The notes under the pieces were generated by a model. The model ran no database searches, was not told where the DNA came from, and saw nothing but the letters and a program-made list of their open reading frames with translations. The position numbers and the translations under genes are program-made. Positions 1 through 64,000 of a DNA stretch of 64,000 nucleotides are shown piece after piece (within the stretch, counting starts at the first letter, position 1; each line of letters starts with the position of its first letter). The stretch is from Streptomyces kanamyceticus. GTDB lineage: Bacteria > Actinomycetota > Actinomycetes > Streptomycetales > Streptomycetaceae. The stretch is taken from the NCBI RefSeq assembly GCF_008704495.1, contig NZ_CP023699.1:8680001-8744000 (forward strand), in the 5' to 3' direction.

Positions 1-387
1 TTCGGGCACGGCCTGTCGTACACCACCTTCGCGTACTCGGACCTGACGGTCCGTCGGGCGGGGCGCGACGGCGTCGAGGCGGAGTTCACGGTGCGCAACA
101 CCGGGACCCGCGACGGCGTCACCGTCGCGCAGGTGTACGTCGGCCCGTCGCCCGACGTGAAGCGGGCGCGGGCCGAGCGGGTGCTCGGCGGCTACCGGCG
201 GGTCCCGCTGCGCGCGGGGGAGCGGCGGCGCCTGACCGTGCGGGTGGCCGGGCGGACCCTCTCCACATGGGACGCCAAGCGGCACGACTGGGCGCTCGGC
301 ACGGGCCGCAGAACCGTCCAAGTGGGCACCAGCGCACGTGACTTGATCCTCTCGGGAACCGTCGTCGTCAAGGGAGCCAGATCATGA
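1..387 (+). CDS. Beta-glucosidase, GH3 family, C-terminal fragment
   Basis: The frame is open from base 1, so the gene starts outside the window. The 128 residues left begin FGHGLSYTTFAY, the strongly conserved motif just before the C-terminal fibronectin-III-like domain of family 3 beta-glucosidases. The rest is that all-beta domain (about residues 15-125). The family removes terminal beta-linked sugars from the non-reducing end; the catalytic Asp lies in the missing part, so activity cannot be judged here. The stop codon overlaps the start of the next gene by four bases (ATGA), implying translational coupling with the secreted esterase downstream. Confidence 0.85.
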   Translation, partial: FGHGLSYTTFAYSDLTVRRAGRDGVEAEFTVRNTGTRDGVTVAQVYVGPSPDVKRARAERVLGGYRRVPLRAGERRRLTVRVAGRTLSTWDAKRHDWALGTGRRTVQVGTSARDLILSGTVVVKGARS

Positions 388-2000
388 GGAGAAGCCGGAT
401 ACGACGCGCCGCGTCGGTCGTCGCCGTCCTTGCGGCGGCCGCCGCGGCCACCCTGGTGCCGCAGTCGGCGCAGGCCAGGGACGACACGGCCGCGGACCGT
501 ACGCTCGTGCGCACCGACGCCGGATGGGTGCGCGGCCTGTCGACCGCGCAGGGGCGGCAGTTCCTCGGCGTTCCGTACGCGGAGCGGCCCGTCGGCGCCC
601 TGCGCTGGAAGGAGCCGAGGACCGCCGAACCCTGGGCGGGCGTGCGCCGGGCCGATCGGTTCGGCAACCACTGCGTACAGGCGGCGAGTTGGGACCCCGG
701 CTACGAGAAACCCAGCCACACCGAGGACTGCCTCGACCTCAACGTGTACACCCCCATCGGTGCGCGCCACCGCCCCGTGATGGTCTGGCTGCACGGCGGC
801 GGGCTCACCGCGGGCGCGGGCGAGGACATCGTGCCCGACACCTTCGCCCGGGAGACCGGCACCGTGGTCGTCACCGTCAACTACCGCCTCGGAGCCATGG
901 GGTTCCTCGCCGCCGAAGGGCTCGACGGCGAGGCGTCCGACCGCGTCTCGGGCAACTACGGACTGCTCGACCAGCAGGCCGCGCTGCGCTGGGTGCGCGC
1001 CAACATCGGCCGTTTCGGCGGCGATCCGGGCCGCGTCACCATCGCGGGCGAGTCCGCGGGCGGCCGCTCCGTCTGCACCCTGCTCGCCTCGCCCACCGCG
1101 CGCGGCCTGTACCGCGCGGGCATCGTGGAGAGCGGCGCGTACGGCGACTGCGCGGGCCGCGAGCACCGGCGGGCCGTCGGTGACGGAGCGGCGTTCGCGA
1201 AGAAGGCGGGCTGCCCCGACCCGGCGACCGCCCTCGCCTGTCTGCGGGCCAGGCCCGCCAAGGAGATCCTCGCCGCGCAGGCGGGCTTCGACTGGGGTCC
1301 GGTCGTCGGCGGCGCCTTCCTTCCCGAGCAGCCGAAGACGGCGTACGAGAACGGGAGCGCGGCCCGGGTGCCGGTCCTGAACGGCGCCAACAGCGACGAG
1401 GGGCGCCTCTTCGCCTTCTCCCAGTTCGACGGGCAGGGCACGCCGCTCACCGCGGAGGGGTACGCGCCCGCGCTCACCGAGGCGTACGGTCCCGAGCTCG
1501 GTGGCCGCGTCCTGAAGGAGTACCCGCTCGCCGCGCACCCCTCGCCGACGACCGCCTACGCGGCGGCGATGGGTGACCGCATGTTCGCCTGCACCGCCCT
1601 GCGCATGAACAAGGCGCTCGCGGGACGCGGGCCCGTCTACGCCTACGAGTTCGCCGACCGCACCTCGCCGCCCTTCGCCTCGCTGCGCGACCTCGACACG
1701 GACTTCGACTTCGGCGCGACGCACGTCAACGAGGTGCAGTACCTGTTCAAGCACTTCGGTCTCGTATCGCCGCTCAACGCCGAACAGCGGGCGCTCTCAC
1801 GGCAGATGGTGCGGTACTGGGGCTCGTTCGTCCGCGACGGTGTGCCTCTCGCGCACGGCGCGCCCGCGGCGCCCGACCAGCGCACCCGGCCGGGGCGGGT
1901 GTTGTCCCTGCGCACCGCGTCGGCAGGCGGGACCGCGATCAGCGCGACCGTGCACGGCGAGCACCGGTGCGGTCTCTGGGACGCCGTTCCTTCGGAGTGA
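384..2000 (+). CDS. Secreted carboxylesterase, type B (alpha/beta hydrolase)
   Basis: 538 residues, the usual length for type-B carboxylesterases. An Arg-rich N-terminus and Ala-rich hydrophobic stretch ending near AQA (residue 31) is a Sec signal peptide, so the enzyme should be exported. The oxyanion-hole motif HGGG is at residues 137-140, the nucleophile elbow GESAGG places Ser224, and NSDEG downstream carries the acid residue. The family cleaves carboxylic esters; the substrate is unknown. The ATG overlaps the stop of the GH3 beta-glucosidase by four bases, so the two are probably co-translated and may act on the same plant-derived glycoside ester. A less likely alternative is a para-nitrobenzyl-esterase-like detoxifying enzyme. 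Confidence 0.9.
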   Translation: MRRSRIRRAASVVAVLAAAAAATLVPQSAQARDDTAADRTLVRTDAGWVRGLSTAQGRQFLGVPYAERPVGALRWKEPRTAEPWAGVRRADRFGNHCVQAASWDPGYEKPSHTEDCLDLNVYTPIGARHRPVMVWLHGGGLTAGAGEDIVPDTFARETGTVVVTVNYRLGAMGFLAAEGLDGEASDRVSGNYGLLDQQAALRWVRANIGRFGGDPGRVTIAGESAGGRSVCTLLASPTARGLYRAGIVESGAYGDCAGREHRRAVGDGAAFAKKAGCPDPATALACLRARPAKEILAAQAGFDWGPVVGGAFLPEQPKTAYENGSAARVPVLNGANSDEGRLFAFSQFDGQGTPLTAEGYAPALTEAYGPELGGRVLKEYPLAAHPSPTTAYAAAMGDRMFACTALRMNKALAGRGPVYAYEFADRTSPPFASLRDLDTDFDFGATHVNEVQYLFKHFGLVSPLNAEQRALSRQMVRYWGSFVRDGVPLAHGAPAAPDQRTRPGRVLSLRTASAGGTAISATVHGEHRCGLWDAVPSE

Positions 2001-2070
2001 ACACCTCCGGGTAGGCTGCCCGTCTCATCCGCACAGCTCTCATGCACACAGCATTACGGAGGAACCGGCG

Positions 2071-2760
2071 TTGCACGTCCAGGAGTGGCTGGAGCACGTC
2101 CCAGCCGTCAGCATCTACGCGCTGGTGGCCCTCGTCATCGGCCTGGAGAGCCTGGGCATTCCGCTGCCCGGTGAGATCGTCCTGATCTCCGCGGCGCTCC
2201 TGTCGTCCCAGCACGGCGACATCAACCCCGTCGTCCTCGGGGCGTGCGCGAGCGCGGGCGCCATCATCGGTGACTCCATCGGGTACGCCATCGGGCGCAA
2301 GGGCGGACGGCCGCTCCTGGCCCGCCTCGAACGAAAGTTCCCCAAGCACTTCAGTGCGGCGAACGTCGCGAGCGCCGAGCGGTCCTTCCAGAAGTGGGGC
2401 ATGTGGGCGGTCTTCTTCGGCCGCTTCGTCGCCCTCCTGCGGATCTTCGCGGGACCGCTCGCGGGCGTCCTGCGCATGCCCTATTGGAAGTTCCTGATCG
2501 CCAACGTCCTCGGCGGCATCGTCTGGGCGGGCGGCACCACCGCCGTCATCTACTACATCGGCGTGGTCGCCGAGGACTGGCTCAAGCGCTTCTCGTACCT
2601 GGGGCTCGCGGCCGCCGTGCTGATCGGCCTGGCCTCGATGCTGCTCGTCAAGCGCAGGGCGAAGAAGGCGGCGGCCGAGGCGGACAGTGCCGGTGCCGGT
2701 ACCAGTACCGACACCGAAGCCGCGGTGGCCGAGCGGCAGCCCGTCCCGGCCGCCGACTGA
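2071..2760 (+). CDS. DedA family membrane protein
   Basis: 229 residues from a TTG start at 2071, preceded by GGAGG at 2058-2062, eight bases upstream. The open frame reaches further upstream, but that part overlaps the esterase and has no binding site. The sequence has the DedA/SNARE-associated pattern: a re-entrant segment with GIPLPGE near residue 30, the G-x-GRFVALLRIFAGPLAG-like signature near residue 120, and several hydrophobic helices. DedA proteins are polytopic membrane proteins, some of them lipid-carrier flippases needed for envelope homeostasis. The C-terminal 40 residues are charged and Ala-rich, probably a cytoplasmic tail. It ends one base from the convergent carbonic-anhydrase gene. 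Confidence 0.88.
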   Translation: MHVQEWLEHVPAVSIYALVALVIGLESLGIPLPGEIVLISAALLSSQHGDINPVVLGACASAGAIIGDSIGYAIGRKGGRPLLARLERKFPKHFSAANVASAERSFQKWGMWAVFFGRFVALLRIFAGPLAGVLRMPYWKFLIANVLGGIVWAGGTTAVIYYIGVVAEDWLKRFSYLGLAAAVLIGLASMLLVKRRAKKAAAEADSAGAGTSTDTEAAVAERQPVPAAD

Positions 2761-2761
2761 G

Positions 2762-3295
2762 TCACCCCGCGGCGTGCGCGTCGCGGTGGGCCCTGGCCAG
2801 CTCGACGTACATCGTGCCGTTCAGGGAGATGCCCTCGCGCTCCTCGTCCGTGAGCTGCCTGCGTACCTTCGCGGGCACGCCCGCGACGAGCGAGCCCGGG
2901 GGCACTTCCATGCCCTGGGGCACGAGCGCCTGCGCCGCGACCAGCGAACCAGCCCCGATCACCGCGCCGTTGAGGACGGTGGCGCCCATGCCGATCAGGC
3001 AGTCGTCCTCGACGGTGCAGCCGTGCAGGACGGCGTTGTGACCGACCGAGACGCGCTCGCCGACCGTGATGGGGAAGCCGGGGTCGACGTGCAGCGTGCA
3101 GTTGTCCTGGATGTTGCTCTCGGCGCCGACGACGATGGGCCCGCAGTCGGCGCGCAGCACCGCGCCGTACCAGGTGCTCGCCCCCGCGTGCAGCGTCACC
3201 TCGCCGAGCACGACGGACGTGGGCGCGGTGAAGGCGTCCTGGTCGATCTTCGGATCCTTGCCGCCGATGCCGGTGATGAGTGCCTCGTGGCCCAT
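2762..3295 (-). CDS. Gamma-carbonic anhydrase family protein (left-handed beta helix)
   Basis: 177 residues. The ATG at 3295 follows AGAGGGAG by a normal distance; upstream extensions of the frame lack support. Repeated hexapeptides ([LIV]-G-x4) form a left-handed beta helix, typical of trimeric gamma-class carbonic anhydrases and YrdA/PaaY proteins. The three zinc-ligand histidines of the family are visible in CTLHVD and VGHNAVLHG. A short C-terminal helix follows (QLTDEEREGI). It probably hydrates CO2 or is a related metal-dependent enzyme; many YrdA-type members have weak or unknown activity. It converges on dedA and is divergent from a second hexapeptide protein at 3438. Confidence 0.87.
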   Translation of the reverse strand: MGHEALITGIGGKDPKIDQDAFTAPTSVVLGEVTLHAGASTWYGAVLRADCGPIVVGAESNIQDNCTLHVDPGFPITVGERVSVGHNAVLHGCTVEDDCLIGMGATVLNGAVIGAGSLVAAQALVPQGMEVPPGSLVAGVPAKVRRQLTDEEREGISLNGTMYVELARAHRDAHAAG

Positions 3296-3437
3296 CGACT
3301 CGCTCCCTCTGCCGTGCGTCTGTGTCGCGCCGCGCCTGACGGCACCGTACGGGACGCCGGGCCGCCTGCCGCCGCATGGGGTGAAGATCACAGGACGGGG
3401 GCCTGCGCGGCCCCGGGGCACTGAGTAACGTGAGCGC

Positions 3438-4175
3438 GTGCCGAAGAACAGGAACACGTTCTCATCCCTTGCCGCCGCGCGGCGCCGCATCGCGCAGCGC
3501 GCCGTCCACGCGGGCTGGTCGTGGGTGCAGCGCACGGGCGCGGTGACGGCGGCGCACCCCGGGCGGCTGCGGTTCGGCGCGATCGGCGAGGGCACCAAGC
3601 TCGCGTTCCCGCAGGGCACGGTCTTCGGGGAGCCGTGGATCAGGCTCGGCGACCACTGCATCGTCGGGGAGCACGTCACGCTCACCGCGGGGATGATGCC
3701 GGACCTCGACCTCGGCCCCGACCCCATCCTGCGCATCGGCAACGGCGTCGTGCTCGGCCGCGGCAGCCACGTCATCGCCGACACCACGGTCTCGATCGGC
3801 GACGACTGCTACTTCGGGCCCTATGTGTACGTGACGTCCACCAACCACTCGTACGACGATCCGCACACGCCGATCGGGAAGCAGTGGCCGCGGATGGAGC
3901 CGGTGGAGATCGGGTCCGGCTGCTGGATCGGCACGGGTGCGGTGATCCTGCCGGGGGCGCGGATCGGGCGCAATGTCGTCGTCGCCGCGGGGGCGGTCGT
4001 CCGGGGCGCGGTGCCCGACCACGCGGTCGTGGCGGGAGCCCCGGCCAAGGTCGTGCGGACGTGGGACGCCGAGCGGGGGTGGGAGCCGCCGCTGCGCACG
4101 CCCGCGCCGGTGCCGATACCCGACGGGGTCACGCCGGAACAGCTGGTGGCGCTGGGGGAGTCGGGGGAGGCGTAG
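3438..4175 (+). CDS. Hexapeptide-repeat acyltransferase (LbH family)
   Basis: 245 residues from GTG 3438. About 60 residues of mixed alpha region precede hexapeptide repeats (residues 55-210), including the loop TSTNHSYDDPHTPIGKQ with the catalytic-type His seen in maltose/galactoside O-acetyltransferases. The family transfers acetyl or other acyl groups from CoA to sugars or amines; the substrate here is unknown. The N-terminus (RRRIAQRAVHAGWSWV) is basic and amphipathic and may touch the membrane. It is divergent from the gamma-carbonic anhydrase with a 142-bp gap and no clear ribosome site, so a leaderless or weakly translated message is possible. Its 3' flank holds a 36-bp-spaced repeat. 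Confidence 0.8.
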   Translation: MPKNRNTFSSLAAARRRIAQRAVHAGWSWVQRTGAVTAAHPGRLRFGAIGEGTKLAFPQGTVFGEPWIRLGDHCIVGEHVTLTAGMMPDLDLGPDPILRIGNGVVLGRGSHVIADTTVSIGDDCYFGPYVYVTSTNHSYDDPHTPIGKQWPRMEPVEIGSGCWIGTGAVILPGARIGRNVVVAAGAVVRGAVPDHAVVAGAPAKVVRTWDAERGWEPPLRTPAPVPIPDGVTPEQLVALGESGEA

Positions 4176-4188
4176 GCCGTGGCGGACG

Positions 4189-4250
4189 GCGTGGTCGGCC
4201 CGGTGGGCGCGGTCTGGACGGTAGGCGTGCTCGGCCCGGTGGGCGCGGTC
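4189..4250 (+). repeat. Direct repeat, 26 bp, two copies 36 bp apart
   Basis: Two copies at 4189-4214 and 4225-4250 differ at one base (GCGTGSTCGGCCCGGTGG core). They start 14 bases after the stop codon of the acyltransferase. The stretch is strongly G-rich on the plus strand. No protein frame is convincing across it. Confidence 0.75.
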
Positions 4251-4312
4251 GGCGAGGGTCCTCGCAGTACAGTGTGTTGAACCTTCGGGAGCCATCAGGT
4301 GCACCGCGTTGT

Positions 4313-4325
4313 ACTTCAGTGAAGT
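4313..4325. promoter_or_regulatory. Candidate operator, ACTTCA-N-TGAAGT dyad
   Basis: A perfect 13-bp inverted repeat lies 32 bases upstream of the preferred start (4357) of the XRE-cupin regulator. If that start is right, the dyad sits where an autoregulatory operator would be expected. If translation starts at TTG 4309 it would be coding. No binding data are known to me. Confidence 0.4.
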
Positions 4326-4356
4326 GAACCCTGTCATCCAGGACATTGGACGGAAT

Positions 4357-4941
4357 GTGTCGGACCTCGACCAGCTGACCCGGTCGCTCGCACGCAACCT
4401 CAAGCGCTGGCGCACCGAAAGGGCCTTCACCCTCGACGCCCTCGCGGCCCGCGCGGGCGTCAGCCGCGGCATGATCATCCAGATCGAGCAGGCCAGGACC
4501 AACCCCAGCGTCGGCATCACGGTCAAACTCGCGGACGCGCTCGGCGTCAGCATCACCACGCTCCTCGACTACGAACAGGGCTCGCACGTCCGCCTGGTGC
4601 CCCCGGAGCAGGCGGTGCGCATGTGGTCCACGGACGCGGGCAGCAGTACCACGCTCCTGGTCGGCACCGACGCGCGCGGCCCCTTCGAGCTGTGGTCCTG
4701 GCGGCTGATGCCGGGCGAGGGCAGCGACTCCGACGCCCATCCGCCGGGCACCGTCGAGCTGTTGCACGTCTCGGCGGGCGAACTGACGCTGCTCGTCGAC
4801 GGCATCGAGCACCCGGTCCCCGCGGGGAGCGCCGCCACGTTCGCGGCCGACGTGCCGCACGGCTACCACAACAAGGGCGCCGAGCCGGTCACGATGACGA
4901 TGTCGGTCTCGGTGCCGCCCGCCCGCGCCGCTTCGTACTGA
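4357..4941 (+). CDS. XRE family regulator with C-terminal cupin domain
   Basis: 194 residues from GTG 4357 (CGGA just upstream); in-frame alternatives are GTG 4324 and TTG 4309. Residues 5-65 form a helix-turn-helix of the XRE type (SRGMIIQIEQARTNPSVGITVKLADALGVS). Residues 110-190 are a cupin (HPPGTVELLHVSAGELTLLVDG, then HGYHNKGAEPV). XRE-cupin proteins are small-molecule-sensing repressors or activators, often of amino-acid or amine catabolism. GTG 4357 is preferred because MSDLDQLTRSLARNLKRWR is the usual beginning in this family and because the earlier starts would run through a dyad. It lies 19 bases before the YbaK gene, so the two are probably one transcript. Confidence 0.85.
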   Translation: MSDLDQLTRSLARNLKRWRTERAFTLDALAARAGVSRGMIIQIEQARTNPSVGITVKLADALGVSITTLLDYEQGSHVRLVPPEQAVRMWSTDAGSSTTLLVGTDARGPFELWSWRLMPGEGSDSDAHPPGTVELLHVSAGELTLLVDGIEHPVPAGSAATFAADVPHGYHNKGAEPVTMTMSVSVPPARAASY

Positions 4942-4960
4942 CGGCTGTTAGCGTGCCGCC

Positions 4961-5518
4961 ATGCGCGCTCCCCTCGGTGACTTCGACGTCGTCCACCCCG
5001 CCCCCGACGTGCTCGACCTGCTTGTCGCACCCGTCGCCGCGGCGGTCCGGGCCTGGGCGGGTCCGGTGCGGGCCGAGGAGCTGGTGCACGTCGACACCGA
5101 CCCGCGGTGGGCCGACACCGCCACCTTCCTGGAGCACTACGGCCCCGAACTGCTCGGCCAGTCCGCCAACTGCGTCGTCGTCGCGGGCAAGCGGGGCGGC
5201 GAGACCACGCTCGCCGCGTGCCTCGTCCTGTCCGGCACGCGCGTGGACGTGAACGGCGCCGTGCGCCGCCAACTCGGCGCCCGCAAGGCGTCGTTCGCGC
5301 CGATGGAGACGGCCACGGGCGAGACCGGCATGGAGTACGGCGGCATCACGCCGATCGGACTGCCCGCCGCGTGGCCCGTGCTCGTCGATCCGGCCGTCGC
5401 CGATCTGCCGTACGTCCTGGTGGGCAGCGGCAGCCGACGCGGCAAGCTGATCGTGCCGGGCAAGGTGTTCGCCGGGCTGCCGAACGCGGTCGTCGTCGAA
5501 GGGCTCGGCGTCGCCTGA
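4961..5518 (+). CDS. YbaK/EbsC family protein (aminoacyl-tRNA deacylase type)
   Basis: 185 residues. The YbaK fold is recognised from LGQSANCVVVAGKRGGETTLAACLVLSGTRVDVNGAVRR, the conserved FAPMETATGETGMEYGGITPIGLP loop, and the C-terminal VGSGSRRGKLIVPG segment. The Lys/Gly residues of the substrate pocket are present. Proteins of this fold hydrolyse mischarged aminoacyl-tRNAs (Cys-tRNAPro, Ala-tRNAPro) in trans; the exact substrate cannot be told from sequence alone. It follows the XRE-cupin gene closely and may be regulated by it. A TTAGCGT hexamer-like stretch lies shortly before the ATG. Confidence 0.88.
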   Translation: MRAPLGDFDVVHPAPDVLDLLVAPVAAAVRAWAGPVRAEELVHVDTDPRWADTATFLEHYGPELLGQSANCVVVAGKRGGETTLAACLVLSGTRVDVNGAVRRQLGARKASFAPMETATGETGMEYGGITPIGLPAAWPVLVDPAVADLPYVLVGSGSRRGKLIVPGKVFAGLPNAVVVEGLGVA

Positions 5519-5608
5519 GGCCGTCTGGCCGGGGTGGCGCCGCAGTCGCACCCGGTACGAGGAGCCTCGACCGAGCCGAACTGTCGTACGTAGCAGTCGT
5601 GTCGATGC

Positions 5609-6775
5609 TCAGGCGTCCAGGCCGCCGCGCGCGACGAGCTGACGCGCGATCACATTGCGCTGGATCTCGTTGGTGCCCTCGCCGACGAGCATCAACGGAG
5701 CGTCGCGGAAGTAGCGTTCGACGTCGAACTCCGTGGAGTAGCCGTGCCCGCCGTGGATGCGCACCGCGTCCAGGGCGATCCGCATCGCCGTCTCGGACGC
5801 GAAGAGCTTGGCCATGCCCGCCTCCATGTCCACGCGCCGCCCCGCGTCGGCCTCGCGGGCCGCGTGCAGGGTGAGCTGGCGGGCCGCGGAGAGCGAAGTC
5901 GCCATGTCGGCGAGGTAGTTGCCGATGGACTGGTGCTGCCAGATCGGCACGCCGAACGACTCGCGCTCCTGGGCGTAGCGCAGCGCGTCCTCGAACGCGG
6001 CGCGGCCCACCCCGAGCGCGCGTGCGGCGACCTGGAGGCGACCCGTCTCGAGGCCCTTCATCATCTGCCCGAACCCCCGGCCCTCGACGCCGCCGAGGAG
6101 CGCGTCGGCCGGTACGCGCAGGCCGTCGAAGGACAGCTCGCAGCTCTCCACGCCCTTGTAGCCGAGCTTCGGCAGATCGCGCGAGACGGTGAGGCCAGGG
6201 CCGTGCTCGGCGAGCAGCACGGAGATGCCGCGGTGCCGGGGCTCGGCGTCCTGATCGGTCTTGCAGAGCAGCGCGATCAGCTGTGAGCGTCGGGAGTTGG
6301 TGATCCACGTCTTCGACCCGTCGACGACGTACGCGTCCCCGTCGCGGCGCGCCACCGTGCGCAGCGCCTGGAGGTCGGAGCCGCCCTCCGGCTCGGTCAG
6401 CGCCATGGTCGCGCGCACCTGGCCGGTGGCCATGCGGGGCAGCCAGTGGCTCCGCTGGGCCTCGGTTCCGTAGTGCACGAGGAGCTTCGCGACGACCGTG
6501 TGGCCGCCCATCGCGCCCGCCAGGCTCATCCAGCCGCGCGCCAGCTCCTCGGTGACCAGGACGTAGCAGGAGGTGGAGACGGGGGTGCCGCCGAACTCCT
6601 CGGGGACGGCGAGCCCGAAGACGCCGAGCTCCTTCATGCCCTCGATGAGCGCTTCGGGGTAGGTGTCGGCGTGCTCCAACTCCCTGACGACCGGCCTGAC
6701 TTGCTCGTCCACGAAGTCACGTACGGTCGTCACGACCAGGCGCTCGTCGGCGGACAGCGTGTCCAGGGCGCTCAC
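5609..6775 (-). CDS. Acyl-CoA dehydrogenase
   Basis: 388 residues, full length for the family. The FAD/acyl-CoA binding signatures are visible: ALTEPEGGSDLQALRT near residue 130, WITNSRRSQLIALL, and the C-terminal IHGGHGYSTEFDVERYFRDA with GTNEIQRNVIARQL. The enzyme should catalyse alpha,beta-desaturation of an acyl-CoA with electron transfer flavoprotein as acceptor. GTG at 6775 overlaps the stop of the CoA-transferase gene by four bases (GTGA), so the two are translationally coupled. The pair resembles modules that activate a carboxylic acid as a CoA ester by CoA transfer and then oxidise it. The substrate is unknown. Confidence 0.93.
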   Translation of the reverse strand: MSALDTLSADERLVVTTVRDFVDEQVRPVVRELEHADTYPEALIEGMKELGVFGLAVPEEFGGTPVSTSCYVLVTEELARGWMSLAGAMGGHTVVAKLLVHYGTEAQRSHWLPRMATGQVRATMALTEPEGGSDLQALRTVARRDGDAYVVDGSKTWITNSRRSQLIALLCKTDQDAEPRHRGISVLLAEHGPGLTVSRDLPKLGYKGVESCELSFDGLRVPADALLGGVEGRGFGQMMKGLETGRLQVAARALGVGRAAFEDALRYAQERESFGVPIWQHQSIGNYLADMATSLSAARQLTLHAAREADAGRRVDMEAGMAKLFASETAMRIALDAVRIHGGHGYSTEFDVERYFRDAPLMLVGEGTNEIQRNVIARQLVARGGLDA

Positions 6776-7965
6776 CGGCAGACTCCTTCCGCGCGCAGCC
6801 GTGCGATGTCGTCCGGGTCACGGCCCAGCTCGCGCAGGATCGCCTCGGTGTGCTCGCCCGCGGCGGGCACCGGGTCCATGCGCGGGGTCACTCCGCCGAG
6901 TACGGCGGGCGGCAGCAGCGCCTGCACCGGCGCGTCCGTGCCGGGCACCTGGATGTCCTGCCAGCGTCCGCGCTCGGTCAGGACGGGGTGGTCGAGGAAC
7001 TCGTGGACCGAATTGACGCTCGCGTTGGCGATGTTGGCGCGGTCGAGCAGCTGCATCATCTCGTCGCTGCCGAGTCCGGCGCAGCGTGCGGAGATGATCG
7101 CGTCGAGCTCGTCGCGGTGCGCCACCCGGTCGGCGCCCGTGGCGAACCTCGGGTCGTCCGTCAGCTCGGGCCTTCCGATGAACTCCGCGCACAGGGAGGC
7201 CCATTCGCGTTCGTTCTGCACGGAGAGCAGCACGTCGTTGCCGTCCGCCGCGGTGAACGGGCCGTACGGAGCGACCGTCGCGTGCCGGGCCCCCACGCGC
7301 GGTGGCTGGGTGCCGCCGTACCGCGTGTAGTAGGCGGGCTGGCTCACCCACTCGGCGAGCGCGTCGAAGAGCGAGACCTCGACGGTCGTCGCGCGCCCGG
7401 TCGTCGCCCGGGTGAACAGGGCCGACAGGATGCCGGTGTACGCGTACATCCCGCCCGCGATGTCGGCCACCGAGATCCCCGCGCGCACCGCTTCCTCGGG
7501 GGTTCCGGTGAGCTGGAGGAGACCCGTCTGGCACTGCACGAGCAGGTCGTACGCCTTGCGGTCGGCCCACGGTCCGTCCGTGCCGTAGCCGCTGACGGTG
7601 CAGGGGATCAGGGACGGATGGCGGGCCCGCAGCGCCTCGTGGCCCAGGCCGAGCCGGTCGGCGGCGCCGGGCGCGAGGTTCTGCACGAACACGTCCGCGC
7701 CCGTGAGGAGTTCCTCGAGGACCTCCCTGCCGCGCTCCGACTTGAGGTCGAGGGTGAGCGATTCCTTGGAGCGGTTGAGCCAGACGAAATAGCTGGCCTG
7801 GCCGTGCACCGTGGTGTCGTACCGCCGCGCGAAGTCGCCCCCGGGACGCTCCACCTTGATGACGCGGGCGCCGAGGTCGGCGAGCTGCCGGGTGGCGAAG
7901 GGGGCCGCGACGGCCTGCTCCAGGCTGACGACGGTGATGCCTGCGAGGGGGAGTGGGTGGGGCAT
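6772..7965 (-). CDS. CaiB/BaiF family CoA-transferase (family III)
   Basis: 397 residues. Family III CoA-transferase features are present: N-terminal GITVVSLEQAVAAPFATRQLADLGARVIKVE, the NRSKESLTLDLKS stretch, and KAYDLLVQCQTGL carrying the conserved catalytic Asp (residue near 130). These enzymes move CoA between acyl-CoA and a free acid through an aspartyl intermediate (formyl-CoA, carnitine, bile acid, succinyl-malate types). ATG 7965 has only a weak upstream binding site. It is the first gene of a two-gene unit with the acyl-CoA dehydrogenase and is divergent from the hot-dog dehydratase at 8101, all three being CoA-thioester enzymes. Confidence 0.92.
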   Translation of the reverse strand: MPHPLPLAGITVVSLEQAVAAPFATRQLADLGARVIKVERPGGDFARRYDTTVHGQASYFVWLNRSKESLTLDLKSERGREVLEELLTGADVFVQNLAPGAADRLGLGHEALRARHPSLIPCTVSGYGTDGPWADRKAYDLLVQCQTGLLQLTGTPEEAVRAGISVADIAGGMYAYTGILSALFTRATTGRATTVEVSLFDALAEWVSQPAYYTRYGGTQPPRVGARHATVAPYGPFTAADGNDVLLSVQNEREWASLCAEFIGRPELTDDPRFATGADRVAHRDELDAIISARCAGLGSDEMMQLLDRANIANASVNSVHEFLDHPVLTERGRWQDIQVPGTDAPVQALLPPAVLGGVTPRMDPVPAAGEHTEAILRELGRDPDDIARLRAEGVCR

Positions 7966-8100
7966 GCCGCCGAGTTTGTACGGCCAAATCGGGGAGCGTC
8001 AATGCCTCCCTTGCCCGCCGGGCCGTTCGGTGCCCGGGGTTGACGGGCTCCGCGCCGCGGCAGACGCTGGAGCCGGATTTGTCCGGCACAAGAGGTGACG

Positions 8101-8994
8101 ATGGTGACGATGGAGCACACGCCGCCCGGGTGTCCCAAGGGACTCGCGTCGTACGTGGCCGAGTGGAACCCGGCCCCGGTCACCGCCACGGACCCGCTGC
8201 CCGCCGCGCCCGCCGCCGCCCTCGGCGCCGTCCTCGACCGGCAGGACACGGCCCCGGGCCCCGGTGAACCGCTGCCGCCCCTGTGGCACTGGCCGTACTT
8301 CCTCGACTGGCCGGAGCAGCGGCGGCTCGGCGCGGACGGGCATCCGGCCGAAGGCCCCTTCCTGCCGCCCGTCCCCGACCGGCGGCGGATGATCGCGGGC
8401 GGCAGGGCCGAGTTCACCGCGCCGCTCCTGCTCGGCGCCGCGGCCCACCGCACGAGCGGCGTCGTCGGGACCGAGGTCAAGCACGGCCGCACCGGCGAGA
8501 TGCTGTTCGTGACCGTCCGGCACGAGATCAGCCAGGAGGGCGTGGTCCGCGTCGTCGAGGAGCAGGACGTCGTCTACCGCAGCGGCGAGGACGCGCGCCG
8601 CCGCACCCGCTTCGCGCTCGACACGGCGGACGCCCCGCCCGCGAAGGAGTCCTGGGAGCTGCGCCTGCGGCCCACCCCTTCGCTGCTCTTCCGGTTCAGC
8701 GCCCTGACCGCCAACGCGCACCGCATTCACTACGACACTCCGTACTGCAAGGACGTCGAGGGCTATCCCGGACTCGTGGCGCACGGCCCGCTGCTCGTCC
8801 TGCTCATGCTCGAAATGGTTCGTGAGAACGCTCCGGGGCGGACGGTGCGGGCGCTGTCGTACCGTCTGCGCGCACCGCTGTTCGTGGGGGAGCAACTGGT
8901 GGCGGTGGGCGAGGAGGGCCCCGGCGGCGCGGAGCTGCGGGTCGCGAGCCGCCGCGAGGAGCGGCACGCGAGCGCACGGGTGACATTTGCTTGA
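8101..8994 (+). CDS. FAS1-like/MaoC-type hydratase (mesaconyl-C4-CoA hydratase or HTD2 type)
   Basis: About 297 residues from ATG 8101, five bases after AGAGG; GTG 8095 and ATG 8110 are also possible. An N-terminal FAS1-like dehydratase part precedes a hot-dog repeat with FSALTANAHRIHYDTPYC and VAHGPLLVLLML, the hydratase 2 pattern with the catalytic Asp and His. The closest family is the fungal HTD2/mesaconyl-C4-CoA hydratase group (COG3777), which hydrates or dehydrates acyl thioesters. Being divergent from a CoA-transferase and acyl-CoA dehydrogenase, it may add water to the enoyl-CoA they make. The stop codon lies inside an 8-bp tandem duplication (TTGAGGCC twice, 8991-9006). Confidence 0.82.
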   Translation: MVTMEHTPPGCPKGLASYVAEWNPAPVTATDPLPAAPAAALGAVLDRQDTAPGPGEPLPPLWHWPYFLDWPEQRRLGADGHPAEGPFLPPVPDRRRMIAGGRAEFTAPLLLGAAAHRTSGVVGTEVKHGRTGEMLFVTVRHEISQEGVVRVVEEQDVVYRSGEDARRRTRFALDTADAPPAKESWELRLRPTPSLLFRFSALTANAHRIHYDTPYCKDVEGYPGLVAHGPLLVLLMLEMVRENAPGRTVRALSYRLRAPLFVGEQLVAVGEEGPGGAELRVASRREERHASARVTFA

Positions 8995-9006
8995 GGCCTT
9001 GAGGCC
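8991..9006 (+). repeat. 8-bp tandem duplication across a stop codon
   Basis: TTGAGGCC occurs twice without a gap. The first copy contains the TGA of the hydratase gene (8992-8994); the second repeats it just downstream. Confidence 0.8.
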
Positions 9007-9194
9007 TAGGCCGGGGCCGGTGGCGCGGCAGCGCGTCCGTCGGGGACCCGACGTGCACCGGACGTACGGCCGACGCGCGCCGGAAGCGCGCAGTTCAGCC
9101 GGTGCCGCCACCGTGCGGAGAGTGCTGCGCCGCCGCGGCGCCGGACCCCGCGTCCGCACCCGGAGACTCCCCACGAACCGAGAACGGAACTGTC

Positions 9195-9947
9195 ATGTCC
9201 TCGACATCGCTCGTTTCGACGGCCACCAGCTCGTACGTCACCTCCCTCGCGGACACCACCGAACAGATCCGGGCGGCCCAGCGGCTGCGCCACCGGGTCT
9301 TCGGCGAGGAGATGGGCGCGACCTTCGACACCCCCCTGTCCGGTCACGAGATCGACGCCTGGGACGACCTCGCCGACCATCTGATCGTCACCGACACCTC
9401 GACCGGCGAGGTCGTCGGCACCTACCGGCTCTTTCCCCCGGGCCGGTCCGAACGCTCCTACTCCGAGAGCGAGTTCGACATGCGGGCGCTGAACGCCCTG
9501 CGTTCCTCCACCGTCGAGGCGGGCCGGTCCTGCGTCCACCCGGACCACCGCTCGGGCGCCGTCATCAACCTCATGTGGTCGGCGCTGGCCCGCTACGTCC
9601 TGCTGTCCGGCTACCGCCACCTGGCGGGCTGTGCCTCCGTGCCGCTCGCGGACGGCGGCCGCTCGGCGTCCGCCGCCTGGCTCATCGGCACCACCAAGCA
9701 CGCCTCGCCGCCGGAACTCCGGGTCCACCCGCGACGGCCCTGGACCCCGGCCGCCGCCGCGCCCGACCGCCCCTCCTACGCCGATCTGCCGCCGCTCCTG
9801 CGCGGCTACCTCCGCCTCGGCGCGTGGATGTGCGGCGCGCCCGCCCACGACCCCGACTTCGACGTCGCGGACTTCTTCGTCCTGCTCGACATGGAACGGC
9901 TCAGCGACCGCCACCGCCGCTTCTTCCTCGGGGAGACGGTCCTGTGA
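9195..9947 (+). CDS. olsB: GNAT-fold N-acyltransferase, OlsB-like (ornithine lipid synthesis)
   Basis: 250 residues from ATG 9195. The OlsB-type acyl-ACP N-acyltransferase pattern is clear: RLRHRVFGEEMGA near the N-terminus, DHLIVTDTSTGEVVGTYRLF, EFDMRAL, VEAGRSCVHPDHRSGAVINLMW, and a late DFFVLLDMERL. OlsB attaches a 3-hydroxyacyl chain from ACP to ornithine, the first step of ornithine lipids; a glycine or other amino acid acceptor is possible in relatives. The stop codon overlaps the next start by four bases (GTGA), and that gene encodes the matching second acyltransferase. Ornithine lipids replace phospholipids when phosphate is scarce; no PHO box was recognised upstream. Confidence 0.8.
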   Translation: MSSTSLVSTATSSYVTSLADTTEQIRAAQRLRHRVFGEEMGATFDTPLSGHEIDAWDDLADHLIVTDTSTGEVVGTYRLFPPGRSERSYSESEFDMRALNALRSSTVEAGRSCVHPDHRSGAVINLMWSALARYVLLSGYRHLAGCASVPLADGGRSASAAWLIGTTKHASPPELRVHPRRPWTPAAAAPDRPSYADLPPLLRGYLRLGAWMCGAPAHDPDFDVADFFVLLDMERLSDRHRRFFLGETVL

Positions 9948-10951
9948 ACCCGTGGACGGTCGAGCCCGGCTGCCCGGCGAGCTGTGCCGGGCCGCCGGAA
10001 CCTCGGGTGTCACCGCCTGAACTGCTGCGCAGGTACGCCGCGTTGACCTACGCCCTGACCCGGGCGGCGGCGCGCGGCGACCGGCTCGCGGAGCCGCGCG
10101 TGCTGCGCTCCGAAGCGCGTGCCGTGCTCGACGCGCTCGGGGTGCGGCTCCTCGCGGGCCGGGAACCGCTGTCCGCTCCGGACGGCGCGGGCAGGGGCAA
10201 GGGGACCGGCACGCTGATCGCGGCGAACCACATTTCCTGGCTCGACGTCGTCGCGCTGCTCGCCGTGGAACCGGCTACCGTGCTCGCCAAGCGCGAGGTG
10301 GGCCAGTGGCCGCTCATCGGCACCCTGGCCCGGCGTGCGGGCACGCGGTTCATCGACCGGGACGGAAGGCCGCGCGAACTCCCGTACACCGTGGCCGCGT
10401 TGGCGGAACTGCTGCGGGATGGCACCTCCGTCCTCGTCTTCCCGCAGGCGACGACGTGGTGCTCCGCGGCGGGCGGCCGGTTCCGGCGCGCGGCGTTCCA
10501 GGCGGCGGCCGACGCGGGTGCGCCGGTGCGTCCGGTGACCGTCGAGTACCGCCAGGGCGGCGTGCCGAGCACCGCGGCGGCCTTCCTCGGCGACGAGGAC
10601 TTCACCGCGTCGCTGCGCCGGGTGGCGGGCGCCCGCGATCTGACGGTGCGGATCACGGCGCACGCCCTGCTCGGCGGCACCGACCGGCGGGCCCTCGCCG
10701 CCGCGGCCCAGCGGGCCACCAGGTCAGCGGCGGTTCCTGCACCGCGGCCGGTGGCGGTGCACCGGGCGGACGCACGGGAGCGGGGCGGGCGCGCGCGTGG
10801 CGCAGACCGTGTTGCCCAGTGGCGCGTCGGCCAACCGCCGCCATACGAAGGCCAGTTGACGGGCGAAGCGGACGGCGGGCCGGTGGGCGAAGACGAGGTA
10901 CGTCATGGGGTCACCTCCGGGAAGGGGAGTGGGGCAGTGGTCAGTAGGTGA
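9944..10951 (+). CDS. olsA: 1-acyl-glycerol-3-phosphate-type O-acyltransferase, OlsA-like
   Basis: 335 residues from GTG 9944. The PlsC motif I NHISWLD gives His96 and Asp101; motif III reads FPQAT (166-170) where most relatives have Glu, so the Glu is replaced by Gln. With the OlsB-like gene in front, the expected reaction is O-acylation of lyso-ornithine lipid. The recognisable domain ends near residue 260. The last 75 residues are Arg/Gly-rich, unlike the family, have poorer third-position GC, and lie exactly opposite a minus-strand small ORF (10724-10906) with better coding signs. The tail may be an accidental read-through to the first in-frame stop. Confidence 0.78.
   Translation: MNPWTVEPGCPASCAGPPEPRVSPPELLRRYAALTYALTRAAARGDRLAEPRVLRSEARAVLDALGVRLLAGREPLSAPDGAGRGKGTGTLIAANHISWLDVVALLAVEPATVLAKREVGQWPLIGTLARRAGTRFIDRDGRPRELPYTVAALAELLRDGTSVLVFPQATTWCSAAGGRFRRAAFQAAADAGAPVRPVTVEYRQGGVPSTAAAFLGDEDFTASLRRVAGARDLTVRITAHALLGGTDRRALAAAAQRATRSAAVPAPRPVAVHRADARERGGRARGADRVAQWRVGQPPPYEGQLTGEADGGPVGEDEVRHGVTSGKGSGAVVSR
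10724..10906 (-). CDS. Small ORF C: 60-residue Arg-rich, amphipathic peptide
   Basis: ATG 10906 is preceded by GGAGGTGA, a near-ideal ribosome binding site, four bases away. The 60 codons have about 90% G/C at the third position, better than the opposing tail of the olsA-like gene in which it is embedded. The product begins MTYLVFAHRPAVRFARQLA, a likely amphipathic helix, and ends in a basic Cys- and Pro-containing tail. I do not recognise a family. It follows small ORF B by 34 bases on the same strand, so they probably form one transcript. Alternatives are a regulatory antisense RNA or chance. Confidence 0.5.
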   Translation of the reverse strand: MTYLVFAHRPAVRFARQLAFVWRRLADAPLGNTVCATRAPAPLPCVRPVHRHRPRCRNRR

Positions 10952-11054
10952 TGCCGAGCGCGCGGTCCGTGAGGGGGCGCGGCGCGGGCAGAGAGACGGC
11001 GGACGTTCCGTCGACGGTGAGCCGGATCGTCGGTCCGGCGGGCACGAGAGCCAT
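10941..11054 (-). CDS. Small ORF B: 37-residue peptide
   Basis: ATG 11054 sits five bases after GGGAGG. All but a few of the 37 codons end in G or C, which is strong coding bias for so short an ORF. The peptide starts MALVPAGPTIRLTVDG and ends RPLTDRALGITY; no Cys, no signal peptide, no recognised family. It is followed 34 bases later by small ORF C. The short length and the C-terminal GITY could fit a peptide precursor or a small regulatory protein, but there is no maturation enzyme beside it that I can identify. Confidence 0.5.
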   Translation of the reverse strand: MALVPAGPTIRLTVDGTSAVSLPAPRPLTDRALGITY

Positions 11055-11111
11055 GGCGGCCTCCCAACGGGCGGGGCGGCGGCACCGGTTGTGGCACGGG
11101 GGCCAGGGGTG

Positions 11112-11252
11112 TCAGTGCGTACCGCGAGGAGAAGGGCGGAGAGCGGGGCGGCGCAGATCCGCGCACGAGCGCGCGGTGCGGCTCCCACCGGGAACCGGGA
11201 TCGGACTCGACATCGGAAACGCCATCGGACTCGGACTCGGACTGTGGTCCAT
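11112..11252 (-). CDS. Small ORF A: possible 46-residue Ser/Pro-rich peptide
   Basis: ATG 11252 lies nine bases after GGGAGG (11262-11267). The product begins MDHSPSPSPMAFPM and is Pro/Ser/Arg-rich. Third-position GC is only about 70%, because the first third is built on an imperfect direct repeat (ATCGGACTCG-like units on the plus strand), so the coding case is weaker than for ORFs B and C. It lies 57 bases upstream of ORF B on the same strand. The remaining stretch 11253-11432 up to the sigma-like gene shows no further ORF. Confidence 0.3.
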   Translation of the reverse strand: MDHSPSPSPMAFPMSSPIPVPGGSRTARSCADLRRPALRPSPRGTH

Positions 11253-11432
11253 GATTTCCCGCCTCCCTTCTTCCTCGGCTCTGGTCCCGCTCTGTCCCCG
11301 CGCCGGTTCGGCTCGGCGCCGAACGTGGCGGAATTGCCCCCAACGTAGGCAGGGGGAGGGCCGATGGACCAGGGGCCAAGGTCCCGAACATCCGCGCTCA
11401 CGCGGGGAGTGGCCGCCTTGGGCGTACGGAGC

Positions 11433-13496
11433 TCAGTCGTCACGGGTGCCGCCCTGCTCGCCGAGGCCGACGAGGGTCTCTCCGTTGTCCAGGCGCGCGC
11501 CGACCCGCAGGCGTGCGTCATGTGGGGCGCGCACCGCGAGGGTTCGTCCGGCGTGCTTGTCCTTGACCGTGCCGGACAGGGTGACGTCGGTGACGGCGCG
11601 GCTGCCCGCCGCCAGCGTGTACCAGTGTCCCGCCCCCGACTTCCAGTGGGCCGCGGCGACCACGTGCTGCCCGAAGCGGCCGCAGGCGGCGGTGGACCCC
11701 TGGTGCGCCACCACCCGGGCGGGCGCGGACGGCGGTCCGCCGGGGGTGCGGAGCTGGACCTGCACGGAACCGGGGCCGCGCCACGTGGTGGCCCGCGCGC
11801 AGGTCCACACCGCGCGGCCGCCGTTCTCCGGCAACTCCTGCTGGGCGAAGTCCCACGCGTTCACCGAGCGCACCCCGGCGCCGCGCAGCCCGTCCAGGGC
11901 GCATGCCGAGTGGGCCCAGGCGAGCAGGGCGGTGGAGCTCGTGGCCTCACGGGGCTGGCGCGCCGGTGGCGTGCCGCCGCCGGGCAGCGGGGTGTGCGTG
12001 AGGTGGACGGGCGAGAGGCCGCCGAGGTCGGTCAGCAGGAAACTGTGCTTCTCGACGATGCGCGAGGACGACCTCAGCTGCAGGACCGGCCTGCTGGCAC
12101 AGCTCTTCACGTCCGCGCCGGCGACCGGCGCCGTGACCCCGTCGGGGCGGACCGGCAGGGTCTTGGCGGGGGTGTCGGGGCGCAGCAGGTCACGCGTCTC
12201 GGCCTCGGCGATCCACGGCGCCGTGAGGTAGCGGACCTTGCCGCCGCCACGGGTGACGGCGACGGCGGCGGCCGTCGTCACATCGGCGTCGTCCGTGCGC
12301 GCCACGTCCCAGGTCGGGGTGGATCCCGAGGTGTCCCTGGTCGAGGCGTGGACCACGAAAGCCTGGTCCGACACGTCGTCCGACGACGCCGGCGAGGGCT
12401 CCGTGTAGCGGGCGATGCGGTCCCCGTCGCCGAAGAGGACCACGGTGCGGTCATCGACGTCTCCCGCGTACAGCAGTTGCGGCGGGCTCGACGGCGGCTG
12501 CGTCGGTGTCGTGGATGTGGCCGCCGTGCGGGTGCCCGGCGCGGGGCCCGCCCAGCTGCCGAGGGCCCGGGCCAGCAGGTCGCGGTCGTCGGTCCGGTCG
12601 CCGCGCGCGGGCCAGGCCGTGAAGTCGACCCGGGCGGTGTCGGCCCATTCGTCGCGGGGCGTCCGGACGAGCCTCGCGGGGTCGAGGGCGCCCGTGGCGA
12701 GCGCCCGGGACGAGCTGCCGGTCGGCGCCGACGAAGGGCCGACGGCCCTGGGCCCGACGACGGCCACGGTGGCGAGCGTGATGGCGGCGGCCCCCGCGGC
12801 GGTGCACGCGAGGAGCCTGCGCCGCCTGCGCCGCAGCAGATCGGTCGGCCGGGTCTGCACCGAGCAGGCGTCGAACTCCCTGGACCTGAGGAGCGCCTCG
12901 GCGAGCGCGCCCGCGGAGGTCTCCAGCTGCCGGGCGCCGCGCAGCGCGACCGCGGGCTTCTCGACCCCCGCCGCGGCGAGGAGCTCCGCGGTGCTCTCCT
13001 CGGAGAGGTGGTCCACCCGGCACAGCACGAACGCGGCGCGGGCCGGTGCGGGTGCCCCGGACAGGGCCTGTGCCAGGGCCAGTTCGTCGGCGCCGCCGGA
13101 CCGGGGAAACAGCTGGAGTCCCCAGACGAAGGGCAGTGCGGGGAGCAGTGCGCGCGGCGGCGGCAGGACGCCGGGCCAGCCGGTCGGGCACCGGTCGTAC
13201 CGGAGCGCCGTACGCAGCACCTGGGCGCGGGCCCAGTCCCGCTCGGAGCGGTCCGTGCGGTCGCCGCGGCGCTGTCCCGGCACGTGGGCGTCCCGGCGAG
13301 GAGGCCGTATCCCCGGCATCGCCCGCTGGACCGCGGAGTGTGCGGCGAGGACCCGGCGGTGCCGGGAGAGCGAGGGCGACAGGGTGAGGTACGCGAGACG
13401 TACCAGATCGGTGTAATGCTCGAGCAGAGCGGTCTCGGCTCGGTCGAGTGCTATGCGGCCGGTTTCGGCCGCATCATTACCGGAGCGGGTGGGCAT
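11433..13496 (-). CDS. Membrane-anchored protein with sigma-70-like N-terminus, unknown function
   Basis: 687 residues from ATG 13496, nine bases after GGAAGG. Residues 20-60 (LLEHYTDLVRLAYLTL) resemble sigma-70 region 2, and residues 140-200 (PARAAFVLCRVDHLSEESTAELL) resemble region 4 of ECF factors, including the Ala-rich helix-turn-helix. A run of Arg is followed by one membrane helix (about 228-248). The remaining 440 residues should be outside the cell and are Thr/Asp-rich with scattered Cys. Proteins of this make-up occur in Streptomyces but their role is not known. It could be a membrane-tethered, degenerate sigma protein with an extracytoplasmic sensor half. Confidence 0.7.
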   Translation of the reverse strand: MPTRSGNDAAETGRIALDRAETALLEHYTDLVRLAYLTLSPSLSRHRRVLAAHSAVQRAMPGIRPPRRDAHVPGQRRGDRTDRSERDWARAQVLRTALRYDRCPTGWPGVLPPPRALLPALPFVWGLQLFPRSGGADELALAQALSGAPAPARAAFVLCRVDHLSEESTAELLAAAGVEKPAVALRGARQLETSAGALAEALLRSREFDACSVQTRPTDLLRRRRRRLLACTAAGAAAITLATVAVVGPRAVGPSSAPTGSSSRALATGALDPARLVRTPRDEWADTARVDFTAWPARGDRTDDRDLLARALGSWAGPAPGTRTAATSTTPTQPPSSPPQLLYAGDVDDRTVVLFGDGDRIARYTEPSPASSDDVSDQAFVVHASTRDTSGSTPTWDVARTDDADVTTAAAVAVTRGGGKVRYLTAPWIAEAETRDLLRPDTPAKTLPVRPDGVTAPVAGADVKSCASRPVLQLRSSSRIVEKHSFLLTDLGGLSPVHLTHTPLPGGGTPPARQPREATSSTALLAWAHSACALDGLRGAGVRSVNAWDFAQQELPENGGRAVWTCARATTWRGPGSVQVQLRTPGGPPSAPARVVAHQGSTAACGRFGQHVVAAAHWKSGAGHWYTLAAGSRAVTDVTLSGTVKDKHAGRTLAVRAPHDARLRVGARLDNGETLVGLGEQGGTRDD

Positions 13497-13771
13497 GGGA
13501 CGGTGGCCTTCCAAGTGGGTGACGCCGTGTCTCTGTCATGCACTTGGTCGGTCAAACGAGTGAATCTTGGGATGGTCACAGCCATTCGTTCCGGTGGCGC
13601 CCGCGCGCTGGTGGGCAAGGGGTTCACGACCGTCGGGCGACACCGCCCCGCTGAGCGGAAAGGCCGTCGCGGGGAGACGGTGTTCGCAGGACCGATGGCG
13701 CGGCACCTGTCGCGGGGCGAAACCCCGCGGCACGGCGGGTCGCCGGATCACGACGGCTGGAGGCACCACCG
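13497..13771. other. Divergent intergenic region
   Basis: 275 bases between the sigma-like gene (minus) and the SDR gene (plus). It is a little less GC-rich around 13530-13590 (CACTTGGTCGGTCAAACG) and should hold both promoters. I see no ORF, hairpin or strong dyad. GGAGG eight bases before ATG 13772 is the binding site of the SDR gene. Confidence 0.5.
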
Positions 13772-15316
13772 ATGAGCGACGACGGCCAAGACACCGCGGA
13801 CGGCGGCGGCGACGGCGGTTCCGCACCGCCCCTGCGCTGTCTGGTGACGGGCGCGACCGGCTACATCGGCGGCCGCCTGGTGCCCGAGCTGCTCGCCGCG
13901 GGACACCAGGTGCGCTGCCTCGCGCGCTCCCCCGACAAGCTGCGCGACCAGCCCTGGTCGAGCCGGGTGGAGACGGTGCGGGGCGATGTCACCGACGCCG
14001 AGTCCGTCGGCGCGGCCCTGCGGGACATCGACGTGGCCTACTACCTCGTACACGCCCTCGGCACCGGACGCGGCTTCGAGCGCACGGACCGCGAGGCCGC
14101 CAGGATCTTCGCGGCGCGGGCCCGCGCCGCGGGCGTGCGGCGCATCGTCTATCTGGGCGGTCTGACACCGGCAGGCGTCCCGGCCCGCGACCTGTCGCCG
14201 CACCTGCGCTCGCGCGCCGAGGTCGGCGAGATCTTCCTGGACTCCCCGGTGCCCGCCACGGTGCTGCGGGCCGCCGTCATCATCGGCTCCGGCTCCGCGT
14301 CGTTCGAGATCCTGCGCTACCTCACCGAACGGCTGCCCGTGATGGTCACCCCGAGCTGGGTGCGGACCCGGATCCAGCCCATCGCCGTGCGGGACGTGCT
14401 GCGCTATCTGGTGGGCAGCGCGCGGATGCCCGACGACGTGAACCGCGCGTTCGACATCGGCGGGCCCGACGTCCTCACGTACCGCGACATGATGCGCGGG
14501 TACGCCGCCGTCGCCGGTCTTCCGCGCCGCCTGATCGTGCCGGTGCCGATCCTGACGCCAGGACTCTCCAGCCACTGGATCGGTCTGATCACTCCCGTGC
14601 CGCGGTCCATCGCCAGACCGCTGGCACAGTCGCTGAGCCACGAGGTGGTCTGCGAGGAGCACGACATCGCCCGTCACGTGCCCGATCCGCCGGGCACGCC
14701 GATCGGCTTCGACCAGGCGGTGTCGCTCGCGCTGCGGCGGATCCAGCAGGCCGAGGTCGTCACGCGCTGGTCATCGGCGGCGGTGCCCGGCGCGCCCAGC
14801 GATCCGCTGCCCACCGACCCGGACTGGGCGGGCGGCAGCCTCTACACCGACTGCCGCGAGCAGCGCGTCGACGCCTCGCCCGAGCAACTGTGGCGGGTGG
14901 TCGAGAGCATCGGCGGCGAACACGGCTGGTACTCCTTCCCGCTGGCCTGGGCCGTGCGCGGCTGGCTGGACCGGCTGGTGGGCGGCGTCGGGCTGCGCCG
15001 CGGCCGCCGTGACGCCCAACGGCTGCGCGTGGGCGACTCGTTGGACTTCTGGCGGGTGGAGGAGATCGAGCGGGGACGGCTCCTGCGGCTGCGCGCGGAG
15101 ATGCGGCTGCCCGGCCTCGCGTGGCTCGAACTCCGGGTGGAGGAGGACGGGAAGGGCGGGGCCCGGTACCGGCAGCGGGCGCTCTTCCATCCGCACGGCC
15201 TGCTCGGGCAGGCCTACTGGTGGGGCGTATCGCCCTTCCACGCCGTCGTGTTCGGCGGGATGGCCCGCAACATCGGCCGTGCGGCCGAGGCGACGGGCCG
15301 TCCCGCGGACGGCTAG
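13772..15316 (+). CDS. SDR-family NAD(P)-binding protein with DUF2867 domain
   Basis: 514 residues; ATG 13772 follows GGAGG by eight bases. Residues 22-310 are an atypical extended SDR (CLVTGATGYIGGRLVPELLAAGHQVRCLAR; catalytic Tyr/Lys not in the classical spacing). Residues 340-510 match DUF2867, with DCREQRVDASPEQLWRVVESIGGEHGWYSFP and RQRALFHPHGLLGQAYWW. Such fusions are common in actinobacteria and are usually annotated as NAD(P)H-binding or NmrA-like proteins; the reaction is unknown. The C-terminal part looks like a START/SRPBCC-type ligand pocket. Its TAG stop is the first copy of a 32-bp tandem repeat shared with the convergent chitinase end. Confidence 0.85.
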   Translation: MSDDGQDTADGGGDGGSAPPLRCLVTGATGYIGGRLVPELLAAGHQVRCLARSPDKLRDQPWSSRVETVRGDVTDAESVGAALRDIDVAYYLVHALGTGRGFERTDREAARIFAARARAAGVRRIVYLGGLTPAGVPARDLSPHLRSRAEVGEIFLDSPVPATVLRAAVIIGSGSASFEILRYLTERLPVMVTPSWVRTRIQPIAVRDVLRYLVGSARMPDDVNRAFDIGGPDVLTYRDMMRGYAAVAGLPRRLIVPVPILTPGLSSHWIGLITPVPRSIARPLAQSLSHEVVCEEHDIARHVPDPPGTPIGFDQAVSLALRRIQQAEVVTRWSSAAVPGAPSDPLPTDPDWAGGSLYTDCREQRVDASPEQLWRVVESIGGEHGWYSFPLAWAVRGWLDRLVGGVGLRRGRRDAQRLRVGDSLDFWRVEEIERGRLLRLRAEMRLPGLAWLELRVEEDGKGGARYRQRALFHPHGLLGQAYWWGVSPFHAVVFGGMARNIGRAAEATGRPADG

Positions 15317-15390
15317 GCGGTGGAGCTTTCGGGTGTCCGGGCGGCTAGGCGGTCGAGCCTCCAGTTACCGGGACGGCTAGGCGGTCGGCC
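15311..15390. repeat. 32-bp-period repeat spanning two convergent stop codons
   Basis: GGCTAGGCGGT occurs at 15311, 15343 and 15375, exactly 32 bases apart, with partly conserved bases between. The first copy contains the TAG stop of the SDR gene (plus); the third contains the TAG stop of chitinase 1 (minus, 15377-15379). It also concentrates three CTAG tetramers, which are normally rare in Streptomyces DNA. Confidence 0.85.
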
Positions 15391-16438
15391 GGAAGAGCCG
15401 CGAGGCGTTGTCCCCGAACGTCCAGCCCTTGGACCCGTCCCAGTTGATGGACCAGGTCATCAGGCCCTTGAGGGCGCCGCCGTAGGTGTTCCACGCCTGG
15501 GAGACCAGGTTCGGCGCCATGTAGCCGCCGCCCGCGCCCGGTTGGGCGGGCAGTCCCGGGACCTGCTTGTCGTACGGCACCTTGATCGTGGTGCCCTGGA
15601 TGACCAGGCCCTTGTTGAGGCAGTCGGTCTGCTTGGTGAAGCCCTGGACGGTGCCCGCGGAGTAGGAGTCGCCGGAGCAGCCGTACATGCTGCCGTTGTA
15701 GTACTGCATGTTGAGCCACCACAGGCGGCCGTTGTCGGCGTACTTCTTGACGATGGGCAGGTACGCGCCCCAGATCGAGCCGTACACGACGCTGCCGCCG
15801 GTGACGTAGGCCGTCTCCGGGGCCATGGTCAGGCCGAAGTTCGGGGGCATCTTCGCCAGCACGCCGTCGATGATGCGGATGAGGTTGGACTGGGACGACG
15901 AGAGCTGGTTGATGTTGCCGCTGCCCACGAGGCCGGTCTCGATGTCGATGTCGATGCCGTCGAAGTTGTACTTCTTCAGGATCGGCACGATCGTCTCGAC
16001 GAACCGGTCGGCGACGGCGGGGGAGTTGAGGTCGATCCCGGCCGCCGCGCCGCCGATGGACATCAGGATGGTGGCGCCGTCCGCCTTGGCCTGGCACATC
16101 TCGGCGGGCGTCGAGACCTTCACCGTCGCGTCCATGCCGTCCTCCCACAGGACGGTGCCGTCGGAGCGGATGACGGGGAAGGCGGCGTTGATGACGTTGT
16201 AGCCGTGCTGCTTGATGCGGCTGTCGTTGATGGGGGTCCAGCCGAACGGCGGGTGCACGCCGTTCGACGCGCCGTCCCAGTTCTCCCAGTACCCCTGGAG
16301 CACCTTGCCCGCGGGCTTCGACTTCACCTCGCAGGTGTCGGCCCGGGGGGCCTCGGGGGCCGCCGCGGCGGCCGGGAGTTGTGCGGCACAGGCCAGTGCC
16401 AGGGCGGATCCCAGCAGGCGTAACGTCCGACCGATCAC
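15377..16438 (-). CDS. Secreted chitinase 1, GH18, single catalytic domain
   Basis: 353 residues from GTG 16438, seven bases after GAGGAG. A signal peptide ends near residue 27. The catalytic motif DGIDIDIE gives Asp160, Asp163, Asp165 and the proton donor Glu167, so hydrolysis of chitin beta-1,4 links is expected. NMQYYNGSMYG and MTWSINWD are further GH18 barrel strands. No carbohydrate-binding module is present, unlike the two other chitinases here. Codon 6 is TTA (16421-16423), so translation should need the bldA tRNA. The promoter carries two TGGTC-type boxes flanking the -35 element. Confidence 0.93.
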   Translation of the reverse strand: MIGRTLRLLGSALALACAAQLPAAAAAPEAPRADTCEVKSKPAGKVLQGYWENWDGASNGVHPPFGWTPINDSRIKQHGYNVINAAFPVIRSDGTVLWEDGMDATVKVSTPAEMCQAKADGATILMSIGGAAAGIDLNSPAVADRFVETIVPILKKYNFDGIDIDIETGLVGSGNINQLSSSQSNLIRIIDGVLAKMPPNFGLTMAPETAYVTGGSVVYGSIWGAYLPIVKKYADNGRLWWLNMQYYNGSMYGCSGDSYSAGTVQGFTKQTDCLNKGLVIQGTTIKVPYDKQVPGLPAQPGAGGGYMAPNLVSQAWNTYGGALKGLMTWSINWDGSKGWTFGDNASRLFRPTA

Positions 16439-16498
16439 GCTGTGCTCCTCGGGTGCGGAGAGGGGGGAGACCTGGAGACGTGCGTGGTGCGATGCGTC

Positions 16499-16540
16499 AC
16501 GGTAGGCAGGTACAGACCAAGCGTCAATAGGTCTGTACCA
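16499..16540 (-). promoter_or_regulatory. Chitinase 1 promoter with two TGGTC-type boxes
   Basis: On the minus strand TTGACG (16527-16522) is separated by 17 bp from TACCGT (16504-16499). The 12-mers TGGTACAGACCT (16540-16529) and TGGTCTGTACCT (16519-16508) flank the -35, 21 bp apart, and together form a perfect inverted repeat GGTACAGACC/GGTCTGTACC. They match the direct-repeat boxes known from Streptomyces chitinase promoters and resemble the DasR operator TGGTCTAGACCA. Chitin induction with glucose or GlcNAc control is therefore likely. Confidence 0.75.
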
Positions 16541-16578
16541 AAGAAGGAGCGCCTGATTCCGGGGGGCGGGCCCGGGGC

Positions 16579-17049
16579 TCAGTCGTCGACGGGCAGGCCG
16601 CGGGAGTGCTTGATGCGCTTCATGATGATCTGCGAGTTGACCTCCGTGACCCCGGGCAGCGCGGTGAGCCGCTCGATCCAGAGGCGTTCGTACGCGGTGA
16701 GGTCGGCGACCGCGATGCGGATCAGACAGCCGGGGCTGCCGAACAGGCGGTACGCCTCGATGACGTCCGGCACGTCCTGCAGCGCCGCCTCGAACGCCTC
16801 GACCGTCTCGCGGTCCCTGCGCACCTCGATGGAGACCAGCACCTCGAAGCCGCGGCCCACCGCGTCCGGGTCGAGGACCGCGCGATACCCCTGGATCACG
16901 CCGTCCTGCTCCAGCTGTCGCACTCTGCGCATACAGGGCGAAGCGCTCAGCCCCACTCGTTGGGCGAGTTCCTGATTGGTCAGTCGGCCGTCGTTCTGAA
17001 GCTCGCGCAAGATACTGCGATCGATATCGTCCACAGCGCAATTATCCAC
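16579..17049 (-). CDS. Lrp/AsnC family transcriptional regulator
   Basis: 156 residues from GTG 17049, or 151 from GTG 17034, which gives the more usual MDDIDRSILRELQ start. Residues 8-65 are the AsnC-type winged helix (NQELAQRVGLSASPCMRRVRQLEQDGVI); residues 70-150 are the RAM ligand-binding domain (VLVSIEV, GSPGCLIRIAVADL). Lrp/AsnC proteins form octamers that respond to amino acids. It faces an asparaginase gene and an aspartase gene, so aspartate or asparagine is the probable effector. The start lies inside a GCGCAA/TTGCGC dyad, suggesting autoregulation. There is no C-terminal extension. Confidence 0.9.
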   Translation of the reverse strand: MDNCAVDDIDRSILRELQNDGRLTNQELAQRVGLSASPCMRRVRQLEQDGVIQGYRAVLDPDAVGRGFEVLVSIEVRRDRETVEAFEAALQDVPDVIEAYRLFGSPGCLIRIAVADLTAYERLWIERLTALPGVTEVNSQIIMKRIKHSRGLPVDD

Positions 17050-17094
17050 CTATTGTGTTGCGCGAGCGGCCGATGTTGGCAAGCACATTGCGCA
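17036..17094. promoter_or_regulatory. Candidate AsnC-type operator between lrp and ansA
   Basis: GCGCAA (17036-17041) and TTGCGC (17058-17063) form a dyad with 16 bp between arms, centred on the regulator start. A further TTGCGCA (17088-17094) follows 25 bp later. Repeated TTGCGC half-sites at helical spacing are what an Lrp-type octamer would use. The region is noticeably richer in A/T than its surroundings. The assignment is inferred from position and symmetry only. Confidence 0.5.
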
Positions 17095-17183
17095 GTGTTC
17101 GAACTATCCTTGCGCGGGGCCCGACCGCTACCACGGGGGCCGGTGATTCTCGGGATTCATACACTTATGGGAGGTACGCAGAG

Positions 17184-18233
17184 GTGGAAGCCGTGGCAGC
17201 AGTGGACGCGCAGGCACGCCGGATCGTCGTCATCAGCACCGGCGGGACGATAGCCAGCAGGTGGCAGGGCACCGGCTTCGCGGCCGACGCCCCGGGCCGC
17301 GAGGTGCTCGCCACGGCCTCGATACCCGGCGGCATCACCTCCGAGGTCATCGACCTCTTCAACGTGAACAGCCCGCGCCTCACCTCCGCGCAGCAGCTCA
17401 CCCTGCTGCACACGGTGCACGAGGTGCTCGCCGACCCCGGCGTCGACGGCATCGTCGTCACCCACGGCACGGACACCCTGGAAGAGTCCGCCTTCCTGCT
17501 CGACCTGCACCACCACGACCCCCGCCCGGTGGTCTTCACCGGGGCCCAGAAGCCGCTCGGCGCCGAGAACGGCGACGGGCCCGGCAATCTGTACGACGCG
17601 CTGCTCACCGCCGCCACCGTGCGCGGCCTCGGCGTCCTTGTCGTCTTCGACGGCAAGGTGCACGCCGCCCGCGGCACCGTGAAGACGCAGACCGTGGCGG
17701 CCGACGCCTTCGCCGACCCGTCCGGGCCGCGCGTCGCCAACGTCGGCTTCGGCAAGGTCTCCGTACTGCACCGCCCGGTGCGCCCCGAGCCGATGCCGCT
17801 GCCCGCCGTGGTCAACAGCGGATCCCTGCCGCGCATCGACATGGTCATGCACCACGTCGACGCCGACCCGCTGTTCCTGGAGGCCGCAGTCGAGGCGGGG
17901 GCCCAGGGCATCGTCCTGGTCGCCACGGGCGCGGGCAACGCGACGCCCGAGTTCGTCGCGGCGGTCGCCGCCGCCATCGACCGGGGCGTTCTCGTCGCCC
18001 TCACCACCCGCGTCGCCGCGGGCCCCGTCACCGAGATCTACACGCACGGCGGGGCGGTCGACCTCTCGGCCGCCGGAGCGATCCTCACCGGAACCCTGCG
18101 CGCGGGCCAGGCCCGCTCCGCGCTCCTCGCCGTCCTGCTCGGCGAAAGCGGACAGGAGGCGCGCGCCAAGGAGCTGCGCCGTGTCCTCGGCACCGCCGCG
18201 GGCGGCGTCACCGCGGAGGGGCGGGCGGCCTAG
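17184..18233 (+). CDS. ansA: L-asparaginase
   Basis: 349 residues from GTG 17184, nine bases after GGGAGG (17169-17174); the longer open frame from 17055 overlaps the operator region and is not preferred. Both asparaginase signatures are intact: STGGTIAS with the nucleophile Thr22, and VTHGTDTLEESAF with Thr96-Asp97; TGAQKP follows. The enzyme hydrolyses asparagine to aspartate and ammonia. No signal peptide is evident, so it is probably cytoplasmic (type I-like use), although the sequence is not clearly type I or II. It is followed 118 bases later by aspartase, giving an asparagine-to-fumarate route. Confidence 0.93.
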   Translation: MEAVAAVDAQARRIVVISTGGTIASRWQGTGFAADAPGREVLATASIPGGITSEVIDLFNVNSPRLTSAQQLTLLHTVHEVLADPGVDGIVVTHGTDTLEESAFLLDLHHHDPRPVVFTGAQKPLGAENGDGPGNLYDALLTAATVRGLGVLVVFDGKVHAARGTVKTQTVAADAFADPSGPRVANVGFGKVSVLHRPVRPEPMPLPAVVNSGSLPRIDMVMHHVDADPLFLEAAVEAGAQGIVLVATGAGNATPEFVAAVAAAIDRGVLVALTTRVAAGPVTEIYTHGGAVDLSAAGAILTGTLRAGQARSALLAVLLGESGQEARAKELRRVLGTAAGGVTAEGRAA

Positions 18234-18270
18234 GCCACGCCGCCGGGACCACCGCGCACAAACGTTTCTT

Positions 18271-18334
18271 CGCACGCAGCGAGAGCTCGCATGCAGCAAG
18301 AGCTCGTACGCAGCATTCGCACGCAGCAAGAGAA
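18271..18334 (+). repeat. 17-bp tandem repeat, four units, between ansA and aspA
   Basis: Units CGCACGCAGCGAGAGCT (18271-18287), CGCATGCAGCAAGAGCT (18288-18304), a shortened CGTACGCAGCATT (18305-18317) and CGCACGCAGCAAGAGAA (18318-18334). They fill the untranslated gap between ansA and aspA, 38 bases after the ansA stop. GCGAGAGCTCGC can fold into a short hairpin. Confidence 0.85.
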
Positions 18335-18351
18335 AGACCTCGAAGACCCCC

Positions 18352-19770
18352 ATGACTGCCGCCGCGCCGACCAGCGCCCACCGCCGCGAACACGACCTCC
18401 TCGGGGACCGTGACGTCCCCGCCGACGCCTACTGGGGCATCCACTCCCTGCGCGCCACGGAGAACTTCCCCATCACGGGCATCCCGATCTCCGTGTACCC
18501 GCACCTGATCGAGGCGCTCGCCGCCGTCAAGGAGGCCGCGGCCCGTGCCAACGAGGAGCTCGGCCTGCTCCCCAAGGCCAAGGCCGACGCGATCGCCGCC
18601 GCCTGCGGGGAGATCCGGCAGGGGCGGCTGCACGACCAGTTCGTGGTCGACGTCATCCAGGGCGGCGCGGGCACCTCCACGAACATGAACGCCAACGAGG
18701 TCGTGGCCAACCGCGCCCTCGAACTGCTCGGCCACGCCAAGGGCGACCACCAGCACCTGCACCCCAACGAGGACGTCAACCTCAGCCAGTCCACCAACGA
18801 CGTCTACCCGACGGCCGTGAAGATCGCGACGATCGCCGCGGCGCACGGACTGCTCCGCGCCATGGCCGTCGCGCAGGACGCGTTCGCCGCCAAGGCCCTG
18901 GAGTTCCGCGACGTCCTGAAGATGGGCCGTACGCAGCTCCAGGACGCGGTGCCCATGACGCTGGGCCAGGAGTTCTCCGCGTACGCCGTGATGCTGGACG
19001 AGGACCGCAGCCGCCTGGCGGAGGCGGTGGAGCTGATCCACGAGATCAACCTCGGCGCCACCGCCATCGGCACCGGCCTCAACGCCCCCGCCGGATACGC
19101 CGAGACCGCCCGCAGGCACCTCGCCGCCATCACCGGGCTGCCGCTGGTGACCGCCCCGAACCTGGTGGAGGCCACCCAGGACTGCGGCGCGTTCGTGCAG
19201 CTCTCCGGCGTCCTCAAGCGCATCGCCGTCAAGCTCTCCAAGAGCTGCAACGACCTGCGGCTGCTCTCCTCGGGGCCGCGCGCCGGGCTCAACGAGATCA
19301 ACCTGCCGCCGGTGCAGGCGGGTTCGAGCATCATGCCCGGCAAGGTCAACCCGGTCATTCCCGAGGTCGTCAACCAGGTCGCCTTCGAGGTGATCGGCAA
19401 CGACGTGACCATCACCATGGCCGCGGAGGCCGGACAGCTCCAGCTGAACGCCTTTGAGCCGGTCATCCTGCACTCGCTCGCCAAGAGCATCACCTCGCTG
19501 CGGGCCGCGTGCCTGACGCTCGCGGAGCGGTGCGTCTCGGGCATCACCGCCAACACGGAGGTGCTGCGGGCGTCCGTGGAGACCTCCATCGGTCTGGTGA
19601 CCGCGCTCAATCCGCACATCGGGTACACGGCTGCCACGGAGATCGCTCGGGAGGCTCTTGCCACGGGTAGGGGCGTCGCGGAACTGGTTCTGGAGAAGGG
19701 GTTGTTGCCTCCCGAGCGGCTGGCGGAGTTGCTCACTCCTGAGCGGGTGGCAGGCACGGGTCGGTTCTGA
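18352..19770 (+). CDS. aspA: Aspartate ammonia-lyase (aspartase)
   Basis: 472 residues, the usual length. The fumarase/aspartase superfamily signature GSSIMPGKVNPVIPE is present with the catalytic Ser of the mobile loop. VIQGGAGTSTNMNANEVVANRA and LSQSTNDVYPTA are the other two conserved regions, and TATAIGTGLN-like and KLSKSCNDLRLLSSGPR agree with aspartase more than fumarase. It converts L-aspartate to fumarate and ammonia. It is the second gene of the ansA-aspA unit, presumably controlled by the divergent Lrp. A perfect hairpin at 19808-19825 follows the stop. Confidence 0.93.
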   Translation: MTAAAPTSAHRREHDLLGDRDVPADAYWGIHSLRATENFPITGIPISVYPHLIEALAAVKEAAARANEELGLLPKAKADAIAAACGEIRQGRLHDQFVVDVIQGGAGTSTNMNANEVVANRALELLGHAKGDHQHLHPNEDVNLSQSTNDVYPTAVKIATIAAAHGLLRAMAVAQDAFAAKALEFRDVLKMGRTQLQDAVPMTLGQEFSAYAVMLDEDRSRLAEAVELIHEINLGATAIGTGLNAPAGYAETARRHLAAITGLPLVTAPNLVEATQDCGAFVQLSGVLKRIAVKLSKSCNDLRLLSSGPRAGLNEINLPPVQAGSSIMPGKVNPVIPEVVNQVAFEVIGNDVTITMAAEAGQLQLNAFEPVILHSLAKSITSLRAACLTLAERCVSGITANTEVLRASVETSIGLVTALNPHIGYTAATEIAREALATGRGVAELVLEKGLLPPERLAELLTPERVAGTGRF

Positions 19771-19807
19771 GGCCGCGGGCTGTGTGGGGTTGAGCGCGCA
19801 GTTCCCC

Positions 19808-19825
19808 GCGCCCCTGAAGGGGCGC
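19808..19825. terminator. Bidirectional terminator, aspA / HAD gene
   Basis: GCGCCCCT and AGGGGCGC form a perfect 8-bp stem with a GA loop between two convergent genes. The motif, with the preceding GCGCAGTTCCCCGC, is a familiar intergenic sequence in Streptomyces. No T-run follows. Confidence 0.75.
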
Positions 19826-19833
19826 CCCCCTGC

Positions 19834-20517
19834 TCAGCCGAGTGCCAGTGTCTCCAGCGCCGCCCGGGCCGTGAACTCCTGATGCCCGCCCCGGAACAGG
19901 AGTTCCGACTCCGTGAACGCCGGGTCGTCCGCGTGGGCGGCGACGTAAGGGATCGCCACGCACCGCATGCCCGCCGCGTGCGCCGCCGCCGCGCCCGGCG
20001 CCGCGTCCTCGAAGACCACGCAGTCGGCCGGGGACGCGCCGAGCAGTTCGGCCGCGGCGAGGAACACGTCGGGCGCGGGCTTGCCGCGCGGGACCTCCTC
20101 GGCGGAGACGAGCGTCGTCAGCTGGGCGTCCAGGCCCGTGCCGGACAGGATGGCCTCGATGGCCGCGCGCGAGGAACCCGACGCCACGGCCATCGGCACG
20201 CCCGCGTCGTGCAGCTGTTCCACGAGCTTGCGCATCTCCGGGTAGACGTGGGTACCGGCGCGGGCCAGGGCGAGGTAGCGGCGGTCGAGGTCGGCGAGCA
20301 GTTCGGTCACCGGCACCTCGATGCCGTACTCCTTCTTCCAGAGCGCGAGCGTCTCGTGCGAGCTGATGCCGACGTACTGCTCGTTGTCGGCCCAGGTGAA
20401 CGCGCGTCCGGTGTACTGGGCGAGCAGGTCCCGTGACGCTTCGTAGTAGTTGGGCTCGCTGTCCACGAGGGTGCCGTCGAGATCGAAGATGACCGAGGTG
20501 CCGCTGGAAGTGCTCAT
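19834..20517 (-). CDS. HAD-superfamily phosphatase (subfamily IA)
   Basis: 227 residues from ATG 20517; ATG 20529 would add four residues and neither has a clear binding site. Motif I FDLDGTLVDSEP gives nucleophile Asp12 and Asp14, motif II is VASGSSR, motif III Lys is in RGKPAPDVF, and motif IV is VVFEDAAPGAAAAHAAGM. The cap domain is the helical type I cap, as in beta-phosphoglucomutase and sugar-phosphate phosphatases. A phosphatase for a small sugar phosphate is likely; substrate unknown. It follows the Lrp gene by 26 bases and is probably transcribed with it. Confidence 0.88.
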   Translation of the reverse strand: MSTSSGTSVIFDLDGTLVDSEPNYYEASRDLLAQYTGRAFTWADNEQYVGISSHETLALWKKEYGIEVPVTELLADLDRRYLALARAGTHVYPEMRKLVEQLHDAGVPMAVASGSSRAAIEAILSGTGLDAQLTTLVSAEEVPRGKPAPDVFLAAAELLGASPADCVVFEDAAPGAAAAHAAGMRCVAIPYVAAHADDPAFTESELLFRGGHQEFTARAALETLALG

Positions 20518-20543
20518 GGTGTCAAGCATGCCAAAGGCGCAGA

Positions 20544-21026
20544 TCACGGGCGTGCCGCGGCGGACCTGCCGATCGACTCGACGAGCGGGAGGAGCCGGTG
20601 CGGCACGCGCTCGCGCAGCGCCATCTCGGTCCGGGTGCGCACCACGCCGGGCAGCTGGATCAGCTGCTGGATTACGTCCTCCAGGTGGCCGTTGTCCCGC
20701 GCGGCGACCCGGGTCAGCAGATCGCCGTCGCCCGTGATCGAGTACGCCTCGATGATCTCGGGCACGGCGGCGAGCGCGTCGCCCACCTCGTCCAGGTGCC
20801 CCTGGGTGACCTCGATGTGTACGAAGGCGATGACCGGGTGTCCGAGCGCCGCGGGGGAGAGGGACGGGCCCGTGCCGGTGATCACGCCGTCCCGCTCCAG
20901 CCGGTCGAGCCTGGCCTGGAGGGTGCCGCGGGCGATGCCGAGCAGCCGCGCGTACTCGCGCAGGCTGGTGCGGGGCTGTTCGAGGAGCAGCCGCAGGATG
21001 CGGGTGTCCAGTTCGTCGACGGCCAT
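20544..21026 (-). CDS. Lrp/AsnC family transcriptional regulator (second copy)
   Basis: 160 residues. Winged helix at residues 5-60 (REYARLLGIARGTLQARLDRLERDGVI), RAM domain at 65-145 (VIAFVHIEVTQGHLDEVGDAL, YSITGDGDLLTRVAARD). It shares only the general pattern with the Lrp at 16579 and belongs to a different subgroup. It probably responds to an amino acid and may regulate itself and the HAD gene behind it. The next gene upstream on this strand is absent; a short spacer of about 100 bases separates it from the metalloprotease end. Confidence 0.9.
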   Translation of the reverse strand: MAVDELDTRILRLLLEQPRTSLREYARLLGIARGTLQARLDRLERDGVITGTGPSLSPAALGHPVIAFVHIEVTQGHLDEVGDALAAVPEIIEAYSITGDGDLLTRVAARDNGHLEDVIQQLIQLPGVVRTRTEMALRERVPHRLLPLVESIGRSAAARP

Positions 21027-21133
21027 GGTCGGTGGTTCTCCCAGGTGGGCGGGGCTGATCGCAGGTGACTGTAGCCGCTGGAGCCGATGGCCCGCGCTGG
21101 CGAGCGGCCCCGCCCCCTGGGTGTGTCAGGTGA

Positions 21134-22453
21134 CTACTTCGGGGTCACCCAGACCTGCCGCTTGTTCGCGTTCGCCGTGTACAGCTGGACCTTCGTGCTG
21201 TTGGCGGTGGAGCCGCCCGCCACGTCGAGGACCTTGCCGGACGCGACGTGCACGATCTGGCCCTTCGTGTTCACCGACCAGCGCTGCGACGCCCCGCCGT
21301 TGCAGTCGTAGAGGCTGATCTTGTTGCCGTTGGTGGCGGCGTTGCGGTAGTTGTCCAGGCACTTGCCGAGCGCCCGGAACGTGCCGTCCTTGCCCAGGAT
21401 CCACGACTGCCCGGGGCCCTTGTTGCACGTGTACAGCTGGACCTGTGTGCCGTTGGCGGCCTTGCCGCCCTTGATGTCGAGGCACTTGGCGCCGATGCCG
21501 GTCACCTTGCCCTGCGGGGACAGTTCGGCGCCGCCGCCACGGGCCAGGTGGCGCAGGCCCTGGACGTCGTACTGCTGGACGTAGGTGCCCGCGCGCTTGT
21601 CCTGGTAGGCGGTGGTGGGCGTGCACATCACCGGGTTCTGGCCGGAGTCGGTGCCCTTGACGCAGTCCCCGCGCGCCGCACTGCGGTTGGCGTGCGCGAG
21701 GCCCATCGTGTGCCCGAGCTCGTGGCTGACGTGGTTGCGCAGGTAGGGCTCGCCCCAGGAGGGCTTCGCCTTGCCGTCCGCGGTGAAGAACTCGTCGTCG
21801 ATGTAGGCGTGCCCGCTGGTCACGGTGTCGGCGACGGACGAGGAGTAGAAGCCGCAGCTCAGGTTCTTGGTGCCGGAGCCGTCGCGGACGACCTTCCAGC
21901 CGGTGGAGCCCCCGTCGGCGGGCGGCACGCACGGGTGGTGCAGGACACCGATGACGATCTCGCCCTTGGGCCGCACGTAGTCCCAGCCGACCGGATTCGT
22001 GTCGACGGTGACCGGCAGGTTCGTGACGCGCTGGAGTTCGGCCGCCGACCTCTTCACGTAGGGCGCGAGCCAGTCCACGGCCTTCTTGTCGTAGAACTTG
22101 ATCGTGTAGCCGGAGGCGAGGTACTTGGACCCGCCGCCCGACTTCCAGCCCTCGCCGTGCGGGGCCTCCGCCGCCGCGGCGGCCGAACGCCGGGCCGGGG
22201 CCGACTTCAGGGACAGCACGCCGTCCTCGAAGGCCGTCCCGTCCGCACTGGAGACGCCGAAGTCCGCGGTCTCCATGTGGCGTGCCGCGGGGTTGGCGGG
22301 CCCGGCGGCGGGGCGCGTGTCCTGCGGCTCCTTGTCATTGGTGCCGAACGCGCTGGGCGACAGCTGCAGGCCCGCCACGACGGCCGCCGCGGCACCCATC
22401 GCGGCCATGGCTATCCGGCGTTTGCGGGTGCCGCGCTTACGTGTGGAGCTCAA
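21134..22453 (-). CDS. Secreted metzincin-type metalloprotease with ricin-B lectin domain
   Basis: 439 residues from TTG 22453, after GAGAGGA and GGGGAA; the TTG gives a classical signal peptide (TRKRGTRKRR, then a hydrophobic stretch to about residue 35). The zinc motif HELGHTMGLAH is HExxHxxGxxH, followed by a NPVMCTP Met-turn-like segment. The last 130 residues form a ricin-type beta-trefoil with Q-x-W repeats (GQSWILG, SQRWSVN, RQVWVTP), which should bind carbohydrate. The enzyme probably digests glycoprotein or cell-wall-associated protein outside the cell. Cys residues are paired across the catalytic domain. Confidence 0.85.
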   Translation of the reverse strand: MSSTRKRGTRKRRIAMAAMGAAAAVVAGLQLSPSAFGTNDKEPQDTRPAAGPANPAARHMETADFGVSSADGTAFEDGVLSLKSAPARRSAAAAAEAPHGEGWKSGGGSKYLASGYTIKFYDKKAVDWLAPYVKRSAAELQRVTNLPVTVDTNPVGWDYVRPKGEIVIGVLHHPCVPPADGGSTGWKVVRDGSGTKNLSCGFYSSSVADTVTSGHAYIDDEFFTADGKAKPSWGEPYLRNHVSHELGHTMGLAHANRSAARGDCVKGTDSGQNPVMCTPTTAYQDKRAGTYVQQYDVQGLRHLARGGGAELSPQGKVTGIGAKCLDIKGGKAANGTQVQLYTCNKGPGQSWILGKDGTFRALGKCLDNYRNAATNGNKISLYDCNGGASQRWSVNTKGQIVHVASGKVLDVAGGSTANSTKVQLYTANANKRQVWVTPK

Positions 22454-22581
22454 TTCCCCGTTGTCCTCTCGCTGTGGAACACGTGCCGACCCCGGGCCGC
22501 CACTGGGGACCCGGGGTCGAACAGATGATAGGCGTGAAGTGCGGGGCGGATGTTGCCAGTTGGCGGTGCCGTTGTCGAACG

Positions 22582-22624
22582 CCGTCAGTGGGCGTTCTCC
22601 TCCGACCGTCAGTGGGCGTTCTCC
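22582..22624. repeat. 24-bp tandem duplication of the MFS gene 3' end
   Basis: CCGTCAGTGGGCGTTCTCC occurs at 22582-22600 and 22606-22624. The copy at 22606 encodes the C-terminal Glu-Asn-Ala-His and TGA of the transporter (minus strand); the other repeats the same stop region 24 bases downstream. Confidence 0.85.
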
Positions 22625-24129
22625 GTCGGGCGGAGGTTCTTCGGAATCCTCGCCCAGGTCAGCGCCGCGGCCGCCAGCGGCAGCGCGGCCGCCATCAGGA
22701 ACGTCGGCGTCATCCCGGAGGTGAACGCGTCCCCGGCCCGGGCGAGCAGGGCGGTGCCCGCAGGGCCTGTGAGCTCGCCCGCCACCCGCGCGGCCTCGCC
22801 GACCGAGTCGCTCACGGCCGCCGCGGTGTCGGCCGCGAGGCCCATGTCGGGCAGGTTCACGCGGTACAGCGCGGTGGCGACGGAGCCGAGGATGGCCACG
22901 CCCATGGCGGCGCCGAGTTCGTAGCAGGTCTCCTCGACGGCCGCCGCGCCGCTGACGTCCTGTGCCGGGGTGGCCGCCATCAGCGTCACCGATGCGGCGG
23001 TCGTCGCGATGCCGACACCGAAGCCGAGCACGGCGAGCGCGACGGCCACCTCGCCGTAGCCGAGCGGACCCGACAGCTGGAGCAGCCACGGCAGGGCGAG
23101 CCCCGCCGTCATCAGGAGCAGACCGCCGGCCATCACGTGGCGGATCGGCAGGCGGTGCATCAGCGCGGGCGTGATCAGCGAGGTGATGACCAGGCCGAGG
23201 GGCGCGGGCAGCAGCCTGATGCCCGCCTCCAGCGGGGTGTAGCCCTGTCCGTACTGGAACCACTGAGTGATCAGGAACAGCGCGGACCCCAGCGCGATCA
23301 TGCCGAGGAAGATCGAGGCGGCGGCGATGGCGAACGGCCGCGAGGCGAACAGACGGACCTGGAGCAGCGGGTGCGCCAGGCGCAGCTGACGGCGGACGAA
23401 GACGGTGAGCGTCACCGCGGCCACGACGAGCAGCGCCCAGGCCATCGGGTCGGCGGGGCCGCCCTTGCCGAGCTGCTTGATGCCGCCCGCGAGGGCGAGC
23501 ATGCCGACCACGGACTGACCGACGCCCCACCAGTCCCAGCGGCCCTCGCGGGGCTGGTGGGACTCGGGCAGGATCCACAGACCGAGCCCGATGATCACAA
23601 GCGCGACCGGGATGTTGATCAGGAACGCGGAGTGCCAGCCGTTGTGCTGGACCAGGATGCCGCCGACGACCGGGCCGAGCGCCATGCCGCCACCGAAGAC
23701 CGCCGACCACACGGCGTACGCGAAGGCGCGCTCGCGGGCGTCGGTGAAGACCTTCCGCAGGATCGACAGGGTGGCGGGCATGATCGCCGCGCCACCGGCG
23801 CCGAGCAGCGCGCGGGCGGCGATGACCTGCCAGGCGGCCGTCGCGAAGACGGCGAGCAGGGAGGCGAAGGCGAAGACCCCGAAGCCGATCAGGAGCAGCC
23901 GCTTGCGGCCCCACCGGTCACCGAGGGCGCCCGCGGTGACGAGCAGTCCGGAGAGCACGAGGGCGTAGATGTCGATGATCCACAGCTGCTGCACGGAGCT
24001 GGGTCGCAGATCGGCGACGAGGGAGGGGAAGGCGACGTTCAGGATCGTGGTGTCCATGGCGATCAGCAGCAGGCTGCCGGACAGGATCGCGAGGACGGCC
24101 CAGCGCCGTGGATCACGCTGCGGGGTCAT
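22609..24129 (-). CDS. MFS multidrug exporter, DHA2 (14-TM) family
   Basis: 506 residues with about 14 hydrophobic helices. Motif A GALGDRWGRKRLL lies after TM2; motif C-like GPVVGGILVQHNGWHSAFLINIPVALV is typical of EmrB/QacA antiporters; motif B RALLGAGGAAIMP is present. It should export a lipophilic drug or metabolite in exchange for protons. ATG 24129 follows CTTGGAG. An 18-bp dyad (24152-24169) immediately upstream suggests control by a TetR-type repressor, though no TetR gene is adjacent. The C-terminal codons and stop are part of a 24-bp tandem duplication. Confidence 0.92.
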   Translation of the reverse strand: MTPQRDPRRWAVLAILSGSLLLIAMDTTILNVAFPSLVADLRPSSVQQLWIIDIYALVLSGLLVTAGALGDRWGRKRLLLIGFGVFAFASLLAVFATAAWQVIAARALLGAGGAAIMPATLSILRKVFTDARERAFAYAVWSAVFGGGMALGPVVGGILVQHNGWHSAFLINIPVALVIIGLGLWILPESHQPREGRWDWWGVGQSVVGMLALAGGIKQLGKGGPADPMAWALLVVAAVTLTVFVRRQLRLAHPLLQVRLFASRPFAIAAASIFLGMIALGSALFLITQWFQYGQGYTPLEAGIRLLPAPLGLVITSLITPALMHRLPIRHVMAGGLLLMTAGLALPWLLQLSGPLGYGEVAVALAVLGFGVGIATTAASVTLMAATPAQDVSGAAAVEETCYELGAAMGVAILGSVATALYRVNLPDMGLAADTAAAVSDSVGEAARVAGELTGPAGTALLARAGDAFTSGMTPTFLMAAALPLAAAALTWARIPKNLRPTENAH

Positions 24130-24151
24130 GGTGTAACACTCCAAGTTCGAA

Positions 24152-24169
24152 TGAGACGCTAATGTCTCA
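24152..24169. promoter_or_regulatory. Candidate repressor operator upstream of MFS exporter
   Basis: TGAGAC-N6-GTCTCA is a perfect inverted repeat 23-40 bases before the exporter start, in an A/T-richer stretch that probably contains the promoter. Size and position fit a TetR- or MarR-type site. Confidence 0.5.
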
Positions 24170-24236
24170 CATGAAACTCGTAAGTGTCTACTCGGGTAGA
24201 CCGCCTCAACGCGGGGAAGCGGGGGAGGGGATCGCG

Positions 24237-25412
24237 TCAGAGCACCCGCCGCAGCGCGTCCGGCGTGAGGTCCGCGAGGGACGGGTACCCGTCGACGGCC
24301 ATGAGCAGGTCGGCCTCGGCGAGCAGCGAGCGCAGGACGTGGGTGACGCCGTCGGCCCCGCCGATGCCGAGTCCGTACGCGTACGGGCGGCCCACGCCGA
24401 CGGCGGTGGCGCCGAGCGCGACGGCCTTGACGACGTCCGCGCCGCTGCGCACACCCGAGTCGAACAGGACGGGCAGCCCTTCGGCGGCCGCCACGACGTC
24501 GGGCAGTACGTCGAGTGCGGGAAGACCGCCGTTGGCCTGGCGCCCTCCGTGGTTGGGGCAGTAGACGCCGTCCACCCCGCCGTCCCTGGCGCGGCGCACG
24601 TCCTCGGGGTGGCACAGGCCCTTCACGACCAGCGGCAGCGAGGTGAGTGAGCGCAGCCACGGCAGGTCGTCCCAGGTGAGCGGGTTGCCGAAGAGCTGGA
24701 CCCACTTCAGGATCGCGGACTGCGGATCCTGCTCGGGGCCGGCCGGGAGCTGGGCGCGGAAGACCGGGTCGCTGAAGTAGTTGGCCAGGCAGTGTCCGCG
24801 CAGCTGGGGGAAGTTGGCGGTGCTCAGGTCGCGCGGCCGCCACCCGGTGATCCAGGTGTCCATGGTGACGACGATCGCCTTGAACCCGGACTTCTCCGCG
24901 CGCCGCACCAGGCTCTCGGCGAGCTCCCGGTCGGTCGGCGTGTACAGCTGGAAGAAGCCGGGCGTCTCGCCGAACTCGGCCGCGACCTCCTCCAGGGGAT
25001 CGGCGGACAGCGTCGAGGCGATCATCGGCACCCCGGTCCGCGCGGCGGCGCGCGCGGTCGCGAGATCGCCGTGCCCGTCCTGCGCGCAGATGCCGAGGAC
25101 ACCGATGGGCGCCATGAACAGGGGAGAGGGCAGCGTCAGACCGAACAGGTCGACGGAGAGGTCGCGCCGGTCCGCGCCCACGAACATGCGCGGCATCAGG
25201 CCCCAGCGCTCGAACGCGGTGACGTTGGCGTCCTGCGTCCGCTCGTCCCCGGCGCCGCCCGCCACGTACGACACCACCGAGGGCGGCAGCGCGGCCTGGG
25301 CGCGGGCCTCCAGTTCTGCGTACGTCATGGGGTACGGGGGGACGACCCCGCGCAGTCCGTCGAGGTAGATCTCGTCCTGGTAGTCCTTGTACGGACGCGG
25401 TGTCGGTGTCAT
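24237..25412 (-). CDS. FMN-dependent alpha-hydroxy acid oxidase, lactate 2-monooxygenase type
   Basis: 391 residues from ATG 25412. The (beta/alpha)8 FMN fold is recognised from [56 protein letters not shown] and the active-site [17 protein letters not shown] with the catalytic His and Arg, then [14 protein letters not shown]. The insertion with [12 protein letters not shown] and [15 protein letters not shown] matches lactate 2-monooxygenases rather than short lactate oxidases. Expected reaction: L-lactate plus O2 to acetate and CO2. The gene stands alone between an exporter and a regulatory kinase-like gene. Confidence 0.9.
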
Positions 25413-25593
25413 GGACCCGCATGCTGCCAGGGAACGGTGAGCCCGTACACGTACGCGATCCGTCCGGTTGGCGATCACCCGACGGGGGAATCACCGTGGG
25501 GCAGGAACGGCCGCGCAAGACATGCCGCGGCCCCGGCGGCGGAGCACGAGCCCGCATGTTCGCCGGTTTTCCAGGGAGGGGATGTGAGCTGTC

Positions 25594-26013
25594 ATGCGTG
25601 CGCACGGGCGCGCCCATCGGCTTACCGCATGTGTGGAGTACGCGCTGCCGCAAGAAGCCGCATCGGCAAGGCGGGCACGTAAGTTGACCTCGGCGTTCCT
25701 CGCCAGGTCCCATCGGCGCAGGTGCGAGGTGACCGCCGAGCGGATGGACGACGTCACGCTCATCGTGTCCGAGCTCGTCGCCAACGCCGTCCAGCACGCC
25801 CGCGGCGGCTGCCGCCTGCGCGTCGAGGTGGCCGGTGACCGGGTGACCGTCGAGGTGTACGACGCGAGCCCCGTCCACCCCAAGGTCCGTCGCCCCAACT
25901 TCGTCAGGGAGAGCGGCCGCGGCCTCGCCATGGTGCGCCAGCTCGCCCAGCGCCTCGAAGTGGTGGGCGCGCCCCGCGGCGGCAAGACGGTTCGAGCGAT
26001 TCTGGCGGGGTGA
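25594..26013 (+). CDS. ATP-binding protein, anti-sigma-factor-kinase type (HATPase)
   Basis: 139 residues. The N-box VSELVANAVQHARGG and the G-box region ESGRGLAMVRQLAQRLEV identify a GHKL ATPase of the RsbW/SpoIIAB-like group, very numerous in Streptomyces. Residues 15-50 (RRARKLTSAFLARSHRRRCEV) form the usual N-terminal helix. No sensor or membrane domain is present, so it is a small cytoplasmic protein that probably binds a sigma factor or an anti-anti-sigma partner. No partner gene is beside it. A 10-bp-stem hairpin follows the stop. Confidence 0.85.
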   Translation: MRAHGRAHRLTACVEYALPQEAASARRARKLTSAFLARSHRRRCEVTAERMDDVTLIVSELVANAVQHARGGCRLRVEVAGDRVTVEVYDASPVHPKVRRPNFVRESGRGLAMVRQLAQRLEVVGAPRGGKTVRAILAG

Positions 26014-26015
26014 GG

Positions 26016-26051
26016 CCGGCGCCCGTCCCCGGGCGAGGGGGCGGGCGCCGG
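26016..26051. terminator. Convergent terminator hairpin
   Basis: CCGGCGCCCG (26016-26025) and CGGGCGCCGG (26042-26051) are perfect complements with a 16-base loop, between the ATP-binding protein gene (plus) and the serine hydrolase gene (minus). Confidence 0.7.
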
Positions 26052-26061
26052 TCCGGGGCCG

Positions 26062-27654
26062 TCAGACGCCCGCGCGGGCTTCTTGCCGACGGTCCCGTAC
26101 GGCATCGGGATCCGTGCGCGCGAGCGGCGGCGCGGCCAGGCAGGCCCGCACGGCGAGGCCGCCGCGTGTCACCGCGAGCGCCGTGGCCAGCACGCCGATC
26201 GCGACGAGCAGCCACCCCGTGTCGGGGACGAACAGCAGGATCTCGGAGAGGTCCACCGTCACCTGCCGCGGCAGTACGTAGACGGCCGTGACGGCCAGGA
26301 CGAGCAGCCCCGTGACCGAGACGGCCGCGCCGACGACGATCCGGCGCCTGCCGCGCGGCCGCCCGCGCGACGGACGGAAGATCCTGAACAGCGACCAGAG
26401 CAGCGCCAACGCGAGCACGGCGGCCGTGACGGTCACCGTGGTCAGCATGGCGTCGAGCATCGGGTCGGTGGAGGCGGCGGCGGGACGGCCGCCGAGCAGG
26501 ATGCGCATCGCGCCCAGCGCGGTGGCGTTGAGGAGCTCGTCGCGCTGCGGGCTGTAGGCGTTGTCCTGGACGACCACCGCGAGCCCGCGCTCGGGGGCGA
26601 GGACGACGGTGCCGTGGTACCCGGGCGTCGCACCGCCGTGCCACACGACGCGCTCGCCCTCGAAGGAGTCGTCGCGCCAGCCGAGGCCGTAGCGGTGGGA
26701 GGTGCCCGCGGGAACGGTGCCCTTGTGCAGCTCCCGCAGACCGGCCGGTGAGACCACGGCGCGCGCGGCCGCGTCCCCGTGGCCGAGATGCGCGACGGCG
26801 AACCGGCTCAGGTCGTCGATGTCGGCGCCGACATAGCCGTACGGCACCCCCGAGGCGTCGTACGGCGGGTCGAAGCGCTTCGGGTGGCCGAAGAAGTAAC
26901 GGTGGCCCGGGGCGAGTTCACGCCGTTCGGCGTCGCGCTCGTCGACGAGGGTGCCGTCCATGCCGAAGGGCCTGAGCACCGACTTCCTGAGGTAGTCGCC
27001 GAAGGGCTGCCCGGTGACCTTCTCCACGACGGCGCCGAGGAGCATGTAGTTGGCGTTGCTGTACTCGTGGCGCTCGCCGGGCGGCGCGCCCGTGCGGGCG
27101 CCGGCGAGGCCGCGGGCCGTCCGCTCGACTCCGCCGGGGGCGTTGTCGAACCGGTCGGCATGCGCGATGCCGTCCCGCTCCGAGAGACCGCTGGTCTGGT
27201 TGAGCAGGTTGCGGAGCGTGATGCGGTCGGCCGAGGGGCCCGAAGGACGGAACCACGGCAGATAGCGGCGCACCGGCGCGTCCAGGCGCAGGGACCCGGC
27301 CTCGGCCAGGCGCATGACCGCGGTCGACGTGATCGGCTTGGACAACGAGCCCACCAGGAACGGGGTCTGACGGGTGATCGGCTTCCCGTCGCCGTCCTTG
27401 CCCCAGGTTCGTCGGTGCACGACCTCGTCGTCCTTGACGACCGCGAGCGCCATGCCGGGAAGGCGCAGCCGCTCGCGCTGCTTCTCGGCGTGGGCGTCAA
27501 CGCGCTTGAGTTCGGCCGGAGTTGGTCCCGCTGTGCTTTTGGTCGGCGTGGGGGCGGATGCGGCGGCTGATGACGCGGCCGTCCCCACCACGGCCGCCGC
27601 CGCTAACCACGCCGCGCCCAGGCGCCGGACCCAGGTGTGCCGTCTGCTTCCCAT
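26062..27654 (-). CDS. Serine hydrolase, beta-lactamase class C / PBP4* fold, with membrane tail
   Basis: 530 residues; ATG 27654 follows GAGGAG by seven bases. Signal peptide to about residue 32. The SxxK motif SLSK gives Ser103 and Lys106; the second motif YSN is at residues 198-200; WHGGATPGYHG near residue 340 is the HxG-like third motif. After the catalytic domain there are three or four hydrophobic helices (residues 395-505), so the enzyme is anchored in the membrane with its active site outside. Such proteins act as D-Ala peptidases or esterases rather than true lactamases. It faces a TetR gene across a long dyad. Confidence 0.88.
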   Translation of the reverse strand: MGSRRHTWVRRLGAAWLAAAAVVGTAASSAAASAPTPTKSTAGPTPAELKRVDAHAEKQRERLRLPGMALAVVKDDEVVHRRTWGKDGDGKPITRQTPFLVGSLSKPITSTAVMRLAEAGSLRLDAPVRRYLPWFRPSGPSADRITLRNLLNQTSGLSERDGIAHADRFDNAPGGVERTARGLAGARTGAPPGERHEYSNANYMLLGAVVEKVTGQPFGDYLRKSVLRPFGMDGTLVDERDAERRELAPGHRYFFGHPKRFDPPYDASGVPYGYVGADIDDLSRFAVAHLGHGDAAARAVVSPAGLRELHKGTVPAGTSHRYGLGWRDDSFEGERVVWHGGATPGYHGTVVLAPERGLAVVVQDNAYSPQRDELLNATALGAMRILLGGRPAAASTDPMLDAMLTTVTVTAAVLALALLWSLFRIFRPSRGRPRGRRRIVVGAAVSVTGLLVLAVTAVYVLPRQVTVDLSEILLFVPDTGWLLVAIGVLATALAVTRGGLAVRACLAAPPLARTDPDAVRDRRQEARAGV

Positions 27655-27667
27655 GACGTCTCCTCAT

Positions 27668-27714
27668 AACCATATTCTCGTACGGTTTTGACGTTACCGT
27701 ACGTCTGTATGGTT
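27668..27714. promoter_or_regulatory. 47-bp double dyad between serine hydrolase and TetR genes
   Basis: AACCATA-N4-CGTACGGT-N9-ACCGTACG-N4-TATGGTT, perfectly symmetric around 27691. It fills almost the whole 65-bp gap between the two divergent starts (27654 and 27720), ending five bases before the TetR ATG. This is the architecture of a TetR operator controlling both genes; the two nested arm pairs could bind two dimers. Without room for a ribosome binding site, the TetR message may be leaderless. Confidence 0.8.
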
Positions 27715-27719
27715 GAGTC

Positions 27720-28373
27720 ATGCCTCGCACATCCGATCACCAGGAGCGCCGCCAGCAAGTCGCCGCCGCGGTGGAACGGATCATCACCACCGACGGCCTC
27801 AACGCCGTGACGGTGGCCAAGACCGCGGCGGAGGCCGGGATTTCGGTCGGTCTCGTCCAGCACTACTTCCGCAGCAAGGACGAGATGCTGCTGTTCGCGT
27901 ACGGCCACGCGCTGCAGCGCTTCGAACAGCGGGTGACCGCGCTCGTCGGCCGGGCCGAGGAGGTGGGGACGCGGATCGAGCACATCGTCGTCGACGCGCT
28001 CGCCGAGAGCATGCCGCTGGACGCGGAGCGCCGCAGGGAATGGCGCATCGCGCTCGCCTTCACGGGCCGCGCGGCCGACGACCCGCGCCTGGGCGAACTG
28101 AAGGTCGCCGCGCTCCGCCGCACCCGTGCCCTGATCGCCCAGGCGCTCATCAACGCCAAGGAGTGCGGCGAGGTCGCCCCCGAGGTCGACGAGCACGTCG
28201 CGGCGGCCCGCATCGCCGCGTACGTGGAGGGGCTCGCGGCCCATCTCCACGCCGACCCCGAAGGGCTGACGCCGGACGCGGCGCTCGCCGCGCTCGGCGA
28301 TCACCTGGCGGGCGTCTTCACCGGGCAGTGCGAGCTGCGCCACCGGGAGCCGGGGGAGCGGCCCGCAGGGTAG
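27720..28373 (+). CDS. TetR/AcrR family repressor (BetI-like C-terminal domain)
   Basis: 217 residues. The helix-turn-helix is at residues 25-55 (VTVAKTAAEAGISVGLVQHYFRSKDEMLLFAY). The ligand domain has the VRRAEE-EWRIALAFTGRAADDPRLGELK pattern of BetI-type (TetR_C_6) regulators. It should bind the 47-bp dyad immediately in front of it and repress both itself and the divergent membrane serine hydrolase; the inducer is unknown. ATG 27720 has no ribosome binding site because the operator occupies that position, so translation is probably leaderless or weak. Confidence 0.9.
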   Translation: MPRTSDHQERRQQVAAAVERIITTDGLNAVTVAKTAAEAGISVGLVQHYFRSKDEMLLFAYGHALQRFEQRVTALVGRAEEVGTRIEHIVVDALAESMPLDAERRREWRIALAFTGRAADDPRLGELKVAALRRTRALIAQALINAKECGEVAPEVDEHVAAARIAAYVEGLAAHLHADPEGLTPDAALAALGDHLAGVFTGQCELRHREPGERPAG

Positions 28374-28401
28374 CGAGGGGAACGGCCCCGGGCTGAGGTG
28401 C

Positions 28402-29364
28402 TCAGGCGGTGCAGTGCTTCTGCGTGTCCAGGCGGACCTTCCGGCCGGTGAACTCCTCCAGGACGGCGATGTTCTCCGGGGCGTAGTTGGTCGCGGTGAT
28501 CTTGTCGGCGTCCTTGCTGCCCAGCTTGCCGGTGTAGGGCGCGGACTTCTCCAACCAGTAGGCCGTACGCAGGAATTGGGTGAGCACCAGGTCGCGCAGC
28601 TTGGGCTCGGCCTTGATCTGGGACCAGTAGGCGGGGTGCTTGTCCTTGGCGACGCGCAGATAGAGCAGCAGGTACCGCAGGTTGGTGGCGGCGATGTCGC
28701 GGGCGTTACTGGCGCCGACTCCCTTGATGTACTCCTGGAGGACGGTGACCGAGGGCAGTCCGGTCAGCCCGGCGTTCTGCTCGGCCAGCACTCCCTGGAG
28801 GCGGTACGACCCCTGTTGGCTGTCCCGCAGATAGATGTCGTCCATGGAGGAGCTGAGCCCGTCCTTGATCAGCGGCAGGATCTCCTTGCGGGGGAAGCCG
28901 CCGTGCAGCGGCACCGCGAGCGCCTGCTGGCCGCCGTTGATCCAGGCGGCGATGTGGACGTCCCAGTCCGTGCGGGACGGGTCGAGGTCCCACATGTGGG
29001 TCTCCTCGTGGATCGCCACCATCATCGACTCGGCGAACCCGTCGAAGCTCCGCTTGTCCACGAACTGGTCCCAGTACCTGTCGTTGGCCTGGGCGATCGC
29101 CAGCGCCTCCCCGCTGGGCCAGCGCCGCTTGTACATGGCCTGGAGGGTCCGCATCCAGTTCGAGGAGGTGAAGCCCGCCTTGAGGTCGCTCAGATCGGCG
29201 TCCGGGCGGGACGGCTCGTCGTAGCAGTAGGGATCGGGGATGCGGCTCTGTCCGGTGACCCCGGAGGGGGCGCCTTGTGCGGGTCCCGCGGCGACCGCGG
29301 TGCCCGCCCCGAGGGCCAGGACGAGGCATGCGGTCAGCAGGCGGGCGGAGAGTCTACGGCTCAC
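28402..29364 (-). CDS. Secreted protein with HExxH motif, unknown family
   Basis: 320 residues from GTG 29364 (AAGGGG six bases upstream). A signal peptide ends near residue 31 (AQG). The mature protein contains AIHEETHMWDLDPS, an HExxH motif as in zinc metallopeptidases, but I see no clear downstream third ligand motif. Two Cys, one near the start (PYCYDE) and one at the very end (KHCTA), could form a disulfide that closes the fold. The rest is mainly helical (QAMYKRRWPSGEALAIAQANDRYWDQF). Function is unknown; an extracellular metallopeptidase is the best guess. It stands alone. Confidence 0.7.
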   Translation of the reverse strand: MSRRLSARLLTACLVLALGAGTAVAAGPAQGAPSGVTGQSRIPDPYCYDEPSRPDADLSDLKAGFTSSNWMRTLQAMYKRRWPSGEALAIAQANDRYWDQFVDKRSFDGFAESMMVAIHEETHMWDLDPSRTDWDVHIAAWINGGQQALAVPLHGGFPRKEILPLIKDGLSSSMDDIYLRDSQQGSYRLQGVLAEQNAGLTGLPSVTVLQEYIKGVGASNARDIAATNLRYLLLYLRVAKDKHPAYWSQIKAEPKLRDLVLTQFLRTAYWLEKSAPYTGKLGSKDADKITATNYAPENIAVLEEFTGRKVRLDTQKHCTA

Positions 29365-29530
29365 GAGAACCCCTTCTCGAAGCGATCGCGTGGCGGTGCG
29401 GTGAGCGACGGGCGGGAGCTGCGCGTTCGCTCGCCCGTCAAGGGGCAGGTGAGCCGCGTCGTCCGTCGCCCGCCAAGCAACGTATGACCTCCCGCGCCCC
29501 ACGCCTAGCTGTCATGTACCCATAACATTC

Positions 29531-29887
29531 GTGTGCGTCGGTACGGCTCGAAGGAGTGAGCCCGGGCTGTGGCACCTGCCGGGCGGTGGCGTCGACGCGG
29601 GGGAGCAGCCGCGGGAGACGCTGGCGCGGGAGCTGTACGAGGAGACCGGTGCCGAGGTCCTCGACGCCCGCCTCGTGGACGCCCGCACGTACACCGCCCA
29701 CCGGCTCGGCGTGCGCTGGCACTTGGTGGCTCTCTTCTACCTCGTCGAGCTGGCGCCGGGACCGGTCGAGGTCACCAGAACCGATGACTCGACCGCCGAG
29801 GTGGCCTGGCTGCCGCTCGCGGAGCTGGCGGAGCCGATGCTCTCGCCCGCCGCGGCCGACGCGTTGGGGATGATCGGCGGGCGGTAG
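29531..29887 (+). CDS. Nudix hydrolase, short at the N-terminus
   Basis: 118 residues from GTG 29531. The complete Nudix box G-x5-E-x7-RELYEETG is at about residues 18-41 (GGGVDAGEQPRETLARELY). Family members normally have 20-30 more residues before PGLWHLPGGG, forming the first beta strand with VLLVR; these are missing here. The frame stays open upstream of 29531 for at least 60 bases but has no start codon. It may be a 5'-truncated gene, or a sequence change may have removed the start. If folded, it would hydrolyse a nucleoside diphosphate linked to X. Confidence 0.7.
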   Translation: MCVGTARRSEPGLWHLPGGGVDAGEQPRETLARELYEETGAEVLDARLVDARTYTAHRLGVRWHLVALFYLVELAPGPVEVTRTDDSTAEVAWLPLAELAEPMLSPAAADALGMIGGR

Positions 29888-29903
29888 CGGGGCGGACAGG
29901 CGG

Positions 29904-30956
29904 CTAGCCCGGGCCCGGATCCGCCACCCCCGTGACCGCCGCCGTGCTCGTGCGTACGATCAACTCCGGCTGGACGGAGGCGGGTTCGGGCTCGGCCCGC
30001 GGGTTGTCGATGAGCCGCAGCAGATGGCCGAAGGCCAGCGCGCCCATCTCGGTGAAGGGCTGTGCCACGGTCGTCAGCGACGGGGAGCAGTACTCGGCGA
30101 GTTCGATGTCGTCGACGCCCACCACGGAGATGTCCTGGGGCACGCGGCGGCCCAGTTCGTGCAGGGCGCGGATCACGCCGAACGCCATCTCGTCGCTCGC
30201 GGCGAACACCGCGGTCACCTCGGGGATCCGGCCCAGCAGCAGGCCGTTGCGGTAACCGGACGAGGGGGACCAGTCGCCTTCGAGCACGGGCGGGACCATC
30301 CGGCCCTCGGCCTCCAGGGTCTGCCGCCAGCCCCGCATCCTGCTCGCCGCGTCGAGCCACTCGCCGGGGCCCGAGACGTGCCAGACGGTCTCGTGCCCGA
30401 GGTCGAGGAGGTGGCGGGTCGCCAGCTCGGCGGCCCGCACCTGGTCCACCGCGACGACCTCGGAGGCCGCCGTGCGCGAACCGTCGACGGTCACCGTGGG
30501 CAGGGAGTCCGTCAACTGCTCGATGCGGGGGCTCACATGGATGAGCGGGATGGCGAGGATGATGCCCTCGACGCGCTGATCGGCGAGCCGGGACAGGGCC
30601 GCCTCGACGGCGGAGGTGTCGAGTGAGGCCGTGGACGCGGTGGAGACCGAGTAGCCCGCCTCGTACGCGGCGCTCTCCACGCCGAAGGTGAAGGTCAGCC
30701 GGGAGTAGAACGTCGTCTGCAGGGTGACCACGCCGATCGTCCTGCTGCGGCCCGACGACAGGATCCGGGCCGCGCTGTTCTTGCGGTAGCCGAGCCGTTC
30801 CACGGCGGCGAGCACCTTGGCGCGGGTCTCCTCGCGGACGTTGGGATGGTCGGAGAGGGCGCGCGAGACCGTCTGCGCGGAGACGCCCGCGACCCGGGCC
30901 ACATCGGCCATGCCGGGCGGCCGTCCGTTGTCCTCTTCACCGTTCGCTGTCCGCAT
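29904..30956 (-). CDS. LacI family sugar-responsive repressor
   Basis: 350 residues from ATG 30956 after GAGAGGG. LacI helix-turn-helix at residues 15-60 (MADVARVAGVSAQTVSRALSDHPNVREETRAKVLAAVERLGY); periplasmic-binding-like core with VVTLQTTFYSRLTF, RVEGIILAIPL, FAASDEMAFGVIRALHELGRRVPQDISVVGVDD. It is divergent from the sugar ABC importer at 31224 and almost certainly controls it. A partly symmetrical TTGGCATCGATAACA sequence in the gap is a possible site. The effector is probably the sugar taken up by the importer. Confidence 0.92.
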   Translation of the reverse strand: MRTANGEEDNGRPPGMADVARVAGVSAQTVSRALSDHPNVREETRAKVLAAVERLGYRKNSAARILSSGRSRTIGVVTLQTTFYSRLTFTFGVESAAYEAGYSVSTASTASLDTSAVEAALSRLADQRVEGIILAIPLIHVSPRIEQLTDSLPTVTVDGSRTAASEVVAVDQVRAAELATRHLLDLGHETVWHVSGPGEWLDAASRMRGWRQTLEAEGRMVPPVLEGDWSPSSGYRNGLLLGRIPEVTAVFAASDEMAFGVIRALHELGRRVPQDISVVGVDDIELAEYCSPSLTTVAQPFTEMGALAFGHLLRLIDNPRAEPEPASVQPELIVRTSTAAVTGVADPGPG

Positions 30957-31078
30957 GCGCCCTCTCTCGGTCCTTTCTCTCCGGCCCGCTCGACCGGTCC
31001 GTTCCACCGGTCCGTGCGGCGGATGATACCGGCCCCATGCCCGTCTCAGTGGGTCGAGAGAGGCATCTGAGGAAGGTA

Positions 31079-31095
31079 TTGGCATCGATAACATT
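31079..31095. promoter_or_regulatory. Candidate LacI-type operator
   Basis: TTGGCATCGATAACATT contains a central ATCGAT and loosely mirrored flanks, similar to LacI-family sites. It lies about 130 bases before the lipoprotein gene in the divergent region with the lacI-type gene. Symmetry is imperfect, so confidence is modest. Confidence 0.35.
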
Positions 31096-31223
31096 CTCTG
31101 CCATAGTTCCGGCCATCGGTGCTGAGAATGAGGCCTCGTGCGGCTCGCGGCGCACCGATCTCACAGCAGGCCCCGCCCTTGGTGTCCGGGTCTGATCCCT
31201 GCCCATGTACACAAGGAGGGGCC

Positions 31224-32528
31224 GTGCAGAAGACGCGTCTGCGTACGGCGGGAGTCGTCGGAGCGCTCGCACTGACGTTGGTGCTCAGCGGATGTTCGTC
31301 GTCCGACTCGGACTCGGCGGGCGGTGGCGGTGGCGGATCCGCCACCATGAAGTTCTGGGGCTGGTCGCCGGGGTACGCGGACGCGGTCAAGGCGTTCAAC
31401 AAGTCGCACCCCGACATCAAGGTCGAGTACCAGGAAGTGCAGCCCGGCGCCAAGGGCGGCTACCAGAAGATGCTCAACGCGGTGCAGGCCGACAACGCGC
31501 CCTGCCTGGCCCAGGTCGGCTACGAGACGCTGCCGAGCTTCGCCGCGCAAGGCGCCCTCCAGGACGTCGCCAAGTACGCCGAAGGGGACAAGGGCGACTT
31601 CCAGAAGGCGGCCTGGAACTCGGTCTCGCTGGGCGGCGCCGTCTACGGAGCCCCCGTCGACACAGGCCCGATGGCCCTCTTCTACAACAAGAAGGTCTAC
31701 GACGATCTTGACCTGAAGCCCCCGAAGACCTGGGCCGAGTACGCGAAGCAGGCCAAGAAGATCCACGCGTCCGACCCCAAGCGCTACATCTCCTCGCCCT
31801 ATCTGAACTACGACTACGCGGGCCTGTCCTGGCAGGCGGGCGCCAGCTGGTTCGGGATCAAGGGCGACGCCTGGCAGGTCGACCTCGCGTCGGCCGCGGG
31901 CAAGAAGGTCGCCGACTACTGGCAGGGCCTCGCCGACGACGGCCTGATCAGCAAGGCGCCCATGTACGACCAGGCGTGGTACAGCGGTCTTGGCAGCGGT
32001 AACATCGCCACCGTCGTCGGCGCCGTCTGGCAGGCCGGAGTCATCAAGGGCGGGGCGAAGGACGGCTCGGGCGACTGGGCCGTGGCGCCCATGCCGCAGT
32101 GGGCCGCGGGCGACACCCCCGTCGGCAACGCGGGCGGTTCTGCCACCGCCGTACTCAAGGGCTGCGAGTCCACCGAGGCCGCCTGGACCTTCGCCCACTG
32201 GCTGAGCACCGACCGCGAGGCCTACGGCGGCCTGGTCGACAAGGCGTCGCTCTACCCGGCCGCCCCCGCCCTGCTCGACCTGCCCCAACTCAAGGCAGGA
32301 GACCCCTACTTCGGCGGCCAGAAGATCTACGACGTCTTCGCGGCCGCGGCGCCGAAGGTCAGCTCCGACTGGACCTGGGGCCCCGTCATGACCAAGACGT
32401 CCGCCGACCTGGACGACGCGCTGAGCAAGGCATGGGCAGGCAAGGGAACCATCGCGGACGCCCTGCGCGGCACCCAGGACAAGACGGTGAGTGAACTCAA
32501 GAACCAGGGCCTGACGGTGGCCGACTAG
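31224..32528 (+). CDS. Extracellular sugar-binding lipoprotein of an ABC importer (CUT1)
   Basis: 434 residues from GTG 31224, with AAGGAGGGG just upstream. The lipobox LVLSGC places the lipidated Cys24. The mature part is a cluster B/D solute-binding protein (KFWGWSPGYADAVKAFNKSHPDIKVEYQEV, then GLSWQAGASWFGIKGDAW and many Trp/Tyr for sugar stacking). It delivers a sugar or oligosaccharide to the two permeases downstream; the ATPase is absent, so MsiK or another shared ATPase is presumably used, as is common in Streptomyces. The TAG stop coincides with TAGGGCCTGTCCG, identical to the end of the element at 45547. Confidence 0.92.
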   Translation: MQKTRLRTAGVVGALALTLVLSGCSSSDSDSAGGGGGGSATMKFWGWSPGYADAVKAFNKSHPDIKVEYQEVQPGAKGGYQKMLNAVQADNAPCLAQVGYETLPSFAAQGALQDVAKYAEGDKGDFQKAAWNSVSLGGAVYGAPVDTGPMALFYNKKVYDDLDLKPPKTWAEYAKQAKKIHASDPKRYISSPYLNYDYAGLSWQAGASWFGIKGDAWQVDLASAAGKKVADYWQGLADDGLISKAPMYDQAWYSGLGSGNIATVVGAVWQAGVIKGGAKDGSGDWAVAPMPQWAAGDTPVGNAGGSATAVLKGCESTEAAWTFAHWLSTDREAYGGLVDKASLYPAAPALLDLPQLKAGDPYFGGQKIYDVFAAAAPKVSSDWTWGPVMTKTSADLDDALSKAWAGKGTIADALRGTQDKTVSELKNQGLTVAD

Positions 32529-32538
32529 GGCCTGTCCG
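32526..32538 (+). repeat. TAGGGCCTGTCCG, match to a foldback-element end
   Basis: These 13 bases equal the outer 13 bases of the left terminal repeat of the element at 45545-45743, and again supply the stop codon of the gene. The following bases diverge and no matching right end lies nearby, so it may be a solo end or coincidence. Confidence 0.35.
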
Positions 32539-32597
32539 CCACACGCCCCGGCGGCCGCCCGCGCACCCCGCGGCGGCCGCACCCCGCGGCCACCCGA

Positions 32598-32624
32598 GGC
32601 GGCCGGTCCTGAGGACCGGCCGCC
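32598..32624 (+). terminator. Intergenic hairpin between binding protein and permease genes
   Basis: GGCGGCCGGTCC and GGACCGGCCGCC pair perfectly over 12 bp with a TGA loop. It sits inside the transporter operon after the binding-protein gene, where such hairpins usually protect the upstream message or terminate part of the transcripts, giving more binding protein than permease. Confidence 0.7.
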
Positions 32625-32656
32625 CCTCTGTCAGGCGTCGAACCGGAAGTGAGCTC

Positions 32657-33619
32657 GTGACGACAACACTCAGCGCGGCGGAGCCCGCCGCGCCACCGCG
32701 TCAGAACCCCGGGCCCGCGCGGCGCGGACGGCGGCAGACGGCGCTCAGCAGGCGCACGCTGCTGCTCTTCGGCGGCCCCTTCGTGGTCCTCTTCCTGGCG
32801 ATGTACATCGCGCCCATCGTGTACGCGACGGTGAGCAGCTTCTACGTCGTCAAGCGCTCCGGACTCGGACTCACCGCGCCCACCAAGGAGTTCGACCCGC
32901 TGCACAACTTCGCGCAAGCCTTCGGGGACCACGACTTCCTCGCCGGGCTGGGCAGGGTCGGGCTCTTCGCCGTCGTCCAGGTGCCCCTGATGCTGGGCGT
33001 CGCCCTCGGGCTCGCGCTGCTCATCGACGCCAAGTCCGCGCGCGGCAAGGGCCTGTTCCGCCTCGGCGCCTTCCTGCCCTACGCGATCCCCGGCGTCAGC
33101 GCGGCGCTCGTGTGGTCGTTCATGTACTCCGCCGACTCCAGCCCCATCAACCACCTGCTCGAACCGCTCGGCATCCAGATCCCGTTCTTCTCCAGCGGCT
33201 CGGTCCTGTGGTCCGTGGCGAACATCGTCACGTGGAGCTGGACCGGCTACAACATGATCATCATCTACAGCGCGCTGCAGACGATCCCCGGCGAGGTCCT
33301 GGAGGCCGCGCGGATGGACGGCGCCTCCGCCCTGCGGATCGCCTGGCACATCAAGATCCCCGCCGTCCGCAGCTCACTGGTGCTCACCGCGGTGTTCTCC
33401 ATCATCGGCTCCGCGCAGCTGTTCAACGAGCCGACGGTGCTCCAGCCCATCTCCAGCGGCTCCATCTCCTCGACGTTCACGCCGATCATGTCCGCGCAGG
33501 CCGCGGTCGCGGCGGGCAACTACCACTACGCCGCGGCCCAGTCGGTGATCCTCGCCGTCGCCGTCGGCGTGCTGTCCTTCGTCTTCTTCAAGCTGACCAA
33601 CCGGAGTGAGAACGCATGA
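32657..33619 (+). CDS. Sugar ABC transporter permease, MalF type
   Basis: 320 residues with six to seven membrane helices after a 35-residue cytoplasmic Arg/Pro-rich leader. The EAA loop EAARMDGASALRIAWHIKIPAV, which docks the ATPase, is at about residues 215-236. It pairs with the next gene to form the CUT1 channel. The ATG of the second permease overlaps its stop by four bases. With the lipoprotein at 31224 it forms an importer for a sugar, possibly an amino sugar judging from the catabolic genes that follow. Confidence 0.93.
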   Translation: MTTTLSAAEPAAPPRQNPGPARRGRRQTALSRRTLLLFGGPFVVLFLAMYIAPIVYATVSSFYVVKRSGLGLTAPTKEFDPLHNFAQAFGDHDFLAGLGRVGLFAVVQVPLMLGVALGLALLIDAKSARGKGLFRLGAFLPYAIPGVSAALVWSFMYSADSSPINHLLEPLGIQIPFFSSGSVLWSVANIVTWSWTGYNMIIIYSALQTIPGEVLEAARMDGASALRIAWHIKIPAVRSSLVLTAVFSIIGSAQLFNEPTVLQPISSGSISSTFTPIMSAQAAVAAGNYHYAAAQSVILAVAVGVLSFVFFKLTNRSENA

Positions 33620-34521
33620 GTGCCGCCGTGACGCGAGCGAGCTCCACGGCAGGGGCGAAGGGCGGGACGAAGGCGGGGGCCAAGCGCGACACGACCGCCA
33701 CGAGCCGCGGCGTCGTCCTGGCCGTCCTGCTGATCTCCACCGCCTACTTCCTCTTCCCGCTGTGGTGGCTCCTGGTCTCGGTCACCAAGCCCTTCGGTCG
33801 GCAGTTCAGCGGGAGCGGCCTCTGGTTCGACGGGTTCGGGCTCTTCGACAACCTCAGCAGGCTGACCGCGCAGAACGACGGCATCTTCTGGCGCTGGATG
33901 CTCAACAGCGTGCTGTACTGCGGTGTCGGCGCGCTGGTGGGCACCCTGCTCTCCGCGATGGCGGGCTACCTCCTGGCGAAGTACGAATTCCGGGGCAAGG
34001 GACTGCTGTTCGGCACGGTGCTCGCCGCCGTCCTCGTACCGAAGATCCTCTTCACGCTCCCGCTGTACCTGATGTTCTCCGGGGTCGGCCTGATCAACAA
34101 TCCGCTCGCCGTGCTGCTCCCCAGCGTCGTCAGCCCCTTCGGCGTCTATCTGGCGCGCATCTTCGCTGCCCAGTCGGTGCCGGACGAGGTGATCGAGGCG
34201 GGCAGGCTCGACGGGGCGGGGGAGTTCAGGATCTTCCGGACCATCGGCGTGCCGATGATGCTGCCCGCGCTGGTGACGATCTTCCTCTTCCAGTTCGTCG
34301 ACATCTGGAACAACTACCTGCTGCCCGCCATGGTGCTCGGCGACGACGAGCTCCAGCCGGTCACCGTCGGCCTGGTCGGCTGGAACGCCAGCCACGGCGT
34401 CGCCGTCCCCGCGCCGCTCGTGGTCATCGGTTCGCTGATCTCCGTGATCCCGCTGATCATCGCCTTCGTCGCGCTGCAGCGTTTCTGGCGGGCGGGGATG
34501 ACCGCGGGAGCGGTCAAGTAG
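33616..34521 (+). CDS. Sugar ABC transporter permease, MalG type
   Basis: 301 residues, six membrane helices. EAA motif EAGRLDGAGEFRIFRTIGVPMM at about residues 195-216. The N-terminal 40 residues are Lys/Thr/Ala-rich and cytoplasmic. Start ATG 33616 overlaps the stop of the MalF-type gene (ATGA), so translation is coupled. No ATPase gene follows; the operon ends with a strong hairpin at 34537-34572, opposite the aldolase gene end. Confidence 0.93.
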   Translation: MSAAVTRASSTAGAKGGTKAGAKRDTTATSRGVVLAVLLISTAYFLFPLWWLLVSVTKPFGRQFSGSGLWFDGFGLFDNLSRLTAQNDGIFWRWMLNSVLYCGVGALVGTLLSAMAGYLLAKYEFRGKGLLFGTVLAAVLVPKILFTLPLYLMFSGVGLINNPLAVLLPSVVSPFGVYLARIFAAQSVPDEVIEAGRLDGAGEFRIFRTIGVPMMLPALVTIFLFQFVDIWNNYLLPAMVLGDDELQPVTVGLVGWNASHGVAVPAPLVVIGSLISVIPLIIAFVALQRFWRAGMTAGAVK

Positions 34522-34536
34522 GTACTGCGATAAAGA

Positions 34537-34572
34537 AGTTGGCGCCGACCGTCACGACGGTCGGCGCCAACT
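34537..34572. terminator. Strong bidirectional terminator
   Basis: A 16-bp perfect stem (AGTTGGCGCCGACCGT and its complement) with a CACG loop, between the convergent permease (plus) and aldolase (minus) genes. Confidence 0.9.
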
Positions 34573-34587
34573 CCTGTGCGGTAGGGC

Positions 34588-35424
34588 TCAGTCCCGGTGC
34601 AGTACGCCGATGAGCCGCGCCACCTCGGACTCCACGGCGGCCCGCGCCGGGCCCAGGTACTTGCGCGGGTCCGCCACCTCAGGAGCAGCGGCAAGGCGCT
34701 CGCGCACCGTCCGGGTGAAGAGCTTGTTGAGGTGCGTGGATATGTTCACCTTCGTCATCCCGGCCGCGACCGCCTTCGCCAGGTCGGTGTCGCCGACGCC
34801 CGACGAGCCGTGCAGCACCAGCGGCACGCCGACCGCGGCCCGCAGCCGCTCGATGAGCACGAAGTCGAGCACGGCGTCCCGGGTGAGCATGGCGTGCGAG
34901 CTGCCCACGGCGACGGCGAGCGCGTCCACGCCGGTGGCCCCGGTGAACGCGCGGGCCTCGGCGGGGTCCGTGCGCACCCCGGGGGCGTGCGCCCCGTCCT
35001 TGCCGCCGACCTCACCGAGCTCGGCCTCCACCCAGACGCCGGAGCGGTGGCAGTACTCGGTGATCGCCCGGGTGGCCGCCACGTTCTCCTCGTACGGCAG
35101 CTTGGAGGCGTCGAACATCACCGAGGTGAAGCCGAGTTCGACCGCCTCGCGGACCAGTTCGGCCGACTCGGCGTGATCGAGGTGGACGGCCACGGGCACG
35201 CGCGCGGCACGGGCGAGCGCGAGCGAGGCGAGCCCGACGGGCGCGAGCCCGCCGTGGTAGCGGGCGGTGTTCTCGCTGATCTGGAGGACGACGGGCAGCT
35301 CGGCGCGCTCCGCGCCCGCCACGATCGCCTCGGCGTGTTCGAGCTGTACGACGTTGAAGGCGCCGACGCCGGACCGCCGCGCGTGGGCGGCGCCGGTGAT
35401 GTCGCCGGTGGGGGTCAGGGTCAT
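34588..35424 (-). CDS. Class II ketose-bisphosphate aldolase (tagatose/fructose type)
   Basis: 278 residues from ATG 35424 after GAGGG. Zinc-ligand motif VPVAVHLDHAES with its His-x-Asp-His, VEAELGEVGGKDG, and the late LVLHGSSGVGD identify a class II aldolase of the FbaA/GatY/KbaY family. It cleaves a ketose 1,6-bisphosphate to dihydroxyacetone phosphate and glyceraldehyde 3-phosphate. Because it lies eight bases behind an AgaS-like isomerase gene, tagatose 1,6-bisphosphate from galactosamine or galactitol is a likelier substrate than glycolytic fructose 1,6-bisphosphate. Confidence 0.88.
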   Translation of the reverse strand: MTLTPTGDITGAAHARRSGVGAFNVVQLEHAEAIVAGAERAELPVVLQISENTARYHGGLAPVGLASLALARAARVPVAVHLDHAESAELVREAVELGFTSVMFDASKLPYEENVAATRAITEYCHRSGVWVEAELGEVGGKDGAHAPGVRTDPAEARAFTGATGVDALAVAVGSSHAMLTRDAVLDFVLIERLRAAVGVPLVLHGSSGVGDTDLAKAVAAGMTKVNISTHLNKLFTRTVRERLAAAPEVADPRKYLGPARAAVESEVARLIGVLHRD

Positions 35425-35432
35425 CGCTGCCC

Positions 35433-36383
35433 TCAGCCCTGGCCGTGGTCGAGGATCACGGACCGGGTGAGGTTGCGGGGGCGGTCCGGGTCGTAGCCGC
35501 GGCCCTGTGCGATCACCACGGCGAGGCGCTGGGCGAGGATCAGGTCGGCCAGCGGGTCCAGGGCGTCGGCGGCGGCACCGGACGCCGTGACGAAGGTGCC
35601 GCCGACCCGTTCGACGTCGTCGGCGAGGCCCTGCGGCGCCGCGCCGAACAGCCAGGCCACCCGGCCGGGTCCGGTGATGCTGATCGGGCCGTGCCGGTAC
35701 TCCATCGCCGGGTACGACTCGGTCCAGGCGCCCGCGGCCTCGCGCATCTTGAGCCCGGCCTCCAGGGCGAGCCCGTAGGTCCAGCCGGTGCCGAGGAAGG
35801 TGAACTGCTCGGCGGCGCACACCTCGGGGGCCAGCGGCGCGGCGACGGCTCGCTCGGCGTCCGCGATCGCCCGGTCCATCGGAAGCACGCCGTCAGGCAG
35901 CGCGCCCTCCGCCTCCAGGTGGGCGCGGAGCAGCGCGAGGACGGTGGTGGCGAAGCGCGTCTGGACCACAGACTCCTCGTCGGCGAAGTCCAGGACGGCC
36001 ACCGCGTCCGCGAGTTCCATGACCGCGGTCTTGGGGTCCGCGGTGATCGCCGCCGTGGGCACGGTGCCCTTCACCGCGGCGAGCAGGTCGAGCACCTCCG
36101 TGGTGGTCCCCGACCTGGTGATCGCGAGGATGCGGTCGTACGTACGCCCGGTGGAGAACTCGGAGGCGGCGAAGGCGTCCGTCTCGCCGTGCCCGCCGCT
36201 CTCGCGCAGCTGGGCGTAGGCGAGGGCCATGAACCAGGAGGTGCCGCAGCCGACGACGGCCACGCGCTCGCCGCGCCGGGGCAGCGCGGCGGCGAACCCG
36301 CCGACCGATTCGGCGGCCCGGCGCCAGGTCTCCGGTTGGGAGTCGATCTCCAGCGTGGTGCGGCAGGCGTCAGGGGCGGACAT
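35433..36383 (-). CDS. SIS-domain sugar isomerase/deaminase (AgaS-like)
   Basis: 316 residues from ATG 36383, eight bases after GAGGAG. Two SIS domains: VAVVGCGTSWFMALAYAQ with AITRSGTTTEVLDLLAAVKG, and FLGTGWTYGLALEAGLKMREAAGAWTESYPAMEYRHGPIS, the signature shared by GlmS isomerase domains, AgaS and FrlB. It has no glutaminase domain. The probable role is isomerisation/deamination of an amino-sugar 6-phosphate, feeding the aldolase. The opposite-facing DeoR-type gene is probably its regulator. Confidence 0.87.
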   Translation of the reverse strand: MSAPDACRTTLEIDSQPETWRRAAESVGGFAAALPRRGERVAVVGCGTSWFMALAYAQLRESGGHGETDAFAASEFSTGRTYDRILAITRSGTTTEVLDLLAAVKGTVPTAAITADPKTAVMELADAVAVLDFADEESVVQTRFATTVLALLRAHLEAEGALPDGVLPMDRAIADAERAVAAPLAPEVCAAEQFTFLGTGWTYGLALEAGLKMREAAGAWTESYPAMEYRHGPISITGPGRVAWLFGAAPQGLADDVERVGGTFVTASGAAADALDPLADLILAQRLAVVIAQGRGYDPDRPRNLTRSVILDHGQG

Positions 36384-36450
36384 GGCTGAGCTCCTCGATA
36401 CGGGTCGGATGGGGCCTTTCATGCGCCGAGAACGCTGTCGTACGAACACT

Positions 36451-36466
36451 CAAGATGTCAAGATGT
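36451..36466. promoter_or_regulatory. CAAGATGT direct repeat in the divergent aga-type promoter
   Basis: CAAGATGT occurs twice in direct tandem, 68-83 bases before the SIS gene start and 117-132 before the DeoR-type start, within an A/T-richer stretch with TTGTAACAGAGATCAAAAG next to it. DeoR/AgaR-type repressors often use short direct repeats, so this is a candidate site. Confidence 0.45.
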
Positions 36467-36582
36467 GCTTGTAACAGAGATCAAAAGTGCAGAATCGAGC
36501 ATCCAGCGTGCACGTGGTGCTGGCCGATTACGATCAGTGAGTGCCCGAAGGGGCGCGGCCGGAGGCAAGGAGAAACCCGACG

Positions 36583-37386
36583 ATGTCCAAACGCGAGCGC
36601 TGGAACGCGCTCCTCGAACTGCTGGCCGCCGAGGGCCGCCTCGACGTGGAGGAGGCCGCGGGCACGCTGGAGGTCTCCAGCGCCACCATCCGCAGGGACC
36701 TGGACGAGCTGGCCGAACAGCAGATGCTGGTCCGCACGCGCGGCGGCGCGATCGCCCACGGCGTCTCCTACGAACTGCCCCTGCGCTACAAGTCGTCCCG
36801 GCGCGCCCCCGAGAAGCAGCGCATCGCAGCCGCCGTCGCCGATCTGGTCGGGGACCGCGAGGTGGTGGGCCTGAACGGTGGCACGACGACCACCGAGGTC
36901 GCCCGGGTCCTCGCGCTGCGGTTCGGCGGCGGCCCCCGCGAGGACGGCGAGGCGGCCGCGGCGGCACCCGCGCTCACCGTCGTGACCAACGCCCTGAACA
37001 TCGCGGCGGAGCTCGCCGTCCGCCCGCAGATCAAGACCGTGTCCACCGGCGGTGTGGCACGCCCCACGACGTACGAGCTGGTCGGGCCGCTGACCAGCGG
37101 CGTACTCAACGAAGTCGTGCTCGACGCCGCCGTCCTCGGGGTGGACGGCGTGGACGCGCAGCTCGGCGTCATGGCCCACCACGAGGACGAGGCCGGGGTG
37201 AGCAGGCGCCTGGCCGAGCGGGCGAACCGCGTCATCGTGGCGACCGACTCCAGCAAGCTCGGCAGGCGCGCCTTCGCCAGGATCTGCGGCCTGGAGCGGG
37301 TCGACATCCTGGTGACCGACGTCAACGTCCCCGCCGAGACCTCGGCGGCGCTGGCCGACGCGGGGGTCAAGGTGATCGCGGTCTGA
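36583..37386 (+). CDS. DeoR family regulator (AgaR/GlpR-like)
   Basis: 267 residues from ATG 36583 (AAGGAG upstream at slightly long spacing); GTG 36541 would add 14 residues. Winged helix at 5-60 (VEEAAGTLEVSSATIRRDLDELAEQQMLVRTRGGAI) followed by the DeoRC sugar-phosphate sensor (GLNGGTTTTEVARVL, VTNALNIAAELA, ATDSSKLGRRAFARI). The insertion REDGEAAAAA after ALRFGGGP is unusual. DeoR proteins respond to phosphorylated sugars; divergent placement suggests it controls the SIS-aldolase pair. Confidence 0.9.
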   Translation: MSKRERWNALLELLAAEGRLDVEEAAGTLEVSSATIRRDLDELAEQQMLVRTRGGAIAHGVSYELPLRYKSSRRAPEKQRIAAAVADLVGDREVVGLNGGTTTTEVARVLALRFGGGPREDGEAAAAAPALTVVTNALNIAAELAVRPQIKTVSTGGVARPTTYELVGPLTSGVLNEVVLDAAVLGVDGVDAQLGVMAHHEDEAGVSRRLAERANRVIVATDSSKLGRRAFARICGLERVDILVTDVNVPAETSAALADAGVKVIAV

Positions 37387-37459
37387 GCGGCCCCGGCCGC
37401 TCCCGGGGTGCGAGAAAAGTCCGTTGCGCGCCGAGTGCGCGGCGGCGGAGAGTGGGCCC

Positions 37460-38398
37460 ATGACTCCGCCCGACCGAACCGTGCGCCCGGCGACGCTCGA
37501 CGACGCGGCGGCGATCTGCGCCCTGCTCAACGAGGTCGACCTCCTGGAGATAGGCCGCGCCGACACCGAACTGTCCGAGGTGCGCTCGGACTTGAAGCAC
37601 CCCGAAGCGGACCTGGAGCGGAACTCCTGGCTGCTCTTCGACGGCGAGCGCCTCGTCGGATACGCCTTGCTGTGGGACGAGTCGGGCGGCGAGCGCATCG
37701 ACGTCGACCACTACGTGCTGCCCGGCGAACTCCCGGGCGCCCTGCACCTGTTCGACCTCATGGAGGCCCAGGCGGCGCGGCGCGCGGCGGCCAACGGGGC
37801 CCGGCGTGCCGTGGTGCACCTGCACCTGAACACCACCCCCACCATCGACCTGGACGCGCTGCGCGAGCGCGGCTGGCGCACCGTGCGCCGCTATCACGTG
37901 CTGGACCGCGCGCTCACCACCGATGCTGACCCGCTGCCGGACGCGCCGCCCGGCGTCACCCTGCGCCCCTGCCTGGCCGAAGAGGACCGCCGCATCGCCC
38001 ACGCGCTGCTCCAGGAGTCCATGACCGGCCACTTCGACTTCCAGCCGCGTACGTACGAGCAGTGGCTCGACGACATCGACGGCGGCGGGACCGACTGGTC
38101 CCTCAGCTGGGTCGCGCACGTCGAGGGCATCGGCGACGCCGCGGTCCTGCGCACCCACGACGACCGGCCCTCGATGGCGTGGATCAGCAACATCGCCGTC
38201 CTGGGCAAGGCCCGCCGCAGGGGACTCGGCGGCCATCTGCTGCGCCACGCCTTCGGGCACTACGCGGCGCGCGGCCGCGACCGGATCGGCCTCGGCGTCG
38301 ACACGGACAACAGCAGCGGCGCGCTCGGGCTGTACGAGCGGCACGGAATGGGCGTGGACTACGCGGTGGACACCTGGGAGTTGATCCGCCGGGCGTGA
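37460..38398 (+). CDS. Tandem-GNAT N-acetyltransferase
   Basis: 312 residues from ATG 37460. Two GNAT domains: a degenerate one at 5-150 (VRPATLDDAAAICALLNEV) and an active-looking one at 165-310, with the acetyl-CoA loop AVLGKARRRGLGGHLLRHAF and GLGVDTDNSSGALGLYERHGM. The layout is that of mycothiol synthase-like and other two-domain acetyltransferases, but it lacks enough similarity for me to call MshD. Substrate unknown. A perfect 32-bp palindrome follows its stop. Confidence 0.85.
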   Translation: MTPPDRTVRPATLDDAAAICALLNEVDLLEIGRADTELSEVRSDLKHPEADLERNSWLLFDGERLVGYALLWDESGGERIDVDHYVLPGELPGALHLFDLMEAQAARRAAANGARRAVVHLHLNTTPTIDLDALRERGWRTVRRYHVLDRALTTDADPLPDAPPGVTLRPCLAEEDRRIAHALLQESMTGHFDFQPRTYEQWLDDIDGGGTDWSLSWVAHVEGIGDAAVLRTHDDRPSMAWISNIAVLGKARRRGLGGHLLRHAFGHYAARGRDRIGLGVDTDNSSGALGLYERHGMGVDYAVDTWELIRRA

Positions 38399-38399
38399 A

Positions 38400-38431
38400 C
38401 CGTGCCGGGACCGTCGACGGTCCCGGCACGG
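38400..38431. terminator. Perfect 32-bp palindromic terminator
   Basis: CCGTGCCGGGACCGTC and its exact complement without a spacer, centred on GTCGAC, immediately after the GNAT stop and 28 bases before the convergent chitinase 2 stop. Confidence 0.85.
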
Positions 38432-38459
38432 AGTGGTGCGGCATGGTGCGGTGCGGGGG

Positions 38460-39989
38460 TCAGCAGGCCCCGAGGTCCTGCCACACACCCCACTCGCCGG
38501 TGGTGCCCGGCTCCTCGCCGGTCGTCCACCACTTGGCCTTCCATGTGTGGCCCTTGTGGGAGACCTGCTGGCCGCCGGTGTAGACCGTGCCGGTGGACCA
38601 GGGCGCGGCCGTGCACTGGTTGCCGCTGCCGCCGGTGATGGTCAGGGAGAACGTCGCCGAGTGCGCGGCCGACGGGCTCGCGCCGCTGACGGTGATCTCG
38701 TACGTGCCGTTGACGGCCGCCGCCGTCGTGGCGAGCGTGAGCGTCGAGCTCCCGCCCGCGGTCACCGATGCGGGGCTGAGCGAGGCGGTGACGCCGGAAG
38801 GCGCGCCGCTCGCCGTCAGCTTCACGGTCTGGGCGCTGCCCGCGGTCACCGAGGTCTTCACCGTGCTGGTGGCGGAAGCGCCGGCCTTGACGGTCGCGGA
38901 GGCCGGGGTCGCCGCGAGCGAGAAGTCGTCGCTGGGCACGGTGCCGCCGCTGGTGAAGGGCGCGAAGACGTGGGTGAAGTCCCAGGTGTTCTGCTCGATG
39001 CCGGAGCAGTTGTCCCTGGCGCCGCCGCCGGGGCAGCCTCCGTTGTCACGCTGGAGCGCCCACATGGAGATCATGTTGATCCCCTTGGCGACCGCCCAGT
39101 CGTACACCTGCCTGGCGTTGGCGAGCGTGAAGGTCTCGGCCGGGCCGAAGTCGTCGACGCCGGGCATCTCGGTGACGCCGATCATGCCCCAGAGCTGCGC
39201 CGGGCTCTTGCCCGGGTAGAGCTTGGCGAGCTGGTCGTAAAGGCCCTGGGCGGCGGTCTTGGTGTCCTGCGCCATGTCATGGGCGGCGTTGTCGTAGTAG
39301 TCGAACGTCATGAGGTTGACGACGTCGACGCGCGCGCCGTTGGTGACGGCGTTCTTGAGCACGGCGAGACCGCTGGGCGCCAGGCCCGTGGTCGTCGTCG
39401 GCAGGGTGTAGGAGATCTCCAGCTTGCGGCCGTTCGCCGCGGCCCAGTCCTGGACCTTCTTGATCGCCTTGTTGCGCCGGTCGACGCCCGCGCTGTTGTC
39501 CAGCGCGTCGACCTCGATGTCCATGTCGAGCCGCGGGATGTCGTAGGTCGTGATGACCTTCTCGTAGACGGCGGCGATCTGGTCGACGTCGCTGCAGCTG
39601 TCGGCGATCTCGGTTCCTGTGGTGTCCGCCGTGTAGCCGCCGAAGGAGGGGATGACGTCGCCGCCGCGCCCCTGGATCGTCTTGATGTCGGCCCCGAAGG
39701 ACTGCTGGGCGACGGGCAGGGAGGTGTCGCCGTTCCAGTACGCGGTGCAGGAGCCCTTGGTCGCCGTCTGGAGGAACGCCATCGTCAGGTGCTTGGCGCC
39801 CGACTGGGCGCTGAGCGTGGCGGGGCTCTCGCCCGTCCAGGACTCGAAGTAGGGGGCGAAGACACGGGCGGGGAGCGGGGTCGCGGCCTGGGCGGGGGTG
39901 CCCGAGATCGCGGTCAGGCCCAGAGCGGCCACTGCGGTGGCCGCCGCGGTGAGAGCGGCACGGAGGGAACGCATACGTCTCATGGCCAT
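38460..39989 (-). CDS. Secreted chitinase 2, GH18 with Ig-like and CBM5/12 domains
   Basis: 509 residues from ATG 39989 (39983 and 39974 are alternatives; none has a clear binding site). Signal peptide to about residue 36. GH18 barrel residues 40-345; the catalytic motif reads RLDMDIE with Asp155, Asp157 and proton donor Glu159, while the first Asp of DxxDxDxE is replaced by Pro152. Residues 355-450 are a Ser/Thr-rich Ig-like domain, and 455-509 a chitin-binding CBM5/12 module (AKWWTTGEEPG). It should attack crystalline chitin. The promoter at 40042-40104 has TTGACA and two TGGTC-type boxes. Confidence 0.93.
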   Translation of the reverse strand: MAMRRMRSLRAALTAAATAVAALGLTAISGTPAQAATPLPARVFAPYFESWTGESPATLSAQSGAKHLTMAFLQTATKGSCTAYWNGDTSLPVAQQSFGADIKTIQGRGGDVIPSFGGYTADTTGTEIADSCSDVDQIAAVYEKVITTYDIPRLDMDIEVDALDNSAGVDRRNKAIKKVQDWAAANGRKLEISYTLPTTTTGLAPSGLAVLKNAVTNGARVDVVNLMTFDYYDNAAHDMAQDTKTAAQGLYDQLAKLYPGKSPAQLWGMIGVTEMPGVDDFGPAETFTLANARQVYDWAVAKGINMISMWALQRDNGGCPGGGARDNCSGIEQNTWDFTHVFAPFTSGGTVPSDDFSLAATPASATVKAGASATSTVKTSVTAGSAQTVKLTASGAPSGVTASLSPASVTAGGSSTLTLATTAAAVNGTYEITVSGASPSAAHSATFSLTITGGSGNQCTAAPWSTGTVYTGGQQVSHKGHTWKAKWWTTGEEPGTTGEWGVWQDLGAC

Positions 39990-40041
39990 CCAAGAGGTGA
40001 GGAGGCGTCAACTGTGGTGTGACGCACTGGCGTTGCCCTAT

Positions 40042-40104
40042 GGAGTAGCCCTGTGGTCATAGGCATGTCAATGGTATGAACCAAACAAGGACTAGACCAA
40101 TTCG
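40042..40104 (-). promoter_or_regulatory. Chitinase 2 promoter with TGGTC-type boxes
   Basis: Minus strand: TTGACA (40071-40066) and, 18 bp on, TACTCC (40047-40042). Upstream lie TGGTTCATACCA (40083-40072) and TGGTCTAGTCCT (40099-40088). The longer element CGAATTGGTCTAGTCCTT (40104-40087) recurs with one change in the chitinase 3 promoter, as does TTGACATGCC. The boxes nearly abut the 3' end of the AraC gene at 40109. Confidence 0.75.
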
Positions 40105-40108
40105 GCGG

Positions 40109-41065
40109 TCAGGGCCGTGTCGCGGGGGTGTGCGCCAGGGCGGCGCGGTGCTGGGTGGGGGTGATGCCCCGGCGGCGCTTGAAGGCGACGCTGAGGGCGA
40201 AGGTGGTGGAGTAGCCGACCTCGCGGGCGATGGCGCCCACCGTGGCGTCCGTGTCGCGGAGGAGGTCGGCGGCCAGTGCGACACGCCATGTGGCCAGGTA
40301 CGTCATGGGAGGTTCGCCGACGTCGCGGGCGAACCGGCGCGCCAGGCCCGACCTGGACACGCCCACCTTGGTGGCGAGCGCCGCGACGGTCCACGGGTGG
40401 GCCGGGTCGTCGTGCAGGAGCCGGAGCGCTCCGGCGACCACGGAATCGTCTGTCGCGCGATACCAGGCGGGGGCATGACTTCGGGGCCGGTCGAACCACG
40501 CGCGCAGCGTGGCGACGAGCAGCAGGTCCAACAGCCGGTCCAGGACGGCCTGTTGGCCCGGCTTGTCGTGCCGCACCTCCTCCTCGACCAGCGTGAGGAG
40601 CGTCCGGTCGCTCTCGCCGCGCGGCACCACGACCACATCCGGCAGCGCGTCGAGAAGACGATCACTGATCCCGCTCGGGCCCTCGTAGGCGCCGCTGATC
40701 AGGAGCGCCGAGCCCGTCTCCGCGACACCGCACGTACGGGGCTCCGGGGCGGGCCCGCCCGCCGCGGCGGCCCTCGCCGTGCGGGCACAGTAGTCCGCGC
40801 CCGTGATGACGCGCCGCGGCGGCGACGCGGGATCTTCGGCGACGGTGTACGGGGCGGGGCCGCGCAGTACCGCGATGTCGCCGGGGCCGACCTCAATCGG
40901 CTCGCGGCCGGTGGCCGAGATCCAGATCCGGTCGTGCGGCGCGACGACCAGAGTGAGGTGGGCGCCGCTCGCGAAGCGCAGGGACCAGCCCGGGCTGATG
41001 ACGGTCCGGGTGAAGACGGCCCCGCGCGCCCGGACCCCGTCGAGGAGCTGCGCCAACGTGTCCAC
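40109..41065 (-). CDS. AraC family transcriptional regulator (AraC-type cupin N-domain)
   Basis: 318 residues. The N-terminal half is a cupin-like ligand domain (VFTRTVISPGWSLRFASGAHLTLVV, GDIAVLRGPAPYTVAEDP) of the AraC_binding_1/cupin_6 type; the C-terminal half (220-315) has both AraC helix-turn-helices (WTVAALATKVGVSRSGLARRFARDVGEPPMTYL, VGAIAREVGYSTTFALSVAFKRRRGITP). This subfamily usually activates or represses an adjacent oxidoreductase gene; here the divergent NmrA-like gene (80 bp away) is the obvious target. Confidence 0.92.
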   Translation of the reverse strand: MDTLAQLLDGVRARGAVFTRTVISPGWSLRFASGAHLTLVVAPHDRIWISATGREPIEVGPGDIAVLRGPAPYTVAEDPASPPRRVITGADYCARTARAAAAGGPAPEPRTCGVAETGSALLISGAYEGPSGISDRLLDALPDVVVVPRGESDRTLLTLVEEEVRHDKPGQQAVLDRLLDLLLVATLRAWFDRPRSHAPAWYRATDDSVVAGALRLLHDDPAHPWTVAALATKVGVSRSGLARRFARDVGEPPMTYLATWRVALAADLLRDTDATVGAIAREVGYSTTFALSVAFKRRRGITPTQHRAALAHTPATRP

Positions 41066-41145
41066 CCCGCCACGGTAGACGTACGGACATCGGCTTGGGC
41101 GCCTGAGCCATCGCTTCGTCCCGTGCGGCGGGCTTGGGTCGAGGC

Positions 41146-41997
41146 ATGACTGAACACCCGATTCTCATCACCGGCGGTACGGGCAAGGTCGGCGGCCGCG
41201 CCGCGGCCCGACTCGGCCTCATGGGCGTCCCGGTACGCGTCGCTTCGCGCTCCGGTGAGCCCCGGTTCGACTGGCAGGACCGGACCACCTGGCGCGCCGC
41301 CCTGGACGGCGTGCGCAAGGTCCTCCTCGTGCCGTACGACGGCGAACTCCTGACCCGGCCGTTCCTCCAGTACGCGAAGGAGCTCGGCGTCGAGCGGGTC
41401 GTGCTGCTCTCCGGCCGCGGCGCCGACGTGCCCGGATACGCGAGCGAGGACAGCGCCGCGGGCCGGACGCACATCGACGGCGAGGACGCCGTGCGCACCT
41501 GTGGCCTGGAGTGGACGATCCTGCGGCCCGCGTGGTTCGCGCAGAACTTCAGCGAGGGCTTCTTCCGCGACGCCGTGCTCGCGGGCGAACTGAGACTCCC
41601 CGCGGGTGACGGCGCGGCCGCCTTCGTGGACGCCGAGGACATCGCGGCGGTCGCGGTCGCGGCGCTCACCGAGGACCAACACGTCGGTGAGACCTACGAG
41701 TTGTCCGGGCCCGGCGCGCTGACCATCGGTGAGGCGGCCGCCCTCATCACCGAGGCCACAGGCCGCACGGTGCGCTATGTCCCGCTCGCCCACGGGGACT
41801 TCGTGGCCGAACTGATCGCCGAAGGCTGGCCCGAGGCGGATGCCGAGGAGTACGCCGACGCGGTCGGCCCCATCCGCCGTGGCATGGACAGCCACTTGTC
41901 CGACGGAGTGCGGGCCGCCCTCGGCCGCCCGGCCCGCCCCTTCGCCCGGTTCGTCGAGGAGGCGGCGGCCGCCGGGGCGTGGCGCGACCTGCCGTAG
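41146..41997 (+). CDS. NmrA-like / NAD(P)H-binding SDR protein
   Basis: 283 residues from ATG 41146. Rossmann motif ILITGGTGKVGGRAAARL at residues 7-24, then VRVASRSGEPRFDW, RVVLLSGRGADVP, WTILRPAWFAQNFSEGFF, and the late FVDAEDIAAVAVAAL. It belongs to the NmrA/quinone-oxidoreductase-2 group, which bind NADP(H) and either sense redox state or reduce small substrates. It faces the AraC gene, a very common pairing. Cytoplasmic, single domain. Confidence 0.88.
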   Translation: MTEHPILITGGTGKVGGRAAARLGLMGVPVRVASRSGEPRFDWQDRTTWRAALDGVRKVLLVPYDGELLTRPFLQYAKELGVERVVLLSGRGADVPGYASEDSAAGRTHIDGEDAVRTCGLEWTILRPAWFAQNFSEGFFRDAVLAGELRLPAGDGAAAFVDAEDIAAVAVAALTEDQHVGETYELSGPGALTIGEAAALITEATGRTVRYVPLAHGDFVAELIAEGWPEADAEEYADAVGPIRRGMDSHLSDGVRAALGRPARPFARFVEEAAAAGAWRDLP

Positions 41998-42041
41998 GAA
42001 ATGCGGCTGCGCGAGCGGCCCCGCTGCGCTAGAACCGTGCC

Positions 42042-42851
42042 ATGGAGGACGAGCAGCGGTTGCCCGGCGGCAGGACGGTGGGGGCGGTGCGCCGCGGAGG
42101 CGCGGTGCACCGGCCCGTACAGCCGTGGACGCCCACGGTGCACGCGGTGCTGCGGCACCTGGAGGCGGCCGGGGTCGAGGGCGCGCCGCGGGTCATCGGC
42201 GTGGACGACCAGGGGCGTGAGCTGCTCACGTACCTCGACGGCGAGACGGCCGGCGAGGAACTGCCCTGGCCCGCCTGGGTCTACTCGGACGCCGCGCTCG
42301 TCGCCGTGGGCCGGTGGGCCCGGCGGCTGCACGACGCGACCCTCGACTTCGTGCCGCCGCCGGACGCGCGGTGGCTCGCCGGGCAGACGTGGCGGCCCGG
42401 CCTGATCATCGGTCACCACGACGCCGCCCCGTGGAACGCGGTCTGGCGCGACGGGCGGCTCGCGGGCTTCTTCGACTGGGACACCGCGGGTCCCTCTTCC
42501 CGCGAGTTCGACCTGGCGTTCATGGCGCTGACCTGGGTGCCCCTGCACGCGCGCTCGTTCGCCGAACGGACCGGCTTCACCGCCTTCGACGAGCGCTCCC
42601 GGCGGCTGCGTCTGCTGCTCGACGCGTACGGGTACGGGTACGGGTACGCAGGGGACCGCACCGCGTTCGGGACGGTGGTCGCCGCGCGGGCCAGGACCAA
42701 CGCGGAGGTCATCCGCCGCATGGCCGCCGACGGCGACCCCGTCTACACGGCACTGGAGCCGGTCGCCGCCGAACTGGAACAGGCCGCACGAGAGGTCGCG
42801 CTGCTGCCCGCCTCGTTCTGGCATCCGGCTGCCGGGGGTAGGTCCGACTAG
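42042..42851 (+). CDS. Aminoglycoside phosphotransferase-family kinase
   Basis: 269 residues. The catalytic loop GHHDAAPWNAVW carries the His-x-Asp and Asn of APH-type kinases and is followed by FFDWDTAG, the metal-binding Asp. The N-terminal lobe is short (the Lys and glycine-rich loop are poorly defined), as in many actinobacterial homologues of unknown substrate. An in-frame (TACGGG) repeat encodes Tyr-Gly-Tyr-Gly-Tyr-Gly near residue 205. It stands alone, 45 bases after the NmrA gene; resistance is possible but not shown. Confidence 0.85.
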   Translation: MEDEQRLPGGRTVGAVRRGGAVHRPVQPWTPTVHAVLRHLEAAGVEGAPRVIGVDDQGRELLTYLDGETAGEELPWPAWVYSDAALVAVGRWARRLHDATLDFVPPPDARWLAGQTWRPGLIIGHHDAAPWNAVWRDGRLAGFFDWDTAGPSSREFDLAFMALTWVPLHARSFAERTGFTAFDERSRRLRLLLDAYGYGYGYAGDRTAFGTVVAARARTNAEVIRRMAADGDPVYTALEPVAAELEQAAREVALLPASFWHPAAGGRSD

Positions 42852-43008
42852 CGCGGGGCGCGTCCCGTTCCCGCGTCCCAGGCGACGTGGATCTCTCCTG
42901 GCCAGAGCCCGTTTCCGCGTTCCCGCATGCCGAATTGCCCGGATTTCGTGGCACCCGTGCCGGATCAGCCCGCACGGTCGAGGTGTCCACGAACCTCTGG
43001 GAGCCCCC

Positions 43009-44151
43009 GTGACCTTACGGATAGCGATCACCGCTGAGCCGATCCCCTCGCACGTCTCCGCACTCGACTTCGTCATCGGCCCCGCCCTCGAACAGGGCCA
43101 CGACGTCGCGCTGCACGCCCCGCTGATGTTCCGCCGCGAAGCCCGGCGGCGGGGCGTGGAGTTCCACCGGGCGGGGACGGACTGGACCTGCGATCCGGCC
43201 GTACAGCGAAGAGCGAGTGAGATCTGGACGTTGGCGGGGAACGCGTCGTTCAACCGGTACGTCTTCGGTCGCCTCTGGCCGGAGCGGGCCGAGGCGAAGG
43301 CCCGTGATTTGATCACCGCGTGGACGCGGGCGCGCCCCGATCTGGTGATCGCCGAATGCAGCGATCTCGGCGCGCACCTCGCGGCGAAGGTCCTCGGCCT
43401 GCCCGTGGTCGCGGCGGACAACGGGCTAGGCCCGGTGCTCCTCGACCTCTGGGACACCGACGTCGCGCCCGCGCTGACCCTCCTCCACAAGCGGTACGGG
43501 CAGGACGACGCTCCCGTACTGCCCGCGCTGCTCACGCCCGCACCGCTCCCGTGGTTCTACGCGGACCCGCCGCCCGCCGCGCGGGCGGTCCGGCGCACCG
43601 TCGCGCCCGAGCGTCCTGACCCGTGGCTCCCTCCGTCCTCCGCCCGGCCCCTCGTCTACGCCAGTCTCGGCACGCTGACCACCGCGATGCCGGGGCTCCG
43701 CACCGTCGTGGGGGACCTGTACCGGGAGATCATGGCCGCGCTCGCCGCGGTCGGCTGCGACGCGATCGTCTCCGCGGGCGGCCTCGCCGACGAGCTGCGG
43801 AGCCCGGACCTCCGCATCCGTGTCGTACGCCACGTCCCGCAGCACGCGCTCCTGCGCCATGCCGACGTGTTCGTGACGCACGGCGGCCGGGCGTCCCTGC
43901 TCGACGCGGTGCAGGGCGCGACGCCCGTCCTCGGCCTTGGCCTCCTCGCCGACCAGCCCGCCAACACCGCCGCGTTCGCGCGTCTCGGTCTCGGCCGTGC
44001 GCTGCACCGCACGGCCACGCGCGAGGAGATCGCCGGGGCCGTCACGGCCGTCCTCGACGACTCCGCCCGCTCCGCCGCGGTGCGCGCGGCGGCGGCCGAG
44101 CTGTCCCGGCTGCCGCCGCTAGACGTCGCGGAGCTCCGGAACGGGTGGTGA
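43009..44151 (+). CDS. Glycosyltransferase, GT1 family (macrolide-type)
   Basis: 380 residues from GTG 43009, five bases after GGGAG. N-terminal acceptor half (RIAITAEPIPSHVSALDFVIGPALEQGHDVALHAP), C-terminal nucleotide-sugar half with VYASLGTLTTAM, VRHVPQHALLRHADVFVTHGGRASLLDAVQGATPVLGLGLLADQPANTAA, the GT1 donor signature. It transfers a sugar to a small aglycone or, as in macrolide glucosyltransferases, inactivates it. Codon 3 is TTA (43015-43017), so translation should depend on bldA. Its end overlaps the dctA end by 33 bases tail to tail. Confidence 0.9.
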   Translation: MTLRIAITAEPIPSHVSALDFVIGPALEQGHDVALHAPLMFRREARRRGVEFHRAGTDWTCDPAVQRRASEIWTLAGNASFNRYVFGRLWPERAEAKARDLITAWTRARPDLVIAECSDLGAHLAAKVLGLPVVAADNGLGPVLLDLWDTDVAPALTLLHKRYGQDDAPVLPALLTPAPLPWFYADPPPAARAVRRTVAPERPDPWLPPSSARPLVYASLGTLTTAMPGLRTVVGDLYREIMAALAAVGCDAIVSAGGLADELRSPDLRIRVVRHVPQHALLRHADVFVTHGGRASLLDAVQGATPVLGLGLLADQPANTAAFARLGLGRALHRTATREEIAGAVTAVLDDSARSAAVRAAAAELSRLPPLDVAELRNGW

Positions 44152-45486
44152 CTCCCGCTTCTGTTCCGCCCGCGGCCGCGGCTTTCCGGTGTGCAGGACC
44201 CCGTTGACGTACGCGATGTCCAGGGCCTTCTCCCAGCGGGCGACGACGAGCGTGGCCACGCTGTTGCCCGCGAGGTTGGTCAGCGCGCGGCACTCGGACA
44301 TGAACTTGTCGATGCCGAAGATGAGCATGATGCCCGCCGCGGGCACCGTGCCGACGGTGGAGAGGGTCGCGGCCAGGGCGATGAAGCCCGCGCCGGTGAT
44401 CCCGCCTGAGCCCTTGGACGTGAGGATCATGACGGCGAGCAGTCCGAGCTGCTGCCCGATGCCGAGCGGCGTGTCCGTGGCCTGGGCGATGTAGACCGCG
44501 GCCAGGGAGAGGTAGATGGAGCTGCCGTCGAGGTTGAAGGAGTAGCCGGTCGGGACGGTGAGGCCGACGATGTCACGCCGTATGCCGAGTCCTTCGAGCT
44601 TCGTCATCAGGCGCGGCAGGGCGCTCTCGGACGAGGAGGTGCCCAGGACCAGGACGAACTCCTCGCGCAGATAGCGCAGCAGCCGGAAGATGTTGATCCG
44701 CAGGGCGGCGGTGACGGCGCCGAGCACGACGATGACGAAGAAGGCGGACGTGCCGTAGAAGAGGCCGATGAGTCGGCCGAGGCTGGTGAGGGTCGAGATG
44801 CCGTAGTTGCCGATGGTGAACGCCATGGCCCCGAAGGCGCCCACGGGCGCGGCCAGCATGACGTAGTGCAGGATCTTGAAGACGACGGCGCTGAGGCGGT
44901 GGACGCCGTCGACGATCGGCTCGCCCACCGGACCGACGGCTTTGAGCGCGACGCCGAAGAGCACCGAGAAGAAGATGACCTGGAGGATGTTGCCCTCGGC
45001 GAAGGCGCCGACCGCGCTGTCGGGCACCAGGTCGGTCAGGAAGTGCCACCAGCCCTGGTCCTCGCCGCTCTTGACGTATTCGCGCGCGTCGCCCTGGAGT
45101 TGGAGGTCGCCGGGGTGGGCGTGGACGCCCGCGCCCGGCTGGAAGACGTTGACGGCGACGAGACCGACGAGCAGCGCGGCCAGCGTGCCCGCCTGGAAGT
45201 AGAGCAGGGACTTGAGCCCCACTCGGCCCACGCGACCGAGGCTGTCGACACTGCCGATGCCGCCCACGACGGTCAGGAAGACGATCGGGGTGATCAGCAT
45301 CTTGATGGCGGCGACGAAGGTGGTGCCGACGGGTTCGAGGCCGGTGCCGACCGAGGGCCACAGCCAGCCGGTCAGGACGCCGGTGACGATGGCGGTCAGA
45401 ACCCAGAAGTACAGCTGCCGGTACCAGGGCCGCTTGCCGGTATCGGGTGGGGAGGGGGTGGAGGTTGGGACATCGGGTGGGGCCAT
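44119..45486 (-). CDS. dctA: C4-dicarboxylate:cation symporter, DctA family
   Basis: 455 residues, eight or more helices plus two re-entrant loops. SSSESALPRLMTKLEGLG is the serine-rich hairpin 1 motif, PTGYSFNLDGSSIYLSLAAVYIAQ and LTSKGSGGITGAGFIALAATL are the dicarboxylate-binding regions, and LIFGIDKFMSECRALTNLAGNSVATLVVARWE the final signature. It imports succinate, fumarate, malate or related acids with protons or sodium. ATG 45486 follows GAGGAG. It is downstream of a D-malate/tartrate dehydrogenase gene, but a foldback element lies between them. Confidence 0.92.
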   Translation of the reverse strand: MAPPDVPTSTPSPPDTGKRPWYRQLYFWVLTAIVTGVLTGWLWPSVGTGLEPVGTTFVAAIKMLITPIVFLTVVGGIGSVDSLGRVGRVGLKSLLYFQAGTLAALLVGLVAVNVFQPGAGVHAHPGDLQLQGDAREYVKSGEDQGWWHFLTDLVPDSAVGAFAEGNILQVIFFSVLFGVALKAVGPVGEPIVDGVHRLSAVVFKILHYVMLAAPVGAFGAMAFTIGNYGISTLTSLGRLIGLFYGTSAFFVIVVLGAVTAALRINIFRLLRYLREEFVLVLGTSSSESALPRLMTKLEGLGIRRDIVGLTVPTGYSFNLDGSSIYLSLAAVYIAQATDTPLGIGQQLGLLAVMILTSKGSGGITGAGFIALAATLSTVGTVPAAGIMLIFGIDKFMSECRALTNLAGNSVATLVVARWEKALDIAYVNGVLHTGKPRPRAEQKRESPPVPELRDV

Positions 45487-45546
45487 GGCGTATCTCCTCG
45501 TCGAAGCGGGCGGGAGCAGGTGGCCTGGAGGGGAGCGAGCGGCTTA

Positions 45547-45741
45547 GGGCCTGTCCGGCGGATCAGGGCGCTGTCGCGGGGTCTGGCACGCGCTCCCCCA
45601 AGCTCTCGGCTCCGCTCGAGCAGGGGAGGCCCCACTGCGTTGCCGCCCTCCTCCGCCTTGCAGCTGCACGCACCAGACCCCGCTCGTGCCCACCGGCATG
45701 CAGATGCCACCCGAGCGCGCCCTGATCCGCCGGACAGGCCC
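45547..45741. mobile_element. 195-bp MITE-like foldback element with 28-bp terminal inverted repeats
   Basis: Perfect inverted repeats at 45544-45571 and 45717-45744 (outer bases TAGGGCCTGTCCGGCGGATC). The element GGGCC...GGCCC is bounded by TA on both sides, as after insertion by a transposase that duplicates TA. A second, inner inverted pair GCGGGGTCTGG/CCAGACCCCGC lies at 45576-45586 and 45673-45683. It has no ORF. Its right end supplies the TAG stop of the upstream dehydrogenase gene. Transcribed RNA would form a very stable hairpin between that gene and dctA. Confidence 0.8.
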
Positions 45742-46796
45742 TAAAGCAGTTCGATGAGCTTCTCGGTGAACTCCGCGGTGGTGGCGGTGCCGCCGAGATC
45801 CCGGGTGCGCACCGCCGTCCCGGCCAGCAGCGCGGCGATCGCGTCGGTGATGTCCTCGGCGGCGTCGGGGTGGCCCAGGTGGTCGAGCATCATGGCCGCC
45901 GACCAGATCGCCCCCAGCGGATTGGCGATGCCCTTGCCCGCGATGTCGGGGGCGGAGCCGTGTACCGGCTCGAACATGGAGGGGAAGTCGCGCTCCGGGT
46001 TGAGGTTGGCGGCAGGGGCGATGCCGATGGACCCGGCGACGGCCGCGGCCAGGTCGCTGAGGATGTCGCCGAAGAGGTTGGAGGCGACGACCACGTCGAA
46101 GCTCCCCGGCGCCAGGACGAACTTCGCGGCGAGCGCGTCGATGTGCTCCTGTTCCCAGCTGACCCGCGGGAAGCGAGCGGCGCGTTCGGCGACCAGCTCG
46201 TCCCAGAACGGCATGGTGTGCACGATGCCGTTCGACTTCGTGGCCGAGGTGAGACGGCCGCCGCGGCGGGTGGCGAGCTCGAAGGCGTGGTCGAGGACGC
46301 GGGTGACGCCCGCGCGCGTGAACACGGCCTCCTGCACGGCCATTTCGTCCGCGAAGCCCCTGTTCATCCGGCCGCCGACCTCGCTGTACTCGCCCTCGAC
46401 GTTCTCCCGGACCACCACGAAGTCGACCACTTCGGGGCGGGCGCCGCGCACCGGGCTCTCGACGCCGTCGAAGACGCGGATGGGGCGCAGGTTCACGTAC
46501 TGGCGAAAGGCGCGCCGGATCGGGATCAGGAGCCCCCACAGCGAGACGTGGTCGGGAACCCCGGGGTAGCCGACCGCGCCGAGCAGGATGGCGTCCTTGT
46601 CGCGGAGCAGGTCGAGTCCGTCGTCCGGCATCATCGCGCCGTCCCGCAGATAGCGCTCGCACGACCAGTCGTACGACGTGTAGGTGAGGCCGAAGCCGTG
46701 GCGTCGGCCGAGGACGTCGAGGACCCGCCGGGCGGGCGGCAGCACCTCGGCGCCGATGCCGTCGCCGGGGATCAGGGCAATGCGGTGGTTCGTCAT
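45741..46796 (-). CDS. D-malate/tartrate/isopropylmalate-type dehydrogenase
   Basis: 351 residues. Beta-decarboxylating dehydrogenase family: LIPGDGIGAEVLPPARRVLD at the start, LLGAVGYPGVPDHVSLWGLLIPIRRAFRQYVNLRPIR substrate loop, VVRENVEGEYSEVGGR, NLFGDILSDLAAAVAGSIGIAPAAN, and EPVHGSAPDIAGKGIANPLGAI. The substrate loop and VENVEGEYSEVGG-like region match D-malate and tartrate dehydrogenases (DmlA/TtuC) rather than leucine-pathway LeuB. The TAG stop codon belongs to the end of the adjoining foldback element, so the insertion lies exactly at the gene end. A LysR-type T-N11-A site precedes it. Confidence 0.87.
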   Translation of the reverse strand: MTNHRIALIPGDGIGAEVLPPARRVLDVLGRRHGFGLTYTSYDWSCERYLRDGAMMPDDGLDLLRDKDAILLGAVGYPGVPDHVSLWGLLIPIRRAFRQYVNLRPIRVFDGVESPVRGARPEVVDFVVVRENVEGEYSEVGGRMNRGFADEMAVQEAVFTRAGVTRVLDHAFELATRRGGRLTSATKSNGIVHTMPFWDELVAERAARFPRVSWEQEHIDALAAKFVLAPGSFDVVVASNLFGDILSDLAAAVAGSIGIAPAANLNPERDFPSMFEPVHGSAPDIAGKGIANPLGAIWSAAMMLDHLGHPDAAEDITDAIAALLAGTAVRTRDLGGTATTAEFTEKLIELL

Positions 46797-46848
46797 GCGT
46801 CGATTGCAACAACGCGCCTGGTGGGGCGTCCAAGACGGAAACCGGATT

Positions 46849-46861
46849 TGCCTTATAGGCA
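46849..46861. promoter_or_regulatory. LysR-type T-N11-A box
   Basis: TGCCTTATAGGCA, a perfect 13-bp palindrome of the LysR T-N11-A form, 53 bases before the dehydrogenase start and directly after the lysR-type gene. It sits in the most A/T-rich part of the locus and is the best candidate target of that regulator. Confidence 0.65.
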
Positions 46862-46880
46862 GGGGTTATTAGCTCTCCGA

Positions 46881-46942
46881 TCAGTCCGTCGCGCGGCCGT
46901 CCGTTCAGTCCGTCGCGCTTGCGTTCGTTCAGTCCGTCGCGC
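46881..46942. repeat. 24-bp-period triplication of the LysR gene 3' end
   Basis: TCAGTCCGTCGCGC occurs at 46881, 46905 and 46929, exactly 24 bases apart. The copy at 46929 encodes the C-terminal Ala-Thr-Asp and TGA stop of the regulator on the minus strand; the two others repeat this downstream of the stop. Confidence 0.85.
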
Positions 46943-47828
46943 TGCCGTCCGCGCCCGTGCCCGCGGCGATCCGCACGAACGCCGTGGCCGCGGGCGACAC
47001 GCTGCCGTGCCTGCTCACCAGCGCGATGTCCAGCGTGGTCGCCGGTTCGATGTCCAGGACGTGCGCGCCCGCCTGCCGGGCGATGTCCCGCCAGGATTCG
47101 GTGACGACGGCGACGCCGACCCCGCCGAGCACCAGCGGCAGCAGGGCGACCCGGTGCTCGGTCTCGGCGGCGACCGTGAAGGCGACGCCCTGCTCGCGCA
47201 GCGCGTCGACGTAGGCGCGCATGCCGGTGCCGAGCTGCCCGACGATCAGCCGCCGGCCCGCGAGTTCCTCGCTGTTCACCGTCGTGCGGCCGGACAGCGG
47301 GCTGTCGGGCGGGACCAGTAGGACGAACCGCTGACGGCCGAGGTCGTAGCGCGCGACCTCCTTCTCGGAGACCGGACCCGCCGACGCGAGGAGTCCCAGC
47401 TCGGCGGCGCCGGTGCGCACCATGTCGATCACCTCACGGGAGGTGAAGGCCGCCCTGATGGCCACGGACACGCCCGGATGCCGCTCGCTGAAGGCCCGGA
47501 TCAGGGTGGTGAGCGGCTCGACCGCCTGGGACGGCATGCAGGCCACGTCGAGCCGCCCCGTGCGCAGCTCGTGCACGGCCTCGACGCTGGAGCGGGCGGT
47601 CCGCAGGCTCCGCACGGCCTCGCGGGCCGGGCCGATCAGCGCGTGCCCGGCCTCGGTGAGGATCGCGCGCCGCCCGATGCGGTGGAAGAGGTCCGTGCCC
47701 AGGTCCCTCTCCAGCGCCCGGACGGCCTGTGACAGGGACGGCTGGGAGACGTACAGGGCCGTGGCGGCGCGGTTGAACCCTCCGTGATCCACGATCGCGA
47801 GGAAGTACTCCAGGTGCCTGATGTCCAT
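46929..47828 (-). CDS. LysR family transcriptional regulator
   Basis: 299 residues. HTH at residues 1-60 (MDIRHLEYFLAIVDHGGFNRAATALYVSQPSLSQAVRALERDLGTDLF), then the substrate-binding domain (GRLDVACMPSQAVEPLTTLIRAF, LGLLASAGPVSEKEVARYDLG, VALLPLVLGGVGVAVVTESW). It is 18 bases behind the threonine-dehydratase-like gene and upstream of the dehydrogenase, all on the minus strand. It resembles the DmlR-DmlA arrangement. Its stop region is triplicated. Confidence 0.92.
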   Translation of the reverse strand: MDIRHLEYFLAIVDHGGFNRAATALYVSQPSLSQAVRALERDLGTDLFHRIGRRAILTEAGHALIGPAREAVRSLRTARSSVEAVHELRTGRLDVACMPSQAVEPLTTLIRAFSERHPGVSVAIRAAFTSREVIDMVRTGAAELGLLASAGPVSEKEVARYDLGRQRFVLLVPPDSPLSGRTTVNSEELAGRRLIVGQLGTGMRAYVDALREQGVAFTVAAETEHRVALLPLVLGGVGVAVVTESWRDIARQAGAHVLDIEPATTLDIALVSRHGSVSPAATAFVRIAAGTGADGSATD

Positions 47829-47846
47829 CCGTACGTGCCCCTCGCG

Positions 47847-48830
47847 TCAGCCGGCGAGGAGTTCCGTGAACCGCTGCGTGTTGATGTTCCCGCCGGAGGC
47901 GATCACGCCGATCCTGCGGGGCGCGGCCCCGCGCGACGGCGCTTCGACGCGCCCGGCCATCAGCGCGGCGAGGGCGGTGGCCCCGCTGGGCTCCAGAACG
48001 ATCTTCAGGCGTTCGAAGGCGAACCGCATGGCGGCGATGATCTCCGCGTCGCCGACGAGCGAAACCCCGTCGACCAGACGCCGGTTGACGGCGAAGGTGA
48101 TCTCGCCGGGCGTGGGCAGCGCCTGGCCGTCGGCGATGGTCCGGGGCACGGGGATGGTGACGCGTTCACCGCTCGCCAGGGAGCGCTTGGTGTCGTCGCC
48201 CGCCTCGGGTTCGACGCCGATGACCGCGGTGGCGGGGTGGAGTTCCTTGACGGCGGTGGCGGATCCGGCGATGAGACCGCCGCCTCCGACGGGCACGACG
48301 AGGGCGTCGAGCGGTCCCGTCTCCTCGACGAGTTCGAGCGCCGCGGTGCCCTGACCCGCGATGACGTGCGGGTGGTCGTAGGGCGGGATGAGCGCGAGGC
48401 CGCGGTCGGCGGCGAGCGCCTCGCCGAGGGCGGTGCGCTCCTCGGTGTAGCGGTCGTAGGTGACGATCTCCGCGCCGTAGCCCGCGGTGGCCTCCCGCTT
48501 GGACAGCGGGGCGTCCTCGGGCATGAGGATGACCGCGGTGGTGCCGAGTTCGCGGGCGGCCAGGGCGGTGGCCTGGGCGTGGTTGCCCGAGGAGTACGCG
48601 GCGACGCCCTTGGCGAGGCGCTCGGCGGGCAGCTGGGCGGCGGCGTTGTAGGCGCCGCGGAACTTGAAGGCTCCGACGCGCTGGAAGTTCTCGCACTTGA
48701 TGAAAACTTCGGCGCCGACCAGGGCGTTCAGGGTCCGCGACGTGAGCACGGGGGTGCGATGGGCGATGCCGTCGAGGCGCGCGGCGGCCTGCCGTACGTC
48801 GTCGAAGGTGACGGGGAGCGCTGCGGCCAT
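47847..48830 (-). CDS. PLP-dependent threonine/serine/hydroxyaspartate dehydratase
   Basis: 327 residues; ATG 48830 follows GAGG. Fold type II PLP enzyme: the PLP Lys is Lys56 in VGAFKFRGAYN, the phosphate loop is VPVGGGGLIAGSA, and SSGNHAQATALAARELG is the substrate loop. There is no regulatory ACT domain, so it is the short catabolic type (threonine ammonia-lyase, serine racemase or threo-3-hydroxyaspartate dehydratase). Hydroxyaspartate dehydration gives oxaloacetate, which would fit the dicarboxylate genes downstream, but threonine is equally possible. Confidence 0.87.
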   Translation of the reverse strand: MAAALPVTFDDVRQAAARLDGIAHRTPVLTSRTLNALVGAEVFIKCENFQRVGAFKFRGAYNAAAQLPAERLAKGVAAYSSGNHAQATALAARELGTTAVILMPEDAPLSKREATAGYGAEIVTYDRYTEERTALGEALAADRGLALIPPYDHPHVIAGQGTAALELVEETGPLDALVVPVGGGGLIAGSATAVKELHPATAVIGVEPEAGDDTKRSLASGERVTIPVPRTIADGQALPTPGEITFAVNRRLVDGVSLVGDAEIIAAMRFAFERLKIVLEPSGATALAALMAGRVEAPSRGAAPRRIGVIASGGNINTQRFTELLAG

Positions 48831-48908
48831 GATGAGTCCTCACGGGGTGCGGCGGGGCTGCGACGGGGGTGCGGTGGGGATGCCGACGTGATGTGATTGT
48901 TGCGCGTT

Positions 48909-48924
48909 TGATCGTGCTTGATCA
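48909..48924. promoter_or_regulatory. TGATC-N6-GATCA dyad upstream of the dehydratase gene
   Basis: A perfect 5-bp-arm inverted repeat about 80 bases before the dehydratase start, in an A/T-richer stretch (GTTTGATCGTGCTTGATCAC). It could be an operator for the dehydratase-lysR transcript. The rest of 48831-49087 shows only spacer and the response-regulator promoter region. Confidence 0.35.
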
Positions 48925-49087
48925 CGGTAGTCGGTTCAGAACTGCCTCGGGCGAGGTCGGTGTAGTGAGCGGTTGCGGCGCGGCCCCGGAACGGAGCGTT
49001 CGGTTTCGGCACGGCGCATGACGCACGGGAACACTCGTCAACTCGCCTTTGGCATAGTCTGGTTGGTGGAGTGAGGGGGCTCAACTC

Positions 49088-49651
49088 ATGGCGCCGGATG
49101 CGAAGATCCTCATCGTCGATGATCACGCGGACACCCTGTTCGCGCTCGAAAGTGCGCTGGAACCTCTGCACTACGAACTGATCTGTGTCACCAACGGCGA
49201 CGACGCGCTCAAACAGATACTCCGGGGCGACATCGGCCTGGTCCTGCTCGATGTGCGCATGCCCGGCTCCGGCGGTCTCGACGTGGTGCGCTACATGCGC
49301 CGCCTGGAGCAGACCCAGCACATTCCGATCCTGCTGCTCACCGGCTTCGGCATGAGCCGCGAGCTGGCCGCCGCGGCCTTCATGTTCGGGGTGGCCGACG
49401 TGATCCTGAAACCCGTCGACCCGTGGACGCTGCGCACGAAGGTGCGCTACCTCTACGAGTCGTACGTCCGGACGTGCGCCCTCCAGCGGGAACTGGACGC
49501 CTTACGCGCCAACGGCTCCGTCATACCGCCCCGCGACCACGGCTCCTCGGACCGCGCGGAGCCGGACCCGCCGCCTCCGCGCGTTCCCGAGCAGCCTTCC
49601 GCGACGCATCGCCCCGCCGAGCACCGTGGGGCTACGCCTCGTACTCGGTGA
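49088..49651 (+). CDS. Orphan response-regulator receiver protein
   Basis: 187 residues. Receiver domain 5-125: acidic pocket VDDHAD, phospho-acceptor Asp55 in LVLLDVRMPG, Thr in LLLTGFG, Lys in ILKPVD. The C-terminal 50 residues are Pro/Arg-rich and disordered-looking, with no DNA-binding domain, so it acts through protein contact or is a single-domain relay. No histidine kinase gene is adjacent. Codon 139 is TTA (49502-49504), so completion needs the bldA tRNA. Its last 20 bases overlap the convergent acetyltransferase gene. Confidence 0.87.
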   Translation: MAPDAKILIVDDHADTLFALESALEPLHYELICVTNGDDALKQILRGDIGLVLLDVRMPGSGGLDVVRYMRRLEQTQHIPILLLTGFGMSRELAAAAFMFGVADVILKPVDPWTLRTKVRYLYESYVRTCALQRELDALRANGSVIPPRDHGSSDRAEPDPPPPRVPEQPSATHRPAEHRGATPRTR

Positions 49652-50165
49652 GGTCGATGGCGTACACGTGCAGGGGGTGGCCGGAGACCGGGTGGGCCGT
49701 CTCGCGTTCCAGGGTCATGCCGAGTTTGCGGATGACGTTGGCGGAGGCGTGGTTCCCGGGGCGGTCGATGCTGATGACGCGGTCGAGGCCGCGGTCCTGG
49801 AGGGCGAATTCAAGGGTGGCCTGCGCGGCCTCGGAGGCGTAGCCCTGGCCCCAGAACTGGGCGCCGAGCCGCCAGCTGATCGCCGCGTCGGGCAGCGCTT
49901 CGGGGAGGAACTCCGGAATGGAGAGGCCGGTGAAACCGGCGAGCTCGCCGGAGGCGAGGAGCTCGACGGCGAAGAGGCCGAAGCCCTCGTCGTCCCACTC
50001 CTCCTCCCAGCGCTCGATGGCCTCGGCCGTGGTGTCCGGGTCGTGGCTGGGGCCCTCTTCGCTCCAGCGCATGACCTGGGGGTCCGCGTTGATGTCCGTC
50101 ATGGGCGCGAGGTCGTCGTCGCGCCAGCGGCGCAGGAGGAGGCGGGGGGTGCGGATCTCGGTCAT
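49632..50165 (-). CDS. GNAT acetyltransferase, RimJ/RimL type
   Basis: 177 residues from ATG 50165. RTPRLLLRRWRDDDLAPMTDINADPQVMRW start, WRLGAQFWGQGYASEAAQATLEFAL acetyl-CoA loop and RPGNHASANVIRKLGMTLERE are typical of RimJ/RimL ribosomal-protein or antibiotic acetyltransferases. Target unknown. It overlaps the response-regulator end by 20 bases tail to tail and follows no promoter signal that I can recognise. Confidence 0.9.
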   Translation of the reverse strand: MTEIRTPRLLLRRWRDDDLAPMTDINADPQVMRWSEEGPSHDPDTTAEAIERWEEEWDDEGFGLFAVELLASGELAGFTGLSIPEFLPEALPDAAISWRLGAQFWGQGYASEAAQATLEFALQDRGLDRVISIDRPGNHASANVIRKLGMTLERETAHPVSGHPLHVYAIDLTEYEA

Positions 50166-50227
50166 GGCCCTCATCCTGCCGGGGCCGGGCGCGGTGGTGG
50201 TAATCGGCAGGCCGCCGCGCCCGCGGA

Positions 50228-50262
50228 GGGGCCGCCTCGGAGGAGGACCTCGAGGCGGCCCC
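50228..50262. terminator. Terminator hairpin after chitinase 3
   Basis: GGGGCCGCCTCG and CGAGGCGGCCCC form a perfect 12-bp stem with an 11-base loop, 47 bases after the chitinase 3 stop and just before the GNAT gene on the same strand. Confidence 0.75.
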
Positions 50263-50308
50263 GACCCGTGTGCCGTCCGCGCCGGGCGGGCGGCGAGCGC
50301 CGCGGTGG

Positions 50309-52624
50309 TTACCTCAGACCGCGATCCAGGGCGTTGAACAGGACGTTGTTCGAGGTGTCTCCCGACATCTCCCAGATCATGCCGCCGAGCAGACCCTTGG
50401 ACTTGATGTACTGGGTCTTCTTCTCGATGGACCAGGCGTCGTCGAAGGACCACCACTGGCCGTTCGCCCCGGTGTAGCCGTACGTCGAGATGGACTGCTC
50501 GTCGTGGTAGACGGTCAGGTTCGGGAAGGCGGCGACGAGGTTGTCGTAGCCGCGGGTGCCCGCCTCCTCCTGGAACTGGCCGGGCGCGGCGCCGTTGGCG
50601 CTCTGCCACTCGCCGTGCGCGCCGCCCTCGGCGACCTGCTGCCAGCCGCGCCCGTAGAACGGGAAGCCGATGGTCAGCTTGCGCGGCTTGATGCCCTGAT
50701 CCGTGTACACCTTCACCGCGTCGTCGATGCTGAAGTCGGTGGGGTACGGGCTCTGTGCGTCCTTGTACAGGTTGGCCTGGTGGCCGGTGCGGTTCGGTTC
50801 CCAGGAGTTGTCGCTGCCCGCGCCGTGGAAGTCGTAGCCCTGGACGTTGCCGAAGTCCAGGTGCTTGAAGACCTCCTTGATGTCCCAGCCGTCGTTGATC
50901 TTCTTGGCGTCGGCCGGGGTGAAGGCGGTGAGCAGCCGGTGGCTGCCGCCGAGCGCGTCGAGCTGCTTGCGGAACTCGGCGATCAGCGCGGTGTTGTTGG
51001 CCTTGTCGTCCGTGCTCCAGTGGTTGCCGGGGTGGCCGTCCGGTGATCCGGGCCACTCCCAGTCCAGGTCGAAGCCGTCGAAGATCCCGGCGGCGACGCC
51101 GTCACCGCCCGCTCCGTTGTACGCGGGCAGATTGCCCTTGATGTACATGTCGATGCAGGACTTGACGAACTTCTTCCGCGAGTCGTCCGTCTTGGCGACG
51201 TCGGAGAAGTACTTGGAGTACGTCCAGCCACCGAGCGAGACGACGACCTTGAGGTTCGGGTGCTTGGCCTTGAGCTTCTTCAGCTGGTTGAAGTTGCCGC
51301 GCAGCTTGCCCCAGCCGTCGTCGGCGACGCCGTCCACGGACTGCCCGGCGGGGAAGGCCCGGCCGTAGTCGGCCTCGGCGTCCCCGGCCCCGTCGCCCTG
51401 GTTGGGGTCCTGGGGGTTCTGCGTGGTGCCCTTGGTGACGCCGTTGAGGCAGGTGAGGTTCTTGGGGTCGATGTTGGCGAAGGCGTAGTTGATGACGTCG
51501 AGCTTGGCCGCGGCGCCGGACGTCTCCAGGTCCCGCACGAAGTACTGGCGGCCGTAGATGCCCCACTGCACGAAGTAGCCGACCTTGGCGTAGCCGTCCT
51601 GGCCGACGGGGTCCTTGGTGGTGACGGAGAGGGCGTTGCTCGCGGGCGACGCGTTGTCGGCGGCGTCCCGCGCCTTGACGGTGAAGGAGTAGTCCGTCGC
51701 GGGGGCGAGTCCGGTCACGGTGCTGGTGAGGGTGTCGGCCGGCAGGCTCTCCACGAGGGTCGTGCCGCGGTAGACGTCGTACGCGGCGACGCGCTGGTTG
51801 TCGGTGGCCGCGTCCCAGGCGAGCTTCACGGTGCTCGAAGTGACGTCGCTGGAGCGGAGGTTGCGGGGCGCGGTGGGCGGCACGGTGTCCGTCGCCGGGT
51901 CCACGGTGGTCGCGCTGACGGGGGCACTGGCCTCCCCGGTGTTGCCGCGCGAGTCCTTGGCCCGGACGCTGAACTGGTAGGCGGTCGCCGGTTCCAGGCC
52001 GCGCACCGTGGCCTGGGTGGTGGCGCTGGCCGCCACGACGGTGGTGCCGCGCAGCACCTCGTACGAGGCGACGGGGAAGTCGCCCTGCGCGGCCGCCGCC
52101 CACTTCAGGCTGACCGTGCGGGCGGTGGCGTCGGCGACGCTGAGCCCGGTGGGGGCCTTCGGGGGCACGGCCGCGGTGCCGTCGCACTTGTCGCCGTTGA
52201 TGAGGCAGCCGGTGGGGGGCTTGAGCTGGCCGCTGCCGCGGAAGGTGTAGCTGTAGGGCTCGGTGTCACGGCCCGCGGGGACGCGGGCGTTGTAGTACGC
52301 GGGCGTCACGACCACGTGCCTGCCCTTGACCTCGGCGGTGCCGTGGGTGTGGTCGCTGATGGTGACGCCTTCGGGCAGGTCGAACTCCAGGGACCAGGTG
52401 TCGACGGCGGTGTCGCCGCTGTTCTTCACGACGAACTTGCCGGTCCAGGACGAGCCGCTGCCCTCGCTGCTGAAGGTGGCGGTGAGTTTGGCGGCCGCGA
52501 TGGCGGGGGCCGCGAGTGAGGTGAGTCCGGCAAGCGCCAGGGCGAGCACGGCGAGAACGGCGACGATGCGTCGGGGCGCGGCTAACACCGCGCGGGGTCT
52601 GGCGGTGGATCTGAGTGGGGACAC
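50309..52624 (-). CDS. Secreted chitinase 3, CBM2 + 2 FnIII + GH18
   Basis: 771 residues from GTG 52624, five bases after AAGGAGAG. Signal peptide to about residue 44; carbohydrate-binding module of family 2 (45-150); two fibronectin-III domains (155-240, 250-338) as spacers; GH18 barrel 345-771 with DGFDLDWE, giving Asp516, Asp519, Asp521 and Glu523. The layout matches large Streptomyces exochitinases. Codon 14 is TTA (52583-52585), making translation bldA-dependent. The promoter has the same elements as chitinase 2. Confidence 0.94.
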   Translation of the reverse strand: MSPLRSTARPRAVLAAPRRIVAVLAVLALALAGLTSLAAPAIAAAKLTATFSSEGSGSSWTGKFVVKNSGDTAVDTWSLEFDLPEGVTISDHTHGTAEVKGRHVVVTPAYYNARVPAGRDTEPYSYTFRGSGQLKPPTGCLINGDKCDGTAAVPPKAPTGLSVADATARTVSLKWAAAAQGDFPVASYEVLRGTTVVAASATTQATVRGLEPATAYQFSVRAKDSRGNTGEASAPVSATTVDPATDTVPPTAPRNLRSSDVTSSTVKLAWDAATDNQRVAAYDVYRGTTLVESLPADTLTSTVTGLAPATDYSFTVKARDAADNASPASNALSVTTKDPVGQDGYAKVGYFVQWGIYGRQYFVRDLETSGAAAKLDVINYAFANIDPKNLTCLNGVTKGTTQNPQDPNQGDGAGDAEADYGRAFPAGQSVDGVADDGWGKLRGNFNQLKKLKAKHPNLKVVVSLGGWTYSKYFSDVAKTDDSRKKFVKSCIDMYIKGNLPAYNGAGGDGVAAGIFDGFDLDWEWPGSPDGHPGNHWSTDDKANNTALIAEFRKQLDALGGSHRLLTAFTPADAKKINDGWDIKEVFKHLDFGNVQGYDFHGAGSDNSWEPNRTGHQANLYKDAQSPYPTDFSIDDAVKVYTDQGIKPRKLTIGFPFYGRGWQQVAEGGAHGEWQSANGAAPGQFQEEAGTRGYDNLVAAFPNLTVYHDEQSISTYGYTGANGQWWSFDDAWSIEKKTQYIKSKGLLGGMIWEMSGDTSNNVLFNALDRGLR

Positions 52625-53125
52625 GGCTCTCCTTGGGGGAGGTGAGGCGTCCGTCCGTGCCGGGCCCCCCGAAGCCGGGGAACGGTCCGATGAGACAGGG
52701 ATCGGACGCGCTTCCTGCGGTACAGACCTCTTAGAGAACCACCCACCGTGGGCATGTCAACGAGGGCGGGAGAGCGCTGGACCGTACCAATTCGCGGCGC
52801 CGAACCCCCGGCCGGGCTTCCGTCCTCGTAAAGGACTGGACCAATTCGAGAAGATTTTGCTTCGCTTTGACTCGGCGTCAGGGCGATGGCGGCCCCAACT
52901 CGCCTGCGGTGACCGTGAGATGGGCGCGCCGCGGCCCGTGTTCCGGTGGTGTCCGATGAGGCGGCGCGGAGGGGTCGCCCGTGGGTCCGGGGCGGCGATC
53001 TTCGGCCGTTCACGCGCTGGCCTGCGGGTATTCATCGCCCGTCGGGATCATTTGTGTGCGGCGTCACAGAGAATCCTCAGATTACTCGGGCATGCTTCCC
53101 GGCAACCGAGCGAGGGGAGCGAAGG
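52625..53125. promoter_or_regulatory. Intergenic region with chitinase 3 promoter and protease promoter
   Basis: 501 bases, no gene. Minus strand: TTGACA (52760-52755), 17 bp, TCTCTA (52737-52732). Boxes TGGTACGGTCCA (52789-52778) and TGGTCCAGTCCT (52843-52832), the latter within CGAATTGGTCCAGTCCTT, one base different from chitinase 2. GGTCTGTACC recurs at 52728-52719, as in chitinase 1. Towards 53125 the sequence is plus-strand leader of the protease, with GGGGAG eight bases before its ATG; I see nothing else there. Confidence 0.7.
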
Positions 53126-53869
53126 ATGGCGATGCGCGTACGGCTGGGCCGCAGGCACCTGCGGGCACTGCTTGCCATGGGCGCCCTGTTCTCGTGTCTC
53201 GCGCTCGCGGACAGGAACGAGCTGCCCCATGCCGTCACGCCGACCGTGCGGTCCGGGCCGCCCGCGGAGGCGGCGCGGGTCGGCGCCCTCTTCGAGGGCG
53301 GCCTGGCAGGGCACCACTTCTGCACCGCGTCCGTGGTGCACAGCAAGGGCCGCGACCTCATCGTCACCGCGGGCCACTGCCTCAGCGACGGCAAGGGCAT
53401 CACCTTCGCCCCCGGCTACCACGACGGCAAGGCCCCCTACGGCCTGTGGACGATCGAGCGCGTCTACGCCGAGGACCACTGGACCCACGGCGGGGACGAG
53501 GACCACGACCTCGCCTTCGCCGTCCTCGAAACCCGGAAGGGACGGCACGTCGAGGACGTGACCGGGGCCAACACCCTGGACACCACGGCGGGCACCGAGC
53601 ACCGCGTCACGGTCACCGGCTACCCCGCCGACGAGGACGCCCCGCGCAGCTGCACCAGCACCGCGAACCGCTTCCGAGCGGGCCAGCAGCGCATCGGCTG
53701 CCCCGGCTTCAGCAGCGGCACCAGCGGCAGCCCGTGGGTCACCGCCGACGGCCATCTGATCGGTGTCCTCGGTGGCTACCACGACGGCGGCGACACCCCC
53801 GACGTGTCGTACAGCGTGATCCTCGACATGGAGGCGGCCGCCCTCTACGCCAAGGCGGCGCACGGCTGA
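53126..53869 (+). CDS. Secreted trypsin-like serine protease (S1 family)
   Basis: 247 residues from ATG 53126. N-terminal signal or anchor segment (residues 8-28). Catalytic triad His84 (TAGHC), Asp128 (EDHDLAF) and Ser202 (GTSGSPW) are present, with Cys pairs around them. Closest in style to the glutamyl-endopeptidase/V8-like group and the trypsin-like peptidases of Streptomyces. No prodomain typical of alpha-lytic proteases is seen. Substrate preference unknown. It is divergent from chitinase 3. Confidence 0.9.
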   Translation: MAMRVRLGRRHLRALLAMGALFSCLALADRNELPHAVTPTVRSGPPAEAARVGALFEGGLAGHHFCTASVVHSKGRDLIVTAGHCLSDGKGITFAPGYHDGKAPYGLWTIERVYAEDHWTHGGDEDHDLAFAVLETRKGRHVEDVTGANTLDTTAGTEHRVTVTGYPADEDAPRSCTSTANRFRAGQQRIGCPGFSSGTSGSPWVTADGHLIGVLGGYHDGGDTPDVSYSVILDMEAAALYAKAAHG

Positions 53870-53876
53870 CCCGCGC

Positions 53877-55109
53877 TCAGCTCCCCTCGGCGGCGAACAG
53901 CCGCCCGGTGAGCCTGTCCAGGAAGGACTCGTCCACCGGCGGTGCCGTGATGCCCCGCTCGGCCAGCATCGCGGTGACACGGGACGGAGCGAGGTCCGGA
54001 AGCCGGTGCGCGGGCGTGGCCACCACCAGGTAGGGAAGCATCTCGAACATCGCGTAGAGGGAGCGGGCGGGCCGCGTACGCCGGTTGGCCCTGAGGAGCG
54101 CGAGCCATTCGTCGACCGGCAGGACGGCGATGTCGTGTCCGCCCCGGCGCAGGGCACGCACCGCGTCGTTGAGCGGGAACGGGGTGGGGTCGTGGAGGTT
54201 GAACACCCGCGGCCGGTCGCGCCGGGGCGCGTCGGGGGCCAGCGCCGTGATCACGCGACCGGCGTGGTCGACGGCGCAGACCGGCACCGAGGGAAGCGTC
54301 GCGGGGGCGGCGCGGAGCTGGACGCACACCTTCATGAGGGTGCTGAGCGGTTCGCCGTCGCCGGACCTGCCGGTGGCGCTGTCGCCGAGGACGAACGGCG
54401 GGCGGTAGACGGCGGCCGGGAGTCCGCGGGCGGCGGCCTGGCGCACCAGCTGTTCGGCCACGTACTTGGAGGCCGGATATCCGAACGTGCCCGAGAAGCC
54501 CAGCGACGGCTCGCTGTCGTCGTGGACCGCGTCGACCGCGCAGGCGCGTGCGGAGATGAAGACCGCCATGGTCGAGACGTGGTGCACGGCCTTGAGCTGA
54601 CCGTACGCCGCGAACCGCAGGACTTCGACGGTTCCTCGCACGTTGGGGATCCGCGCCAGTTCATAGGGATCGTTCATGTTCACGGACGCACCGCAGTGGT
54701 AGACGGCGCCGATGGACTGGGCGAGTTCCTGGTAGCGGTCGGGGGCGAGTCCGAAGCGCGGCTGGGTGAAGTCACCCGCGATCGCGGCGACGCGGCCGGG
54801 GTCGGCGCCCACCTCGGCTCCCGTCCCGGCCCCCACCTCCGCGCGTCGGGCGGCGAGCCGTACGGCGGCGGCCCGGTCGTCATCGGCGCGGACCAGGCAC
54901 CGGATGGTCCCTGTCGTGGCGGCCCGCAGTGCGCGCAGCAGGTAGCCGCCCAGGTAGCCGGTCGCGCCGGTCAGCAGGACGTCCGCCGGTGGCGAAGACG
55001 CCGCCGTGGGGCTCGGGCTGATGTCGGCGGGCAGCCGGAGGTCGGACTCCGGGACGGCAAGAGTGGTGGAGGTGGTGGGGGTGGTGGGGGTGCTGGCGCT
55101 CCTGGTCAT
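53877..55109 (-). CDS. Free-standing thioester reductase (SDR, NAD-binding-4)
   Basis: 410 residues. A Ser/Thr/Pro-rich N-terminus contains DLRLPADI, the lead-in typical of thioester reductase domains of PKS/NRPS and carboxylic acid reductases. The extended SDR follows: GATGYLGGYLLRAL (48-61), HVSTMAVF with Thr180, YPASK with Tyr211 and Lys215, and RPPFVLGDSATG. It should reduce an acyl-thioester on the neighbouring carrier protein to an aldehyde, possibly on to an alcohol, releasing the product. It is the last gene of the operon, 15 bases behind the enoyl reductase. Confidence 0.88.
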   Translation of the reverse strand: MTRSASTPTTPTTSTTLAVPESDLRLPADISPSPTAASSPPADVLLTGATGYLGGYLLRALRAATTGTIRCLVRADDDRAAAVRLAARRAEVGAGTGAEVGADPGRVAAIAGDFTQPRFGLAPDRYQELAQSIGAVYHCGASVNMNDPYELARIPNVRGTVEVLRFAAYGQLKAVHHVSTMAVFISARACAVDAVHDDSEPSLGFSGTFGYPASKYVAEQLVRQAAARGLPAAVYRPPFVLGDSATGRSGDGEPLSTLMKVCVQLRAAPATLPSVPVCAVDHAGRVITALAPDAPRRDRPRVFNLHDPTPFPLNDAVRALRRGGHDIAVLPVDEWLALLRANRRTRPARSLYAMFEMLPYLVVATPAHRLPDLAPSRVTAMLAERGITAPPVDESFLDRLTGRLFAAEGS

Positions 55110-55124
55110 GGCGGGTGATTCCCC

Positions 55125-55919
55125 TCATGCTCGCTCGTTCAGCATCGAGGCGTACGCGGGGTGGGTGATGGACAGGCCGCCGTCGGCGTGGATGAGCTGG
55201 CCGGTGATCCAGCTCGCGGCGGGCGACGCGAGGAACAGCACCACCTGCGCGAACTCCTCGGGAGTACCGAGCCTGCGCAGCGGCGTGCCCGCCCTGGCCG
55301 CGGTCTCAAGGCGGTCGTTGCCCGGCATTCCGGCCCTGGCGTCCCCCTCGATCAGCCCGCCGGAGGCGGTGTTGACCCGGATCCCGGCAGGCCCGTACTC
55401 GACGGCCAGATAGCGGGTGAGCGCTTCGAGGGCGGCTTTGGAGGCGCCGGTCCCGGTGTATCCGGGCAGGGCGCAGCCCGCGCCGGAGGAGGACACGTTC
55501 ACGATCGCCGCGTGCGGTGCGCGCTCCAGCAGGGGCCGGGCCGCCTGCGCACACCACAGCGCCCCGGCCGCGTTGGTGGACAGCGCGCGGAGCCAGTCGC
55601 GTTCGCGGACGGCGTCCGGGGCGTTGAACCGGCCCGCGGCGGCGTTGTTGACCAGGACGTGCAGACGGCCGTGCCGCTCGGCCACGTCGTCGAACAGCGC
55701 GGTGACGGCGCCCCGATCGGCGACGTTGCCGGGCAGGAGCCGTGCCAGGCCGCCGCTGTCGAGCACGTCCTGCACGGTCTGCCGCGCCGTGTCGGGGTCG
55801 CGGAAGCAGTTGACGACGACGTACGCGCCCTCGCGGGCGAACGCCTGGGTGATGTGCCTGCCGATGCCCCGGCCGCCGCCGGTGACCAGCACGACCTTGT
55901 CCACGAAGCGTCCGGTCAT
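55125..55919 (-). CDS. FabL-like enoyl-ACP reductase (SDR, Tyr-x6-Lys)
   Basis: 264 residues. Rossmann GGGRGIGRHITQAF. The active site is Tyr154-x6-Lys161 in GYTGTGASKAALEALTRYLAVEYGP, the spacing of enoyl-ACP reductases FabI/FabL and not the Tyr-x3-Lys of ketoreductases; the sequence around it is very like Bacillus FabL. Ser at NVSSSGAG and Asn116 are also seen. It should reduce trans-2-enoyl-ACP with NADPH. FabG-like annotations of such genes miss this spacing. It lies six bases after the downstream ketosynthase end. Confidence 0.87.
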   Translation of the reverse strand: MTGRFVDKVVLVTGGGRGIGRHITQAFAREGAYVVVNCFRDPDTARQTVQDVLDSGGLARLLPGNVADRGAVTALFDDVAERHGRLHVLVNNAAAGRFNAPDAVRERDWLRALSTNAAGALWCAQAARPLLERAPHAAIVNVSSSGAGCALPGYTGTGASKAALEALTRYLAVEYGPAGIRVNTASGGLIEGDARAGMPGNDRLETAARAGTPLRRLGTPEEFAQVVLFLASPAASWITGQLIHADGGLSITHPAYASMLNERA

Positions 55920-55925
55920 GGCGCG

Positions 55926-57197
55926 TCACGTCCCTTCGGGTGGGCTGAGGATGATGCAGGAGTTCTGGCCGCCGAGGCCGAAGGAGTTGGACAGCACCGG
56001 CCGGGCGCCGGTCTCCCGCGGCTCACCGCTGACCACGTCAAGCCCCTGGCAGTCGGCGGCGAGTTCGGCGTGCCCCGCGGTCGGCGGGACGAGGCCGAGG
56101 TGGGTGGTGAGCGCGGCCACGGCCACCTCGGCGGCACCGGAGGCCCCCATCAGGTGTCCGAACACCCCCTTGGAACTGGTCACGGGCGGGGGAGCACCGT
56201 CGAAGGCGGCGAGCAGCGCGCGGGTCTCCATCGCGTCACCGAGCGGGGTGGACGGGCCGTGGGCGTTGACCGATCCGATGTCGGCGGGGGTGAGCGCCGC
56301 ATCGTCCAGCGCGTTGTTCATGCAGGCGGTGACCCACTTGCCGGTGGGGTTCGGCGCGGTGAGGTGGTAACTGTCCGTGCTCTGCGCGCTCCCGGCGATC
56401 TCGGCGTAGACGCGGGCGCCTCTGGCCAGCGCGTGGTCGAAGGGCTCCAGGGCCAGGAACGCCGAACCCTCGCCCATGACGTAGCCGTCGCGGCCGACGG
56501 AGAAGGGGCGCGATGCGGTGGCGACGTCGTCGTTGCGGGTCGAGAGCGCGTCGGACTGGCAGAAGGCGGCCATCATCAGCCGGGTGAGTCCCGCGGAGTC
56601 GGTGGCCCCGGCGAGCACGAGATCGCACCGGCCGTCGCGGACGAGGCCGACGCCGGTACTGATCGCGTCGATCCCGGAGGCGCACGCGGTGGACACGGTG
56701 GCCGATGGCCCGTGCCAGCCCAGCTTCATGCCGATGAACGCGGCGGCGGAGTTGGGGATCAGCAGCGTGGTGGTCAGCGGGCTCACCTCACCGGGGCCCC
56801 GGTCGCGGCAGGCGAGCGCCTGCCGGGTGTAGGAGTCCGCTCCGCCGAAGGAGGAACCGCAGGCGATGCCGCTCCGTACGGGATCGCGGGCCGGTGTCCC
56901 GGCATCGGCCAGGGCGTCCAGGGCGGCGCACAGGGCGTACTGGGCGAACCGGTCGGCGCGGCGACGCTCCTTGCCGGACAGATACCGGTCCGGGCGGAAG
57001 CCGCTGACCTCACAGGCGAACCGGGTGGGCAGACCCGCCGGGTCGAACCGCGTGATGGGCCCGGCCGTCGCCCTGCCCGCCAGGACGGTGGCGGTGAACT
57101 CGGCCAGGTCACAGCCCGCCGGGGTGGTGACACCGATCCCGGTGATGGCGACCCTTCGACGGCCGCGGGAGTCGAGGAGCTGCCGGGCGCGCGTCAT
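55926..57197 (-). CDS. Beta-ketoacyl-ACP synthase B (FabF type, active triad)
   Basis: 423 residues. Active-site Cys172 in VSTACASG, His313 in NAHGPST, Lys343 (SSKG) and His348 (GHLMGASG) are all present. It can condense and should not be a pure chain-length factor. Compared with ketosynthase A it has the fuller N-terminal domain. It overlaps the stop of ketosynthase A by four bases. Two active ketosynthases in one operon suggest either two elongation specificities or a heterodimer in which both halves keep their Cys. Confidence 0.9.
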   Translation of the reverse strand: MTRARQLLDSRGRRRVAITGIGVTTPAGCDLAEFTATVLAGRATAGPITRFDPAGLPTRFACEVSGFRPDRYLSGKERRRADRFAQYALCAALDALADAGTPARDPVRSGIACGSSFGGADSYTRQALACRDRGPGEVSPLTTTLLIPNSAAAFIGMKLGWHGPSATVSTACASGIDAISTGVGLVRDGRCDLVLAGATDSAGLTRLMMAAFCQSDALSTRNDDVATASRPFSVGRDGYVMGEGSAFLALEPFDHALARGARVYAEIAGSAQSTDSYHLTAPNPTGKWVTACMNNALDDAALTPADIGSVNAHGPSTPLGDAMETRALLAAFDGAPPPVTSSKGVFGHLMGASGAAEVAVAALTTHLGLVPPTAGHAELAADCQGLDVVSGEPRETGARPVLSNSFGLGGQNSCIILSPPEGT

Positions 57198-58450
57198 GGC
57201 CGCTCCGCCGCGCCGGGCGAGGGGACGAAGACCAACGCGGCGTTGTGCCCGCCGAATCCGAAGGAGTTGGACAGCAGCGCCCCGGCCCCGAGCGGCCGGG
57301 GCGGTCCTGTCACCAGGTCGATTTCGAGATCGCTTTCGACCTCGGCGGTGTTCGCGGTGGGAGGGGCCACCGCATGGGCGAGGGTGAGCAGGGTGACGAT
57401 CGCCTCGGCCGCGCCCGAGGCGGCGATCATGTGGCCGGTCACCCCTTTGTTGGCGGTGACCGGGACGGTGCGGGGGCCGAAGACCGCCGCGATCGCCCGG
57501 GCCTCCGCCGCGTCGCCGACGCGCGTCGAGGTGGCGTGGGCGTTGACGTGCGCCACGTCCGTCGCGTCGATCCCCGCGTCGGCCAGAGCGGACCGCATGC
57601 AGCGCGCCGCTCCCTCACCGCCGGGGCGGGGACTGGTCAGGTGGTGGGCGTCGCAGGTGACGCCGTATCCGCTGATGCGGCCGTACTCCCGGGCGCCGCG
57701 GCGAGCCGCGTGGGCAGGATGCTCCAGGACCACGAACGCCGCGCCCTCCGACGCGACGGTCCCGTCCCGGTCGACGTCGAACGGCCGGGAGGCGGAGCGG
57801 AATTGGCGGTGGCGCTCCGACAGGGCCCCGCTGGCCCGGATTCCGGTCAGAGACCTCTCGGTGAGCAGCTCGGCGCCGCCCGCGACGACGACGTCCGCGA
57901 GACCGTCATGGATGAGGCGTGTCCCTTCACCGATGGCGACGGCGCCGGTGGCGCACGCGGCGCTGACCGCCGTCGAGGGGCCGGTGAGGCCCGCGGCCAG
58001 GCTGATGGCGGCGGGCAGGGCGTTGTGCATGGCCATCGGTACGAAGAAGGTGCCCCTCTCGGGCGACTCCAGCGTGGTGGAGGCGCCGAACGCGGTGCCC
58101 GCGACGACCGCGTACCTGTGGGAATCGCCGGGGGCGGCGGTCCTGGCGGGGACGTCGTCCAGGGCGGCGTCGGCCAACGCGTCGAGGGCCGTCCGCAATC
58201 CGAGCCGGGTCACGGGGTCGAGCCGCCGTCCCAGTTTGCCGAGGCGTCGCCAGGACCGGTCGCCGTCGCCGGGCAGCCGACAGGCGAATTCGGTGACCGC
58301 CCCGTCGGTATCGGTGGGCCCGAGGGTGCTGGCCAGGGTCCCCTGGGCGGCGATCAGGGCATCCCACAGCTGGTCGGTCCCCGCACCGGCCGGGGTGGTC
58401 GCGGCCATGCCCGTCACCGCCACCGACCTCCGGTACGGATACCTGTCCAT
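57194..58450 (-). CDS. Beta-ketoacyl-ACP synthase A (FabF type, active triad)
   Basis: 418 residues. Cys166 in VSAACATG, His305 in NAHATST, Lys335 and His340 in ANKGVTGHMIAASG. The His and Cys are complete, unlike chain-length factors. It starts within the stop codon of the carrier protein gene (TGATG, one base shared) and ends four bases into ketosynthase B. The loop after VVVAGTAFGAS differs from housekeeping FabF, hinting at special chain or starter choice. Confidence 0.9.
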   Translation of the reverse strand: MDRYPYRRSVAVTGMAATTPAGAGTDQLWDALIAAQGTLASTLGPTDTDGAVTEFACRLPGDGDRSWRRLGKLGRRLDPVTRLGLRTALDALADAALDDVPARTAAPGDSHRYAVVAGTAFGASTTLESPERGTFFVPMAMHNALPAAISLAAGLTGPSTAVSAACATGAVAIGEGTRLIHDGLADVVVAGGAELLTERSLTGIRASGALSERHRQFRSASRPFDVDRDGTVASEGAAFVVLEHPAHAARRGAREYGRISGYGVTCDAHHLTSPRPGGEGAARCMRSALADAGIDATDVAHVNAHATSTRVGDAAEARAIAAVFGPRTVPVTANKGVTGHMIAASGAAEAIVTLLTLAHAVAPPTANTAEVESDLEIDLVTGPPRPLGAGALLSNSFGFGGHNAALVFVPSPGAAERP

Positions 58451-58716
58451 CAGGCGGGCCCGGGCGGCGAGTTCACGAGGCCGATGAGGTCCGCCACCGT
58501 GACGGCCCGGGACTTCAGATCGGCCTTGTCCACGAGGAATCCGCGTCCGGCGAGTCCGGCCGCGATCTCGGACAGATCGAGGGAATCCGCGTCCAGCTCG
58601 TCGACGAGCCGTGCGTCCGGCGTCACTTCGTCCTCGGGAACCGAGAGGACCCGTGACAGCACTTCGGTGACGGCGATGGCGATCGGGGTGTTGGGGTTGG
58701 GCACCGCACTGCTCAT
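58450..58716 (-). CDS. Acyl carrier protein
   Basis: 88 residues; AAGGAG seven bases before ATG 58716. The phosphopantetheine Ser45 is in ELDADSLDL. Acidic helix II follows, as in ACPs of dissociated systems. It is set between the ketoreductase and ketosynthase A genes and should carry the growing chain for the whole operon. A 7-bp hairpin (58770-58792) over the ketoreductase stop lies just upstream and may set its expression apart from that of the upstream genes. Confidence 0.93.
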   Translation of the reverse strand: MSSAVPNPNTPIAIAVTEVLSRVLSVPEDEVTPDARLVDELDADSLDLSEIAAGLAGRGFLVDKADLKSRAVTVADLIGLVNSPPGPA

Positions 58717-58769
58717 GCTCGTACTCCTTTTCCGCTCGTGCTCCTTGCTGATGTGATAGGTCGTCAGAT

Positions 58770-58792
58770 ATGGGCCCGTATCAATGGCCCAT
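58770..58792 (-). other. Hairpin over the ketoreductase stop codon
   Basis: ATGGGCC (58770-58776) and GGCCCAT (58786-58792) pair over 7 bp around the TGA stop of the ketoreductase gene (58781-58783). Its place, just before the carrier protein gene, suggests mRNA processing or partial termination. Confidence 0.45.
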
Positions 58793-59524
58793 CGACATGC
58801 CTCCGTCCACGGGCAGCACGGCGCCGGTGATGAAGGCGGCCTCCTCCGAACAGAGGAAGGCGACCGCGGCGGCCACTTCGGCGACCGTCCCGAACCTCTT
58901 GCACGGGATCATGTCGGCCAGTTGGCGACGGCGTTTGCCGCTCAGGTGGGCGATCATCCCGGTGTCGACCGGGCCCGGCATGACCAGGTTGCACGTCGTG
59001 GTCGGGGCCAGCTCCCGGGCCAGTGACCGGGTCAGACCGATCAACCCCGCTTTGGCCGCCGCGTAGTTGGCCTGCCCCATCGACCCGAGGACGCCCGCGG
59101 CGGATCCGATGTTGACGATCCGGCCCCACCGGGCGGCGGCCATGCCCGCGGCGGCGCGTGAACCGCACAGGAAGGGAGCGGTGAGGTTCACGTCGAGCAC
59201 GTCCCGCCACTGGTCCGCCGTCATCTCGCCGACCAGCGCGTCGGCGAGCAGGCCCGCGCAGTTCACCAGGATCTGCACGTCCGATCCGAAGTGGGCGCGG
59301 ACGTCGCCGAACAGGGCCTCGACGCCGGTGGGTTCGGTGATGTCGGCGCGCAGCGCCAGGCAGCCGGTCGCGGCGGCCACCTGGTCGGCGGCGGCCTGGT
59401 TCCTGACGTAGGCGATGGCCACCTGGTGGCCCGCACCGGCCAGCGCGGTGGCGACGTCGGCGCCGATGCCCCGCGAGCCGCCGGTGACCAGCGCGACCCT
59501 GCCGGGGGAGCGTCGGCTCGTCAT
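58781..59524 (-). CDS. 3-oxoacyl-ACP reductase (FabG type)
   Basis: 247 residues. TGGSRGIGADVATAL, NCAG, Ser141 (NIGSAAG), Tyr154 and Lys158 (NYAAAK, Tyr-x3-Lys) make a classical ketoreductase. It reduces the beta-keto group after condensation. Its start overlaps the acyltransferase stop by four bases (ATGA). The difference in active-site spacing from the operon's other SDR at 55125 shows that the two do different steps. Confidence 0.93.
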   Translation of the reverse strand: MTSRRSPGRVALVTGGSRGIGADVATALAGAGHQVAIAYVRNQAAADQVAAATGCLALRADITEPTGVEALFGDVRAHFGSDVQILVNCAGLLADALVGEMTADQWRDVLDVNLTAPFLCGSRAAAGMAAARWGRIVNIGSAAGVLGSMGQANYAAAKAGLIGLTRSLARELAPTTTCNLVMPGPVDTGMIAHLSGKRRRQLADMIPCKRFGTVAEVAAAVAFLCSEEAAFITGAVLPVDGGMSMGH

Positions 59525-60465
59525 GAGGGGAGAAGTGCCGCGATGGCCTCACACGCCTCGAACGAGGCGGCGTTGAACAGCGGCATCCGCCCCAGGGTGC
59601 GTTTGGCCAGGCCGGTGAGCGTGCGCCCGTGCCCCGCCTCGATGATCGCGTCGGCCCCGGCCCGGGCCAGCGCGTGCTGGGTGTCGCACCAGCGCACCGG
59701 GGTGATGAGGTCGGCGGCGACGAGCTCGCGCCAGGTGTTGGGGCCGGTGTCACCGGCCCGGTGGGTGCGGCCGTTGTGCACGACGGCCGCTCGGGACCGG
59801 GTGAAGGGGATGTCGCGCAGCCCCGCCAGGAACTCCCTGGAGGCCTGACACATCAGCGGAGTGTGGAAGGGCCCGGCGACGTCGAGCGGAATGATGTCGC
59901 CCGCCCCCAGCTCACCGGCCGCGCTCTCGGCGGCACGCAGCCCCGCGTACGTCCCCGCGATGACCGTCTGCGACGGTGCGTTGTCGTTGGCGACCCAGCA
60001 ACCGGAGATGTCCGCACACGCCTTGTGCGCGCCCTCCGCGCCGAGCAGCAGCGCGGTCATGCCGCCCGTGCCGTCGCAGGCGGCCTCGGTGACGCGGGCG
60101 CGCAGCGCCACGACCTCGATCGTCTCGCGGACGGTGAGCACACCGGCCGCGTGCAGGGCGGAGACGAATCCCAGTGAGTGGCCCGCGAGCAGGGGCCGAG
60201 GGCCCCCTTCGCCGCAGAGAGTGGTGGACAGCGCCTCCCAGGAAAGCACCGAGCAGAGCACGACGGACAGCTGGGCGTCCGTGGTCGATGCCGGAGCCGC
60301 GTCGGGGTCGAGGAGCATCGGCTCCAGCGCGCGACGCAGGATCTCTTCGGCCTCCCCGACGATCGACCAGCCCGGACGGCCCCGCCAGGCTTCTCCCATG
60401 GCGGGGCCCTGGGAACCCTGGCCGGGGAACACCACCGCTGGAGATTTCCACGATGTCATGGGCAT
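59521..60465 (-). CDS. Malonyl-CoA:ACP acyltransferase (FabD type)
   Basis: 314 residues; ATG 60465 (or 60459). PGQGSQGPAMG, nucleophile Ser97 in AGHSLGF, Arg122 in ALRAR (carboxylate binding), His201 in VAGPFHTPLM. The Arg is consistent with malonyl or methylmalonyl as extender. GHSLGF instead of GHSLGE is a small departure from housekeeping FabD. It gives the operon its own extender loading and so independence from primary metabolism. Confidence 0.9.
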   Translation of the reverse strand: MPMTSWKSPAVVFPGQGSQGPAMGEAWRGRPGWSIVGEAEEILRRALEPMLLDPDAAPASTTDAQLSVVLCSVLSWEALSTTLCGEGGPRPLLAGHSLGFVSALHAAGVLTVRETIEVVALRARVTEAACDGTGGMTALLLGAEGAHKACADISGCWVANDNAPSQTVIAGTYAGLRAAESAAGELGAGDIIPLDVAGPFHTPLMCQASREFLAGLRDIPFTRSRAAVVHNGRTHRAGDTGPNTWRELVAADLITPVRWCDTQHALARAGADAIIEAGHGRTLTGLAKRTLGRMPLFNAASFEACEAIAALLPS

Positions 60466-60716
60466 ATCAATGCAGTCCTCACGTGGCCTCGACGGTCAAG
60501 GGGCGGGCGGCGGCGCGGCGATGGCGGGGCGGCGATGGCGGGCCCGTGGACCGGGTGGCTCGATCGGTTCGGGGCGGAAGGCTCCTGCCCCTTCACATGC
60601 TCTGACCGGCCCGTGGTCTCCGGGAGGCGTGAACCGCCGGGGCGTGAGGCAGGTGACGATCTACGTAGTGCGCGGGGGCGCAGGGGAGTCACGCGTGGCG
60701 AGCGCCGCCGCGGGGG
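60466..60716. other. 251-base gap between cupin and acyltransferase genes
   Basis: I see no ORF with coding bias here. Near 60520 there is a short GGCGGCGATGGCGGG tandem repeat. The gap is large for one operon, so the acyltransferase gene may have its own promoter, but no -35/-10 pair is convincing. Confidence 0.4.
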
Positions 60717-61214
60717 TTACTTGGCTGCGTCGAGCGCGGCCTGCCAGGCGGGGCTGTTCACGTAGTGGTTGTCGTACTGCTCGGAGGAGTTCTTGATCTC
60801 CTCGAAGCTCGCCTCGCCGCGCATGACGCGGCCCAGCAGACGCAGGTAGTCGAAGCGGGGCATGCCCGGGCTGAAGACGAACAGCACGTCGGCCTCCCGG
60901 TCGGGGGCCGCGGCGAAGGCGTGCGGGGTGTGCGGCGGCACCAGCAGGAAGTCGCCCTTCTCCAGGACCTTCACCTCCTCGCCGACCAGCACCTGGAGCG
61001 CGCCGTCCACCACGAAGAACAGCTCGGACGCCTTGGTGTGGAAGTGGGCCGGGGCGCCGACCGCGCCCTTGGCGAAGGTCGAGCGGTAGCTGGTGAGCGC
61101 GCTGCCGTCGGTGCCGTAGTCGGCCAGCAGGGTCATCACGCTGCTGGGGTCCGCAGTGGTCTCGGCGGTGGCGGCGCGGGTGAGGACGGCCTGCGGTGCG
61201 GTCTGCGCGTTCAT
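60717..61214 (-). CDS. Cupin-domain protein, first gene of the biosynthetic unit
   Basis: 165 residues from ATG 61214 after AGGAAA. Single cupin with the metal set His57-x-His59, Glu64 and His98 (AHFHTKASELFFVVDG, PPHTPHAF). The C-terminal 45 residues form a helix (RGEASFEEIKNSSEQYDNHYV). Related proteins are dioxygenases, isomerases or of unknown role. In this set it may be a tailoring enzyme, for instance acting on the aldehyde, or may replace the missing dehydratase; neither is shown. It could also be separately transcribed. Confidence 0.75.
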   Translation of the reverse strand: MNAQTAPQAVLTRAATAETTADPSSVMTLLADYGTDGSALTSYRSTFAKGAVGAPAHFHTKASELFFVVDGALQVLVGEEVKVLEKGDFLLVPPHTPHAFAAAPDREADVLFVFSPGMPRFDYLRLLGRVMRGEASFEEIKNSSEQYDNHYVNSPAWQAALDAAK

Positions 61215-61725
61215 GTTGTTTCCTGCCTCTGAGCTGCGGCTTCGGGTTTTCCCGGCGCCTTGTGAGAACAACTCTATGGCGCCGATAGACCTCACACGGG
61301 GTGCATTTTCGGGTACGAATCATGGGTCAATTCTGCGCCGCACCCTTCTTGAATCCACGGATGAACTGCTGTCGCGTAAATGAATCGAAGGCCATCGAGC
61401 CCATTCGCCTTTACTTGCTCTTGACGTGGATCCGGTGGGGCGATAGCGTCACCGACGTCCACGCCAATGGTCCAGACCATTTGGGCGTGGTGGCTCCGTC
61501 CCCTGCTTTAAGGGGGGAGGGGACGGGGCCACAGTTCGCACCGGACGCGTGATCAGTTGGTCCGCCTCTGGCGTCGTGCGGGGCGGTTTCGCTGTGCCAT
61601 TGGCCCACCCATGAGTGCCTGGCTTGAGCCGCGTGGCTTCTTGATGGTCTGATGGGTCTGTCGATGGCGCCCCGGACTCCGTGGCGCCTTCTTTGTGTCC
61701 GGGTTGCCGAGAGGGGCGGGAAGCA
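61215..61725. promoter_or_regulatory. Divergent control region with DasR-type box
   Basis: 511 bases, clearly poorer in GC than the surroundings up to about 61480. Plus strand: TTGACG (61421-61426), 17 bp, TAGCGT (61444-61449); then AATGGTCCAGACCATT (61466-61481), a 16-bp near-perfect palindrome matching the DasR consensus TGGTCTAGACCA with one change in each... core position. Next a hairpin CCGTCCCCT/AGGGGACGG (61496-61504, 61518-61526). About 200 bases of untranslated leader follow before the exporter start. GGCGCC repeats near 61668-61687 could form a further hairpin. Confidence 0.6.
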
Positions 61726-63234
61726 GTGCTGAAGAGGGTGTTCGTGGCTCCGGATCCGGGGCGGCTGCGGCTGCGCAGCGGTGCCCGGGCAGTCGTCGGC
61801 ATTTCGTCGGCCGTGGCTGTGTGCGGCCTGGTGGGGCACTCCCTCAGCGCGGCCATCGTCGGAGGACTCGCGGCGCTGCTCGCCCTCTTCACCGTGCTCG
61901 ACCCGACCGTGCGCGGCCAGGCGGTGACGACCGCGCTGCTGCCGGTGGTCGGTCTTCCCGTCCTCGCCGTGGCCGCGGCGCTGCACGACTACCCCTTGGC
62001 CAGGGACCTGACGTTCCTCGCCGTGGTCGGCGCCGGGGTCTACGCGCGGCGCTGGGGTCCCCGTGGTCATTCCCTCGGTGTGTTCGCCTTCATGACGTAC
62101 TTCGCCGCCCAGTTCCTGCACACCGTGCCCGACCAGCTGCCCGAGCTGGCCGTGGCCGTACTGCTCTCGCTCTGCGTCTCGTCGACCGTGCGGTTCGGCC
62201 TGTGGTGCTACGAGCGCGGCCGCCCCGTGGCCGCCGCGCCCGCACTGCCGCAGGGACGCGGTCTCGGCCGGGTGACCACGCGGCAGGCCGTGCAGGCCGC
62301 GGCGGGGGCGGCGTTCGCGCTCGGGGTGGGGCAGGTGCTCTCCGACCAGCGGTGGTACTGGGCGGTGGGCGCCACGTGGTGGGTGTTCGTGAACACCGTG
62401 TCGCGCGGCGAGACGCTGGTGCGGGGCTTCCGCCGGGTCCTCGGCACGGTCCTCGGCATCGTGGTGGGGTTCGCCGTCGCGCTTCCCGTGCAGGGAGCGG
62501 CGGTGCCGACCGCCCTGGTCGTGGCGGTGAGCGTCTTCGGGATCTTCTACACCGCGGCCGTCTCGTACAGCTGGATGATGTTCTTCGTGACCGCGATGGC
62601 CTCCATGCTGTACGGGCTGCTCGGCGTCCTGGACGCGTCGCTCCTTGGGCTGCGCGTCGCGGAGACCGCGGTCGGCGCGCTCGGCGCGGGGCTCGCGGTC
62701 CTGCTCGTCCTGCCGGTCACCACACATGCGGTCACCGACGAGTGGATCCGCCGTGCGCTGCGGTGCGTGCACGCCTGCACGACCGAGGCCGCCGCCCGCC
62801 TCGCCGGGACTCCGGGTGCGGACCCCGAGCCCCACGTCGCCGAACTGGAGTCGCTGCTCGCCCGGGTGCGCCTCGCGGTCTCACCGCTGGTGCATCCGCT
62901 GCACCGGGGCCGGGAGCGCAAGGCGCGGGCCCACGGGGTGCTCGCGCTTCTCGACGACTGCGCGCGGGAAGTGCGTTCCCTCGCCGAGATCGCGGCGGAC
63001 CCGGACGCCTCGCACGACGCCAGGCTCGCGGCCGCCTGCTGGCGGGTGGAGGCGGCGGTGGAAGCGCTGACGACTCCGCGTGGCGCCCGGCAGGCACGCG
63101 AGCCCCAGGCAGCGGTCCCGCATGCCGTGGGCCACCCGGCCCTCGCGCACCTGAACGGCCTGGAGCGGGCGCTGGAAGCGATGGCCGGGCACACGAAACC
63201 GGAGGAAGCGGCGTATCTGGGCGGTGCCCGGTAG
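61726..63234 (+). CDS. FUSC-type membrane protein (aromatic acid exporter family)
   Basis: 502 residues from GTG 61726; GTG or ATG further upstream would add 15 residues without a binding site. Two sets of hydrophobic helices (residues 20-150 and 185-335) around a soluble link, then a helical cytoplasmic C-terminal domain (residues 340-502). This is the FUSC/ArAE layout. RWYWAVGATWWVFVNTVSRGETLVRGFRRVLGTVLG is the signature of the second set. It probably exports small acids or drugs. Its position opposite the cryptic biosynthetic set suggests export of that product or self-protection. Confidence 0.85.
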   Translation: MLKRVFVAPDPGRLRLRSGARAVVGISSAVAVCGLVGHSLSAAIVGGLAALLALFTVLDPTVRGQAVTTALLPVVGLPVLAVAAALHDYPLARDLTFLAVVGAGVYARRWGPRGHSLGVFAFMTYFAAQFLHTVPDQLPELAVAVLLSLCVSSTVRFGLWCYERGRPVAAAPALPQGRGLGRVTTRQAVQAAAGAAFALGVGQVLSDQRWYWAVGATWWVFVNTVSRGETLVRGFRRVLGTVLGIVVGFAVALPVQGAAVPTALVVAVSVFGIFYTAAVSYSWMMFFVTAMASMLYGLLGVLDASLLGLRVAETAVGALGAGLAVLLVLPVTTHAVTDEWIRRALRCVHACTTEAAARLAGTPGADPEPHVAELESLLARVRLAVSPLVHPLHRGRERKARAHGVLALLDDCAREVRSLAEIAADPDASHDARLAAACWRVEAAVEALTTPRGARQAREPQAAVPHAVGHPALAHLNGLERALEAMAGHTKPEEAAYLGGAR

Positions 63235-63291
63235 CTTTGCCGTCCGGCTGACCCCGCCCGCCACGCACAGGGCCCCGCCACCGGCGCCGAC

Positions 63292-63315
63292 TTGGTCTAG
63301 ACCGGCTGCTAGCGT
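63292..63315 (+). promoter_or_regulatory. DasR-type box in the lactonase promoter
   Basis: TTGGTCTAGACCG (63292-63304) contains the perfect palindrome GGTCTAGACC and agrees with the DasR site consensus. TAGCGT (63310-63315), a likely -10, follows six bases later and is identical to the -10 near 61444. The box would lie in the spacer of the promoter, where a repressor blocks polymerase. Confidence 0.65.
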
Positions 63316-63368
63316 CGGCCGCACGAGTGGCGCCACGGACGTGCCGCTCAGGGCGAGAGGGGACAGCA

Positions 63369-64000
63369 GTGGCCGTCGGCAGGCACGCCGCACACGCGTA
63401 CATCGGATCCTTCACCGCGGCCGGAGGGCGCGGCGTCACCACCGCGGCCCGCGACGCGGACACCGGCGCGCTGACCGTCCTGAGCAGCACGGACGAGGTC
63501 GCCGACCCGTCGTACCTCGTGCTCTCGGCGGCGGGGGACACCTTGTACGCGGTCAGTGAGACCGCCGACGGCGCGGTCGCCGCCTACCGGCTCGACGGGT
63601 CGGAGCCGCGACTCACCGGAGCGCCCGTCCCCGTCGGCTCGGCGCCCACCCACCTCACGCTGTACGCGGGCCACCTGCTCGCCGCCAACTACGGCTCGGG
63701 CAGCGTCGCCGCCGTCCCCCTGCGCGCCGACGGAACCCTCGGCGCCGCCCCGTCCAGCGTCCTGGTGCACACCGGCTCGGGACCGCACCCCCAGCGCCAG
63801 CGGGCGCCGCACGCCCACCAGGTGCGCGTGGACCCGAGCGGCCGCTGGGCGCTCAGCGTCGACCTCGGCACCGACTCGGTGCGGGTCTGCGCGCTCGACG
63901 CGGAGAAGGGGGAACTCACCCTGCACCGCGAGGTCGCGCTGCGCCCCGGGTCGGGACCGCGGCACCTCGCCTTCCACCCGGACGGCGACCGCGCGTACGT
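63369..64000 (+). CDS. Lactonase family protein (6-phosphogluconolactonase/cycloisomerase 2 type), partial
   Basis: GTG 63369, six bases after AGGGGA; 210 codons seen, running out of the window (family length is about 340-370). Seven-bladed beta-propeller pattern: HAYIGSFTAAGGRGVTTAARDADTGALTVLSS, DPSYLVLSAAGDTLYAVSE, APHAHQVRVDPSGRWALSVDLGTDSVRV. Family members hydrolyse 6-phosphogluconolactone or related lactones (YbhE type). The DasR-type box in its promoter suggests induction by amino-sugar metabolism. Confidence 0.88.
   Translation, partial: MAVGRHAAHAYIGSFTAAGGRGVTTAARDADTGALTVLSSTDEVADPSYLVLSAAGDTLYAVSETADGAVAAYRLDGSEPRLTGAPVPVGSAPTHLTLYAGHLLAANYGSGSVAAVPLRADGTLGAAPSSVLVHTGSGPHPQRQRAPHAHQVRVDPSGRWALSVDLGTDSVRVCALDAEKGELTLHREVALRPGSGPRHLAFHPDGDRAY

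Follow-up and report, generated by a model that had tools for sequence, protein, structure and literature searches.

Discrete acyl carrier proteins (ACPs) and ketosynthases (KSs) are found in the type II polyketide synthase (PKS)-like systems for cispentacin (amc) and coronafacic acid (CFA), with recruitment of FabI from fatty acid synthesis (FAS). According to the available part of PMC10698177, this FAS enzyme works on a dedicated ACP in the cispentacin pathway, which also has AmcG (CYF), the ligase AmcH, AmcE, an aminotransferase, and a thioesterase. Zeamine genes zmn13-zmn14, located beside FAS/PKS genes, encode a predicted ketoreductase (KR) and a 412-aa thioester reductase (TR); unlike the locus described here, the zeamine system uses a large PUFA-type multidomain synthase and an NRPS, with no discrete KS or ACP in the available part of PMC3547906. 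On a plasmid of Streptomyces sp. ITFR-16, a free TR, an ACP, and a KS are annotated side by side. Two other Streptomyces loci (L118 and L125) carry the order TR-ACP-KASIII-E1 with a KS nearby, which we take to be the orphan cluster SCO1265-SCO1273 of S. coelicolor. Genes sco1265-sco1273 are listed among PKS genes in the accessible text of PMC7324645, and SCO1271 is named as a FabH homologue of an unknown cluster in that of PMC11801535.

A packed gene cassette ending in a free thioester reductase

Seven co-oriented, packed genes were identified on the minus strand at positions 53877 to 60465 of the window, the whole 64,000-nucleotide stretch of Streptomyces kanamyceticus DNA analysed. They encode, in order, an acyltransferase (AT), a KR, an ACP, two KSs (KS1 and KS2), a FabL-like enoyl reductase (ER), and a TR.

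59521..60465, minus strand: AT, malonyl-type acyltransferase resembling FabD/MdcH, 314 aa, opening the cassette
58781..59524, minus strand: KR, FabG-like ketoreductase, 247 aa, 4-bp overlap with AT
58450..58716, minus strand: ACP, 88 aa, with S45 of DSL as phosphopantetheine serine
57194..58450, minus strand: KS1, ketosynthase of KAS II type, 418 aa, with intact Cys-His-His
55926..57197, minus strand: KS2, ketosynthase of KAS II type, 423 aa, with intact Cys-His-His and the variants HGPST and GLGG, start overlapping the KS1 stop by 4 bp
55125..55919, minus strand: ER, FabL-like enoyl reductase (SDR with Y-x6-K), 264 aa
53877..55109, minus strand: TR, stand-alone thioester reductase, 410 aa, closing the cassette
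60717..61214, minus strand: cupin, neighbor judged outside the cassette, 251-bp gap to AT

An earlier note on this DNA had described eight genes of named domain families on one strand, and coordinates, families, and minus-strand orientation were confirmed by the ORF list, profile matches, and motifs. Close packing holds for seven, whose six junctions from AT to TR measure −4, +64, −1, −4, +6, and +15 bp, and fails for the cupin gene upstream of AT. The reading as a dissociated FAS/PKS-like set was likewise upheld. Frames are open and catalytic motifs in place in all seven genes. Genes for KASIII, a starter ligase, a regulator, and a transporter are all missing from the set. FabH and dehydratase found no match among the set proteins, which rules out a complete type II FAS.

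With L118 and L125 the cassette has a stand-alone TR and discrete ACP and KS in common (TR of L118, 36% identity over 362 aa). These loci differ in their KASIII and E1-family genes, and each 20-kb stretch gave one KS match and no AT, KR, or ER match. The ITFR-16 plasmid also lacked AT, KR, and ER matches across a 22-kb stretch, its TR being 36% and its KS 37 to 41% identical. Family-profile searches of the set gave no match to AmcG, AmcH, AmcE, the aminotransferase, or the thioesterase of the cispentacin system, and release by the cassette would be reductive, unlike that of the cispentacin system. Membership in a cispentacin/CFA-type system was ruled out, as KS1 (222 bits) and KS2 (188 bits) fell under the AmcF model cut-off of 325 and no ligase-family match was obtained among the eight proteins. 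A search of open-licence literature by title and abstract start found no description of this gene set, and the available part of a thiotetronate paper (PMC5518548) held nothing bearing on it.

Catalytic features of the encoded proteins

The AT matched PF00698 (60.2 bits; cut-off, 32.7), scored 176 bits for MdcH and 163 bits for FabD, both under the equivalog cut-offs, and carries the motifs GQGS, GHSLG, and GPFH. KR exceeded the cut-off of the FabG subfamily PRK12826.1-2 (230.9 bits; cut-off, 222) and has YAAAK (Y154-x3-K158), while the ACP matched PF00550 (32.0 bits; cut-off, 20.8) and displays D44-S45-L46.

Both KSs retain the full triad (C166/H305/H340 in KS1 and C172/H313/H348 in KS2), which bears out the earlier claim of two complete ketosynthases and no chain-length factor (CLF). 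Scores for TIGR03150 fabF were 347 bits (KS1) and 413.5 bits (KS2), both below the equivalog cut-off of 494. KS2 carries a distinct HGPST motif and GLGG gate loop. HGPST occurred in none of the 120 proteins listed as KS1 matches (motif not located in 4), and neither did GLGG, with GFGG in 110 and the loop not located in 10. A phylogenetic tree placed both KSs with actinobacterial FabF proteins in a single group (19 rows; support, 100/99), apart from host FabF, KS, and CLF rows, the host KS and CLF labels having been assigned here from gene pairs and motifs. An aromatic type II PKS (KS/CLF) was ruled out, as the active Cys is present in both proteins and neither joins the host KS/CLF rows. KS2 lies on a long terminal branch (0.9); the free tree splits the pair, and a constraint joining KS1 and KS2 as sisters was not rejected (p-AU, 0.10).

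FabL was the best NCBIfam model for ER (218.2 bits, under the equivalog cut-off of 328) and FabL 3oic the best PDB match (152.7 bits; next, 134.4). Y154-x6-K161 (YTGTGASK) aligns with 3oic, and ER has no tyrosine at the usual Y-x3-K position. These matches agree with the earlier assignment, and prediction of ER as a FabL-type enoyl reductase is supported by the Y-x6-K arrangement, with the score remaining below the equivalog cut-off.

TR surpassed the TIGR01746 cut-off (245.9 bits; cut-off, 213.35), which substantiates the proposed reductive-release enzyme, and matched PF07993 at 181.8 bits. It has TGATGYLG and Y211-x3-K215, and its 410-aa ORF gave no PP-binding match. Among PDB sequences it matched best 8v1x, which bears the name Type I polyketide synthase, and MxaA. 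The suggestion that a free TR beside type II genes is unusual was weakened: among 19 nonorthologous, non-self TR loci, drawn from the best 20 non-self places, ACP adjoins TR in six (five TR-ACP-KASIII and one TR-ACP-KS).

Conservation and relatives of the cassette

Nine KS1 orthologues (65 to 89% identity) and TR orthologues P0002 to P0007 (63 to 71%) were identified. Judged from TR and KS1 only, the set is conserved, because orthologues of both co-occur in six other assemblies, where their longest contigs are of identical size (strain names agree as well in four) and one such contig measures only 5,857 bp. Three of the nine KS1 orthologues (P0121, P0125, and P0128) had no TR match on a contig of equal size. 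The set is also rare: within the genome samples searched, an orthologue-level match was found only in the window's own genome.

The cupin shows a different distribution. Its relatives, 120 listed of 407 matches, are 73 to 92% identical and belong to Streptomyces and Kitasatospora where named, and those listed have neither a longest contig of equal size nor a strain name in common with TR or KS1 orthologues; this comparison covers the longest contig of each cluster only, which leaves some room for a cupin near another cassette. Its neighbors in two other genomes are unrelated. Considered as a cassette member or a hidden dehydratase, the cupin was rejected for membership on the genomic context of its relatives. 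Given the 251-bp gap and the lack of any such contig common to its listed relatives and TR or KS1, it is probably a neighbor outside the cassette, against the earlier note's inclusion of it in the operon.

The order AT-KR-ACP-KS is also found in a FAS operon of FabD-FabH-FabG-ACP-FabF type from a metagenome-assembled genome (MAG) of an uncultured actinobacterium (L001; AT-FabH-KR-ACP-KS-carboxyltransferase). Relative to L001, the cassette lacks FabH and carboxyltransferase and has a second KS, the FabL-like ER, and TR. A separate FAS locus of the host, a FabH-ACP-FabF stretch, is retained elsewhere in the genome (L132; FabH and ACP read by eye). By sequence identity, AT and both KSs are closer to the L001 operon than to host FAS: AT is 42% identical to L001 over 295 aa versus 30% over 300 aa to an AT-like stretch that adjoins the FAS genes of the host, KS1 54% over 310 aa versus 37% over 315 aa to L132, and KS2 46% versus 38%. 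Nevertheless, the link to L001 is weaker than this comparison suggests, given that full-length KS1 is 47% identical to L001 over 416 aa, identity with other host KSs goes up to 44% for KS1 and 44% for KS2, and KR is 49% identical to L001 versus 48% to a host paralogue.

Several other candidates were rejected. The G045/L117 KS (48%) has no AT, ACP, ER, or TR match nearby, one SDR at 31 to 32%, and no Pfam KS-system partner, and it groups with other KSs. Around a Nonomuraea gerenzanensis KS (50%), presumably part of an ole hydrocarbon cluster, neighbors read by eye resemble KASIII, hydrolase, ligase, and an epimerase-like reductase, the last accounting for a short TR match. Plasmid KSs of NBC_00441 and NBC_01351 are clustered with genes for MaoC-family proteins, a ligase, and KASIII, the stretch inspected containing no TR, and the TR-like match in S. 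clavuligerus pCLA1 falls inside a 1101-aa ORF.

Proposed pathway and alternatives

We favor, with moderate confidence, a dedicated FAS-derived elongation set with reductive offloading that would borrow initiation and dehydration. AT would charge the cassette's own ACP with malonate, and KS1 and KS2 would elongate an acyl starter supplied by host FabH/FAS or by malonyl-ACP decarboxylation. KR would then give 3-hydroxyacyl-ACP, a host MaoC-type dehydratase enoyl-ACP, and the FabL-like ER could saturate the latter in some or all rounds, before the free TR with NAD(P)H converts the acyl-ACP thioester to an aldehyde or alcohol. As claimed earlier, the set encodes no dehydratase, and none of the eight proteins matched a dehydratase family. 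This is not paradoxical, because the host has an adjacent MaoC pair, among seven MaoC matches in its genome, and FabI of the cispentacin pathway sets a precedent for borrowing from FAS; FabA/Z had no match in the host genome. As the FAS-like set ends in a reductase, a fatty aldehyde or alcohol is a plausible product and would probably be made; it may be lightly functionalised, and used directly or passed to an unlinked enzyme. If true, the module would be compact and FAS-like, equipped with a dedicated ACP, an elongation pair, reductases, and a reductive exit, and it would represent a FAS-type operon reused alongside an intact host FAS. It would allow the division of labor between two active KSs to be studied where there is no CLF and could be a candidate source of fatty aldehydes and alcohols from malonyl-CoA.

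The overlap of the KS1 and KS2 genes suggests a possible heterodimer or a sequential early/late pair. A bolder proposal, which we regard as unlikely, is an obligate heterodimer with both subunits live and the KS2 gate (GLGG) and His motif (HGPST) remodelled, jointly setting starter and chain length without a CLF and, with the free TR, giving type II-derived aldehydes of a new class that might act as signals in rare streptomycetes.

The lack of a dehydratase would also suit a maker of short, partly reducing polyketides, which is rather unlikely. Here one or two condensations would be followed by KR only, leaving dehydratase unneeded; the FabL-like SDR would take the released aldehyde or some other carbonyl as its substrate, with a hydroxy-aldehyde or cyclised product arising from TR. 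An ER score under the FabL equivalog cut-off and the altered KS2 motifs, which could change chain handling, agree with this, but the Y-x6-K of ER, in place of the usual Y-x3-K, points to enoyl reduction, and MaoC-family genes are present in the host. Class III aminotransferases adjoin free TRs in two loci (L120 and L122), so release could feed amination, an unlinked aminotransferase turning the aldehyde into an alkylamine or cyclic imine; this is quite improbable, as no aminotransferase family match was found among the eight proteins, cupin included, or 20 other window ORFs scanned.

The long KS2 terminal branch and the lack of a known product could mean that the cluster is decaying or silent and makes no product at present, which is very doubtful given seven open frames with intact motifs and TR and KS1 orthologues elsewhere at 63 to 89% identity. 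Replacement of KS and ER is a route to tolerance of fatty-acid-synthesis inhibitors, and AT and both KSs differ from host FAS. Spare KS, AT, and ER enzymes as a FAS back-up are nonetheless highly improbable, as tolerance would not need a dedicated ACP, KR, and TR, and TR travels with KS1 in six assemblies.

Flanking and intergenic signals carried little weight. No σ70-like promoter was found, and Rfam gave no match in window positions 50000 to 64000. Four terminator-like matches were identified compared with 1.8 ± 1.6 in shuffled sequences, one of the four lying on the coding strand close to where KS1 ends.

Gene content and boundary of the cassette

A cassette of seven genes in the 10.13-Mb, single-contig host genome (window at C1:8680001-8744000) is rare, conserved and probably derived from fatty acid synthase (FAS) genes, with predicted reductive release. 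An earlier note had described eight genes, including a cupin, as a dissociated PKS/FAS-like operon and called its free thioester reductase (TR) unusual. Its overall reading holds in part, failing on cupin membership and on the rarity of free TRs. ORF checks and family profile matches bore out all eight minus-strand ORFs and the families named. Most of the closest protein matches that carried a name were from Streptomyces, making the host a likely streptomycete. The cassette and its surroundings were as follows:

52946-53869: trypsin-like protease, convergent neighbor of the cassette
53877-60465, minus strand: AT, KR, ACP, KS1, KS2, FabL-like ER and TR
60717-61214, minus strand: cupin
61681-63234: FUSC-family protein, beyond the cupin

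In transcription order, the spacings in base pairs were cupin 251 AT −4 KR 64 ACP −1 KS1 −4 KS2 6 ER 15 TR, and none of these eight genes carried a TTA codon. The best 120 of 407 cupin matches were 73 to 92% identical and came from Streptomyces and Kitasatospora wherever named; with one contig given per cluster, these 120 shared no strain name and no longest contig of equal size with the TR or KS1 orthologues. The cupin was found (E ≤ 1e−50) in 4 of 26 genomes in the relatives search, own genome included (one of the four at 55% identity), and its neighbors in two genomes (G004 and G015) had no match to window genes except one at 33%. Because of the 251-bp gap, the separate distribution of these listed relatives and the unrelated neighbors, the unit was limited to seven genes, and operon membership of the cupin was not borne out. 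Elsewhere in the window, an EryCIII-like glycosyltransferase gene lies at 43009-44151, with antibiotic-type cluster genes absent among its scanned neighbors.

Conservation and origin

TR orthologues (P0002 to P0007) were 63 to 71% identical and KS1 orthologues (P0121 to P0129) 65 to 89%. Their longest contigs were equal in size in six cases (140000, 193814, 5857, 818902, 89742 and 42393 bp), with strain names agreeing in four of the six pairs; on the 5,857-bp contig the two genes are necessarily close together. For three of the nine KS1 orthologues (P0121, P0125 and P0128), no TR contig of equal size was listed. The genome samples searched overlap between draws, making counts nonadditive, and only four candidates were scored per genome. 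TR (E ≤ 1e−60) was found in 1/392 genomes and KS1 (E ≤ 1e−90) in 2/392, own genome included in both; the second KS1 match (G045, 48%) is not an orthologue. KS1 was found in 1/372 genomes of another sample, own included, and a further genome-sample search, run without a positive control, gave 0/392. Using the TR alignment as query within the same limits, 81/391 genomes matched at 1e−60 (best non-self, 5e−75, versus self, 1e−215). A KS1 scan of genome contigs, which may omit records close to the window's own genome, returned at least 80 loci, the best among the matches listed (49%) being L001, an operon from a MAG of an uncultured actinobacterium.

In a 40-row KS tree, KS1 and KS2 both belonged to a single group of actinobacterial FabF sequences (19 rows; 100/99). 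This group excluded the host FabF, the KSs of TR-ACP loci and the host rows that we labeled KS and CLF. The unconstrained tree separates KS1 from KS2, but a topology joining them was not rejected (p-AU 0.10); an intra-cassette duplication may have produced the pair. The L001 operon, read as AT-FabH-KR-ACP-KS-carboxyltransferase, shared 42% (AT), 49% (KR) and 46% (KS2) identity with the cassette, and 54% over 310 aa or 47% over 416 aa with KS1. Identities to the host FAS stretch (FabH, ACP and FabF assigned from order, length and sequence starts) were 30% (AT), 37% (KS1) and 38% (KS2). However, other host KSs reached 44% to both KS1 and KS2, and KR has a host paralogue at 48%, which count against the argument from L001; AT had no second host match at 1e−20. 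The argument for an origin outside the host FAS therefore rests on AT and the KS tree, and on sequence identity KR is uninformative (48% host paralogue versus 49% L001).

Predicted enoyl reduction and KS2 motifs

The SDR at 55125-55919 carries YTGTGASK (Y-x6-K), aligned with YTTVGVSK of FabL, and this alignment placed no tyrosine at the usual Y-x3-K position. FabL was both the top model and the top solved-structure match, with a score under the equivalog cutoff. Given these features, an enoyl substrate is likely. FabA/Z had no match in the host genome (the positive control was found in 9/14 genomes); there were seven MaoC matches, two of them adjoining at C1:4206298-4207096. In cispentacin biosynthesis, the FAS enzyme FabI acts on a dedicated ACP (PMC10698177), a precedent for such sharing.

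KS2 has the motifs HGPST and GLGG, neither seen in the 120 KS1 relatives listed (motif not located in 4 and 10, respectively). As this set comprises relatives of KS1, the changes may be common to KS2's own relatives.

Free thioester reductases in other loci

From the 20 best non-self TR matches, 19 loci were fetched, and only relatives of the partner proteins were sought in their short flanks. TR-ACP-KASIII occurred in five and TR-ACP-KS in one; with an adjoining ACP in 6/19, a free TR beside type II genes is less unusual than proposed. The AT-KR-ACP-KS-KS-ER-TR set was absent from every other locus inspected. The TR-ACP loci included:

L118:9664-16911 and L125:9403-16893: TR-ACP-KASIII-E1-family pair with KS nearby, Streptomyces (KASIII tested in L118 only)
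L136:8086-10663: minimal TR-ACP-KS set carried on a plasmid by Streptomyces sp. ITFR-16, an isolate from Ips typographus

In L118, TR is followed by ACP, KASIII, two E1-family genes and KS, and in L125 by matches for ACP, E1, ACP and KS; the TR of this locus type is 91 to 95% identical across genomes. We take this type to be the Streptomyces coelicolor SCO1265-SCO1273 orphan cluster. A starter supplied by E1, combined with release by reduction, would constitute a separate orphan pathway. The sco1265-sco1273 range appears among PKS genes in PMC7324645, and PMC11801535 describes SCO1271 as a FabH homologue belonging to an unknown cluster. On the ITFR-16 plasmid, TR, ACP and KS are annotated as neighbors.

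At L120:7998-10548 and L122:9676-12177, a class III aminotransferase gene adjoins a free TR, a possible aldehyde-to-amine pair. Streptomyces plasmid clusters at L138:4806-10960 (NBC_00441) and L140:4863-11283 (NBC_01351) contain KS, MaoC-family, AMP-ligase, carrier protein, ectoine synthase-like and tryptophan-branch genes.
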